From positions 4,907,301-4,971,300 of the forward strand of contig NC_087390.1 in the NCBI RefSeq assembly GCF_963675165.1: a stretch of DNA of 64,000 nucleotides, given 5' to 3'. This document shows, one piece after another, positions 1-64,000 of this stretch. Under the pieces are notes generated by a model. That model searched no databases and had not been told where the DNA came from. It saw only the letters and a program-made list of their open reading frames with translations. This DNA comes from Halichondria panicea. Its lineage: Eukaryota > Porifera > Demospongiae > Suberitida > Halichondriidae. Both the position numbers and the translations under genes were made by a program. Every line of letters starts with the position of its first letter. Within the stretch, counting starts at the first letter, position 1.

Positions 1-16
1 TATCTTCTCCGGGGCA

Positions 17-130
17 GATCTTCCACCCCTCATTCAACATATTATTTGGAGTGGGAAGAATTGTCCTCTCTACAGTGTAGATGAGTGCATGCTCAGTGTA
101 TCTAATGGAACACTCTCTGACAGTGAATGG
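17..130 (+). pseudogene. Decayed fragment of a Kelch first-blade exon (copy A)
   Basis: This stretch aligns by eye with the start of the Kelch exon of the complete genes (around 2160-2270). It keeps the same order of words around 'tggagtgggag' and 'tcagtgtatct..aatggaacactct', but the frame is broken by stops and small deletions. The same relic recurs at about 12539-12650 and 24033-24150, each time 1.7-1.9 kb before a complete Kelch-Death gene. I read it as the remains of an older forward gene copy. It cannot encode a propeller blade as it stands. Confidence 0.6.
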
Positions 131-259
131 TTATAACGGCCACCCCGGCCAAATTCAATATAAAGGCTATACACACCCAGGTCCCCAAATGAAGAGTTTA
201 TGTACATATAGTCTGAAACAACCCCCTCACTATAAGGTTCTGCTGTACCTTACTCCTAC

Positions 260-1659
260 TATTCAACACATTGGTAGACTCAGCCAGGAGGTACACAACA
301 TTCTCTTTACCAAACACCTCCACAAAGTCCTCACTTCTGTAGTGGATCTGCAGTACAGTTGAGGGAAATGTTAGTACATTACACAAAGCTAGTCATGCAA
401 AAGTAAAGCATTAGCTTATAACTAGTTTCAAGAAGTACATGTATGTAATCCTGCATTTGAAAACTGTCAATACTCCTCCTATACGATGCATACAGAAGTG
501 TAGCCTCGTCCCCAGGCTGAGTTATATTTACTATATAAATCACAAACTATTTTTTACTGTCCGTTCTATTAAAGAAAAATTGGTTTGGGAACGAGGCTAA
601 CAGAAGTGCAATACCATGTATTGACCACCATAGCAGTTATAGTCACATAGTACTGCAGTGGAGGAGAGGAGAGAGACCGCCTCAGTAAGAAGTTCAGTAA
701 CAATTGTGCCTATCTGTCCAATATTCTACTCTCTTACCTGAAAGGGAGCTACTGATCGTCTGTTGGCAGCATAAAATCTCTGCAACTGTTTGATTAGCTT
801 CAGTTGATCCTATGAACAAAATAGTAGCGCTGTAACAACTTAATTTCTGGCAACTCACCTTCGCACTCATGAGTTGTTCAAAAGAGCAGTCCACGGCCAC
901 CCTCACAGAGCTCGCTCCCTCGTCACTCATCTTCTTGTAGGACCCTCTCTGACTACCTGGAACACATAGTAAACATGTCATCAGTGATTATAGCCTGCTG
1001 CAGAAATTGGCCACAGAATATTGATTTTACAGTCCTCAATATTTTCAACAGAGACTCAAGGGTCAATAAAATCCCACCCATCAGTCTCTACTGCACACTA
1101 GCCCTTATTTACTTTTTGAGAAGCCTCCATCTTCCAGTCTGGTCTTCTTTGGTGGAGGGAGTCCTCCCAAAGCTTGTCTGCTTCTGTCTCTCTTTCTTCT
1201 CACCTTGGATTCCTGCCTGTATCAGCAAACAGAAGAACACAAACACCTTCATTGTTCATTGTGCAGTAAGCAGCCCATATAGATACTAGAAAATACATAG
1301 TATCTATGCACAGGCACTCATTTTTTCTGCAAAGCACTGTCAAGTGACTATTCCTTAGCTACCGGTAGTAGTAGTCATGCCATGGCTGCTAACACCATTG
1401 ATCGTCAGGTTAATGAATGCCGTTCAAGATATTCTTTGTAAGGTAATCACCCTCACAAACACCTCCCCTGAGACTGCTCTATGCTAACCTCCACTGTAAC
1501 TCTCATTTCATTTTCTCCCATTTTTTCAACTTCTTTTGATGCTTCAATTTCTTCTTCCACTGAGTCTTGCTCATGGCCTCAGGGAGTGTGTCTATGGAGA
1601 ACTGGACCACCCACTCAGCACAGTCATCTCTGGGCCCTGGACTGCTGTCAGTGGAGGGT
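260..1659 (-). pseudogene. TRMT10-like tRNA methyltransferase relic (copy A)
   Basis: Reverse-strand exons can be placed at 1507-1659 (start MSKTQWKKK, lysine-rich), 1113-1216 (LGGLPPPKKTRLEDG), 859-956 (VRVAVDCSFEQLMSAK), 738-809 (QLKLIKQLQRFYAANRR) and 260-347 (VFGKENVVYLLAEST). Their order and motifs match the TRMT10 family, SPOUT-fold enzymes that methylate guanine 9 of tRNAs. The copy looks dead for three reasons. The donor after the first exon reads AT in place of GT (base 1506) and is followed at once by a stop. The exon that should read YYVTSFGGQ is disrupted and carries a MITE at 501-599. The two later catalytic exons are missing. It lies head-to-head with gene 1 and runs towards the left edge. 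Confidence 0.75.
501..599. mobile_element. 99-bp MITE with TAGCCTCG ends
   Basis: The element begins TAGCCTCGTCCCC and ends GGGAACGAGGCTA, which are imperfect inverted repeats. It is flanked by a direct repeat ACAGAAGTG (492-500 and 600-608), the expected target-site duplication. It sits inside the TRMT10-like relic. Identical insertions occur at 13026-13124 and 24531-24629, so it was inserted before the unit was duplicated. Related sequences lie near 11250, 22770, 29685, 36830, 56665 and 63328. Confidence 0.75.
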
Positions 1660-1847
1660 CTGTTAGACAGAAAGTGGATATCATGGGTGAGTGTGTACTG
1701 TCCTCACTTGTCTCCACTGAGTGCTGTCTCTTTGTGTACTGGTGGACTCACTTTCTTGGTTCATTGCAAATGCATGGTAATGATCATGGAGGTAGAAAGC
1801 TGAAGAGGGGGTGGGACATGACAACTAATCCCAAGAACAATGAAAAG
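1660..1847. promoter_or_regulatory. Divergent intergenic interval between TRMT10 relic and gene 1
   Basis: Only about 190 bp separate the first recognised TRMT10 exon on the minus strand from the ATG of gene 1 on the plus strand. The interval is repeated almost unchanged before genes 2, 3 and 4 (14185-14372, 25691-25878, 41752-41937). A shared two-way promoter is a reasonable inference from this arrangement. I see no clear TATA box or other decisive motif. A short reverse reading frame (MNQESESTSSQ...) lies here but does not join the next exon in phase. Confidence 0.3.
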
Positions 1848-4800
1848 ATGGCAGAGCTAGAGATATCTCGATCTGGACAGGTATGAGCTAGCTAGCCATG
1901 AGCAGCGATCCTCCTCTGGGTATGAGGTGTATAAATAAATATTTTTCTTGTAAATTGCTCCATGAATCAGTACTACACATGATATATAAATAGGGAGTCT
2001 GCTAACACTTCGAATATTTATGCATTTCTGGACGGCAACGATTTTGCTTGTCATGTTCCAGTAAAAATATAGCAAATTAATAGTAAATCTTTTTCCATCT
2101 AATCCGGATGGATTGTGTGTCTGGCATCTAATTTCCTTATCCCATGTAGACTCATGACATCCTCCATCCCTCAACATCTCTGGAGTGGGAGGAATGGCCT
2201 CCTCTACCAGTGGTGATGGTGAATGCCTCTTCAGTGTATCTGAATGGAACACTCTATGTCGGAGGAGGGATTGCCAATAGATCTAGTGGATTGAGAGATG
2301 ATGCTGCACTGTACTCATTCAAACCTGGAGTTGACAGCACATGGACAGTGACAGTCACACCCACCTATTGGTATACCCTTGCCGTCCATGACTTTGAACT
2401 GCTACTGGTGGGTGGGAAAGAGTATCCTATCAAAGAGATAACAAACAAAGTCTTCACGATGAGGGATGGACAGTTTGTTGAAGTACTGCCTCCTATGAAG
2501 GAGAGACGAGTGTCACCATCTGCTGTCAGTAGTGGGTCTGCACTAATTGTGGCTGGAGGGCGGAATATCTCAGGAGCACTCTCCTCTGTGGAAGTGTTCA
2601 AAGATGGTCAGTGGACGACTGCTCCCTCCCTACCAAGTGCAGAGTTTGGCATGCAGTCTGCTCTCCATGGTGACCAGTGGTACCTGATCATGAGTCTAGG
2701 GAAAGTGTTCTGTGCATCACTACAATCACTCATATTTGGAGCCGACCAGTTACCATGGGAGACGCTACCTGATGCTCCTAATCACTTTTCAGCTGCTGCC
2801 TTCTTTGGTGGCCATCTCTTGTCTATTGGAGGGGGTATCCCTGCACCCACAACCATCCATGCCTTCTCCACATTCACTCAGTCCTGGGAACATGTTGCTG
2901 ACCTGCCTCCATTACTGTATAGTAACCCAACAGCTGTTGCCCTGTCGAGCAAACAATTAATTGTGAGCGATGGTGCTAGAGTACTTCACGGAAAACTTAA
3001 GGGTGAGTTAGTTTTATGCCACAAATACTGTGCAATACAAATGCACAACCGTCATACAACCCTAGCTTTTCGCCTCACTTGAAATACACAAGTAGAAAAC
3101 ATAAGTTGACCACTTAAGGGGACCACATTATACCTGTGTACACAGACTACAGTCACTGTTCTACTAAAATAGTGTTACATGCACATTTATTTTAGCTTCT
3201 AATTCCAAGTTCTAACATGCTTAACAGAACATAATCTTTATTCACTGACACACACACACTTCACAGTGACTCCATTTGATGCTGACAGTCACTTCACTAT
3301 GAGAGCTATTGATCGCCTCAAAGTCTCAGCAGGAATCTCTGTGAAAGAGGAGCTTGTACAACACGCCTCACGCACTGCCTTCCTAGCTGTTGCTGGTGTG
3401 TATGTTCGGGAGATGTACAACTACATCTTGGGAGAGTGGGCGTCAGGACGTGGACCACACCCACCCACATGGGCAGAGCTGTTCAGAGCTCTCAAGGAAA
3501 AGGGCTTGAGTGAGCTGGCTGGTCGGATGGAGAAGTACTTGAGAGGGTCAGTTCTTGAGGACCCACCTCGACCACCCCCTGATGAGGAAGGTGACTCAGA
3601 GGAAGAGAAAGATGGTGAGATAATCAGTGATTATCTGTTTTTAACGTTTAATATTCCACAGATGAAACACCAGAGCAAGAAATTCTGAGGCTAAACAATG
3701 TGCTGGTTGAGTACATTAGTGCTAATACTCTACTGAAGAAGGAGAATATTCAATTGAAGAAGGCGAATATCAACCCTGAGCATCATTTGAAATCTGAGAA
3801 GGTGAAAGAAGAGCAACTATACCCAGCTTCTATCAAAGAGGAGCCAACATTTGACAAAGGTTTGAAACAATTTCTTTGGACAATGTACAAACAAAGATGA
3901 ACTTGTTGTTTGTAGATAATCAGTCGCCCTCATCTCCCCTGAAGCATATCAAACAGGAAACCATAGAGACCACTAAAGGTGAGTGATGGTATCAGCAGTA
4001 GTTGTAGGGTCAACCACTGTAGGGTTGAATCACAGAACATGAATACCGTATAGCGGGTAATTTTCGGGGGACAAAATATTCGTGGTTCAGCAATATTGAG
4101 ACATTTCGTGGATAATATTTTCGTGGTTGCTGCTTGGATTGTAGGTAAAGGTAGGCAAGGTCGCTTCATTCGTGGGTAAAATATTCGTGGTCAGACCTCC
4201 AACCACGAAAACCACGAATATTTTGCCCCACGAAAATTACCAGCTATACGGTACATTGTATTTTTTAGAACAAGCGTCCATTTGTCCGCAGAGCAGTGAA
4301 TGTTTACATCTATAATATTTATGCAAATACGTACTTCATGCATGTATGTATATCTATCTGCAGTGAAAAGTGAAGAACCAGTCTCACAGCTACTACCTTT
4401 GGAACTGTCCACTGTACAGCATCATGCAATACCATTCAGTGAGTTAGGTACCTCATTTGCATTGTTCTATACTGTTACCTCCACTCAGACCTCCCTGGTG
4501 TTGAAGTTTTGGCCAGTACGTGTGTGATTGTCACCAACTCACCCCAAATCTTCCGCTGGGTTGGCTATGGGTTCAAGCTCACCATACCCCAGGGCTCCCT
4601 GCCAGCTGGTGTTGACCAGTGTCGACTAGACATCAAGGCCAGTGTAGCTGGACAGTACCAGTTTCCTGATAATCTCCAGTTGGTCAGCGGTGTTATCTGG
4701 ATACGTCCTTATCCCTCGGGTCAATTCCAACAGCAGCTAACAGTCGAGATACAGCACTGTGCCAATATGACCAGCTCTACCAAGCTCTCATTTGTGAGAG

Positions 4801-7800
4801 CACATTGCTCCCAGAAGAGTCTGCCCTACACATTCAAGCAACTTGAAGGGCGTGGCTCGTTCACTGAGCACAGCTCGTACGGTTGTTTGAGTGTGAATCA
4901 TTTCAGTTCATTTGCAATAGCTGCGGAGGGTGATGTTGATCTACTTTATGTCGCTAGTCTATACTATCTGAAGGCCGACCCTCGGACCGTTGAGATTCAT
5001 TTCACAATCATCCCCAATGATGAAGTACATAATGCTGTGAGTGACAGGTTTTTTATGGTTTTTTGTGTGCCTAATATATTCTTAGGAAAAACAGAAGTAT
5101 TGAGCTTTCGTAGGTACACGCAAGAGTACTTATTGCGCAGTTCCTGATACAGGCGCACATACATGTACCACAGTTTACTCAACATGCCTCGTTAATTGAA
5201 TAGTGACGACTGTGATATGACGCAATTTAAGGCAAATGCGGTTTCACGTTTACTACAGGATATTCTTATCTACTCTTGGTACACGTCTACTCTTGGTACA
5301 CGTATTATTTAGAACACACCTAGCCAAGATTAAGTGTTTTAATGTGCGTGCCGAGGATGGCCTCGAGGTTAACGTGGTGCTCGAGGTGCAGCCGAGTGCA
5401 TTATGTAACCGAGAGGCCATCCGAGTGCACCAGCATTAAAACACGTGACTTGGCTAGGTGTGTTCTAAAGGATTTAGTGCTGTCACGTGAGCTCTAGCCT
5501 CGTGGCAGCTAGATCTAGCTACATTTTAAATCAGTTGCTGGTGGCTAGCTAGCTAGCTAGACGTAATAGCAAGTTTTAGTAGGTTTGTAGATCCAGTAAC
5601 TGATGCAAAGGAGAAGGAGATACGATCTAAAGCTATCTGGACTGACTGGGCATGTTCTCGACTTATTTCTCCTGCTGACCAACAGTCCCGATCCCACTAC
5701 TGGATACGCCTTCAGCTGATCTGGCTTACTGGATGGGAAACTTTGTGCGCAAACTATATGGCAATGAGTATCTGGTTTGCTCTTTCGGAAAGCTATGATA
5801 TTCGAAGCTATGGATCTGGCTTAGGTACATCTTCGAAGCAAGCTGAGCCTATTTCTCCAGACGAAAAAACGATGCTATGGTCAAGTCAGCAATTTGGTAC
5901 ACATGAAACAAGTCGAAACAATAACATTAAACTTTCTAATACTTTTTAGCTTTGCTTGTGTACGTGTACATATTCAATCTGCTTGTATTATTATTATAAT
6001 TATGATGACATTCAGATTCAATCTGCTTGTATTATGATTGTTTGATAAAAAGTGTGCATTAACAAACCAACTTAAAGCACACTTAAGTGTAGTATGGATT
6101 AAGTCAGAGATTGAAGAGAGAGGGATATGAAACTTGATGACGTGTACATACAATCCGTGTTGCCCAAAATGGGCGTGGCACATTGTCTTTACTGCAAGTT
6201 CTATGTAAAATCATGTAAAATACTTTGTGGGACTGTATCTCTGGACTTGCTGCTACATATACAACAAAGTTGATATTAAATGCAAGAGTGGACCTTTGGG
6301 AAGTGTAACAGCTCCTCAGCTAAGAGCCAAGAGACAGCTTGTTCGATCACTTCAACTTTTTTGACCTCTTGTACTTGTCCTGGAGCAAAATTTTGCAAAA
6401 TTGTACACTAAAAATCGATTATACTTTCAGCATCAGAGCGATCTAGCCTTTGAGACAGGCACAAGTACATAGAATACATAGCTAACATTAAAACTCATCA
6501 CTGAACCATCTTATGAAAACCAACTTGCTTTCTGCTACAGTCCCACAAAGGCTAGTATAGCCAATAAACCAGGGAATCTGGCGTTCTGGATTTTATTGCC
6601 ACCAAATATATTTTAAAACAATCTGTGGCTAGTCAATTATATGATCACAATACTTCAAGTGAGTCATCCAGCTTCCCATGGGCCTGTTTTGTTTTATTTG
6701 CAAATTAAACCGCCATTTTTATAGCAACACGGAGTGCCTAAACTTTTTACTCTGTTTTTACATTGAGCACATAAGCTCACGTGATCTAGTTTCATATCCC
6801 CTTCTCTTCAATCTCTGATTAAGTTATTTAATCCATGGTCACCTGACTGCTTTCAGATAAGCTGATTGGCTGGAGATCATGTGATCAGCACTAAAGTATA
6901 CTTAAATGTTACTTTTATGTTGTTGTTTTTATTCCTTTAGGCAACACAACATTATTTCCAAAAGTTGGGGGCGGAACAGAAACTGAATTTGGAAGTGGAG
7001 TTTGAAGGCTCAAATATTTCACTTGATATTCCAATATCCAGCGGTGTTGATGTCAATGAATGGAGACTAAAACCACTTGTTAAACCAAAAGTAACGTTTT
7101 GCAAATTCTTATACTACATCATAATTACAGTTTTGCGTGTATTGTATGCAGATATCAAAGAAATGGGTTGATTCATTCAAGCCGGGGAGAGCTGTTCCAT
7201 CCACAAAGCTGGTAGCGACACTCTCTGAGAGTAGCTGGGACTGCAAGGTACCAAGCCGCTCATATCTAACAACTTTGAAAGGAACTAAGGAGCCTGATAA
7301 CCAAATATGGATTGTTTTGGACCCAGTGGATCCAAAAGAAGGTATTGTGTCGATGGTATTTGTGTGAGTCCCTATACCTATAGTGCTCACCATTCAAAAT
7401 GTTGTCTGTCTGTCTGTCTACGGTGTGTCATGGACCGGCACAATATTTGTTGTTTGTACTCATGACCCTTTACCAACTTTTACGTGAATTGCTGCGCATG
7501 AACACAACTATAGCTAGCTCCACTCGACTCGGCACATGCAGATACTCTGAGGCCATATATAGGCACGCCTGCAGCAGGTCAGAGTTTGCAATAATCACTA
7601 CAACTACATGAATCATCATGGTAGCAATTATTAATTTAACACAACAACTCCATTATATGAACTCAACGCTGACGCTATTATGCTTAGTAGTTAGCTCTGT
7701 ACTAGAACGCTAGCTGCAAAGAAAGCTGCATTGCTTCATGGCTACCTTAGTTATATTGTATCACGTTGAGGCCTTCAAAAAATTGACAGGAGGGGCGAAG

Positions 7801-10299
7801 CGATTATTCGTATGCAAACGCACACGGCCATCTAGGGGGTCTCCCTCAGGACATTTTTGTGTTTAGAGCTAGACTGTCGTACATCGCATCTGGTGCATTC
7901 TTAGGAACTGTGGTGTCAGTTTTAGGGGTATTGTCATTAAGTACTAATAGTAGTGTGGAATGTAATAACAAATGCTGCAATCAATTGCGTAGGCTGATAA
8001 TGGTACTAGATAAAAGCCATAGCCTGAGCGACACAAGCCAATGAAAGTCGCTCTTGAATTGCCCTCTGTACTTACAGATAGTGACTTAGAAGAAGAAATT
8101 GTGGACCTATGGAACAGAAAGAGTAGAAGAATGGCAGTTTAATTAGAACTCGTTATGAATATTAAGGCAGAGCTCTTTGTTTAGTTGATTGGTGTGTCAC
8201 AGGCCGTAACACAGTGTGTTCTGGCCTATTGTTTCAATACAAAAATCAGGGGGCGAATCTGTAGCTAGGGGGGGCAAGCGCCCCCCCCCCTCTATGAAGC
8301 CCTGACGTTGTCAAGGTAACAAGGGTGTAATAAAAGTCATACAGTCCCTTCCGTGTTATATTATTTTTATTACACTAGCCTCGAGGCATGATTTGGTAAG
8401 GGTTATCGTGATATAAAATTAAACACATGCATATATAGCACGAGAATCCTTCTGCTTGTGTCATAAAACAGTTTTATATGCTATATCTAGTATTTACATA
8501 CAATGCCTTCTGTTTCTGTACAGAGACTAGAGAATTGCTGATGCAACTTCAGTCACATGCGATTCATTACCCACCCTCCCTTGGGCCACCTCACTATCCT
8601 GTGGCTTCACACTCTCGGAACATGTCAGGTGAGCCAGTCGTACGTGGCTATTTAGAATTGCTCTAATAACTATACCGCTGTGTTACCTGCCTATATGAAT
8701 TGAAGGCCAAACGGATACAGTATCCAAGGCCGTAGCAAGCGGTCAGGCTGGTGCTGACCATTTTTTGTAGCTAGTTAGGTAATGATTGTCATTTGAAATT
8801 GCATGATGGTTTCCTGGTAATGGTCATGCATTATGACTTTTTTTAGCAAAAATTTGCCTAGCCATTAGTTGGCCTGACCACTCAAAACTTGCTTGCTACG
8901 CCCCTGGTATCTGTACGTAATTGGCTGATTAGACTATCGTTGAGCGGGTAATTTTCGAGGGCCAATACTTTTAATTTTAACTGCGAAATGCTTGTTCAAT
9001 ACGAGTGTTGCAAGCGTGCGCTTGCTAATGCCTCTCGCCATGTTTTTGCTTTCACTCAAAAGTATAGAGTGTTATAAAGAGGAAAATAATTTGCAATGAG
9101 CTTTGATTGTTTCACAAGAAAGGGGTGTCCACAGTTAATAGTGCATACTGATCGTCTTAAATGGCCTGTAGCCAAACAGTGGGAGCAACAGCAGTCTAAG
9201 AGTTTAATCACAGAATTCAATCACAGAAAGTAGTATCTATAACAAGGAGACTAAAAAGAGTTATCAGAAAAGGTTGGTTTGTGGCTAGACTGGCGGCGAT
9301 AGCGCGAGCGACTGGCAAACTGCCTATAAGTCACTTGTCTCAGCGGAATCATATGACACTACCAAACATGAATATCATTAATACGGTACATGCAATAGAA
9401 ATAATACTTATACACATGATGCATGTGACTGTGTTCACACATATAGGCATTGCTGTGAACGAGGAGGATAAAGGAGATGAGAATCAATTAGGCACTAATG
9501 ATTTGCAAAATGTGTTCTCTCAATTGGTGGAGGCCGCTAAAGATTGGTTTGAGTTGGGCCTCGCTTTGGGGATTAAAGTTGACATCCTTGAGGGCATTGA
9601 TTCTAATAAGAACAGCGATAGAGCTCGCTTGCGTGAAATGCTGACCCACTGGCTGCGATCTTCACCTTCTCGTACATGGAGTGACATTTGCAATGGCCTT
9701 AGAAGTGACACTGTCAAACAAATCAATCTTGCTGATAAAATCGAGGAGAAATACAAAGGTGAATAATAATTATAATGGTGCATATACAAATCCCATGTCA
9801 CTTATATATACATGCACCAGTATAACACCAAATCTCATTGTCAGTAGCCCCTCCACAAGTGCCCAACCTGATGAGTGCACTAGCAATACCAGGTCAGCAA
9901 TCTGGTCGGGACTATCATCCATGGCCACTAGCCCCCATTTTACCACTGCTACAAGGTACAAGCAATTTTTATAATTGAATTTAACATTAATTGATACTTA
10001 GTCATCCCCATTGTGCATGACCAACCGTATGCTCTCCAGTCACAAATACATGTTGCTAGTAGACACTTGTCCTCATATCAGCACAGTATAATTATACATG
10101 CAACAGCTATCAATTAATAATACAAAACATGTTCCCCATGCAGAGCACTCGTCCCGACCACACCCCCTCACTGGTGAGAAGAGAGAGGCCACTGAACACA
10201 ATGAGCAAGGTGAGACAGTCAGTTGTTGTGATGATCTATTTTACTGGTGAGTGTCTCTATGCAGTTCCCCCCAAGAGACCTCGGTCAGAGGAACAGTGA
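1848..10299 (+). CDS. Kelch-ZU5-UPA-Death protein, gene 1
   Basis: Fourteen exons: 1848-1880, 2150-3002, 3267-3614, 3662-3859, 3916-3978, 4364-4438, 4489-5036, 6941-7090, 7152-7341, 8524-8628, 9447-9758, 9848-9955, 10144-10209, 10265-10299. All junctions are GT-AG and in phase, giving 1027 residues. The start MAELEISRSGQ is conserved in the copies. Residues about 12-295 form six Kelch blades; 296-411 are Death-fold-like (PPTWAELFRALKEKGLSELA); 412-477 are coiled coil; 478-523 carry SUMO-consensus sites; about 524-706 are ZU5 with HFS at 661-663; 707-819 are UPA-like; 855-958 are a Death domain. The C-terminus VPPKRPRSEEQ resembles a nuclear localisation signal. By analogy with PIDD1 and NLRP1, it may self-cleave at HFS and signal through the Death part. 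Ligand and partners are unknown. Intron 7 carries about 1.6 kb of inserted DNA absent from gene 4. Confidence 0.85.
4044..4253. mobile_element. MITE of the CCGTATAGC/ATTTTCG family in gene 1 intron 5
   Basis: Inverted ends read TACCGTATAGCGGGTAATTTTCG on the left and its approximate complement on the right, with 'cgtgg' motifs inside. The same insertion is present in gene 3 (28074-28283) and absent at this position in genes 2 and 4. Relatives of the family occur at about 20340, 39822 and 53662. Confidence 0.7.
5294..6895. mobile_element. 1.6-kb repeat insertion in gene 1 intron 7
   Basis: Gene 4 has the same intron but joins 'cttggtacac' directly to 'agtatacttaaatg' (near 46920). Gene 1 has about 1.6 kb between those words. 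The insert includes a foldback at 5308-5469 with arms TTTAGAACACACCTAGCCAA and its complement. A second, looser foldback has arms near 6091-6143 and 6778-6836, plus an inner pair near 6222 and 6536. I see no convincing coding sequence in it. Confidence 0.65.
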
Positions 10300-11069
10300 G
10301 GGAGGAGAATGGACTACGTACACGGTCCAGCTTGTCTGTTGATGGTCACCTCCTCAGAGGAATAGTACACAAATTTATGCTTGACACCCTCCATAATTAA
10401 TTTTATTTGCCCAGTATATACGAGTTGAATTTTATTAATTTTACGCTTATTGCTAAATAATTACATTTTTCATTGAGGAAATTCTCGAATGCCAAAATTG
10501 AATCCGTATAATTTATATATATACAGCATGATTAATTTTGTTGAACCCTAACATTACAATGTACGTTGTATATAATTATATCGTTCGATTTTCGTATCAG
10601 AACTAGCTATAGTGTTCCAAAGGCCAGCGAGGATCTATGGTATACCTTAGGGTACTAATTTTAGCGAATTTTAGAGAATTTGTAATAACACTAAATTAAG
10701 TACGCGCTAATAATAAAACAAAAAGATAAAAAAAACTTTTTTTCTTTTGTATAATGTAATGTACTTTTGAGAGCATGCTAAGCAAGCTAGCCCTTTTTTC
10801 ATCTTTATCTACTGACTCCAAACTTTCCATTCAACCTTAAAACTCATACTTGTACATAATTATTTTGAGTGAATTATTATTGTGGGTAATGAATTTGCTA
10901 CAAATCCGCCAAAATTAGTACCCTAAAAATAGAGAAAAATCTGAAAACGCTAAATATATAATTAATATCTGGTCCATAAATTTCTAATGAAAGTCGGTGA
11001 AACATGTTATTAAGTTGACTTGGCATAAAGGCCAGTGACTATATATAATTGAAGAGATCCAAGAGGGTC
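10300..11069. other. Intergenic, no gene seen
   Basis: AT-rich sequence between the stop codon of gene 1 and the decayed reverse block. A pair of near-repeats on opposite strands ('agggtactaattttagcg' and 'ccaaaattagtaccct', about 10649 and 10910) marks a small foldback. I see no exon here. Confidence 0.5.
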
Positions 11070-12101
11070 CAAGAGGGTCCATTCTGTAGACATTGTCTAT
11101 GCTAGCAGCTGCCCCGATGAGTGTGGTTACCTTGGACTCCCCACCCTCCAGCTCAGCCACATCTAGAGGGACACAATAAGAGAGGTGCATGGTATACGTA
11201 TAAATGTGTGGGTGTGTAAACTGTAGAAGGTATATGAGTATCTAGCTATAGCCTCGTCCCCATGCAGGACGAGTTGTCTATAACATAACGCCAGCCTGTA
11301 TAGGTATTTTTCACCTTCTCTTCGTACGAGGCTAGTGGGTTTATAGTGCAAGTGTGTGGGCAGTGAGGGAGCATGCAATACATCAGAACATGAGATAATT
11401 ATGCCATCTCTTACCAATGTACAGTAAGACGTACCAACTTCAATGTTTGGATATTGGTAAGCAAGTACACACTTCGTGACGCCAAAATTATGCGGCTCGA
11501 AAAGTTGGCGCTATACTGTATTATGTAATGAACACAGCCATGCAGTAGATATCTACAGTCATGTTGATCACTGCTTTAATTCACTACTAATGCATCAAGT
11601 GTAATCTACTGACAGTGTGTGTGCCGGTAAAGCTCACCCATGCACCCACAGTAGCTACAATAATGGTACTCACCTAGCCATGTGTGGTGGTCTGGCCCTA
11701 CTCCTGGGGGACTGACGGGACACAAGGAATAGACTCTCAGGAACTGCAGGGGGGAGAGGATCAGTCAATCACTACAATCAGCCACGGTACATTCCTTGCA
11801 ACAAATACACAAGGGCTAGCCAGCAATAATTATTTGGATTCTTCTCTCAATGACCTTTTACCAGACAGGGACTGGAAATAGTCCCAAAGGTAAAAAACAT
11901 AAAAGGATGGTAGGCCGGTATAACTTGTTCTGAGGTAGCTAAACCACCCCCTACTCACACCCACACTCACACCTACTCACCTGGTCTCAGTTCTGCATGG
12001 TGTGGCTGAGTTGAGTACTCCAGGGCTGGACTGAACAGAGAGAATGGGTGACACTGGGGGCTCTGGGTTGTCAAGGGGTGAGAGGTACTGTCTCCAATAG
12101 T
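11070..12101 (-). pseudogene. Decayed reverse-strand Ser-Pro-rich gene block, copy 1
   Basis: Three exon-like pieces with splice signals are visible on the minus strand: 11991-12101 (YWRQYLSPLDNPEPPVSP, then more SP repeats), 11674-11743 (VPESLFLVSRQSP...), and one starting at 11162 (DVAELEGGESKVTTLIGAAA). The block recurs after genes 2, 3 and 4 with small indels that shift the frame, so at least most copies are not functional. The pieces do not join in one open frame here. I do not recognise the family. Position alone does not show whether it was once the tail of the TRMT10-like gene or a separate convergent gene. Confidence 0.45.
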
Positions 12102-12362
12102 CTGGGGAGATGGTGAGCAGTCGTTACATCACTTTGAGCGTGTCCTGCTACATCACTAAGGCCTCAGGCTAGGCAGTAACATGTCCTGAGGGGGGGGGGG
12201 GGGTAATGAAGAAGCTACTGCATTCACATACCTACAATACTATTTATGTTGAGTACACTTGTGTGCAAAAATAAATTCTCAGTGTGTTACTTAATGCTTT
12301 AACATGTTTGTATTCCAGTAGATAAAAATTGTCCTGGTGATGAATTCAAGCTGACAATTAAG

Positions 12363-12650
12363 ATGGCTGATGGATCAGGTAAAGAACCTGTACTCCATAA
12401 ATTATACTAGATTATAGGGTTAGGGTACACTACATAATTTTCTCCGAAAAAGTCGTATACATACACACTGTAAAATTATGGTACAGTACATGTGTATTTC
12501 ATTCATAAATTCAGCTAATAAATTTATCTTCTCCGAGGCAGATCTTCCACCCCTCATTATTTGGAGTGGGAGGAACTTCCCTCTCTACAGTGTAGATGAG
12601 TGCATGCTCAGTGTATCTAATGGAACACTCTCTGACAGTGAATGGTTATA
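12363..12650 (+). pseudogene. Relic start exon (MADGS) plus decayed Kelch exon fragment (copy B)
   Basis: ATGGCTGATGGATCAG at 12363-12378 is followed by a GTAAAG donor, the form of a phase-1 start exon. About 160 bp on, after an AG acceptor near 12540, is a decayed version of the Kelch exon start with in-frame stops. The same pair occurs at 23889-24150. It looks like an older, truncated Kelch gene left between the array units. Confidence 0.5.
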
Positions 12651-12778
12651 ACGGCCACCCCGGCCAACTTCAATATAAAGGCTATACACACCCAGGTCCC
12701 AAATGAAGAGTTCATGTATAAAACAACTAGTCTGAAACAACCCCCTCACTGTAAGGTTCTGCTGTACCTTACTCTTAC

Positions 12779-14184
12779 TATTCAACACATTGGTAGACTC
12801 AGCCAGGAGGTACACAACATTCTCTTTACCAAACACCTCCAGAAAGTCCTCACTTCTGTAGTGGATCTGCAGTACAGTCAGTTGAGGGAAATGTTAGTAC
12901 ATTACACAAAGCTAGTCATCAAAGTAATATAATTATTAAACTAGTTTCGAGAAGTACATGTACATGTATGTAATCCTGCATTTGAAAACTGTCAATACTC
13001 CTCCTATACGATGCATACAGAAGTGTAGCCTCGTCCCCAGGCTGAGTTATATTTACTATATAAATCACAAACTATTTTTTACTGTCCGTTCTATTAAAGA
13101 AAAATTGGTTTGGGAACGAGGCTAACAGAAGTGCAATACCATGTATTGACCACCATAGCAGTTATAGTCACATAGTACTGCAGTGGAGGAGAGGAGAGAG
13201 ACCGCCTCAGTAATAAGTTCAGTCACAATTGTGCCTATCTGTCCAATATTCTACTCTCTTACCTGAAAGGGAGCTACTGATCGTCTGTTGGCAGCATAAC
13301 ATCTCTGCAACTGTTTGATTAGCTTCAGTTGATCCTATGAACAAAATAGTAGCGCTGTAACAACTTAATTTCTGGCAACTCACCTTCGCACTCATGAGTT
13401 GTTCAAAAGAGCAGTCCACGGCCACCCTCACAGAGCTCGCTCCCTCGTCACTCATCTTCTTGTAGGACCCTCTCTGACTACCTGGAACACATAGTAAACA
13501 TGTCATCAGTGATTATAGCCTGCTGCAGAAATTGGCCACAGAATATTGATTTTACAGTCCTCAATATTTTCAACAGAGACTCAAGGGTCAATAAGATCCC
13601 ACCCATCAGTCTCTACTGCACACTAGCCCTTATTTACTTTTTGAGAAGCCTCCATCTTCCAGTCTGGTCTTCTTTGGTGGAGGGAGTCCTCTCAAAGCTT
13701 GTCTGCTTCTGTCTCTCTTTCTTCTCACCTTGGATTCCTGCCTGTATCAGCAAACAGAAGAACACAAACACCTTCATTGTTCATTGTGCAGTAAGCAGCC
13801 CATATAGATACTAGAAAATACATAGTATCTATGCACAGGCACTCATTTTTTCTGCAAAGCACTGTCAAGTGACTATTCCTTAGCTACCGGTAGTAGTAGT
13901 CATGCCATGGCTGCTAACACCATTGATCGTCAGGTTAATGAATGCCGTTCAAGATATTCTTTGTAAGGTAATCACCCTCACAAACACCTCCCCTGAGACT
14001 GCTCTATGCTAACCTCCACTGTAACTCTCATTTCATTTTCTCCCATTTTTTCAACTTCTTTTGATGCTTCAATTTCTTCTTCCACTGAGTCTTGCTCATG
14101 GCCTCAGGGAGTGTGTCTATGGAGAACTGGACCACCCACTCAGCACAGTCATCTCTGGGCCCTGGACTGCTGTCAGTGGAGGGT
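12779..14184 (-). pseudogene. TRMT10-like tRNA methyltransferase relic (copy B)
   Basis: Exons on the minus strand: 14032-14184, 13638-13741, 13384-13481, 13263-13334 (QLKLIKQLQRCYAANRR) and 12779-12866. The lesions match copy A: the first donor is AT in place of GT (base 14031), a MITE at 13026-13124 interrupts the tRNA-methyltransferase core exon, and the downstream SPOUT exons ([10 protein letters not shown] and later) are missing. The recognised exons otherwise keep phase. It is head-to-head with gene 2. Shared lesions show that copies A, B and C descend from one already-broken copy. Confidence 0.75.
13026..13124. mobile_element. 99-bp MITE, copy in TRMT10 relic B
   Basis: Same ends and same ACAGAAGTG direct repeats as the element at 501-599. 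It is therefore the same insertion, copied with the unit. Confidence 0.75.
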
Positions 14185-14372
14185 CTGTTAGACAGAAAGT
14201 GGATATCATGGGTGAGTGTGTACTGTCCTCACTTGTCTCCACTGAGTGCTGTCTCTTTGTGAACTGGTGGACTCACTTTCTTGGTTCATTGCAAATGCAT
14301 GGTAATGATCATGGAGGTAGAAAGCTGAAGAGGGGGTGGGACATGACAACTAATCCCGAGAACAATGAAAAG

Positions 14373-17300
14373 ATGGCAGAGCTAGAGATATCTCGATCTG
14401 GACAGGTATGAGCTAGCTAGCCATGAGCAGCGATCCTCCTCTGGGTATGAGGTGTATAAATAAATATTTTTCTTGTAAATTGCTCCATGAATCAGTACTA
14501 CACATGATATATAAATAGGGAGTCTGCTAACACTTCGAATATTCATGCATTTCTGGACGGCAACGATTTTGCTTGTCATGTTCCAGTAAAAATATAGCAA
14601 ATTAATAGTAAATCTTTTTCCATCTAATCCGGATGGATTGTGTGTCTGGCATCTAATTTCCTTATCCCATGTAGACTCATGACATCCTCCATCCCTCAAC
14701 ATCTCTGGAGTGGGAGGAATGGCCTCCTCTACCAGTGGGGATGATAAGTGCCTCTTCAGTGTATCTGAATGGAACACTCTATGTCGGAGGAGGGAGTACT
14801 ACTGATTTTAGAGTTGATGGTGCACTGTACTCATTCAAACCTGGAGTTGACAGCACATGGACAGTGACAGACACACCCACCTCTTACTACACCCTCCTCG
14901 CCCATGACTCTGAACTGCTACTGGTGGGTGGGCATGAGTATCTTACAGAAGAGATAACAAACAAAGTCTTCACGATGAGGGATGGACAGTTTGTTGAAGT
15001 ACTGCCTCCTATGAAGGAGAGACGAGTGTCACCATCTGCTGTCAGTAGTGGGTCTGCACTAATTGTGGCTGGGGGGTGGAATACTTCAGGAGGTCTCTCC
15101 TCTGTGGAAGTGTTCAAAGACAGCCAGTGGACGACCGCTCCCTCCCTACCAAGTGCAGGTTATGACATGAAGTCTGCTCTCCATAGTGACCAGTGGTACC
15201 TGATCACAGATCTAGGGAAAGTATTCTGTGCATCACTACAATCACTCATATCTGGAGCCGACCAGTTACCATGGGAGACGCTACCTGATGCTCCTAATCA
15301 CTTTTCAGCTGCTGCCTTCTTTGGTGGCCATCTCTTGTCTATTGGAGGGGGTATCCCTGACCTCACAACCATCCATGCCTTCTCCACATTCACTCAGTCC
15401 TGGGAACATGTTGCTGACCTGCCTCCATTACTGTGTAGTAACCCAACAGCTGTTGCCCTGTCGAGCAAACAATTAATTGTGAGCGATGGTGCTAGAGTAC
15501 TTCACGGAAAACTTAAGGGTGAGTTAGTTTTATGCCACAAATACTGTGCAATACAAATGCACAACCGTCATACAATCCTAGCTTTTCGCCTCACTTGAAA
15601 TACACAAGCTTTTATTAAAATAGAAAACATAAGTTGACCACTTAAGTGTGTACAGTGGGACCACATTATACCTGCGTACACAGACTACAGTCACTGTTCT
15701 ACTAAAATAGTGTTACATGCACATTTATTTTTGCTTCTAATTCCAAGTTCTAACATGCTTAACAGAACATAATCTTTATTCACTGACACACACACTTCAC
15801 AGTGACTCCATTTGATGCTAGCAGTCACTTTACTATGAGAGCTATTGATCGCCTCAAAGTCTCAGCAGGAATCTCTGTGATAGAGGAGCTTGTACAACAC
15901 ACCTCACCCACTGCCTTCCTGGCTATTGCTGGTGTGGATGTTCGGTCAATGTACAACTACATCTTGGGAGAGTGGGCGTCAGGACGTGGACCACACCCAC
16001 CCACATGGGCAGAGCTATTCAGAGCTCTCAAGGAGATGGGCTTGAGTGAGCTGGCAGATCGGATGGAGAAGTACTTGAGAGGGTCAGTTCTTGAGGACCC
16101 ACCTCGACCACTCCCTGATGAGGAAGGTGACTCAGAGGAGGAGAAAGATGGTGAGATAATCAGTGATTATCAGTTTTTAACGTTTAAAATTCCACAGATG
16201 AAACACCAGAGCAAGAAATTCTCAGGTTAAACAATGTGCTGGCTGAGTACATTAGTGCTAATATTCAATTGAAGAAGGCAAACAACAACCTTGAGCAAGA
16301 GAATACTCATTTGAAATCTGAGAAGGTGAAAGAAGAACAAATGGACCTAGTCTCTGTCAAAGAGGAACCAATATCCGTCCAAGGTTTGAAAGAACTGTGC
16401 ATGTACATGCGATAAACTAGCCTCCTTCACCGGCCTTCACAGAAAAGAAGGCCTGCTATCGACTGCTTGCGCATGCGCAAAATTATTGAATATTTTTCGC
16501 GTAAAATTTCCTATAATACAGAATTCATCAGAGAAAATATCCTAAAAGTCGTACACAGAGCTATATAGCTAGCTAGCTAGAGACAGAGCTGTGTAGGTTT
16601 GTTGTACAGCTATTTCCTTCTCAGTAGCAGTAGTATAGTAGACTTCAAAGTTAGTGTTAAATGGGCGTGGCCTGTCCATATAGGCTCTTGTCAGCTTTCA
16701 CTCCGTTCAGACGATCGTCATCCACACTGTTGCAGGCTGTGAGTCTTTTGTTAACATAGCAGGCTAAGGGTAGCTATCAGAGAATGCTATCCGATGGGCT
16801 AAAAACCTTCAATCGAACTTTCTATCTACTTCCTTCAATCCACTTCCGTTCGTTGTGATGTCATAGTTTTACTGAGCATATACGATGTTATCCAAAGCCC
16901 CCCAGATACTGGGGGGATATTAGCGCATGCGCAAGCAGTCGATACCAGGCCCACTTCCCTGAGTGAAGTGCGGCCTGGGATCGAGGCTAGCGATTAAACA
17001 TAAACTTGTTGTTTGTAGATTATCAGTCGCCCTCATCTCCCCTGAAGTATATCAAACAGGAAACCAATGCTGAGCCACAGACCACTGATGGTGAGTGATG
17101 GTATCACAATTTGACAATAGAATCCAACTAGCTACTTTATAGCGAGTAATTTTCGTTAGTGCAAATTTTCGTGTGGGCTACGAAGTTTATATACATGTAA
17201 TGCAAATATACGTACAACTCAGAATAGTGATATACATGGTACATAGAACATTAGAAGACTTTTCTGGATAATGCTGTACAATACAATATTTTCACCATAC

Positions 17301-18134
17301 GAAATTAAACTGCTATAGGTTGAATGACAGAAATGTACTAATAAATAATCCTCAATCCACACATTTGCCTCCTTAATCATAATGCAGGTTTTAAACCCAG
17401 GGCTCGAAATAACAGTTTGACACCTGACAAAATCCGGTCATTATATGCACGTGACAGATCATTCCACGTGTTAGTCAGACATTTTGTCGGAGTATACATG
17501 TAGAGCTAGCCAGTTTAGGTTAGCTATTTTAGCACGTCCTTGTCGGAGCTCTAGTAGCTCAGAACAAGAAGTGTGGATAAATGGATCAGTTAAAATTACC
17601 AAGAATTACAAATTGCATCATGGCTGTACATTGAATGTAGTTATAGCTAGCTGAGAGTAAGCGAACTATCTGAAGTTAATTCTTAGTTTGTTCTCTCACT
17701 TTGGCTGGTGGATCTCTCTCTACAAAGTTTCATGATAAGCTACGTATCAGGCCTAAGAAACTTGAACGAGTTTATTGATGGCTCATGGAATACTCGAGCG
17801 TCCAACTTAATTTCTCATTTTCGGTAAAGGACCATGGCCCTGGGCTATAGCCCAAGATATTTGTCAAAAACAGGCCCAAAATAGACTTCGAAGATCATGC
17901 TGCCAGCCTCATGCACAAGATCAAAAACTAATTAACGACAGTGTGCCTATAATTATCTGATTTTTAATAGAAATTATAAATAGTATTGCCAACTTTATAT
18001 ATATTATGTTGATTGCATGTCAGAGCAAAATTACATTTTGTCGGATCAAAACATTAATTGGACTGACATTTCGACGGTCATGCTAATAATTTTAGCGCGA
18101 GCCCTGGGTTTTAGTGTTTATTTTATTATACGAT

Positions 18135-18194
<60 letters not shown>

Positions 18195-21100
18195 CTGCTA
18201 CAGCTGCTCTAGAAGTGCAAGTACCGTAAAAACTCGATTTAAAACGACACTTTTAAATAATTACGTTTTGCAAAAGTAAACATTTTAATGTACAGAACAA
18301 AAAAATTTATATGGTGCTACATGTATATGGGCGAAATGCCAAGTGTCGCTTTAAATAGAGGGTCGCCTTAAATCGAGGTTTTACGGTAAGAGTTTCTATA
18401 GGCTTCTATAGTCATGTTTTCTTGGATTTTAATTCGTGGATTTGCAAAATAATGCTTCGTTCTCGAGTTACATGTATGCCTAGTTTTGCTTTCAGTACTT
18501 GGAATGCCATTGCAGCCTTTTCAGAAGAGCACGTAGCAAAACTTGGTCACCGAGTGTTGCTACTCTACTTAGTAGTTAGCTCTGCTCTCTATTGGTAGCT
18601 GCAAGAGTGAGAAGAGAGCTGCAAGGCTCTGCTGACTTGTAGCCATTAATTTTAGACTTGTCAAATGAGTGTTTGGCATCGATCGTTTTTAACAACAATA
18701 ATCGTCGATCATTACCCACTCTTTGTATTCAAAAATATTGTAGTGCTTACCTTTATGTTATGTAGCTTTGGCACCTCCACCGAGGCATCAGCACTTGCGG
18801 TGCTTCCATTTTATAGGTTGTTCATATAATTATACCAACCACCCCGACTAGTGTGGGCACATGTACAAAACTACGTATCTCTAGACCCAATCGTTTAATA
18901 TCTATATCTGCAGTGAAAAGTGAAGAACCAGTCTCACAGCTACTACCTTTGGGACTGTCCACTGTACAGCATCATGCAATACCATTCGGTGAGTTAGGTA
19001 CCTCATTTGCATTGTTCTATACTGTTACCTCCACTCAGACCTCCCTGGTGTTGAAGTGGTGGCCAGCACTTGTGTGATCATCACCAACTCACCCCAAACC
19101 TTCCACTGGGTTGGCTATGGGTTCAAGCTCACCATACTCCAGGGCTCCCTGCCAGCTGGTGTTGACCAGTGTCGACTAGACATCAAGGCCAGTGTAGCTG
19201 GACAGTACCAGTTTCCTGACAATCTCCAGTTGGTCAGCTGTGTCTTCTGGGTACGTCCTTATCCCTCGGGTCGATTCCAACAGCAGCTGACAGTCGAGAT
19301 ACAGCACTGTGCCAAGATGACCAGCTCCACTAACCTCTCATTTGTGAGAGCACATTGCTCCCAGAAGAGTCTGCCCTACACATTCAAGCAGCTTGAAGGG
19401 CGTGGCTCGTTCACTGAGCACAGCTCGTATGGATCACTGGAGCTGAACCACTTTAGTGGACTGGCTGTGACCGGAGAGGATGTGGAGAAACACTACACTG
19501 CCAGCCTCTACTACTATCCACACATCAAGCATACCACAAAGATTGATGTAGTATTGTCTTGGAATGATGAAGCTCACGTTTCGGTAATGTTCAAATGTCT
19601 TAAGGTTATATTTCAGATTTCCTTGTGCAGGCTGTGGAACAATTTTATGAAAGAAAGGGAGCAGAGAAAGGGTCCCATCTCACAATAGAGTTTGAAGTTC
19701 CGAGTGAAGCAATATCTCTTGACATTCCCATGCTTGAGGGTATTGAGAAAGATGGATGGAAGATTTACCCACTAGTAACACCTATTGTGAGTATAGTGCC
19801 TAGTTTCAGTTTGTCATACTGTAATGATGTAATGATTTAGGTTACAAGAGGGGAGGTGGACTCATTTAAGCCTCGTACATACGTTCCGTCCCTCCAACTG
19901 AAAGCCAAAGTGCTGCGCCGTGATGAAGCGCAAGATCTTTCTTATGTTTTAAATCTGATAGGAGCCAGGGAACCCAAGAACAAGCTGTTAGTGGAAGTAG
20001 AGCTAGCAGAAAGAATTAATACTTATGGTTGGTGTACTTCAATTAAAACTGTTCATCCTTTCACCTTGCATTCATCTGACAGCAGACTCTCTCCTTGCCG
20101 ATCGAGCACTTGTACCATCACAAGGTAAAGAGAAACACTACAATATAGAAATTGCATAAGACATTCTATGGCTATTATGATTATAATTATGCAGTACTCA
20201 GTACTGAATTGATGGCCAAAGTGATAAAGTTTACAGTAACTGACTAATTTGACATTATAATTATCTTTTATTCAGTGTTTAGACCTTGTTTCTCATCATG
20301 CAGCCCCCGCTTGTGGTAAAAAGTATGCTTCCTTATATATACCTTATAGCGCGAAATTTTCAAGGCACTTATTTCGTGGAATGGCCTCTAAAAAGTTGCA
20401 TAATGTTCGTGGAATTACTGCTTACCGGAAGCCATATCTTTAATATTTGCACGTTATACAGATAATTCTAACGATTTTCATGGACTTAATTTGCATGTAG
20501 AATTGCTAACCCACGAAATCTGTGAAAATTACGCCCCTCGAAAATTTCACGCTATAATTATGTTATAGGGGCTAATACTGGCTAATACTGTACGTGTATT
20601 CGTGCTCTTTTATAGAAGTGATGTGCCATGCATGTGCTGATAACCACATATTAATAAGAGAATATTTGCTGTTTTTCCTGTATACTTTTGACGACGTAAT
20701 GAATAATAAACTTTGCCTGCCAAGGATCAAAATTAATGACGTCACTATTAATTATCACACTTTACACACACATTTTTTTTTATAGGCATTCAATTTGCCG
20801 ATGATAAAGGAGATAAGAATCAATTAGGCACTAATGATTTGCAAGATGTGTTTTCTCAATTGGTGGAGGCCGCTAAAGATTGGTTTGAGTTGGGCCTCGC
20901 TTTGAGGATTAAAGTTGACATCCTTGAGGGCATTGATTCTAATAAGAACAGCGATAGAGCTCGCTTGCGTGAAATGCTGACCCACTGGCTGCGATCTTCA
21001 CCTTCTCGTACATGGAGTGACATTTGCAATGGCCTTAGAAGTGACACTGTTAAACAAATCAATCTGGCAGATAAAATTGAGGAGAAATACAAAGGTACAA

Positions 21101-22262
21101 TCATCCAAACGTGCTTATACAACTAAAGCACACATCGCTTTCATTTTTAGTCGACTTAAAACTGAGTATAAGGTACATGTATGTATAGATGCCTGAGTCA
21201 GGAGGTATTATGGGCCACTTTCAAAACGCTTCCAAACGTTCAGCATAATACTCTTTACACTACATGAACTAATATGAAACACTTTGATCCCTCTTAGCAT
21301 GGTTAGTGCATTTTTCAGTAGATTATGGCAGTCAGTGCCTATGTGTTTTATATACATATTTGACTGCACAATGATATAATTATGTAATGTACCGTATATG
21401 CTTGATCAGGAGCCGCGGCTACTAAATGTTTCATTTTGATGGAAGAAGAGGCTACAATTCGAGAGAGGCCACTGTTCAAGAGCGACGTTTATTAGCTCCA
21501 GCTAATTCAACAACCTTTAGTTTGTCATCAAAAGTTCTTAGCTCTGCCGTGAGAAAGTCTTTAACATATAGTAGCGCTAGTATTATTGTTTGGCTGCCGC
21601 ATGCAGAAATGCTAGTCAAAGTTCACTGAGGCTACTATTTGAGAGCGGCTACTAAAATTAATGTTTGTTAACAAGGAAGGCTACTATATGAGTGCGGCCT
21701 CTGATCGAGCATAATTATACGGTATTCGTTTGATTTGGTCATTAGGTGTTGAAAATGCATTTAGTGGTCGTGATTAATTAATGAAGTTTCATTTGAGCCT
21801 CTACGCCTCTTTGTTTTTGAAGAACGACATAATTTGTATTTTGCACATCGCTACAAATAAAGTACAATTTTCTGGCATAACAACGTCACTATCCTGTGCT
21901 GTACGAATATTAAAATTCGAAATGGGTAATTATGCACCAATGAAAATTACCTGGTATACGGCAAAAAAATGACCTGCATGACTGTTTTAATCGTACATGT
22001 ATTAATAGCACATTTTTCTACATATTAGGTGACTCATTATATACCAACATTAATTTTTTGTAGAACTTGCATCCATTATAATTAACAGGATATGTTCCCC
22101 ATGCAGAGTACTCGTCCCGACCACGCCCCATCACTGGTGAGAAGAGAGAGGCCACTGAACACACTGAGCAAGGTGAAACAGTCAGTTGTTGTGATGGTCT
22201 ATTTTACTGGTGAGTGTCTCCATGCAGTTCCCCCCAAGAGACCTCGGTCAGAGGAGCAGTGA
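14373..22262 (+). CDS. Kelch-ZU5-UPA-Death protein, gene 2
   Basis: Thirteen exons: 14373-14405, 14675-15518, 15803-16150, 16198-16383, 17019-17090, 18914-18988, 19039-19583, 19631-19786, 19841-20027, 20083-20124, 20786-21094, 22107-22172, 22228-22262. The spliced frame is open for 965 residues. The domain order is as in gene 1, with HFS at residues 657-659 (bases 19449-19457). The Kelch loops differ from the other copies (GGGSTTDFRVDG; AGYDMKS; ITDLGK). The UPA-like part (VDSFKPRTYVPSLQLKAKV) is divergent from gene 1. It lacks the HYPPSLGPPHYP exon and has instead a 14-residue exon (ADSLLADRALVPSQ). The tail VPPKRPRSEEQ is basic and NLS-like. The long introns hold several MITEs and a TG microsatellite. 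Confidence 0.85.
16417..16990. mobile_element. MITE of the GCATGCGCAAGCAGTCGATA family in gene 2 intron 4
   Basis: About 570 bp with CTAGCCTC...GAGGCTAG ends and subterminal inverted words 'ctatcgactgcttgcgcatgcg' and complement. The same insertion sits in gene 4 (44005-44885), there with another element nested inside. A third copy lies in reverse orientation at 35084-35669. Genes 1 and 3 lack it at this position. Confidence 0.75.
18135..18191. repeat. (TG)n microsatellite
   Basis: About 28 TG units, almost uninterrupted, in intron 5 of gene 2. A shorter, interrupted version is at the matching place in gene 4 (about 45293-45335). Confidence 0.9.
18222..18388. mobile_element. MITE with TACCGTAAAA...CTCGATTTAA ends
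   Basis: Ends read TACCGTAAAAACTCGATTTA and its complement, with inner words 'gacactttta' and 'gtgtcgcttt'. A worn copy is in gene 4 at about 45362-45509 and a longer relative at 50519-50896. Confidence 0.7.
20340..20556. mobile_element. MITE of the TATAGCGCGAAATTTTC family
   Basis: Inverted ends 'accttatagcgcgaaatttt' and 'aaaatttcacgctataat' with 'cgtggaat' words inside, in the intron before the Death exon of gene 2. Same family as 4044-4253 and 53662-53893. Confidence 0.65.
21390..21724. mobile_element. MITE with ACCGTATATGCTTGATCAG ends
   Basis: Left end TACCGTATATGCTTGATCAG, right end 'ctgatcgagcataattatacggta'. A second copy is nested in another element at 44150-44445. Confidence 0.7.
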
Positions 22263-22589
22263 GGGAGGAGAATGGACTACGTACACTGTCCAGCTCGTCT
22301 GTTGATGGTCACCTCCTCAGAGAAGAGAGAACCACACATGCATGACACCCCATATAGATTGCTCAGGAATTTCCTTCAATGACTGTATAATTAATTGCTA
22401 GTAAAAATTTTATTATTTATATATATAATTATGGGGAAATTCTTTAATGCTATATAAAATGTGATGGGTACAGCATGATTAAACCCTAAAATTACAACGT
22501 ATACGTGATCATGAATAATTATATCGTTCATATCAGAACTAGCTCTGAAGGCCAGTACAAGTGAGTTTATAATTAATATCCAAGAGGGA

Positions 22590-23640
22590 TCCATTAATTC
22601 TGCAGACATTGTCTATGCATGCATGCTAGCAGCTGCCCCGATGAGTGTGGTCACCTTGGACTCCCCACCCTCCAGCTCAGCCACATCTAGAGGGACACAA
22701 TAAGAGAGGTGGATGGTATACGTATAAATGTGTGGGTGTGTAAACTGTAGAAGGTATATGAGTATCTAGCTATAGCCTTGTCCCCATGCAGGACGAGTTG
22801 TCTATAACATAACGCCAGCCAGTATAGGTGTTTTCCACCTTCTCTTCCATTAAAGAAAAATCAGCCTGGGAACGATGGGAACGAGACTAGTGGGTTTATA
22901 GTGCAAATGTGTGGGCGGGGTGAGGGAGAATGCAATACAATTATGTCATCAGAACATGAGATAATTATGCCATCTCTTACCGATGTACAGTAAGACGTAC
23001 CAACTTCAATGTTTGGATATTGGTAAGCAAGTATACACTTAGTGACGCCAAAATTATGCGGTTTGAAAATTTGGTGCTATAATACTGTATTATGTAATGA
23101 AACAGCCAGTAGACATCTACAGTCATGTTGATCACTGTGCTTTGATTCGCATCAAGTGTGTAATCTACACCGACATTTTGTGTGCCGGAAAAGCTGTACC
23201 CACAGTAGCTACCATAATATACTCACCTAGCCATGTGTGGTGGTCTGGCCCTACTCCCGAGGGACTGACAGGACACAAGGAATGGACTCTCAGGAACTGC
23301 AGGGGAGAGAGAATCAGTCAATCAGCCACGGTACATTCCTTGCAACAAAATACACAAGGGCTAGCCGGTAATGGATTCTTCTCTCAATGACCTTTTACCA
23401 TGCAGACAGAGACTGGAAATAGTCTCAAAAGTAAAGGATGGTATAACTATAGGCCGGTATTAAACAATACTGAGGTAGCTGGACCCCCCCCCACACACAC
23501 ACACACTCACCTGATCTCAGTTCTGGTGTGGCTGGTGAGTTGAGTACTCCAGGGCTGGACTGTACAGAGAGAGTGGGTGACACTGGGGGCTCTGGGTTGT
23601 CCACTGGTGAGAGGAACTGACTCCAATATAGTCTGGGGAG
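22590..23640 (-). pseudogene. Decayed reverse-strand Ser-Pro-rich gene block, copy 2
   Basis: The same three exon-like pieces as at 11070-12101. Here the first (around 23515-23637) keeps SPVDNPEPPVSPTLSVQSS but has a 2-base insertion relative to copy 1. The last piece (below 22686) ends early at a stop after an ATGC duplication. A G homopolymer at about 23722 lies just beyond. Not recognised; not functional as seen. Confidence 0.45.
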
Positions 23641-23888
23641 ATGATGAGCATTCGTTGCATTACTCTGAGCGTGTCCTGCTACATCACTAAAGCCTCAGGC
23701 TAGGCAGTAACATGTCCTGAGGGGGGGGGGGGGGGGGTAATGAAGAAGCTGCTGCATTCACATACCTACAATACTATTTATGTTGAGTAAACTTATGTGT
23801 GCAAAAATGAATTCTCAGTGCGTTACTTATAATAATGCTTTTAATTAACATGTTTGTAAAAAAATTGGCCTGGTGATGAACAATTAAG

Positions 23889-24150
23889 ATGGCTGATGGA
23901 TCAGGTAAAGAACCTGTACTCATAAATACTAGATTATAGAGTTAGGGTACAGAACATACATACTGTAAAATTATGGTACAATAAATGTATTTCGTCATAA
24001 ATTTAGCTAATAAATTTATCTTCTCCGGGGCAGATCTTCCACCCCTCATTCAACATATTATTTGGAGTGGGAGGAATGGCCCTCTCTACAGTGTAGATGA
24101 GTGCATGCTCAGTGTATCTAATGGAACACTCTCTGACAGTGAATGGTTAT
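23889..24150 (+). pseudogene. Relic MADGS start exon plus decayed Kelch exon fragment (copy C)
   Basis: Same pair as 12363-12650: ATGGCTGATGGATCAG then a GTAAAG donor, followed by the decayed Kelch exon start around 24033-24150. It precedes TRMT10 relic C and gene 3. Confidence 0.5.
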
Positions 24151-24275
24151 AACGGCCACCCCGGCCAAATTCAATATAAAGGCTATACACACCCAGGTCC
24201 CCAAATGAAGAGTTTATGTACATATAGTCTGAAACAACCCCCTCACTGTAAAGTTCTGTTGTGCCTTACTCCTAC

Positions 24276-25690
24276 CATTCAACACAATGGTAGACTCAGC
24301 CAGGAGGTACACAACATTCTCTTTACCAAACACCTCCACAAAGTCCTCACTTCTGTAGTGGATCTGCAGTACAGTTGAGGGAAATGTTAGTACATTACAC
24401 AAAGCTAGTTATGCCAAAGTAAAGTATTAGCTTATAATTATTAAACTAGTTTCGAGAAGTACATGTACATGTATGTAATCCTGCATTTGAAAACTGTCAA
24501 TACTCCTCCTATACGATGCATACAGAAGTGTAGCCTCGTCCCCAGGCTGAGTTATATTTACTATATAAATCACAAACTATTTTTTACTGTCCGTTCTATT
24601 AAAGAAAAATTGGTTTGGGAACGAGGCTAACAGAAGTGCAATACCATGTATTGACCACCATAGCAGTTATAGTCACATAGTACTGCAGTGGAGGAGAGGA
24701 GAGAGACCGCCTCAGTATAAGAAGTTCATTCACGTATATGTGACAGCTGTCCAATATTCTACTCTCTTACCTGAAAGGGAGCTACTGATCGTCTGTTGGC
24801 AGCATAACATCTCTGCAACTGTTTGATTAGCTTCAGTTGATCCTATGAACAAAATAGTAGCGCTGTAACAACTTAATTTCTGGCAACTCACCTTCGCACT
24901 CATGAGTTGTTCAAAAGAGCAGTCCACGGCCACCCTCACAGAGCTCGCTCCCTCGTCACTCATCTTCTTGTAGGACCCTCTCTGACTACCTGGAACACAT
25001 AGTAAACATGTCATCAGTGATTATAGCCTGCTGCAGAAATTGGCCACAGAATATTGATTTTACAGTCCTCAATATTTTCAACAGAGACTCAAGGGTCAAT
25101 AAGATCCCACCCATCAGTCTCTACTGCACACTAGCCCTTATTTACTTTTTGAGAAGCCTCCATCTTCCAGTCTGGTCTTCTTTGGTGGAGGGAGTCCTCC
25201 CAAAGCTTGTCTGCTTCTGTCTCTCTTTCTTCTCACCTTGGATTCCTGCCTGTATCAGCAAACAGAAGAACACAAACACTTTCATTGTTCATTGTGCAGT
25301 AAGCAGCCCATAGATACTAGAAAATACATAGTATCTATGCACAGGCACTCATTTTTTCTGCAAAGCACTGTCAAGTGACTATTCCTTAGCTACCGGTAGT
25401 AGTAGTCATGCCATGGCTGCTAACACCATTGATCGTCAGGTTAATGAATGCCGTTCAAGATATTCTTTGTAAGGTAATCACCCTCACAAACACCTCCCCT
25501 GAGACTGCTCTATGCTAACCTCCACTGTAACTCTCATTTCATTTTCTCCCATTTTTTCAACTTCTTTTGATGCTTCAATTTCTTCTTCCACTGAGTCTTG
25601 CTCATGGCCTCAGGGAGTGTGTCTATGGAGAACTGGACCACCCACTCAGCACAGTCATCTCTGGGCCCTGGACTGCTGTCAGTGGAGGGT
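24276..25690 (-). pseudogene. TRMT10-like tRNA methyltransferase relic (copy C)
   Basis: Exons on the minus strand: 25538-25690, 25146-25249, 24892-24989, 24771-24842 and 24276-24363. It has the same three lesions as copies A and B (first donor lost at base 25537, MITE in the core exon at 24531-24629, later SPOUT exons absent). It lies head-to-head with gene 3. Confidence 0.75.
24531..24629. mobile_element. 99-bp MITE, copy in TRMT10 relic C
   Basis: Same sequence, same site and same ACAGAAGTG flanks as 501-599 and 13026-13124. Confidence 0.75.
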
Positions 25691-25878
25691 CTGTTAGACA
25701 GAAAGTGGATATCATGGGTGAGTGTGTACTGTCCTCACTTGTCTCCACTGAGTGCTGTCTCTTTGTGAACTGGTGGACTCACTTTCTTGGTTCATTGCAA
25801 ATGCATGGTAATGATCATGGAGGTAGAAAGCTGAAGAGGGGGTGGGACATGACAACTAATCCCAAGAACAATGAAAAG

Positions 25879-28800
25879 ATGGCAGAGCTAGAGATATCTC
25901 GATCTGGACAGGTATGAGCTAGCTAGCCATGAGCAGCGATCCTCCTCTGGGTATGAGGTGTATAAATAAATATTTTTCTTGTAAATTGTTCCATGAATCA
26001 GTACTACACATGATATATAAATAGGGAGTCTGCTAACACTTCGAATATTCATGCATTTCTGGACGGCAACGATTTTGCTTGTCATGTTCCAGTAAAAATA
26101 ATAGCAAATTAATAGTAAATCTTTTTCCATCTAATCCGGATGGATTGTGTGTCTGGCATCTAATTTCCTTATCCCATGTAGACTCATGACATCCTCCATC
26201 CCTCAACATCTCTGGAGTGGGAGGAGTGGCAGGAATGGCCTCCTCTACCAGTGGGGATGATGAATGCCTCTTTAGTGTATCTGAATGGAACACTCTATGT
26301 CGGGGGAAAGTTTACTACTGATTTGAGAGCTGCTGCTTCACTGTACTCATTCAAACCTGGAGTTGACAGCACATGGACAGTGACAGTCACACCCACCTAT
26401 TGGTATACCCTTGTCGTCCATGACTCTGAACTGCTACTGGTGGGTGGGAAAGAGTATCCTATCAAAGAGATAACAAACAAAGTCTTCACGATGAGGGATG
26501 GACAGTTTGTTGAAGTACTGCCTCCTATGAAGGAGAGACGAGTGTCACCATCTGCTGTCAGTAGTGGGTCTGCACTAATTGTGGCTGGAGGGCGGAATAT
26601 CTCAAGAGTACTCTCCTCTGTGGAAGTGTTCAAAGATGGTCAGTGGACGACTGCTCCCTCCCTACCACGTGCAGCATATGAGATGAAGTCTGCTCTCTAT
26701 GGTGACCAGTGGTACCTGATCACATATGAGGGAAAAGTATTCTGTGCATCACTACAATCACTCATATCTGGAGCCGACCAGTTACCATGGGAGACGCTAC
26801 CTGATGCTCCTAATCACTTTTCAGCTGCTGCCTTCTTTGGTGGCCATCTCTTGTCTATTGGAGGGGGTATCCCTGACCCCACAACCATCCATGCCTTCTC
26901 CACATTCACTCAGTCCTGGGAACATGTTGCTGACCTGCCTCCATTACTGTATAGTAACCCAACAGCTGTTGCCCTGTCGAGCAAACAATTAATTGTGAGC
27001 GATGGTGCTAGAGTACTTCACGGAAAACTTAAGGGTGAGTTAGTTTTATGCCACAAATACTGTGCAATACAAATGCACAACCGTCATACAACCCTAGCTT
27101 TTCGCCTCACTTGAAATACACAAGTAGAAAACATAAGTTGACCACTTAAGGGGACCACATTATACCTGTGTACACAGACTACAGTCACTATTCTACTAAA
27201 GTAGCATACATGCACATTTATTTTAGCTTCTAATTCCAAGTTCTAACGTGCTTAACAGAACATAATCTTTATTCACTGACACACACACACTTCACAGTGA
27301 CTCCATTTGATGCTGACAGTCACTTCACTATGAGAGCTATTGATCGCCTCAAAGTCTCAGCAGGAATCTCTGTGAAAGAGGAGCTTGTACAACACGCCTC
27401 ACGCACTGCCTTCCTAGCTGTTGCTGGTGTGGATGTTCGGGAGATGTACAACTACATCTTGGGAGAGTGGGCGTCAGGACGTGGACCACACCCACCCACA
27501 TGGGCAGAGCTGTTCAGAGCTCTCAAGGAGATGGGCTTGAGTGAGCTGGCTGGTCGGATGGAGAAGTACTTGAGAGGGTCAGTTCTTGAGGACCCACCTC
27601 GACCACCCCCTGATGAGGAAGGTGACTCAGAGGAAGAGAAAGATGGTGAGATAATCAGTGATTATCTGTTTTTAACGTTTAATATTCCACAGATGAAACA
27701 CCAGAGCAAGAAATTCTGAGGCTAAACAATGTGCTGGTTGAGTACATTAGTGCTAATACTCTACTGAAGAAGGAGAATATTCAATTGAAGAAGGCGAATA
27801 TCAACCCTGAGCATCATTTGAAATCTGAGAAGGTGAAAGAAGAGCAACTAGACCCAGCTTCTATCAAAGAGGAGCCAACATTTGACAAAGGTTTGAAACA
27901 ATTTCTTTGGACAATGTACAAACAAAGATGAACTTGTTGTTTGTAGATAATCAGTCGCCCTCATCTCCCCTGAAGCATATCAAACAGGAAACCATAGAGA
28001 CCACTAAAGGTGAGTGATGGTATCAGCAGTAGTTGTAGGGTCAACCACTGTAGGTTGAATCACAGAACATGAATACCGTATAGCAGGTAATTTTCGGGGG
28101 ACAAAATATTCGTGGTTCAGCAATATTGAGACATTTCGTGGATAATATTTTCGTGGTTGCTGCTTGGATTGTAGGTAAAGGTAGGCAAGGTTGCTTCATT
28201 CGTGGGTAAAATATTCGTGGTCAGACCTCCAACCACGAAAACCACGAATATTTTGCCCCACGAAAATTACCAGCTATACGGTACATTGTATTTTTTAGAA
28301 CAAGCGTCCATTTGTCCGCATAGCAGTGAATGTTTACATCTATAATATTTATGCAAATACGTACTTCATGCATGTATGTATATCTATCTGCAGTGAAAAG
28401 TGAAGAACCAGTCTCACAATTAATTGTGAGCGATGGTGCTAGAGTACTTCACGGAAAACTTAAGGGTGAGTTAGTTTTATACCGCAAATACTGTGCAATA
28501 CAAATGCACAACCGTCGTCATACAACCGTAGCTTTTCACTTCACTTGAAATACACAAGCTTTTATTAAAATAGAAAACATAAGTTGACCCACTTAAGGTT
28601 ACGGTCAACCGTTTGCTCATTAATTATTCATGAGCTAGATCTAGTGATCTTTTCCAGCTAGAATGATCTGGAAGTCCAGCTGAAACGCAGTAGTCATTTC
28701 ATGGCTCGAATAGACATTTTTACTATAAAGCTTAGGTACAGTCTACTGTAGCTTCACTATATGCAGGGCGGGTCGAAGAGATATTTCGAAAAAAGGCTAC

Positions 28801-31352
28801 TGAAAGCTCACAAGAGGCTGTTTTCCTTGGCTCTGGCCGCCATTTTAAGTGGAGTTAGTCTACATATTATTATTTTGTGAGAGTTTGTTGGCCTGGAAAG
28901 AAAAAAACGCTTCGACCCGCCCTCCAGAATGGTAAGAAGCATCATATAAGAGCAAGAACACAGAGCTACATGTAGAAGTGTTTTTGGAAGTTTAAAATGA
29001 CTACTAGTTTTGTGTTGTTTCTAGTAACTTGATGATCGCTCAGAGTTTCCACTGGAAAATGTTTTGAAGATTGATACTTGTCATACAGGATGATACACCA
29101 ATATATTTATCATGTGTGTGCTTCAAATTTTTATCATGGCATTTATAGTTTCACAAAAATCATTATAAGAAAATCATGAATATTCATGAGCAAACTGTTT
29201 ACCGTAACCTTAAGTGTGTACAGTGGGACCACATTATACCTGTGTACACAGACTACGGTCAATATTCTACTAAAGTAGCGTACATGCACATTTATTTTTG
29301 CTTCTAATTCCAAGTTTTAACATGCTTAACAGAACATAATAGCTAGTTAATTATGAACCCTTTGTGTGAATGGATTCATTAGGTGGAGAAAGTTCTGTGA
29401 CTGAATTGAGAGCTGAAGTGAAGCGACGGCTACCAGAGTATGAGAGTCTGGAGGCGGAGCTGGATCAGTTAACATATGATTATAACTATCTAGCTGACAA
29501 GATTCACCAGCTAGAAAAAGGTACAAAAATCGATTGTATAATCAGTTAGGTATTCAGCTGTGACCATACAGAAAATGAGCATCTGCGAAACGAGAATTAT
29601 CATCTCCGAGCCGAGAGCAAAGGACTGGTTCTAGAGAAGCAGGAACTCAAGGTTGAACCAGGTGAGTCACAGAGGGTGAATTAGCCTCGACCCCAGGCCG
29701 ATTTGTCTCCAATTTAACGCTAGGTCGCCTCCTCGGCCTGGTAATGATTAATCTTGGCGTGACCGAAACTGTACATTCATTGATAATAATTTGTGCCATG
29801 TACTGTACAATGTAAAATCTTTGTTCTTCAGTACAGTGGCTAAAAATACAGTGATATAATCATAAATGACACTAGAGTGCTAGTCCATGTGGTCAATCGA
29901 GATAATGGCTGTTTTTTTGTAGAGTGTACTTCGTCCATATAAATAGACAGATGTTTAGAAGTAAGGATCTCAAACAAGAGCTTCCAGAGAGGCTCAATAC
30001 TGCATTGGATATGCCTGCTAAGCCTTCAGGTGGCATGACAAAGATTGTGTGTTCACAGTGTATCAGAATCCTGACATTACTGGCCAGATAGCAACTAAAG
30101 TGTTGAAAGAGCCATATCTAGGCTTGAGGCTATTATGCTCCAAATTTTACCAGTTATTCTATTCTCCAATTCCCAAGCTATAGCCTATTATTCTCAGTGA
30201 TTTAGCCCATTATTCTCATAAAAAATCATTAAAGTCACAATAAAAATCATCTTTTGATAAATTGCAACACAAGTGAAGTCTCTACATAATTATAATGATA
30301 TAATATGTACATAGTCCTGAAGAGCATTGTCTTGCTGATCACCAAACGAAGTGCCCTGAGTTGATCCAGCATCGATATGTCTCTACTTGTTGGAACTGGA
30401 ATTGGCTTCAGTAGGTTCAGTAATCTAATCTCTTGATTTTCTAGCTAGCTAGCTAGCCTTACCGGTAAAGACAGACCATAGTACTAATCTCTTGATTTTC
30501 TTCAGATTCCATATAAAGTACTAGTAGTCTACTATACTGTCTATGGTCTGTCTTTACCGGTAAGGCTATCCCAATGAATATAGATATAAACAACCATCGG
30601 ATCTCCCCATGTGATACTGTAAAGTACCTTGGTGTTACTATCAATAATGATCTAAAATGGGCATGTCACATACACAACACCTGCAAGAAGGCCAAACAAC
30701 ATCTTGGCTTCATCCATCGCAAGTTCCATAAATCACCACCTCAGATCAGGAACCAGATCTACCGCACGGCTGTTCTGCCTAAGTTAGACTATTGCGGTGC
30801 AGTCTGGGACCCTCATCACCACACAGATATAAAAAAACTGGAAAGCGTCCAAAAATTTGCAGGGAAAATTGTAACGAAGCAGTGGAGGGCAGAATACCCT
30901 GACCTGCTTGCCTCCTTAAACTGGAAACCTCTGTCATCTCGAAGGAAAAACCAAAAACTGAAAGTCTGCTTTAATATACTTAATAATTTATCAATAATAT
31001 CTCCCAATGTTTTCACCCTCCATCCTCGCCCTTCCCCCCGTCACCCTCATAATCAAATTATTTTTAAACCATATGTTAAAACCCTAGCCCATAGACATTC
31101 CTTTTTTGTAAGCGTAATCCCCATTTGGAATTCCCTTCCCCTAAATGTTATCAGTAGCCCTAGCCCATCTGCTTTTAAATTATCCCTGTCAAAATTATAG
31201 CAATAAGTTAAAAATTTTTTTTTTTTCCTTTTTTCTTTTTTTCACTTAAGTACACCTGCACCTGCACCTTTACTTTTTGGTTATGGACTGACTTCATTAT
31301 TAGCTTCATTTAGCTACCTTGTCATATCCTGTATGCTTCCTCTGCATCAAAC

Positions 31353-31388
<36 letters not shown>

Positions 31389-34300
31389 TAGCTAGCTAGC
31401 TAGAAATTTATAAATCAAGAGATTAGATTACTGAACCTACTGCATGAAGCCAATTCCAGTTCCAACAAGTAGAGACATATCGATGCTGGATCAACTCAAG
31501 CTAGCTAGCTGCATATGCAGTCTAGTCCAGATAAGAGTACAATCAAATCAATGGTAATTGTGCTTTATTTAGAATGCTAACCACATGGAATAATTATTCC
31601 CACCCACTCTACCGTTTATTCCCGCATAATTCCTAATGCTTCAAGCTACCTATTATTCTCAAAATTATGCTCGCATAAATCGCCGCATCCCTAGCCATAT
31701 CCACTTCAGTGGTTTTAGTACAGGTACGTAGTTCTATAAGATTAGCCCCTTAGGAAGAGTGGGACTGGGGCAATGAGTACGACGGGGGTTGGAGAGGAAA
31801 GGCTCGATTTTGCTCCTGTATACAATGATACTTAAATTCATCATTCTATACTATACGGGTTCCATATCAATAATTATTCAACGAAATTTAAAACGTGACG
31901 TCTTCAGAATTGCACGAAACTTGGTATGTGTATAAGGAATGGTATGATAACATCTCAGAAAAAATGTTGGGTTTGTAAACAATAATTATGGCTTCTGAGA
32001 TTGAAAAAATGCAGAAATTCCCTACTTTTAGGAACTGGCTGCTGTTAGTTACACTGTAACTTTCTAACCATGATGTATGTGTATCTGCAGTGAAAAGTGA
32101 GGAACCAGTCTCACAGCTAATACCTTTGGGACTGTCTACTGTACAGCATCATGCAATACCATTCAGTGAGTTAGGTACCTCATTTGCATTGTTCTATACT
32201 GTTACCTCCACTCAGTCCTCCCTGGTGTTGAAGTGGTGGCCAGCACGTGTGTGATCGTCACAAACTCACCCCAAACCTTCCACTGGGTTGGCTATGGGTT
32301 CAAGCTCACCATACCCCCGGGCTCCCTGCCAGCTGGTGTTGACCAGTGTCGACTAGACATCAAGGCCAGTGTAGCTGGACATTACCAGTTTCCTGACAAT
32401 CTCCAGTTGATCAGCGGTGTCTTCTGGATGCGTCCTTATCCGTCGGGTAAATTCCAACAACAGCTGACAGTCGAGATACAACACTGTGCCAAGATGACCA
32501 GCTCCACTAAGCTCTCATTTGTGAGAGCACATTGCTCCCAGGAGAGTCTGCCCTACACATTCAAGCAGCTTGAAGGGCGTGGCTCCTTCACTGAGCACAG
32601 CTCGTATGGATCACTGGAGCTGAGCCACTTTAGTGGACTGGCTGTAACTGGAGAGGATGTGGAGAGAGTGTACACTGCCAGCCTCTACTACCTTGGCTCA
32701 GAGCTGCATAGCAGGGAAATACATTTTGTCGTCAACTGGGATAATGAGATTCATAAAACAGTAAGTGATAGTTTTATTCTCACAACCTGAATTCATTATT
32801 TTGTTACAGCATGTGAGTGAGGAGTACTCCTCTAAAAGAGCTGTTCTCGGAGTGAATCATTTTGTTGAGTTTGAGGAGGACAGTTTAACACTGGATATTC
32901 CTATGGCTGGTGCTAAAGTCAAGGGAGGATGGAAAATAACACCAATGTTTCATCCTACGGTAGGAAGTATGATTTTCAATAGCATACTTACATCATCTGT
33001 ATAGCTTATATAGGCCATCATAATGAATTACAAAATTGTATATAGGTCATCAAGAAGCATGTTGATCAGTTCAAGCCTGGACAGAGAATTCCCTACTGCC
33101 ACTTGAAAGCCGAGATGACAAACAAGCGAAAGAAATCTGCTACAAAGCTATTCCACCAAGTCAAGCTAGTGGGTGCAAAAGATCCTTACAATATCATTAC
33201 AATGGATCTGGACCCCCAGCGAACTCTTCCAGGTCAGAACGATGTGTTATTTTTGGTATTTTAATATTTTCTACAGAAACTACGTTTGGTGACCTGGTAG
33301 TCTTCAAACCTGCTGTGTCGTCTCAAGGGAATGGTAAGTCAGCAATATCAGCTTACCATGTATGTGCTGTAGATCATTGCATACAAAACGTGTACAGTAT
33401 TTATAAACTGATGTGCTATAATAAGTGTTTACAGAACACAGAAGAGAATGTTACTTTTATGCATGAACCACACATTTATATTCAATAATTAATACCACGG
33501 GCTTATACCTTAAGGTGACATATTTTCGTGAGTATTAATTTCTGTGAATGAGAGTAAAATCGCAAAAATATGTTACCAGCAAAATGAGCTAAACAGTGAA
33601 ATTGCAGACAAATCTACCTGTGAAAATATGTCACCTTAAGAAGAGTGCATGCAACTCACTCTCTACCCTATGTTATCCAGAGAAGGTACAACGTATGGGT
33701 TGACCTTTTTCCCAATCGGTCGCTAATGAATTACTCCCGTATTGCATTCCGCAGCATGACAAGATGTAACGCCCACATAATTTGTGTGTTGACTCAGCAG
33801 GTATTTTATGCACATCAGCATTATTTTATTCTTCGTGTTTATGTCTTCTGAAGAGGCGTCTTCTATCAATCTTAGTACATTAGAAATCTACTAGAAGTGT
33901 TACATTGATGGGCAGGAGCCTATAGAAAGCGCAACATACACTATAATATTCTAGCTCATTTCTTCAACTACGACTATGCTAATGCCTATTCATTTTCTTA
34001 TGTCACAGGATATAGCTAGGCATTGTTTATAACTACTGTGGAGTACTGAGAATAGCCTGAGTTGCATGCCCTCTTCTCTTTATAAGCCCTTAATTATTAC
34101 AATGCCTTCTATTTCTGTACAGAGGCTAATGAATTGCTGATGCAACCTCAGTCACATGCGACTCATTACCCACCCTCCCTTGGACCACCTCACTATCCTG
34201 TGGCCTCACACTCTCGGAACATGTCAGGTGAGCCAGTGTTTAGTAATTATATTGCTCTAATACTACTTGAATTAATGGTCAAACTAATGCACTTTTCTTT

Positions 34301-36249
34301 TATTAACGTTAAGGCCAGCAGGCAAAATAGATTCCTTGTTTCTCATCAGCCCCCGCTTGTGGTAAAAGTATGCCTCCTTAATTTTCATTGTTGTTCTAAA
34401 GCATTAACACACCCCTTAATTTCCTATCACCTTTATAATAAAGTGCATATGATGTGCCATGTGCTGATAACCTTAAAATATTCGCTGTTTTTCTGTGTAA
34501 TTTTGATGACGCAATAATTATAATCAACGACCTTCTCGATCCCTCATGCAAATTGAGGAAGTGGCTGGTGAGAAACAAGCAATCTACTTTTGCCTGCCTA
34601 AGGATCAAAGTTAATGACGTCACTATATTATTCTCACACTCTACACACACATAATTATATAGGCATTCAATTTGTTGTAAACGAGGATGATAAAGGAGAT
34701 AAGAATCAATTAGGCACTAATGATTTGCAAGATGTGTTCTCTCAATTGGTGGAAGCTGCTAAAGATTGGTTTGAGTTAGGCCTCGCTTTGGGGATTAAAG
34801 TTGACATCCTTGAGGGAATTGATTCTAATAAGAACAGCGATAGAGCTCGCTTGCGTGAAATGCTGACCCACTGGTTGCGATCTTCACCTTCTCGTACATG
34901 GAGTGACATTTGCAACGGCCTCAGAAGTGCCACTGTCAAACAAATCAATCTGGCAGATAAAATTGAGAAGAAATACAAAGGTACAATCATCCAAACATGC
35001 TTATACAACTAAAGCATGCACACATTGCTTTCATTTTTAGTCGACTTAAGACTGGGTATACATGTATAAGGCACGGTATATGGTAGCCTCGATCCCAGGC
35101 CGCACTTCCCACTTCACTTAGGGAAGTGGGCCTGGTATCGACTGCTTGCGCATGCGCTAATATCCCCCCGATATCTGGGGGCTTTGGCGTATATGCTCAG
35201 TAAAACTATGACATCACAACGAACGGAAGTGGATTGAAGGAAGTAGATATATAGAAAGTTCGATTGAAGGTTCTAGCCCATCGGATAGCATTCTCTGATA
35301 GCTACCTTTAGCCTGCTATGTTAACAAAAGACTCAGCCTGCAACAGTGTGGATGACGATCGTCTGAAAGGAGTGAAAGCTGACAAGAGCCTATATGGACA
35401 GACCACGCCCATTTAACACTAACTTTGGTGAAAGTCTACTATACTACTGCTACTGATTCTATCAGAAGAAAATAGCAGTACAACAAACCTACACAGCTCT
35501 GTCTCTAGCTAGCTAGCTATATAGCTCTGTGTATGACTTTTAAGATATTTTCTCTGATGAATCCAGTATTATAGGAAATTTTACGGGAAAAAATATCCAA
35601 TAATTTGGCGCATGCGCAAGCAGTCGATAGCAGGCCTTCTTTCCTATGAAGGCCGGTGAAGGAGGCTAGGTATATAGATGCCTGAGTCAGGAAGTATTAT
35701 GGGCCACTTTGACAAAACGCGTACGCTTCCAAAAGTTCAGCATAATACTCTTTACACTACATGAACTGATATGAAACACTTGATCACCTTTAGCATAGTG
35801 CACTTTAATTTTCAGTAGATTATTGTACGAATATTAAAACACTAAAATATTTAAATAGGTGGCCTATACGAAAAGTTGCACCAATGAAAAATTACCTAGT
35901 ATACAGAAAAATAACCTGAATCACCTGATTGTTTTAATTATACATGCATGTATTAATAGCGTAGATTCCACATTTTTCCAGTATTATAAGTTTAGGTGAT
36001 TCATTACACCAACATTACTTTTTGTACCTTGCATCAGGAGTGTATGAAGACTTCATACACTCCTGCTTGCATCCATTATAGTTAACAGATATGTTCCCCA
36101 TGCAGAGGACACGTCCCGACCACGCCCCCTTACTGGTGAGAAGAGAGAGGCCACTGAACACACTGAGCAAGGTGAGACAGTCAGTTGTTGTGTTGGTCTA
36201 TTTTACTGGGGAGTGTCTCCATGCAGTTCCCCCCAAGAAACCTCGGTAA
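25879..36249 (+). CDS. Recombinant Kelch-ZU5-UPA-Death protein, gene 3
   Basis: Exons: 25879-25911, 26182-27034, 27298-27645, 27693-27890, 27947-28009, 28394-28465, 29383-29520, 29572-29661, 32091-32165, 32216-32760, 32810-32959, 33046-33232, 33277-33333, 34123-34227, 34663-34980, 36106-36171, 36227-36249. All join in phase for 1106 residues. Compared with gene 1 it adds a recombinant exon (28394-28465) and two more coiled-coil exons (LRAEVKRRLPEYESLEAELD; LRNENYHLRAESKG, ending in the SUMO-type LKVE). HFS is at residues 761-763 (bases 32626-32634). It also has an extra 19-residue exon (TTFGDLVVFKPAVSS) before the HYPPSLGPPHYP exon. The C-terminus stops early (VPPKKPR then TAA) through a Ser codon changed to a stop. 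An open stretch at about 29933-30028 is out of phase and was left out. Whether all exons are spliced together needs transcript evidence. Confidence 0.7.
28074..28283. mobile_element. MITE of the CCGTATAGC/ATTTTCG family in gene 3
   Basis: Near-identical to, and at the same intron position as, 4044-4253 in gene 1. It was duplicated with the surrounding segment. Confidence 0.7.
28394..28465 (+). other. In-frame hybrid exon of gene 3
   Basis: The exon begins as the short VKSEEPVSQ exon found before ZU5 in every copy. At about 28418-28422 it switches to the last part of the Kelch exon (QLIVSDGARVLHGKLK) and then to the Kelch exon's own donor and following intron. It is 72 bases, phase 1 at both ends and open. 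This is the scar of an unequal crossover between two array units, with a few bases of shared 'tcaca/acaatt' sequence at the junction. Confidence 0.8.
28597..29209. mobile_element. 613-bp TTAA-flanked MITE (piggyBac-like)
   Basis: Ends read GGTTACGGTCAACCGTTTGC and 'aaactgtttaccgtaacc', with 'tcatgaatattcatgagc' type words just inside. TTAA flanks it on both sides (28593-28596 and 29210-29213). Gene 2 has the empty site 'ccacttaagtgtgtaca', so the duplication of TTAA is direct. An inner foldback pairs 'gggcgggtcgaag' with 'cttcgacccgccc'. No transposase is encoded. TTAA targeting is the hallmark of piggyBac-type transposition. Confidence 0.75.
30357..31499 (+). mobile_element. 5'-truncated non-LTR retrotransposon inside an inverted repeat
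   Basis: Outer arms of about 100 bp (30357-30459 and 31385-31499) are inverted copies of each other ('gttggaactggaattggctt' and complement). Inside lies a retrotransposon 3' end: an RT fragment, a 3' UTR and a poly(A) run at 31358-31385. A shorter inverted pair ('taccggtaaagacagaccat' and complement) lies at about 30461-30566. The element most likely inserted into the loop of an older foldback, or the inverted part arose during a twin-primed insertion. It sits in an intron of gene 3. Confidence 0.65.
30574..31200 (+). pseudogene. Reverse transcriptase C-terminal fragment (non-LTR)
   Basis: An open frame of about 208 codons with the wording typical of the end of a non-LTR reverse transcriptase ORF: KYLGVTINNDLKW, then YRTAVLPKLDYCGAVWDPHH, then IWNSLPLNVI near the C-terminus. 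The catalytic YADD region and everything N-terminal are missing, so the copy cannot move itself. It belongs to the retrotransposon remnant at 30357-31499. Confidence 0.85.
33506..33641. mobile_element. Short MITE with ACCTTAAGGTGACATATTTT ends
   Basis: A 136-bp foldback: left 'taccttaaggtgacatattttcgtg' and right 'gaaaatatgtcaccttaag'. It lies in an intron of gene 3. Confidence 0.65.
35084..35669. mobile_element. MITE of the GCATGCGCAAGCAGTCGATA family, inverted copy
   Basis: Reverse-oriented copy of the element at 16417-16990, with the same ends. It lies in the intron between the Death exon and the next exon of gene 3, a different position from the copies in genes 2 and 4, so it is an independent insertion. 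Confidence 0.75.
36028..36073. repeat. 30-bp perfect hairpin with 8-bp target duplication
   Basis: CTTGCATC (36028-36035) is followed by a 30-bp insert whose two halves, AGGAGTGTATGAAG and CTTCATACACTCCT, are exact complements. CTTGCATC then repeats (36066-36073). The same spot in gene 2 (about 22065-22075) has a single CTTGCATC and no insert. Confidence 0.85.
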
Positions 36250-36619
36250 GAGGAGCAGTGAGGGAGGAGAATGGACTACGTACACTGTCCAGCTCGTCTG
36301 TTGATGGTCACCTCCTCAGAGAACAGATTGAGAAACACAAATTTATGCATGACACCCCAGATTGCTATACATGTTGATTCCAAAATGATTTTATATTTAT
36401 GTTCATTGCTATCATAATTAATTTTGAAGAAAATTTTATTATTTCGGAACTCTCTATAATGCTATATAATTGAATCCGTACATGCAGGATGATAATAAAT
36501 GTACGTTGTATATAATTATTATCGTACTTCATATGTATACAAAGTATCATAGCAAAAGGCCAGTGACTATAATTAAATATAATTATACATAATTATATAG
36601 ATCAGCTGGTTTTCAAGAG

Positions 36620-37400
36620 GGGTCCATTCTGCAGACATTGCAATTGTCTATGCTAGCAGCTGCCCCGATGAGAGTGTGGTCACCTTGGACTCCCCACCCT
36701 CCCTCCAGCTCAGCCACATCTAGAGGGACACAATAAGAGTGGGAGTAAATGTGTGGGTGTGCATTTAAACTGCATGTAGAAGGTATCTAACAATTATAAT
36801 GGAATGCCTGTGCTTGGCTATAGCCAAGCAGGTAGAGTTGTCTCTAAAATAACGCCTGTATAAGAAAATTGGCCTGGGAACGAGGCTAGTGGGTTTATAG
36901 TGCGAGTGTGTGGGCGGGGTGAGGGAGCAATAAATATGAATACAATTATGTCATCAGAACGTACGCTATCTCTTATGTAATTACTAGACTTACGACATCA
37001 TTGTTTGAACATTGGTGAGTAAGTACGTACACACTGAGTGACGCTAAAATTATGTTCGAAAATTTGGCGCTATACTGTAATAAAAAAAGCCATGCAGTAG
37101 ACATCTACAGTCATGTTGATCATTCACTAGCTACTAATGCATAAAGTGCACATTTAATGTGCCTGTAAAGCTCACCCACCCACAGTAGCTATCATAATGT
37201 CATATGGTTGTCTGGCCCTATACCCCTGAGGGACTGGACACAAGCTCTCAGGAACTGCAGTGGAGAGATAAACAGCCAATCACTAGCAGCCCGCTATGTC
37301 ATGTGGTGGTCTGGCCCTACTCCTGGGGACTGGACACAAGCTCTCAGGAACTGCAGCGGAGAGAGAAACAGCCAATCACTAGCATCCCGCTATACTAATC
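36620..37400 (-). pseudogene. Decayed reverse-strand Ser-Pro-rich gene block, copy 3
   Basis: The last piece (36640-36725 region) has a 4-base and a 2-base insertion relative to copy 1. The middle piece occurs twice in tandem (about 37200-37260 and 37305-37360). The SP-rich first piece is not visible. Clearly degenerate; family not recognised. Confidence 0.4.
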
Positions 37401-37560
37401 ATACATTTCCCTACATGTGCACACATTAGCCAGTCACTAACAAACAGAGTAACAAATGTGACAGGTAATACTGTTCTGTTCAACTACATACATGTAGTAA
37501 GTGTGATTATAATAAAACGTTCAGCTCAACCTTCTACCCCACCCTCCACCCACTGTATCG

Positions 37561-38500
37561 TACCATAATTAATGGCGATCACTTTCCTGCCACTCACTAG
37601 TATATCGGTAGTCGAGCGTGGGCCAGACTATTCTCCTCAGCTACCTGGTAGCAGTGACCATGAGGGGGGGGGGGGGGGGAAGTACATGTACACTTAAAAT
37701 GCAGTGCTTACGATTAACTTACATCAAATCTATGTACATATCATGTAGGAGCTAGGAGCAGGCAGAGCACGTTTGGGGCAAGCGTGCGAATTGCATCTGG
37801 GGTATATGAATTACAGCAGTAAAGAACTGGGTGCACAAGTCTAACAGGAGGAGCAAGGGTTAGCACAAGAACGAATTGTTGACAACAATTTATCATTGTT
37901 GATGAACCTTAACAGGTGTATAGCAAGTCAGCTGCTGCTACAGTAATGCCTGTGTAACCTGTGTGAGTCTCGGCGCCCCGTCTGAGCTGATGTATAATAA
38001 TGTCACAATTATGCTTCTATTGGGTTGGGAGTTATAATACGTACATGCCCTAATTTCCAGAGTTCCAATATCTCAACAGAGGCTTACACCTTACTCATAT
38101 CATCCCAAGTTTAAAAAACAGAGCTCACTCAGCTTTGTGGGGGTCAATGTGTCTGTGATAAAGGTGTTCTGCTGTACAACACGTACTCATAATAAGTACC
38201 TAACCACTCAACACATTGGTAGACTTAGTCAGTAGGGGAGAATGACCGACTCAGTAAGAAGTTCATACGTACATGTACATGTGCGTGTACCTAATTCTAT
38301 TCTCTCACTTGCAAGGGAGCTACTGATCGTCTGTTGGCAGCATAACATCTCTGCAACGTTTGATTAGCTTCAGCTGATCCTAAACGACAAAGAACAAAGT
38401 ATATAGTGTTGTAAATTTCTGTTTTAGTGGCAACCCACCTTTGCACTCATGAGTTGCTCAAAAGAGCAGTCCACGGCCATCCTCGCAGAGCAATGGGAGG
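37561..38500 (-). pseudogene. Partial, decayed TRMT10-like copy D'
   Basis: Worn duplicates of TRMT10-like exons on the minus strand: about 38448-38495 (the CSFEQLMSAK exon, truncated), 38316-38382 (the QRCYAANRR exon, with one base lost), an end of the VYLLAEST exon near 38200-38235, and 37561-37664 (GHCYQVAEE...LAHARLP, with an in-frame stop soon after). It lies immediately beyond the better copy at 38905-41751. Confidence 0.6.
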
Positions 38501-38904
38501 GTGTAAGGTCCCTATAGAGTGTCATTGTAGCACAGTCGGGGCACAGTCATGCAGGTCAGTCAGTTATCATTGATGTGTGTTTCACTGATGTGAGTACCCT
38601 GTGTTGAGGATACCGTACCCTAAATCACTGCATACTCGACAACCGAGGAGAGCAGTGTTCTGGAAGAAAGTGGGTGCCATGCATCTTCTTCATTATTGCT
38701 CTCCTTGAGACCACCCTCACTTAGCATGCCTTCAACTGGTACGCCATCACATGACACACCTTCACTTGGCACAACACTGTCGCTAGATGTATTTTCAGGC
38801 AAATCATTGTTACATTTGCTGGGGCTGCTCGGTTCAATTTTAATGCTTGCATCGATTTCAGTGGATGCTGTGGGTTCTGGTCTAGTTGGTTTTCTGTTTC
38901 AATA

Positions 38905-41751
<2,847 letters not shown>

Positions 41752-41937
41752 CTGTTAGACAGAGAGTGGATCATGGGTGAGTGTGTACTGTCCTCACTTG
41801 TCTCCACTGAGTGCTGTCTCTTTGTGAACTGGTGACTCACTTTCTTGGTTCATTGCAAATGCATGGTAATGATCATGGAGGTAGAAAGCTGAAGAGGGGG
41901 GTGGGACTTGACAACATATCCCCAGAACAATGAAAAG

Positions 41938-44900
41938 ATGGCAGAGCTACATGTAGAAATATCTCGATCTGGACAGGTATGAGCTAGCTAGCCATGAGCA
42001 GCGATCCTCCTCTGGGTATGAGGTGTATAAATAAATATTTTTCTTGTAAATGGTTCCATGAATCAGTACTACACATGATATATAAATAGGGAGTCTGCTA
42101 ACACTTCGAATATATTCATGCATTTCTGGACGGCAACGATTTTGCTTGTCATGTTCCAGTAAAAATATAGCAAATTAATAGTAAATCTTTTTCCATCTAA
42201 TCCGGATAGATTGTGTCTGGCATCTAATTTCCTTATCCCATGTAGACTCATGACATCCTCCATCCCTCAACATCTCTGGAGTGGGAGGAATGGCCTCCTC
42301 TACCTCTACCAGTATGGATGATGAATGCCTCTTCAGTGTATCTGAATGGAACACTCTATGTCGAGGGAGGGGTTACTAGTGTTAGAGATACTGCACTGTA
42401 CTCATTCCAACCTGGTGTTGACAGCACATGGACAGTGACAGACACACCTACCTCTTACTACACCCTTGTCGCCCATGACTCTGAACTGCTACTGGTGGGT
42501 GGGTGTGAGTATCCTACAGAAGAGGTATCAAACAAAGTATTCACGATGAGGGATGGACAGTTTGTTGAAACACTGCCTCCTATGAAGGAGCGACGACGTT
42601 CACCATCTGCTGTCAGTAGTGGGTCTGCACTAGTTGTGGCTGGAGGGTGGACTACTTCAGGAGGTCTCTCCTCTGTGGAAGTGTTCAAAGATGGCCAGTG
42701 GACGACTGCTCCCTCCCTGCCAAGTGCAAAGTATAACATGCAGTCTGCTCTCCATGGTGACCAGTGGTACCTGATCACGTTTCAGGGGAAAGTATTCTGT
42801 GCATCACTACAATCACTCATATCTGGAGCTGACAAGTCGCCATGGGAGACGCTACCTGATGCTCCTAATCTCTCTTCAGCTGTTGCCTTCTTTGGTGGCC
42901 ATCTCTTGTCTATAGGGAGTTTCCCTAACCTCACAACAACCATCCATGCCTTCTCCACATTCACCCAGTCCTGGGAACGTGCTGCTGACCTGCCTCTATC
43001 ACTGGATAGGTGGCCAACGGCTGTTGTCCTGTCGAGCAAACAACTAATTGTGAGCAGTGGTGCTAGAGTACTTCACGGAAAACTTAAGGGTGAGTTAGTT
43101 TTATGGCACAAATACTGTGCAATACAAATGCACAACCGTCATACAATCCTAGCTTTTCGCTTCACTTGAAATACACAAGCTTTTATTAAAATAGAAAACA
43201 TAAGTTGACCACTTAAGTGTGTACAGTGGGACCACATTATACCTGTGTACACAGACTACAGTCACTGTTCTACTAAAGTAGCGTACATGCACATTTATTT
43301 TTGCTTCTAATTCCAAGTTCTAACATGCTTAACAGAACATAATCTTTATTCACTGACACACACACTTCACAGTGACTCCATTTGATGCTGACAGTCACTT
43401 CACTATGAGAGCTATTGATTACCTCAAAGTCTCAGCAGGAATCTCTGTGAAAGAGGAGCTTGTACAACACACCTCACGCACTGCCTTCCTAGCTGTTGCT
43501 GGTGTGGATGTTTGGGCAATGTATAACTACTTGGGAGAGTGGGCGTCAGGACGTGGATCACACCCACCCACATGGGCAGAGCTGTTCAGAGCTCTCAAGG
43601 AGATTGGCTTGAGTGAGCTGGCAGATCGGATGGAGAAGTACTGGAGAGGGTCAGTTTCTGAGGACTCACCACGACCACCCCCTGATGAGGAAGGTGACTC
43701 AGAGGAGGAGAAAGATGGTGAGATAATCAGTGATTATCAGTTTTTAACGTTTAAAATTCCACAGATGAAACACCTGAGCAAGAAATTCTCAGGCTAAACA
43801 ATGTGCTGGCTGAGTGCATTAGTGCTAATACTCTACTGAAGAAGGAGATTATTCAATTGAAGAAGGCAAACAACGACCTTGAGCAAGAGAATACTCATTT
43901 GAAATCTGAGAAGGCGAAAGAAGAACAAATGGACCCAGCCTCTATCAAAGAGGAACCAACATCCGTCCAAGGTTTGAAACAACTGTGCATGTACATGCGA
44001 TAAACTAGCCTCCTTCACCGGCCTTCATAGAAAAGAAGGCCTGCTATCGACTGCTTGCGCATGCGCAAAATTATTGAATATTTTTCCCGTAAAATTTCCT
44101 ATAATACTGAATCCACCGGAGAAAATATCCTAAAAGTCATACACAGAGCTACCGTATATGCTTGATCAGGAGCCGCGGCTACTAAATGTTTCATTTTGCT
44201 GGAAGAGGAGGCTACAATTCAAGAGAGGCCACTGTTCAAGAGCGGCGTTTATTAGCTCCAGTTTGTCATCAAAAGTTGTTTTCACTTGAACCGCTCTGCC
44301 ATGAGAAAGTCTTTGTGAAGCACTAACAAGCTGCTACTTGTAGCGTACATGTAGCTAGCTGCTAGTAATAATTTTTTTGGCTGCCACGTGTAGAAATGCT
44401 AGAGGCTACTATTTGAGTGCGGCCTCTGATCGAGCATATACGGTATAATATAGCTAGCTAGCTAGAGACAGAGCTGTGTAGGTTTGTTGTACAGCTATTT
44501 TCTTCTGATAGAATCAGTAGCAGTAGTATAGTAGACTTTCACCAAAGTTAGTGTTAAATGAGCGTGGCCTGTCCATATAGGCTCTTGTCAGCTTTCACTC
44601 CGTTCAGACGATCGTCATCCACACTGTTGCAGGCTGAGTCTTTTGTTAACATAGCAGGCTAAGGGTAGCTATCAGAGAATGCTATCCGATGGGCTAGAAA
44701 CCTTCAATCGAAGTTTGTATCTACTTCCTTCAATCCACTTCCGTTCGTTGTGATGTCATTATTTTACTGAGCATATACGATGTTATCCAAAGCCCCCCGG
44801 ATACCGGAGGGATATTAGCGCATGCGCAAGCAGTCGATACCAGGCCTACTTCCCTGAGTGAAGTGCGGCCTGGGATCGAGGCTAGCGATTAAACATAAAC

Positions 44901-47900
44901 TTATTGTTTGTAGATTATCAGTCGCCCTCATCTCCCCTGAAGGAAACCAATGCTGAGCCACAGACCACTGATGGTGAGTGATGGCATCACAATTTGACAA
45001 TAGAATCCAACTAGCTACCTTATAGCGAGTAATTTTCGTTAGTGCAAATTTTCGTGTGGGCTACGAAGTTAATATAACAAAATATTCGTATAACTCAGAA
45101 TGGTGATACATGGTACATAGAACATTAGAAGACTTTTCTGGATAATGCTGTACAATACAATATTTTCACCATACGAAAATAAACTGCTATAGGTTGAATG
45201 ACAGAAATGTACTAATAAATAATCCTCAATCCACACATTTGCCTCCATAATCATAATGCAGGTTTTAGTGTTTATTTATTATACGATAGACAGGTGTGTT
45301 TGTGTTTGTGTGTGTGCTTGTGTGTGTGTGTGTGTAGACTGCTACAGCTGCTCTAGAAGTGCAAAAACTCGATTTAAAGCGACACTTTTAAATAATTACG
45401 TTTTTGCAAATTTAATGTACAGGGAAAAAAAGAATTTACATGTATATGGGCAAAATGCCAAGTGTCGCTTTAAATAGAGGGTCGCCTTAAATCGATGTGT
45501 TACAGTAAGAGTTTTTATAGGCTTCTAGTCATATTTTAATTCGTGGATTTGCAAAATTGCTTCATTCTCGAGTTACATGTATACCTAGTTCAGTACTTGG
45601 AATGCCATTGCAGCCTTTTCAGAAGAGCACGTAGCAAAACTTGGTCACCGAGTGTTGCTACTGTACTTAGTAGTTAGCTCTGCTCTCTATTGGTAGCTGC
45701 AAGAGTGAGAAGAGAGCTGCAAGGCTCTGCTGACTTGCATTTAGACTTGAGTGTTTGGCATCGATCGTTTTTAACAACAATCATCGTCGATCATTACCCA
45801 CTCTTTGTATTCAGCAAAATTAAAAATATTATAGTGCTTACCTTAATTTATGTTATGTAGCTTTGGCACCTCCACCGAGGCATCAGCACTTGCGGTGATT
45901 TCAAGTTGTTCATATAATTATATCAACCACCCCGACTAGTGTGGGCACATGTACAAAACTACGTATCTCTAGACCCAATCGTATATTCATTATTAATATC
46001 TATATCTGCAGTGAAAAGTGAAGAAGCAGTCTCACAGCTACTACCTTTGGAACTGTCCACTGTACAACATCATGCAATACCATTCAGTGAGTTAGGTGCC
46101 TCATTTGCATTGTTCTATACTGTTACCTCCACTCAGACCTCCCTGGTGTTGAAGTTGTGGCCAGCACTTCTGTGATCGTCACCAACTCACCCAAAGCCTT
46201 CCACTGGGTTGGCTATGGGTTCAAGCTCACCATACCCCAGGGCTCCCTGCCAGCTGGTGTTGAATGTCGACTAGACATCAAGGCCAGTGTAGCTGGACAG
46301 TACCAGTTTCCTGACAATCTCCAGTTGGTCAGCGGTGTTATCTGGATACGTCCTTATCCCTCGGGTCAATTCCAACAGCAGCTAACAGTCGAGATACAGC
46401 ACTGTGCCAAGATGACCAGCTCCACCAAGCTCTCATTTGTGAGAGCACATTGCTCCCAGAAGAGTCTTCCCTACACATTCAAGCAACTTGAAGGGCGTGG
46501 CTCGTTCACTGAGCACAGCTCGTACGGTTGTTTGAGTGTGAATCATTTCAGTTCATTTGCAATAGCTGCGGAGGGTGATGTTGATCTACTTTATGTCGCT
46601 AGTCTATACTATCTGAAGGCCAACCCTCGGACCGTTGAGATTCATTTCACAATCATCCCCAATGATGAAGTACATAATGCTGTGAGTGACAGGTTTTTTA
46701 TGGTTTTTTGTGGGCCTAATATATTCTTAGGAAAAACAGAAGTATTGAGCTTTCGTAGGTACACGCAAGAGTACTTATTGCGCAGTTCCTGATACAGGCG
46801 CACATACATGTACCACAGTTTACTCAACAGGCCTCGTTAATTGAATAGTGACGACAGTGATATGACGCAAGGCAAATGCGGTTTCACGTTTACTACAGGA
46901 TATCTTATCTACTCTTGGTACACAGTATACTTAAATGTTACTTTTATGTTGTTGTTTTTATTCCTTTAGGCAACACAACATTATTTCCAAAAGTTGGGGG
47001 CAGAAGAGAAACTGAATTTGGAAGTGGAGTTTGAAGGCTCAAATATTTCACTTGATATTCCAATATCCAGCGGTGTTGATGTCAATGAATGGAGACTAAA
47101 AACCACTTGTTAAACCAAAAGTAATGTTTTGCAAATTCTTATACTACATCATAATTACAGTTTTGCGTGTATTGTATGCAGATATCAAAGAAAAGGGTTG
47201 ATTCATTCAAGCCGGGGAGAGCTGTTCCATCCACAAAGCTGGTAGCGACACTCTCTGAAAGTAGCTGGGACTGCAAGGTACCAAGCCGCTCATACCTAAC
47301 AACTTTGAAAGGAACTAAGGAGCCTGATAACCAAATATGGATTGTTTTGGACCCAGTGGATCCAAAAGAAGGTATTGTGTCGATGGTATTTGTGTGAGTG
47401 AGTCCCTATACCTACAATGTATAGTGCTCAACATTCAAAATTTTGTCTGTCTGTGTGTCATGGACCGGCACGATATTTGTTTTTTGTACTCATGACCCTT
47501 TATCAACTTTTACGTGAATTGCTGTGCATGAACACAAATATAGCTAGCTACACTCGACTCGGCACATGCAGATACTCTGAGGCCATTATTGTAGGCACGC
47601 CTGCAGCAGGTCAGAGTTTACATCAGTTACAATAATTTTAGTGGAGTCACTAATACGAAAGACTGACATTAGTTGTCACCAGTGTATAGAACAAGCAACA
47701 TGAATCATCATGGTGCTATTATTAAACTCAACACAACATATTTTAATCCATTATGAACTCAAACGCTGACGCTATTATGCTTAGTAGTTAGCTCTGTACT
47801 AGAACGCTAGCTGCAAAGAAAGCTGCACTACTTCATGGTACCTTAGTTATAATTATTGTATCACGTTCAGGCCTTCATACAGAAAACATTTACAGGGGGG

Positions 47901-50900
47901 GGGGGGGGGGCAAAATCAACATTTCAGAAAAATGGGGGGCGAAGCCATTATCTGTATGCTAACGCACACGGCCATCTAGGGGGGTCTCCCTCAGGAAATG
48001 TTTGTTTTTAGAGACTGTCGTACATCGCATCTGTGCATTCTTAGGAACTGTGGTGTCAGTTTTAGTTTTAGGGGTATTGTCATTAAGTACTAATAGTAGT
48101 GTGGAATGTAATAAAAAATGCAGAAATCAATTGCCTAGGCTGAATGGTACTAGATAAAAGCAGGTAAAAGCCATAGCCTGAGCGACACAAGCCTTTCTCA
48201 CTTAATGAAAGTTGCTCTTGAATCGCCCTCTGTACTTACAGATAGTAACTTAGAAGAAGAAATTGTGGACCTATGGAACAGAAATAGTAGAAGAATAGCA
48301 GTTTAATTAATCGAAAGAACTCATTATTGTTGTTATGAATATTAAGGCAGCGCTTTTTGTTTGGTTGGTTGGTGTGTTATTTTCAATACAATTGCCTCTA
48401 TGGAGCCCTGACGTTGTCAAGGTAACAAGGGTGTAATAAAAGTCATACAGTCCCTTCCGTGTTATATTATTTTTATTACACTAGCCTCGAGGCATGATTT
48501 GGTAGGGGTTATCGTGATATAAAATTAAACACATAATTGTATGCATATAATTATAGCACGAGAATCCTTCTGCTTTTGTCATAAAACAGTTTTATATGCT
48601 ATATCTAGTATTTACATACAATGCCTTCTGTTTCTGTACAGAGACTAGGGAATTGCTGATGCAACCTCAGTCACATGCGACTCATTACCCACCCTTCCTT
48701 GGACCACCTCACTATCCTGTGGCTTCACACTCTCGGAACATGTCAGGTGAGCAAGTCGTACGTGGCTATTTAGAATTGCTCTAATAACTACCGCTGTGTC
48801 ACCTGCCTATATGAATTGAAGGCCAAACGGATACAGTATCCAAGGCCGTAGCAAGCAGTCAGGCTGGTGCTGACCATTTCTTTTAGCTAGTTAGGTAATG
48901 GTCGTCATTTGAAATTGCATGATGATTTCTTGGTAATGGTCATGCATTATGACCTTTTTTTAGCAAAATTTGCCTAGCCATTAGTTTGCCTGACCACTCA
49001 AAACTTGCTTGCTACGCCCCTGGTATCTGTATGTAATTGGCTGATTAGACTATCGTTAAGCGGGTAATTTTCGAGGGCCAATACTTTTGCGTATTTTGTG
49101 GATTCATGAAAAATTTAACTGCGATTTGCTTGTTCAATATAATTATAATTATAAGTCCTATCCTCATTACGCGAAATTCACAAAAATGGCCATGCAATTA
49201 GCGAACATTTAGACCCTTGAAATAATACGGTTAGTTGGGCGGAGTCCAATCAACGCTGCGCTCTGGGTTGGGTATCAGTACATGTAGCAGTTTTGTTCTA
49301 CTGGTACTTGAGACAGAGTATGAAATTGTTTAATCTCAAGTGGCTGACAACCGCATGGCTCAGGGGTCAATATAAACAAATCAATTAACTATGCTATTGT
49401 CTAGCTGACTGGATAATTATGCCTCGAGGCGTAGCCGCACGAGGGATACGGTAAAGCTGACTGTGTGTGTGTGTGTCTGTGTGTCTGTGTATCTGTGTGT
49501 CTGTGTGTCTGTTCCAGCTGTAACTGCTCAACGGTTGCAATGCGACGAAAACTAACAGCTTCTATAGGCTTCTAGCCACGTTCTCTTGGATTTTGATTCG
49601 TGGATTAGCAAACTAAAGCTTCTTTCTCGAGTTATGGCTAGTTTGACTCACATTGAAGGCTGTTGCAGTCTCTTCAGAATCTTTCATAGCATCATCTGTC
49701 CGCACAAACTTTCTATTCAACATATGAGTTAGCCTTGCACTAAAGCGCTAGCTTTTTGTTAGCTACAAGACTCAGAAAATACCTGTTAAAACAGCTAGCT
49801 AGCAGTAGCCATTTGTGAAATTGATCTCTTTGGACACACCCTTTAATTATTCCTATGGATGTAATGCGCATGCGCGCTCATTCCCCAGATCCAGATCCTC
49901 CTGGCAGAATCATATTTTTCTTGAGGGCCTGGTAAGCCACAAAACACTACTATAGATAACAATATGTATGTACACAAGTCTTGTCTTCTTAAATATTATA
50001 ATTATACACTGCATGAACTACAGATCCAATTTTCTTCTTTCTTGAGGTCCTGGTATTAAAGCCACATAATACAACAATAGATGCATGTAATAAGTCTTTT
50101 CTTCTCAGTGACTTTATATAGATAAGCTAACTTTATGAAATAATTATGCACTTCCGCTTATAATTAATTGAAAACAAAATCTTCTTCTTTGTTGCTTCCT
50201 AGATCCTTGAGGTCCTGGTATAAGCAGCCACAAAACACAACAATGATACCATAATTATACAATTGCAAGTCAGTTTTAGACAGATTATTTTATACACTTT
50301 TTCCTCTTCTATACTTTCTCTTCTATACTTTTAAGCGAAAGCAAATCATGGCGAGAGGCATTAGCACAGCGCCAGCTTGAACACTAGTTATAGCTATAGT
50401 TGTTTTGGAATTCAAGAAAGACTTTAGAACTCTTAGAGAAAGTAGAAGAATACTGTAGCCTGTAATACAAGATTTAGTACAGGCAGAAATATATATACAT
50501 CTAGCACAAGGGGAGAGGTACCGTAATACCTCGATTTAAGGTGACCCTCAAAATATGCGACACCCTGGAGCTTCAGCAATTTGCTGACCTCTAAAAATAG
50601 CGACAGCTGCATTGACAATTACTGTTTAATGTCTCGTTCTAAATTGTATTAAGCGTGTACGTGTCTAGGTGCACAGGATCAGTAGCCACTCCCTAGCCTA
50701 GATTGTAACCCACTGGAAAATCAGTGTTTTTAAGTGGCCTGAAATCGAGGCAAGTAGACTCTGTAGAGTTACCTTTAATTAGATGCGACCCTCTAAATAT
50801 GGACCAGGACTTCAATATAATTTTTCAATCCAAAAGAAGCGACCTCTGGTTTCGTAATTATTAAAAAGTGTCGCTTTAAATCGAGGTCTTACGGTACTCC

Positions 50901-53900
50901 AAGGCTTCTGGAGAAGTGCTTTTCGAAGACCAAAAAAGGCACACACAACAGAGGTTTTGTCTAATCTTATTGGTAGCTATTAATACAAAGATCTACGGTA
51001 GCTATTAGAATGCTATCAGACAGGCTAGAAACCTTCAATCAAACTTTCTATCTACTTTCTTCAATCCACTTCCGTTTGATGTGACATTGTTGTTTTACTG
51101 AGCATATACGGTGTTATATCCCGTTGCTACGTTGTTGCCAAGTGCAATATGAAGCATATTGCACTGCTGAAAGTCATATTGCACTGACCGCAAAACGCCC
51201 CTCTGGCATTTAGACAGACAATTAAATTAAAATTAAATTAATACGCATGAGAAATAACAAGTATCAAAGTATGTCCAGCCATGCAGGAATGAATGTTCAG
51301 CACTGCTGGAGTTTCTTCTTGCAACCGTGTAGGTTTTAAAATTGTCCAAGATTTATTTTGTGGAAGATTCTGTGTTCCTAGATCGACCTAGTCCTCGACA
51401 TCGTGATGCATGTCAATTCTGCTTCACCGTAGCACTAGAAGTGGCTCTTTTTGCTGGGGGCATGAGCTGTTTTGCAGCAGTGTAGAAGCGAGCTTTCTTG
51501 GCTTGGTTATGAGGCCGAGCGTAGACCAGCAGCTAATACCATGTATTCACTGAGTAGTGGGGTGGGGCTGTTTCTTTGCAGCAGTAAGTGGGGCGGGGCT
51601 GTTTTGCAGCACCAGAAGTGGGGTGGGGCTGTTTTGCAGATTTCAGTTGAAACTCCAACAATTTTGTGTCAAGCCATTCGTCGGTCATGCCAATCTTATA
51701 CGCTGCAGATACTGGCGTCTAGAAGAGAGAAGAGATGGAGCTGTGTCTAGAGTTGTCTCTGTCTTTTTTTGTGCTGTTTATATTGTGTTACTAGGACAGT
51801 GTTATGTTGCTATGCCCTCGGGATATAAACTAGTTATAACACGTGCACTCGGGCTGCATGGCATATATTGCACTCAGCCCTCGGGGCTGGCGCCCTCGTG
51901 CTTCAGTGCAATATATTCCATACATCCCTCGTGCCCGTGTTATAACTATAACTTATCCTGCGTTAGCCGGTATCTGGCTAATGGTTAGTGCATGCGCAAG
52001 CAGTCGATATCAGGCTACCATATAATTACTTGCGAGCATCACTTTGCAAAAATTAAATCGCAAAACCTAAACTGCATGGTATTGGTAATTACACACGATC
52101 CTTTCCAGAACGCAATAGTTTACAATCAAAAGGCCAATTTTCTGCTGATTTCAATAGTAGTAATACGGTAGTGTCTAATATTTGAGCCAGGGAAATAATT
52201 AATGCTATACTAGTATACACTGCGTTCTATTTCTGCACGTACAGAGGCCAGGGAATTGCTGATGCCACCTCAGTCACATGTGATTCATTACCCTCCCTCC
52301 CTTGGACCACCTCACTATCCTGTGGCCTCATACTCTCGGAACGTGTCAGGTGAGCCAGTCGTAAATGGTTATTTATAGCTCAAAATAATTTTGTTTGTTA
52401 CCTGGTTTCGATTTTTTATATAGCACACATAGAATGAAAACCGGGTCATCAGCATTTAGAATGTACCGTATATCTTCTAAATAAATTTATCGAACACTTT
52501 TAATTACCCCGGACACTCTTTTGGGCAATTTTCGTTGTTCTAATACAACGGACACTCCAGTGCTTTAAATACCCGGACAATACCTTGCATAAAAAGTTAA
52601 GTTACATTCATAGACAGCAAGTAGACTTAGAGTGCTGCAGTTAGATAGCTTTGAGTACCTAGTTTTAGATAGCTAGTGCAACTATTCGGTCGCACACTGT
52701 TCTAACTTAGCTAGCTCGCATGCAGCTGCTTGCTTGTTCTAATTATTCCGGACACTTCGCATGCTCTACTGTTCCAATTATACCCGGACAATTTCTAAAA
52801 TGTTTGCTGTCCGATACAGGGCTGCATCCAAGATTTTGGATCGGGGGGGGGGGGGGGGGAGAATTGGGCTAATTAAAAATATAGGAGGGGTGAAGTCATC
52901 AGAATTATAGCAGTACAAATGAATCTGCCATATCCTAGGGGGGGCGAAACTGTGCCCAGGGGGGGGGGCAAATTACCCCTCTCGCCCCCCCCTCAATGCA
53001 GCCCTGCGATAAATTAGAAGATATACGGTACATTATGTACAGTAGAACCTCGATTATCCAGACACCTTGGTTCCAGAAGCAGGCCGGATAAGTGAATATG
53101 CCGGATAATCGAATAGATAAACCACGCCTTAATCCACCCACTTTATTGATAAACAGCAGTGCCACATGGTTGTCTGCGCATGCGCAGAAGATAAGCAGGC
53201 ATGTCTCCATGGTAAGCTGTAATGCGCATGCGCATTTGAGGGACACGCCCATTTTCTGATAAAAAGAAAACTGCCGGATAATCGAGGTTCCGGATAGTCG
53301 AGGTTCTACTGTACTATGATTGCACTATTCATACTTATATGTTCCTATTTACAGAGTTTCCCCCGTCCCTCCTGTCAGTGGAGCAGTCCCACAATTCTCT
53401 CACTCTCTCCTCTGCCACACCCCCTCCACCCCCTCACTGGAACACTCGGCTACCACAATGGAGTCACACAGGTGCGTAAGTGTATTATCATGTTACAGTA
53501 TTGATATTACATTGTGGCTAAAAAATGACCCCACCTCAAACCTAATGACTAATTTTACGGTTCTGTCTCGAGGACAATGAATCTGATTATCCTCTCTATT
53601 TAAGTGTTGATCTGCCAAAACGTGATCGTATAAAATTACATTGAAAACCTAGTTTGGGGAGTACCGTATAGCGCGAAATTTTCAAGGCACTTATATTTCG
53701 TAAAATGGCCTCTAAAAGCTCGTTGTACAATGTTCGTGGAATACCTGCGCACTGGAAGCCACGCCTTTAATCTTTGCAACGTTATTAATAATAACAAATA
53801 ATTCAATTTTTGTGGACTTAATTTTCGTGTAGGATTGCTAACCCGTGAAATCAGCGAAAATTAACCCCCTTGAAAATTTCGCGCTATATGGTATACGCAA

Positions 53901-56293
53901 GAGTGAGAAGAGTGTCCAACTACCTTTGTGCACAGTTTTTGTGTAGAGGTATCACACACACACACACACACAGGTCCTTTTCAACCTGCTATTACTCTTC
54001 AACCAACTGCTACCATTGACGAGCTAGTGACTCACGTGGGTATCGATAAAGGCCTCCTCAACCAACCTTGCTCTACCGAACATCTGGTAAAAATTGCTCC
54101 TTTAGTTTCAAACTGGCAGAAATACGCAATTATTTTGGGAATAAACCAGCCACAAATTGTCAGTATCAAATCAGACAATCTTCTTGATCCAGAGATGAAA
54201 GCTCAGCAAATCTTGAGCTTATGGAAGCAAACGAATGGCTTCAAAGCTACTTACTCGGTCCTAGTTGATGTGTGTCTGCAGAAGAAAGATGTGCAGCTAG
54301 CAGAATGCATCTGCAATATCGTTAAAGGTTAGCGGATGACTAGACGATAATTTGGAAATTAATTTTATTGTCTTTCCCCATGCAGAGGACTCGTCCCAAC
54401 CACGCCCCATCACTGGTGAGAAGAGAGAGGCCACTGAACACACTGAGCAAGGTGAGATTTTCGTCTGTATGTTTGCGCTATACATCCAGTAGACTCTCGT
54501 TAATCCGATCAGTTGTGCCGCAATAGCTGCATTTCAGAAAATAGCTGCGGTATAAAAAAAAAGCAGTCCTGCCAAGAATATACTGTTCTGTCTTGAAACA
54601 CTCAATTTAAGTGTAATCCAATTTTATCTCCTAACCACATCCAAAACATCATATCCGGTCGTATATGATACATCTAGACGTATAAAATTACATTAAAAAC
54701 CTAGTTTGGGGCAGCCAAAACTGACCAGTATACCGTATAGCGAGTGGCCGCATTTCAGGGCGAGTTTTGTGCAGTAATGATCAAGCTAGCAATTCGTCCC
54801 AAACGACAATTGCAACAACCGGTATATCGAGGTGGCCGTACTTCAGAGAGTCTACATTATATTAATTTTGATAATTGATTTAGCATAATTTTTATGCAAT
54901 GTTACAATAATTACAGTTCATTTAGTCTAGAGAGTAGATTACCACAAATGTGTGAGTAGTTGTACTGAAATGTAAATATCTTTTGATTGGAGCATTTCTA
55001 AGAAATAGTGTTGATACCCGTGTGTAGATGAATGACTGAACTACAACATATCCAAAAATATTTCCATGGAAACGTAAGGTGGTGGGTTTGTGGTGATTAA
55101 TAGAACAACAGCAAATTGTTATAGTGGGTAATCGGTTAGAGTAATAAAACACTAACTTTAAACAGCTAAGGTCTTAGACTTTTATCACACAATAGTTTAA
55201 TGGTTTAGGTATCCTGACCATCCCTTTATGGGTCTTACATATGCTCACAGTGTCTATAATTCATGATTTACCGGTTTTTAGGTACACTTTTGGTTAGAGT
55301 AATAACTTTTGAAAAATTAATAGCTTACCTTTCAAATTTCTGTAGTAAGTTTACAGATAAATGGGCTACATTTTGATACCAAGAACATCCTATATACTTA
55401 TTCCATTGCTGAGATAACACTGAAAAGCTACATAATTTACTATTTTCTACTGTTTTGATGACATCAGCAGCTGCAAACCACAAACCAATGATGCTTTAAT
55501 CAACCACAAACGTAATTAAAAGTGGGCGTACAGTTATTGTACGCCCACTTACGTGGTTAATTTGAGTGTCATCGATTTGTGGTTAGCAGCTTGCGATGTC
55601 ATCAAAACAGTAGAAAATAGTAGAATATGTAGTTTTTCAGTGATATCTCAACAATGGAATAAGCATAGATAATGTTCTTGGTATCAAAATGTAGCCCATT
55701 TATTTGTAAACTTACCATAGAACTTTGAAAGCTAAGTTATAAATGTTTCAGAAAATATTACTCTAACCAAATGTGTACCTAAAAACCGGTAAATCATGAA
55801 TTATAGACACTGTGAGCATATGTAAGACCCATAAAGGGATGGTCAGGATACCTAAACCATTAAACTATTGTGTGATAAAAGTCTAAGACCTTAGCTGTTT
55901 AAGGTTAGCGTTTTATTACTCTAACCGATTACCCACTATAACAATTTGCTGTTGTTCTATTAATCACCACAAACCCACCACCTTATGTTTCCATGGAAAT
56001 ATTTTTGGATATGTTGTAGTTCAGTCATTCATCTACACACGAGTATCAACACTATTTCTTAGAAATGCTCCAATCAAAAGATATTTACATTTCAGTACAA
56101 CTACTCACACATTTGTGGTAATCTACTCTCTAGACTAAATGAACTGTATGCCAGTTGATTCGTGACTGTTTCTATGCGTGTGCCATCATTAATGGGGATT
56201 TGGCATTCACATCTCATTTCCTCTACCGCAGGTCCCAGTGACAAAAGATCTCGTTTAAACACAGCTAGTGAGGACACGTTAGAACTGGACTGA
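41938..56293 (+). CDS. Kelch-ZU5-UPA protein with a different Death-type domain, gene 4 (frameshifted)
   Basis: Exons: 41938-41976, 42246-43089, 43373-43717, 43765-43971, 44914-44973, 46012-46086, 46137-46681, 46970-47120, 47182-47371, 48642-48746, 52245-52349, 53355-53471, 53974-54327, 54386-54451, 56232-56293. Start MAELHVEISRSGQ. Six Kelch blades, Death-fold-like exon, coiled coil, ZU5 with HFS at bases 46544-46552, and UPA-like exons follow the family plan. Exon 8 has five A's where gene 1 has four, which shifts the frame to a TAA at 47111-47113. All other exons remain open and in phase. The HYPPxLGPPHYP exon is present twice. The Death domain of genes 1-3 is replaced by an unrelated-looking Death-type exon (53974-54327; LWKQTNGFKATYSVLVDVCL), and the tail is GPSDKRSRLNTASED, not PPKRPR. 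It is either a recent pseudogene, a truncated product, or an assembly error in a homopolymer. Confidence 0.75.
44005..44885. mobile_element. MITE in gene 4 intron 4, with a second MITE nested inside
   Basis: Same insertion as 16417-16990 in gene 2. The element at 44150-44445 (ACCGTATATGCTTGATCAG ends, as at 21390-21724) has inserted into it, splitting 'cacagagct' from 'atatagctagct'. Confidence 0.75.
49421..50395. repeat. Dispersed repeat, CCTCGAGGCGTAGCCGCACG family, copy 1
   Basis: The stretch starts near 'gcctcgaggcgtagccgcac', contains a TG-rich microsatellite (about 49461-49510) and runs to 'ggcgagaggcattagcacag' at about 50350. The same sequence order recurs at 59043-59752. Shorter, diverged pieces of the middle part are in gene 2 (18400-18660) and gene 4 (45510-45740). 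No coding sequence recognised. It lies in the long intron of gene 4. Confidence 0.65.
50519..50896. mobile_element. MITE with TACCGTAATACCTCGATTTA ends
   Basis: A 378-bp foldback whose ends and inner 'gtcgctttaaatcgagg' words place it with the elements at 18222-18388 and 45362-45509. Confidence 0.65.
51000..52020. mobile_element. Mosaic of repeat fragments in gene 4 intron
   Basis: It begins with part of the GCATGCGCAAGCAGTCGATA element (51000-51115) and ends with that element's terminal word at about 51990-52017. Between lie tandem-like 'gtggggcggggctgttttgcagca' units (about 51560-51640). There is also a foldback at 51831-51945 whose arms are 'gttataacacgtgc' and 'gtgcccgtgttataac', and which repeats 'tgcaatata' and 'ccctcg' words. 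The open frames here follow the repeats and I do not treat them as genes. Confidence 0.5.
52464..53030. mobile_element. MITE with TACCGTATATCTTCTAA ends, with nested AGGGCTGCAT element
   Basis: Outer inverted ends 'taccgtatatcttctaaata' and 'ttagaagatatacggta'. Nested at 52818-53005 is a second element with AGGGCTGCAT...ATGCAGCCCT ends and long G runs. A truncated copy of the nested element is at 62525-62648. Confidence 0.65.
53038..53313. mobile_element. MITE with TACAGTAGAACCTCGATTATCC ends
   Basis: A foldback of about 276 bp beginning 'tacagtagaacctcgattat' and ending 'gtcgaggttctactgta', directly before the proline-rich exon of gene 4. Inner words 'gccggataa' occur on both arms. Confidence 0.7.
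53662..53893. mobile_element. MITE of the TATAGCGCGAAATTTTC family
   Basis: Ends 'taccgtatagcgcgaaattt' and 'aaatttcgcgctatatggta'. It lies just before the swapped Death-type exon of gene 4. Same family as 20340-20556. Confidence 0.7.
54914..56146. mobile_element. 1.23-kb near-perfect palindrome (foldback element)
   Basis: The two arms, about 610 bp each, are reverse complements with only scattered mismatches over their whole length. They meet at about 55521-55550 around AGTGGGCGTACA and its complement, separated by about 5 bp. The ends are CAGTTCATTTAGTCTAGAGA and complement, flanked by TA on both sides, as in Tc1/mariner-type insertions. No transposase is encoded. It lies inside the last intron of gene 4. 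Confidence 0.85.
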
Positions 56294-56479
56294 TTAGCAA
56301 TGTAATTATACTAGCTGTTGTTCGTTATTTCACTGAAAACAATTCATTGAACACTGAGACAATTGAAAGTAACAGCACATCATATGATCAGCATGTGTGT
56401 GCAGCATGAATTATTAACCTTAACCAGTACGTACTAGCTATGTAGTGTTCCAGTGACTATACACGTGGATCCATGGGTT

Positions 56480-57130
56480 CCAAGAGGATGGGGTCCATTC
56501 TGCAGACATTGTCTATGCTAGCAGCTGCCCCGATGAGTGTGGTCACCTTGGACTCCCCACCCTCCAGCTCAGCCACATCTAGAGGGACACAATAATTAAG
56601 AGAGGTGTGTAAACTGTAGAAGGTATATATTGTCACAATGGAATGCCTGTGGGTATCTAGCTATTGCCTCGTCGCCTCGTCCCCATTCAGGTCGAGTTGT
56701 CTCGCTAGCCTGTATTCTATTGGCCTGGGAACGAGGCTAGTGGGTTTATAGTGCAAGTGTGTGGGCAGGGTGAGGGAGCAATGAATATGAATACAATTTT
56801 GTCATCAGAATGCCATCTAGCTCTTCTGTAATTACTAAGACGTACGACTTGGACATTGGTGAGTAAGTACACACGGAGTGACACTAAAATTATGCGGTTC
56901 GAAAATTTGGCGCTATACTGTAATAAACAGCCATGCAGTAGACATCTACAGTCATGTTGATCACTGCTTTAATTCACTACTAATGCGTAATCTACACTGA
57001 CATCGTGTTCCTTCAAAGCTTACCCATGCCCACAGTAGCTACCATATAATGTACTCACCTATAGCCATGTGTGGTGATCTGGCCCTACTCCTGGGGGACT
57101 GACAGGACACAAGGAATGGACTATCAAAAC
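56480..57130 (-). pseudogene. Decayed reverse-strand Ser-Pro-rich gene block, copy 4
   Basis: The last piece (about 56480-56578; VAELEGGESKVTTLIGAAAS, continuing open for some residues) and a worn middle piece (57056-57130) of the block described at 11070-12101. The first, SP-rich piece is not visible. Confidence 0.4.
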
Positions 57131-57423
57131 TGCAGTGGAGAGAGAAGAGAGAGAGTATAACAATGAGTCAATCGCTGCAAAAATTGGACACACCCACTTG
57201 CTAAGGAATGCCACATATTATACTGAGTAATAAAAAAAGTTAAAAGGTCATAAATTAGTGCTTATAAGGTTAATTGTGTCTTCCCTCCTCTGCAATTACT
57301 GTACCAAGAAATACAATTAGCCTTCAACTATCAAGTTTCCAACAATCCCTACTGTTCCTACTGTTTTAGGGCCTAAGAATCACCAACCCTCCCGTACCCA
57401 CCTCTTAAAGAGGTTCGTCCAAC

Positions 57424-58880
57424 AATTATAGTTTTCTTTGATGGAGAGAGTAGTCTCTCCTTTTTTAACTACTTCTGTCTCTTCCTCTCTTCCTCACTTT
57501 GGCTTCTTGCCTGTATCATACAGCAAATATAAACAACGATAAACTTATAACACACACAAAAATCCACACAATTTTCCTGCAATACAGTCACCCTCTCTTA
57601 CTGTAGCTATACCAGTGGTACCATAAAACCTCCAATAAAGCCACCTTGAACAGTCTAGGCTCTAATCGTATGATCTGATGTGCTATTAGTGACTGGAGAG
57701 TGTACAGCAATTAATCCCGTATTACATCCGGTCCAGTAATTGCATGCTGTCAATGACAACATATTGTTTTCGAAAAACCGCCGCTGCTGAAAATGTTACT
57801 ACATGTAACACTACAGAAAACTTTATCATAAATCAATACCGGTAGTACCGTATTCACCCGAATTACCGGGACACAAAAAAATAATTACGGCTTGCAGTGT
57901 CCCTTGGAATAGAGCAAGAAAAATTACGTTAAAGTCGAAGTGTCCCTTGTATTAGGGTGTCCCGTAGTAATTAGAACGAATATTTCCCCATTTAAGGTAT
58001 GTACAAGGCCTCGATTCCAGGCCGAGGCTAGCTCTGCAGCTAAAATGTCTTTCGTGCAGTTTAGAAGCTGTGTACGCGGGTTCCATGTCTACAAAGGTGT
58101 CTTCAACCGTCAGTGACATATTACGGTGCCAGAGAGTAGAATCCAGAGAGTTTCTAAGAGTTTTGAGTCTCTATCGAGCTAACATGCTCTTTTTCGTTCT
58201 AATTAGATCGGGACGTCTAAAAATATTTACATTTCCCGTTGTTCCTTAATATAGAATGAAAAAAATTACGTAAGTCCGAAGTGTCCCTTAGAATAGAGTG
58301 TCCCGGTAATTCGGGTGAATACGGTATAATTATGGTTACTCGTGCAATAAGGGATTAATTAATAACAGCACTGGCAAGGTTAATTAATAGCCTTACCATT
58401 GCTTGTTACTCGTGCCCTCTTAATCATACTATTAATTATACAAAATTAATGAATGATTCATCCTGCAACTTCAACGTAGCAGTCACTCTGAGGCGCCAGT
58501 TGAGGCTCATGTATTTTCTCTGTTCTATTTGTGTGCCAAAGAAAAATCGAAATTAATAGGATTTTTACGGTAGTCACTCCTTAGCAAACTGCATGTATTA
58601 ATGTGGTGTCTACCCTTGAAAAGCTTTGCCTCTCTGCACACCCTGATGCCCGGCAGTGGGATATAGCTATAGCCTATATCCCACTGGCACTGGGGTACAA
58701 TTCCTATATTATAACAAACACCTGAGGGGGGAGGACCCCCCCCCCTCCCCAGAGACTGTTCTATGCTACCCTCCACTGCAGCTCTCACTTCAACTTCTTT
58801 TGATGCTTCAATTTCTTCTTCCACTGAGTCTTGCTCATGCCCTCAGGGAGTACATGTGAGAACTGACCACCCACTCAGCA
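57424..58880 (-). pseudogene. TRMT10-like N-terminal relic (copy E)
   Basis: The first exon (58789 up to about 58880) keeps MSKTQWKKKLKHQKKLK and an intact GTGAGA donor. The next exon (57424-57515) is decayed with a stop. None of the methyltransferase-core exons is seen. The intron between them holds the MITE at 57846-58326. Confidence 0.55.
57846..58326. mobile_element. MITE with TACCGTATTCACCCGAATTACC ends
   Basis: A 480-bp foldback; ends 'taccgtattcacccgaatta' and 'taattcgggtgaatacggta', inner words 'gtgtccctt' on both arms. Confidence 0.7.
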
Positions 58881-59042
58881 CAGCCATCTCTGGACCCTGA
58901 ACTGCTGTCAACTAGTGGAGGCCGGCTGTCAGCTCAGCTAGTTGTCCTACTTTACTTGTCTCCACTGAGTGCTGCCTCATTGCAAATGCATGCCATGCAT
59001 GGTAATGATCATTGAGGTAGAAAGCTGAAATGGGGTGATTAT

Positions 59043-59094
59043 TATGCCTCGAGGCGTAGCCGCACGAGGGATACGGTAAAGCTGACTGTGTGTG

Positions 59095-59137
<43 letters not shown>

Positions 59138-59752
59138 GTGTGTGTGTATTCCAGCTATAACTGCTCAACGGTTACAATGCGACGAAAACTAACAGCTTCT
59201 ATAGGCTTCTAGCCACGTTCTCTTGGATTTTGATTCGTGGATTAGCAAACTAAAGCTTCTTTCTCGAGTTATGGCTAGTTTGACTCACATTGAAGGCTGT
59301 TGCAGTCTCTTCAGAATCTTTCATAGCATCATCTGTTCCCACAAACTTTCTATTCAACTTATAAGTTAGCCTTGCACTTAAGCGCTAGCTTTTTGTTGGC
59401 TACAAGAGTTAGAAAGAGCTGCTAAAGAAGCTAGCTATTTTAGTAGCCAGAACTGCAGACACACCCCTATTCCTGGATGTAGATCTAATGCGCATGCGCG
59501 CTCAATACCACGTGTAAGAGAATCCATTTTGCAGAGAATCAGCTTTGTTGAGGTCCAGGTAAGCCACAAACCAACCTTTTCTGATAATTACTCAATTTAT
59601 ATTATTCGTTACTGTGTTTAATCAATTGCTAACACCTATTCTGTCAATTTGAAATCATAATTATTGCAAATTATTAACCTTTCTAATACTTGTGAGCGAA
59701 AGCAAAAACATGGCGAGAGGCATTAGCACAGCGCCAGCTTGAACACTAGTTA
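59043..59752. repeat. Dispersed repeat, CCTCGAGGCGTAGCCGCACG family, copy 2
   Basis: Near-identical to 49421-50395 at both ends and through most of the middle, with a (TGTC)n microsatellite at about 59092-59147 where copy 1 has TG repeats. Copy 1 is longer by internal 'gaggtcctggta' repeats. It lies just upstream of gene 5. Confidence 0.65.
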
Positions 59753-59873
59753 TTAATAGAATTTCTCTCTAAGCCTACCGGGGGGGGGGGGGAGGGGGGG
59801 TAGCCTTGATTGCAAGAAAGCTAGGGGGGAAAACTGTTGGTTGAAGGGGCTGGAGTCGAGGCTATAGCCCGCC

Positions 59874-62800
59874 ATGGCTACTGGTGGACACGATAGTGGG
59901 GATGCATCTCCACTAGATGGTGAGTGGAGAATACTTTAATATGCTACAACACTCATTTCTACATTATTACTACTGCTTCTAAATAAAGCCCCCTTCTAAT
60001 AAGGCACCCCCTGGCCCTAGACATTTCACCTGTTTACACAGCCAAAAATCCACGGGCCGTTTCATGCCTGTTACGGGCCCCTTACAGGTATAAATCCACG
60101 TGGTGTATTCAACTGTTTGCATGGTTAGATACTGTTTAGCAGCCTGTGGATTTCAGCATGTAATCAGCTGTGAAACGGGCTGTAAGCAGCCTGAGCACGG
60201 CCTGTAAGCAGCCCTATGTTCTCAGTTAGTTCCGGTTTGCTTTTATACAGTTAAAAGCTGAGTTTGGCATGAATAATTCAACAAAGTGTTAACATTTTTA
60301 AGAAACAAACATAGCCAGACAACAGTTTACAACACTAATAGGAATGTTTCTTCTAGTGCTTGTGCTGCTCGAGTGTGTCACTGTGTGTATAAAGAATACA
60401 TGTGAATAATGGTTGCAAAGAAAATAATGTTTCTTACCATTATAAATTGTTTGCTCGACTGTTTGTACTACCAGCCATGTCCTCTGTCACTGTGTATAAA
60501 GAAGACATGTGAATATCGTTGCAAAGAACATGTTTCTTACCAATATAATGTGTTGTTCGACTGTTCGTACTGTCCACAGACCAGCCATGTCCTCCGTCAC
60601 TGTGTATATAGGTTGCAAAGAAAATAATGTTTCTTACCATTATACATTTTTTGTTCGACTGTTTGTACTGTCACAGACCAGCCATGTCCACAGCAGGTAA
60701 CTTAACTAAAGCAAAACACAAACAAAGTTTTTATAATTATTATGAATGATTGCTTACCTGCCAAATTCTAAAGTATAGGTGTGTCCACGATGCTGTAATT
60801 AGACCAACCAATGTAAACGAAAAGACAAAAAGATTATTATTGTAAATACCTTCTGGGTTGAAATCATTGATGGCATGTGAGCATTCCAATATAATTATAT
60901 GTACATCTGTATGTGTGCATCAGTACACGAGTTGAAAGTGAGTTAAATTGGCTCACATTCTCAAGTAGTGTGACAAGGAACCTCAATCTCTCGAGCTCAA
61001 TCAGTACAGTAATGATGACATAGACACAGGTACATCTGTGTGTGCATACGTAAACGAGTTCGAGTAAGTGAGTCAATAATAGAACCTGAATCTCGAGCAT
61101 GTAAAGTAATGATGACACAGACAACTGTAGATAATATCATAGGTATACATTTACATGATACCTCGTACTCACCTATTTAGTAGTCGTTGTAGAGGTGCAT
61201 ATCCTCCTTTTTAGATGTGTATTCCTATACATAAGTAGCATATGGATCAACATTTTAAAAACCAGCTGAGCACTCACTTATAACATTGTAGAAGAAGTCA
61301 ACAACCTGCATAAGAGGCAACCAGATCTGCAATACGAAATAACTCCGTCAACATAATTATTTATACATGACCACATAAGCACACCTTGTAGCCTATAGAG
61401 CTAGACTCCTAGAGACAGTGAGAGAAGAATTGCAGAGACATCTAGCAGCTGATAAATGGACAGAAGTGAGTATTAATTAGACCTACTATACTAGCTCCTT
61501 ATTTAAACTCTACTTACTTCCTCTCTCTCTCTCTTTTTCTTGCTAGCTGGCCTTGGCAGTCAGCTCCATAAATAATATAATTACTCCATCCATCCTTTAA
61601 AGCTGCAACTGAACGAGAACATCAAACTGAAAGCACCTTTTCAGTCTTTGGTGGATTTCGTAGCTAAGCAACTTTCTCTCTGCGCATGCGCATACACTGG
61701 CTGCACAGGCTGTAAGCAGGACGTGGATGGTACAGGCTGAAACAGGCCCGTTATTTACGGGCTGTATTCAGGACAAGATGTACGTGCTGTAACGGGCCTG
61801 TGGTTCCAGGATGTATAAGCAGGCCGTGGGCGATTACATCCGCATACAGGCCCGTATTCCGGCCTGTATTCAACTGATTTTCCCCACGGGCCTGAAACAG
61901 GCCCGTGGATTATTGGCTGTGTACACTAGTAGTCTCGAGTCTCGAAAACATAATGTTTTTAAAAGCGGCACCTTAGTATTTCGAAGCTATTATAAACACT
62001 CTCAAAAACTATTGAAAACTCGAACAAAAAGCTTGTGCGTATAGTTTGTAGCCAGTGCTAAGCTTCTAGCTGTTAGACAGTTAAAGTTTGTAGCTCCTAC
62101 ACTGTGAGAATATATACTTCAGTGACACTCCCTTTGTAGAGTTAATATTAGGAGGTCCTTTTATTAGAGGCTCGAGTATAATTATTACAAAGTTGTTTAA
62201 TTTATCATGTGCGGTGTATACACGTCACAAAAAGCTTTACGGTCATGAATTGTAATAACTCTTTGGCTACTATAACATAAAAAATACTAAGCATCAATCA
62301 TCACCACGAAATGATTTGTTTTCGGCGGATTAGTTTAACACATTGATCCTCTCCGTTAATCTCCAGCAAGGAGAGGTTAGCCCCACTAGACAGTTTGAGT
62401 CCATATTTTTATATCCAAGAAATCGGTACTGATTGTTTATTGAGGGCATAAACATTATTATAGGGAAAACATGAGGTGTTACAACACACACACACACACA
62501 CACACACGCAGAGAAGTGTAATAAATTGGGCAAATTAAAAATGTAGGAGGGGCGAAGTCATCAGAATTATAGCAGTACAAATGAATCTGCCAGATTCTAA
62601 AAACTGTGCCCAGGGGGGGGCGAATCCCCCCCCCTCAATGCAGCCCTGTTGAACCAAAACATGATTATTATTATTACTAAAACGTGTCTCTGCAAAATAC
62701 CAGTAGTATCATTACACACACACACACACACACAAATGTGCACACAGAGATGTGTGATGACCTGTCTACTCTGTATGAAAGACTCTTTCCTGCTTGCACT

Positions 62801-63286
62801 AAGTGGCACAACATTGGATTGAAACTAAAAGTGGAATCTGATACATTAGAAGCTATCGCATCAAAGCACAACAACCCTGATGATTGTCTTCGTGAAATGC
62901 TGACTAAACGACTGCAGGCAGTTGGTTCCCTCTCATGGAGAGAGGTATGTAACTGTCTCCGATCTCGAATCGTGGATCGTAAGGATGTAGCAGAGAAGAT
63001 TGAAGAGTGGAGAAAAGGTATACCAAGTGCATCTATCATACTGCATACTCTTTTTATATTCTACATGCACATGATGGCCCAACAGACATTGTGAATACTA
63101 CCTCAAAAATTCAAGTTCCTCCTCTACTGTCACTACCAGTAACTGGTTTGTTGTCAATAATTTGGTCTAGTTTCAAGTACCCATGCACATAACCCACTCC
63201 AGGTGGATTAAATGATTGCTTGGTGAAGCAGACCAATCAAGTGACATCTGCCATGACCACTGTTGGAGAGATATCACTGACAGAAG
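59874..63286 (+). CDS. Death-domain protein, gene 5 (5' part; continues beyond window)
   Basis: Exons: 59874-59919 (MATGGHDSGDASPLD), 62748-63017, 63086-63145 and 63203-63286, all phase 1 and in frame. The second exon encodes a Death domain with the family features: ERLFPACTKWHNIGLKL, then a helix with LREMLTKRLQ, then SWREVCNCLRS and VAEKIEEW. A short start exon spliced straight to a Death domain makes this an N-terminal Death-domain protein; the partner domain lies off the right edge. It resembles the Death domain of genes 1-3 (LREMLTHWLRS, TWSDICNGLRS), so the two are probably related. The long first intron (59920-62747) carries a 1.9-kb foldback repeat. No later exon is recognised before 64000. 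Confidence 0.75.
60029..61926. mobile_element. 1.9-kb foldback-type element in gene 5 intron 1
   Basis: The ends 'gtttacacagccaaaaatcc' (60032) and 'ggattattggctgtgtacac' are inverted copies. The next few hundred bases on each side share 'cacgggcc', 'ggctgtaagcag' and 'aggcccgt' words in both orientations. No transposase frame is evident, though the inner right part has a short open stretch near 61600. Boundaries are approximate. Confidence 0.55.
60385..60690. repeat. About 100-bp tandem repeat, three units
   Basis: Each unit holds, in order, 'gttgcaaagaaaataatgtt', 'tcgactgtttgtactg' and 'ccagccatgtcc', ending in 'tcactgtgtat'. Units start near 60412, 60517 and 60610. The short open frames across it follow from the repeat and are not genes. 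Confidence 0.7.
62486..62648. repeat. (CA)n run and truncated AGGGCTGCAT element
   Basis: A (CA)n run at 62486-62508 is followed at 62525-62648 by the right part of the element nested at 52818-53005, sharing the 'gaagtcatcagaattatagc' word and the ATGCAGCCCT end. Confidence 0.65.
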
Positions 63287-64000
63287 GTTAGATACATGTA
63301 CCTACTACAGTTCTAAGTTAAAGCTTAGCCTCGTCCTCGGGCTGAGTTGTCTCTAAAATAACGCTAGGTCGACAATTAAGGCCTGGTATCTGGGTGTGGT
63401 TGGAGTTCGCTCTTTTTCCAATAACCAGTAAAACTGAACGTACTGTATACATATGGATATTTTTCGTAAAATCTTCCATAATCACAAAAATATAGCCGCG
63501 TGTTACAAATTATATCTTGAAGAAAGCTAAGCTAGCTAGGTACTAAATCTAGGTGGTAACTATCAAGTTGTGTCAAATAAAAAGGCCTCCCTCAATGAGC
63601 ATCTGGTCTAAGTTGTCCACTCCAGTTTGAAGGAATTTACCTGGACATACATGTAGATAGCATTTTTTCTTGTAATTTCCTAGCTGTGAAAGTATTAAAT
63701 AGATATTTACGCCATGTTTTACTACACAGTTTACTATTGCTATAGACACGCCCAGATACAATGTATAGTTTTGCCATGTACAAGCGAAAACTCCTGGGAA
63801 CGAGTATTATCCTTTTCCTGATCTCAGATTCAGAACAGAAAATAATTATAGGAGACTATAACAGCATATTAATTATTTACAACTCGACCTCAAAAGTAAT
63901 AAATTGACGTGAGTGAACATATACAGTGGACCCTCACATAACCGACCCTCCCATTAGAGGACAACCTCTCTATGAAGGACATACGCTATGGCACGGATTG
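63287..64000. other. Right-edge sequence, presumed intron of gene 5
   Basis: Contains a TAGCCTCGTC-family fragment near 63328 and the start of another repeat ('ccctcacataaccgaccctc') near 63932. No exon recognised. Confidence 0.4.

Follow-up and report, generated by a model that had tools for sequence, protein, structure and literature searches.

Tandem Kelch-ZU5-Death genes in the sponge Halichondria panicea, with a conserved Phe-Ser motif suggestive of self-cleaving receptors

Do tandem genes that join a Kelch head to ZU5 and Death domains encode receptors that cut themselves? The window analysed here, a stretch of 64,000 nucleotides from Halichondria panicea NC_087390.1, contains four such genes, as judged from the HFS motifs read in it, splice chains and Pfam matches. 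We propose that their products are probably intracellular receptors in which a Kelch sensor is placed on the PIDD1/UNC5CL/NLRP1 plan, with predicted self-cutting between Phe and Ser followed by predicted signalling. The use of a Kelch sensor on this plan is most likely new. Among the matches listed in our literature search, judged by titles and the first parts of abstracts and with most subscription journals outside the search, there was no Kelch-ZU5-Death protein. Where Kelch, ZU5 and UPA occurred jointly, Kelch was the name of an author.

How are the genes built? All four lie on the forward strand, and gene 1 illustrates the layout. Its Kelch exon (2150..3002) matches Pfam Kelch_6 (2.8e-11) and Kelch_1 (5.3e-11). 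The Kelch heads of genes 1 and 4 were scanned, the latter giving 3.2e-13, and both Kelch models exceed the cut-off; the Kelch head of the preliminary description is thereby upheld, while its six-blade count comes from repeats counted by eye. Next comes a helical-looking domain with an acidic tail (3267..3614), which matched no Pfam family. Form 1 of this domain is present in 12 of the 16 Kelch-headed genes, and a related form 2 in the remaining four. It looks Death-like by eye and was rejected as a Death domain, no Pfam Death model having matched it. A coiled-coil-like exon with a psi-K-x-E motif (3662..3859; coil by eye) and two short linker exons with IKQE and VKSE motifs (3916-3978 and 4364-4438) lead to the ZU5 exon (4489..5036), which also includes the first stretch past the HFS motif. 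Two exons at the UPA position (6941..7090 and 7152..7341), supported by the splice chain and a family profile, precede a Pro/His-rich linker exon (8524..8628), the Death exon (9447..9758; Pfam Death 1.7e-5, or 1.3e-5 with the tail) and three tail exons (9845-9955, 10144-10209 and 10265-10299), the last of which closes with a basic, NLS-like segment followed by a stop.

The other genes repeat this arrangement. Gene 2 (14675..22262, 11 exons) has its Kelch exon at 14675-15518, ZU5 at 19039-19583, UPA-position exons at 19631-19786 and 19841-20027, and Death at 20786-21094. Gene 3 (26182..36261, 12 exons) has Kelch at 26182-27034, ZU5 at 32216-32760, UPA-position exons at 32810-32959 and 33046-33232, and Death at 34663-34980. 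Genes 1 and 2 form a single open frame from Kelch to stop with GT-AG introns, and the same holds for gene 3, except that its frame closes three residues short of the normal terminus. Since the script retains only open GT-AG options near boundaries supplied by the analyst, this openness is partly built in. In gene 4 (42246..54451; Kelch 42246-43089, ZU5 46137-46681), we found no open chain because the first of its UPA-position exons (46970-47120), after ZU5, contains one additional A; the second lies at 47182-47371. Its Death exon (53907-54332, an open frame, Pfam E 3.2e-7; tail exon 54386-54451) is unlike that of genes 1-3, where one common exon recurs at 94-97% nucleotide identity to gene 1. 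The preliminary description had given the same account of the Death domains, and its Kelch-ZU5-Death order is likewise borne out by the splice chains of genes 1-3, while in gene 4 the link between the UPA position and Death is given by order only. In the genome as a whole, at least 16 close Kelch copies were found, 15 of them on one contig, and in 16 of 16 a family ZU5 exon lies less than 6 kb 3′ of the Kelch exon and on its strand. A search for silicatein, used as a sponge marker, gave full-length matches of 45-52% identity at best, a level that does not separate silicatein from cathepsin.

The ZU5 assignment itself draws on Pfam matches in genes 1, 3 and 4 (4.4e-5, 1.8e-4 and 1.9e-5), all above the curated cut-off; gene 2 falls below it (0.14) despite 78% identity with gene 1. 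Against solved structures in the PDB, the ZU5 profile found ZO-1 (7e-8) and ankyrin (1.5e-4), with UNC5B at chance level (1.3).

Is the Phe-Ser motif at the end of ZU5 more than a coincidence? HFS had been noted in frame and at the same place in the four genes, and this holds: it is read at 4899-4907, 19449-19457, 32626-32634 and 46544-46552, and falls in one alignment column of the four exons (H137 F138 S139 of a 182-residue exon). Of the 38 copies sharing 66% identity or more, 34 were examined, and Phe-Ser is present in all 34 of these close copies, as it is in 13 of 16 at mid-distance. Because it is retained to this extent although synonymous sites in the motif stretch are near saturation between UPA types A and B (pS 0.81), its conservation exceeds chance. 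The preceding residue is freer: just 20 of the 34 close copies have the full HFS, with eight QFS, two RFS and one each of EFS, YFS, KFS and NFS. Such variation may be tolerated: CARD8 has Ser there, according to excerpts of PMC3210808. At the distant motif sites, nine of 15 read HFC.

The same genome holds a separate PIDD1-like gene (L062) with two ZU5 units, each bearing HFS. A wider family profile, built with the PIDD1-like protein excluded, gave that protein 25.6 bits, as compared to 4.2 for the best of 500 shuffles, and laid HFS on HFS, unforced, in both units (E 1.7e-4 for the first and 0.51 for the second). The profile of the 34 close copies alone also placed HFS on HFS in the first unit, at E 0.029, as compared to 0.11 for a chance frame and 0.76 for the best of 200 shuffles. 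The presumed F/S cleavage site of gene 1 is thus aligned to the HFS of the PIDD1-like protein; for PIDD, HFS and autocleavage are described in excerpts of PMC3210808.

How might such a receptor operate? The layout is a Kelch propeller with fast-changing ligand-face loops, then the family-specific helical-looking domain, the coil and linker, ZU5, the UPA-position domain and Death. First, the protein would cut itself between Phe and Ser during folding, and the two pieces would remain associated. Target binding by the Kelch-bearing piece would then bring about its removal or degradation, freeing the UPA-Death piece. Finally, the freed piece would cluster and recruit Death-domain partners.

Could the same architecture work uncut? 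The proteins might be intact, closed scaffolds opened by ligand, with Phe-Ser kept for the packing of Phe. UNC5B and the ankyrins share the ZU5-UPA-Death order and are not known to cleave themselves. In UNC5B, Leu occupies the place of Phe, so there is no Phe-Ser, as excerpts of PMC3210808 state. The candidate catalytic residue bears on this scaffold reading as well. A His matching by position is required for autocleavage in NLRP1 and CARD8, according to PMC8081665 and PMC3210808. Matched by spacing and by eye, a His near that place occurs in 14 of the 16 Kelch-headed genes, including all four of the window; in gene 1 it is H105 of the exon (codon 4803..4805), a candidate equivalent of NLRP1 H1186 and CARD8 H270, standing 34 residues before the Ser, as compared to 27 in CARD8. 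Since this His is absent in 13 of the 34 close copies, and the PIDD1-like protein lacks a His at the H105 column in each of its two HFS units, it is no sure marker of cleavage. The 13 close copies nevertheless all retain Phe-Ser, which suits an uncut scaffold, as do the distant HFC sites. Speaking against it are the presence of Ser along with Phe in all 34 close copies and the alignment with the HFS sites of the PIDD1-like protein. We regard an uncut scaffold as somewhat unlikely.

What lies beyond the motif? The region after ZU5 is a putative UPA domain by its position, sequence searches having lent the name no support. A Pfam scan of genes 1-3 gave no UPA match (gene 1 had one chance-level match to another family), an exon-by-exon search of the genome with PF17217 gave no match anywhere, and the ZU5+UPA family profile found no solved structure in the PDB at E up to 10. 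In comparisons of the UPA part with NLRP1, CARD8, UNC5B and the ankyrins by HMMER and hhalign, the scores lay within those of shuffles; this comparison is uninformative, because, as a control showed, it does not recognise pairs of established UPA families either. The copies are alike until about six codons before HFS and then diverge into old, reassorted UPA types. It is a speculative and rather doubtful extension that the presumed point of cleavage doubles as a seam for recombination, with the Kelch-ZU5 and UPA-Death pieces as separately exchangeable cassettes; the Kelch loops would then set the target, a few old UPA types would set which freed tails co-assemble, and the shared Death domain would set the output.

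Do the receptors recognise varying targets? In the Kelch exon, omega is 1.08 in the d-a and b-c loops (assigned by rule and checked against rotated positions) versus 0.44 elsewhere, and 18 of the 20 most variable codons fall in loops, as compared to 5.9 expected. Silent change is also higher in the loops (pS 0.28 versus 0.19), and an omega near 1 may also mean relaxed constraint. In the KLHL family, it is with loops of this Kelch face that substrates are bound, according to excerpts of PMC10146909. The products could instead regulate cell death or development, as PIDD1 and UNC5 do, rather than act as immune sensors, a matter of role that is compatible with self-cutting. The rear half of PIDD1 and UNC5 is built in the same way (in part from excerpts of PMC3210808), and the basic tail, recognised by eye, could direct a fragment to the nucleus; however, at least 16 Kelch-headed copies with fast ligand-face loops fit the recognition of varying targets better, and such a regulator appears unlikely. 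That the array is decaying, with some copies functional, many others left over from duplication and gene conversion, and the motif reflecting recent common descent, is very unlikely: the extra base of gene 4, which looks damaged there, the shortened gene 3 and the great similarity of the ZU5 part among copies would agree with it, but omega is 0.14 for Death, 0.31 for ZU5 and 0.24-0.28 for the stretch after the motif, and Phe-Ser persists across types whose synonymous sites are nearly saturated.

If the proteins do cleave, the ZU5-UPA self-cutting switch, familiar from a few vertebrate proteins, would be a chassis of general use; a further animal lineage, which probably branched early, would have fitted it with a propeller sensor before diversifying it. 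For probing the roles of the cut and of UPA, the family would then supply no fewer than 16 naturally occurring versions that differ in sensor, cut site and UPA type.

How do the array genes compare with known systems? PIDD1 has an LRR head, two ZU5 domains, then UPA and Death, and autocleaves at HFS. The array genes share with it ZU5 with HFS followed by Death, with UPA by position here, and differ in having a Kelch head and one ZU5. UNC5CL (ZUD) has the ZU5-UPA-Death order and autocleavage and lacks a propeller head; the order agrees with that of the array, UPA again by position, and the propeller head sets the array apart. The order of UNC5B and the ankyrins agrees too, and the array differs from UNC5B by its Phe-Ser. 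NLRP1 and CARD8 (FIIND-CARD) resemble the array in the F|S at the end of ZU5, the UPA (by position in the array) and death-fold domain that follow, and an upstream His at a similar place as matched by eye; they differ in their heads and in having CARD where the array genes have Death. Pfam FIIND (PF13553) matched two of 21 family members, at best with E 0.045, which is no clear match. For early animals, PMC8195603 and PMC12909245 describe other sensor swaps: TRADD-N families have expanded with exchanged heads, and some members, joined to FIIND or UPA-ZU5, are predicted to cleave themselves. NACHT-ZU5 genes of early-diverging animals have been noted as well. The word Kelch is absent from the main text of both papers, and neither TRADD-N nor NACHT was observed in the array genes.

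The four tandem genes of the window (genes 1-4) carry HFS, the presumed Phe-Ser cleavage motif, at all four places claimed in the preliminary description, and the motif occupies the same alignment column (residues 137-139 of the 182-residue ZU5 exon). Close copies of this exon were defined by at least 66% identity, and 34 of 38 were examined, including the window's four genes. Phe-Ser is present in all 34, as HFS in 20, QFS in 8, RFS in 2, and EFS, YFS, KFS and NFS in one each. It is also found in 13 of 16 mid-distance copies and in all 16 Kelch-headed genes, 12 of which have HFS. The residue preceding Phe varies across the copies, in agreement with CARD8, which has Ser there and is reported to lose little when Ala takes its place (PMC3210808). 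Among the 15 far motif sites (loci L050-L065, elsewhere in the genome), Phe-Ser occurs at two, both within a single PIDD1-like protein, and HFC at nine. In the latter, Cys stands at the nucleophile place and might cleave too.

The order of the parts, the frames and the conservation of the array genes are established. In gene 1, 13 exons separated by GT-AG introns form an open chain that runs from 2150, at the Kelch exon, to the stop at 10299; it encodes 1017 residues with the first exon(s) excluded. The open stretch 1500-1886, with a fitting donor at its end, is a candidate first exon, and yields nothing above chance in Pfam. Gene 2 has a similar chain of 11 exons, while that of gene 3 has 12, with a stop three residues ahead of the usual end. 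The chain of gene 4 is open as far as ZU5; its first UPA-position exon then has one A too many, reflecting either damage or a sequencing slip within a run of A. The chains were chosen by a script retaining open GT-AG options near hand-set boundaries, and thus indicate that one protein is possible rather than prove its production. The Pfam matches are Kelch, ZU5 and Death, with the ZU5 of gene 2 under the cut-off.

Several further features of the array were observed. By eye, the linker exons (3662-4438) contain repeated psi-K-x-E motifs (IKEE, IKQE, VKSE), possible SUMO sites, and a basic PPKRPR tail at 10265-10299 is a possible nuclear signal. Within gene 3, a small duplicate at 28394-28465 fuses the linker exon start to the Kelch exon end, a possible trace of unequal exchange, and an intronic open frame at 30517-31200, which has no Pfam match, looks by eye like the last part of a LINE reverse transcriptase. 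A further Death-like exon (62681-63094; 40% identity to the gene 1 Death exon; Pfam E 0.0058, under the cut-off) perhaps belongs to the next gene. A TRMT10-like tRNA methyltransferase gene is represented by pieces on the minus strand at 201-392 and 697-987, with similar stretches near 12.6-13.5, 24.0-25.0 and 40.9-41.2 kb; these pieces lie ahead of array units on the opposite strand, and three of them joined match PF01746 slightly under its cut-off (E 1e-5).

The UPA-like region proposed to follow HFS was borne out in place and length. No sequence link between it and known UPA domains was detected, but the same test fails to link NLRP1/CARD8 with UNC5B or ankyrins, so the negative result says little either way. 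Of the two UPA-position exons, named by their place after the ZU5 exon, all 34 close copies have the first and 33 have the second, gene 1 counted.

Does the family motif fall in register with that of a known autoproteolytic family? Locus L062 (C17:5476671-5478847, minus strand) has a ZU5 over the Pfam cut-off, two HFS and LRR matches, on which we label it PIDD1-like; the LRR matches are under their cut-offs (E 1.2e-5), which weakens the label. A profile of the 34 close copies alone places the family motif on the first L062 HFS at E 0.029, compared with 0.11 for a chance frame of another locus; 200 shuffles reach 0.76 at best. Widened to 70 family rows, with L062 left out and the register not imposed, the profile scores 25.6 bits against L062 (best of 500 shuffles, 4.2) and sets the motif on both HFS (E 1.7e-4 for the first unit and 0.51 for the second), thereby strengthening the register. 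Autocleavage of NLRP1 and CARD8 is reported to require a His that lies 27 residues ahead of the Ser (PMC8081665; PMC3210808), and we confirmed the places of CARD8 H270, E279 and S297 against the PDB sequence. H105 of the ZU5 exon lies 34 residues ahead of the Ser; matched by eye and given some inserted residues here, H105 and E119 would correspond approximately to H270 and E279. All four window genes have H105, as do 14 of the 16 Kelch-headed genes and 21 of the 34 close copies. It is absent from all 16 mid-distance copies and from both HFS units of L062, and is therefore no sure marker.

In the ZU5 exon, the initial 131 codons share 85-99% nucleotide identity among the 16 Kelch-headed genes. 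The last 51 codons split into type A (genes 1 and 4, L069, L071-L074, L076), type B (gene 3, L067, L068, L070) and type C (gene 2, L077), and L075 and L078 each stand alone; type A is 48-61% identical to the others. The nucleotide match of gene 1 to genes 2 and 3 stops at exon base 394, and the break near codon 131 lies just ahead of HFS at codons 137-139. Across it, the identity of L076 to L077 falls from 95.7% to 50.7%, and L067 passes from 96.7% identity to gene 1 to 96.0% identity to gene 3. When type A is compared with type B, pS rises from 0.17 ahead of the break to 0.81 past it, indicating that the types are old and that the first part was evened out by conversion or exchange. Moreover, the nearest relative of gene 1 is gene 3 from Kelch through the fourth exon, and gene 4 for the UPA exons.

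Omega of the ZU5 exon is 0.31 ahead of the break and 0.24-0.28 past it, that of Death is 0.14 (three window genes), and that of e2, a helical-looking exon without a Pfam family between Kelch and ZU5 (3267..3614 in gene 1), is 0.66 (four window genes). In the Kelch domain, the d-a and b-c loops (84 codons, assigned by rule) have an omega of 1.08, and the remaining 200 codons 0.44. In all 283 rotations of the loop set the difference stayed below the observed one, by a narrow margin in the highest-scoring rotation (0.196 versus 0.206). Of the 20 codons that vary most, 18 lie in loops, compared with 5.9 expected. Silent change is also raised there (pS 0.28 versus 0.19 elsewhere), and the omega near 1 may reflect diversifying or relaxed selection. 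In the KLHL family, these loops are reported to bind substrates (PMC10146909).

In the 131-Mb genome (39 contigs), the Kelch search listed 137 matches, with 137 of 399 candidates scored. At least 16 are strong (E <1e-100), each followed on the same strand, within 6 kb, by a ZU5 exon of the family. The domain between Kelch and ZU5 takes one form in 12 of these genes and a related form in the other four. Upstream of three ZU5 copies lacking this Kelch, we found ankyrin repeats (L084; Pfam Ank), a long coil-like open frame (L082, by eye) and a coil-like stretch sharing an open frame with ZU5 (L083, by eye). The same ZU5 back half likely carries other heads, ankyrin repeats and long coils. Among the matches listed, at least 121 other Kelch matches show 28-36% identity, many in dense arrays (C1 15.5-17.4 Mb, C6 0.4-0.8 Mb, and elsewhere). 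Near such matches, two of three regions read (L079 and L080, of L079-L081) contain a 384-residue exon, which lacks a Pfam match, appears death-fold and TRADD-N-like by eye, and has 35 genome matches at E <1e-30.

We propose the following mechanism. Upon folding, the protein would be cut between Phe and Ser, and both pieces would remain bound, as is reported for CARD8 (PMC3210808). UPA-Death would then be released once Kelch binds or the first piece is lost. The released tail would cluster, as in NLRP1 and CARD8, where UPA is reported to promote clustering (PMC7794386), and subsequently recruit Death partners.

Judged from titles and abstract openings, no Kelch+ZU5+Death protein was found among the papers listed. 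The single paper mentioning Kelch alongside ZU5 and UPA does so because an author bears that name. Single Kelch-motif genes reportedly go down in two sponges following microbial cues (PMC6208332), which is only a lead. Related published systems include the reported expansions of death-fold receptors fused to FIIND or UPA-ZU5, with autoproteolysis predicted (PMC8195603), and the NACHT-ZU5 genes described in early-diverging animals (PMC12909245).
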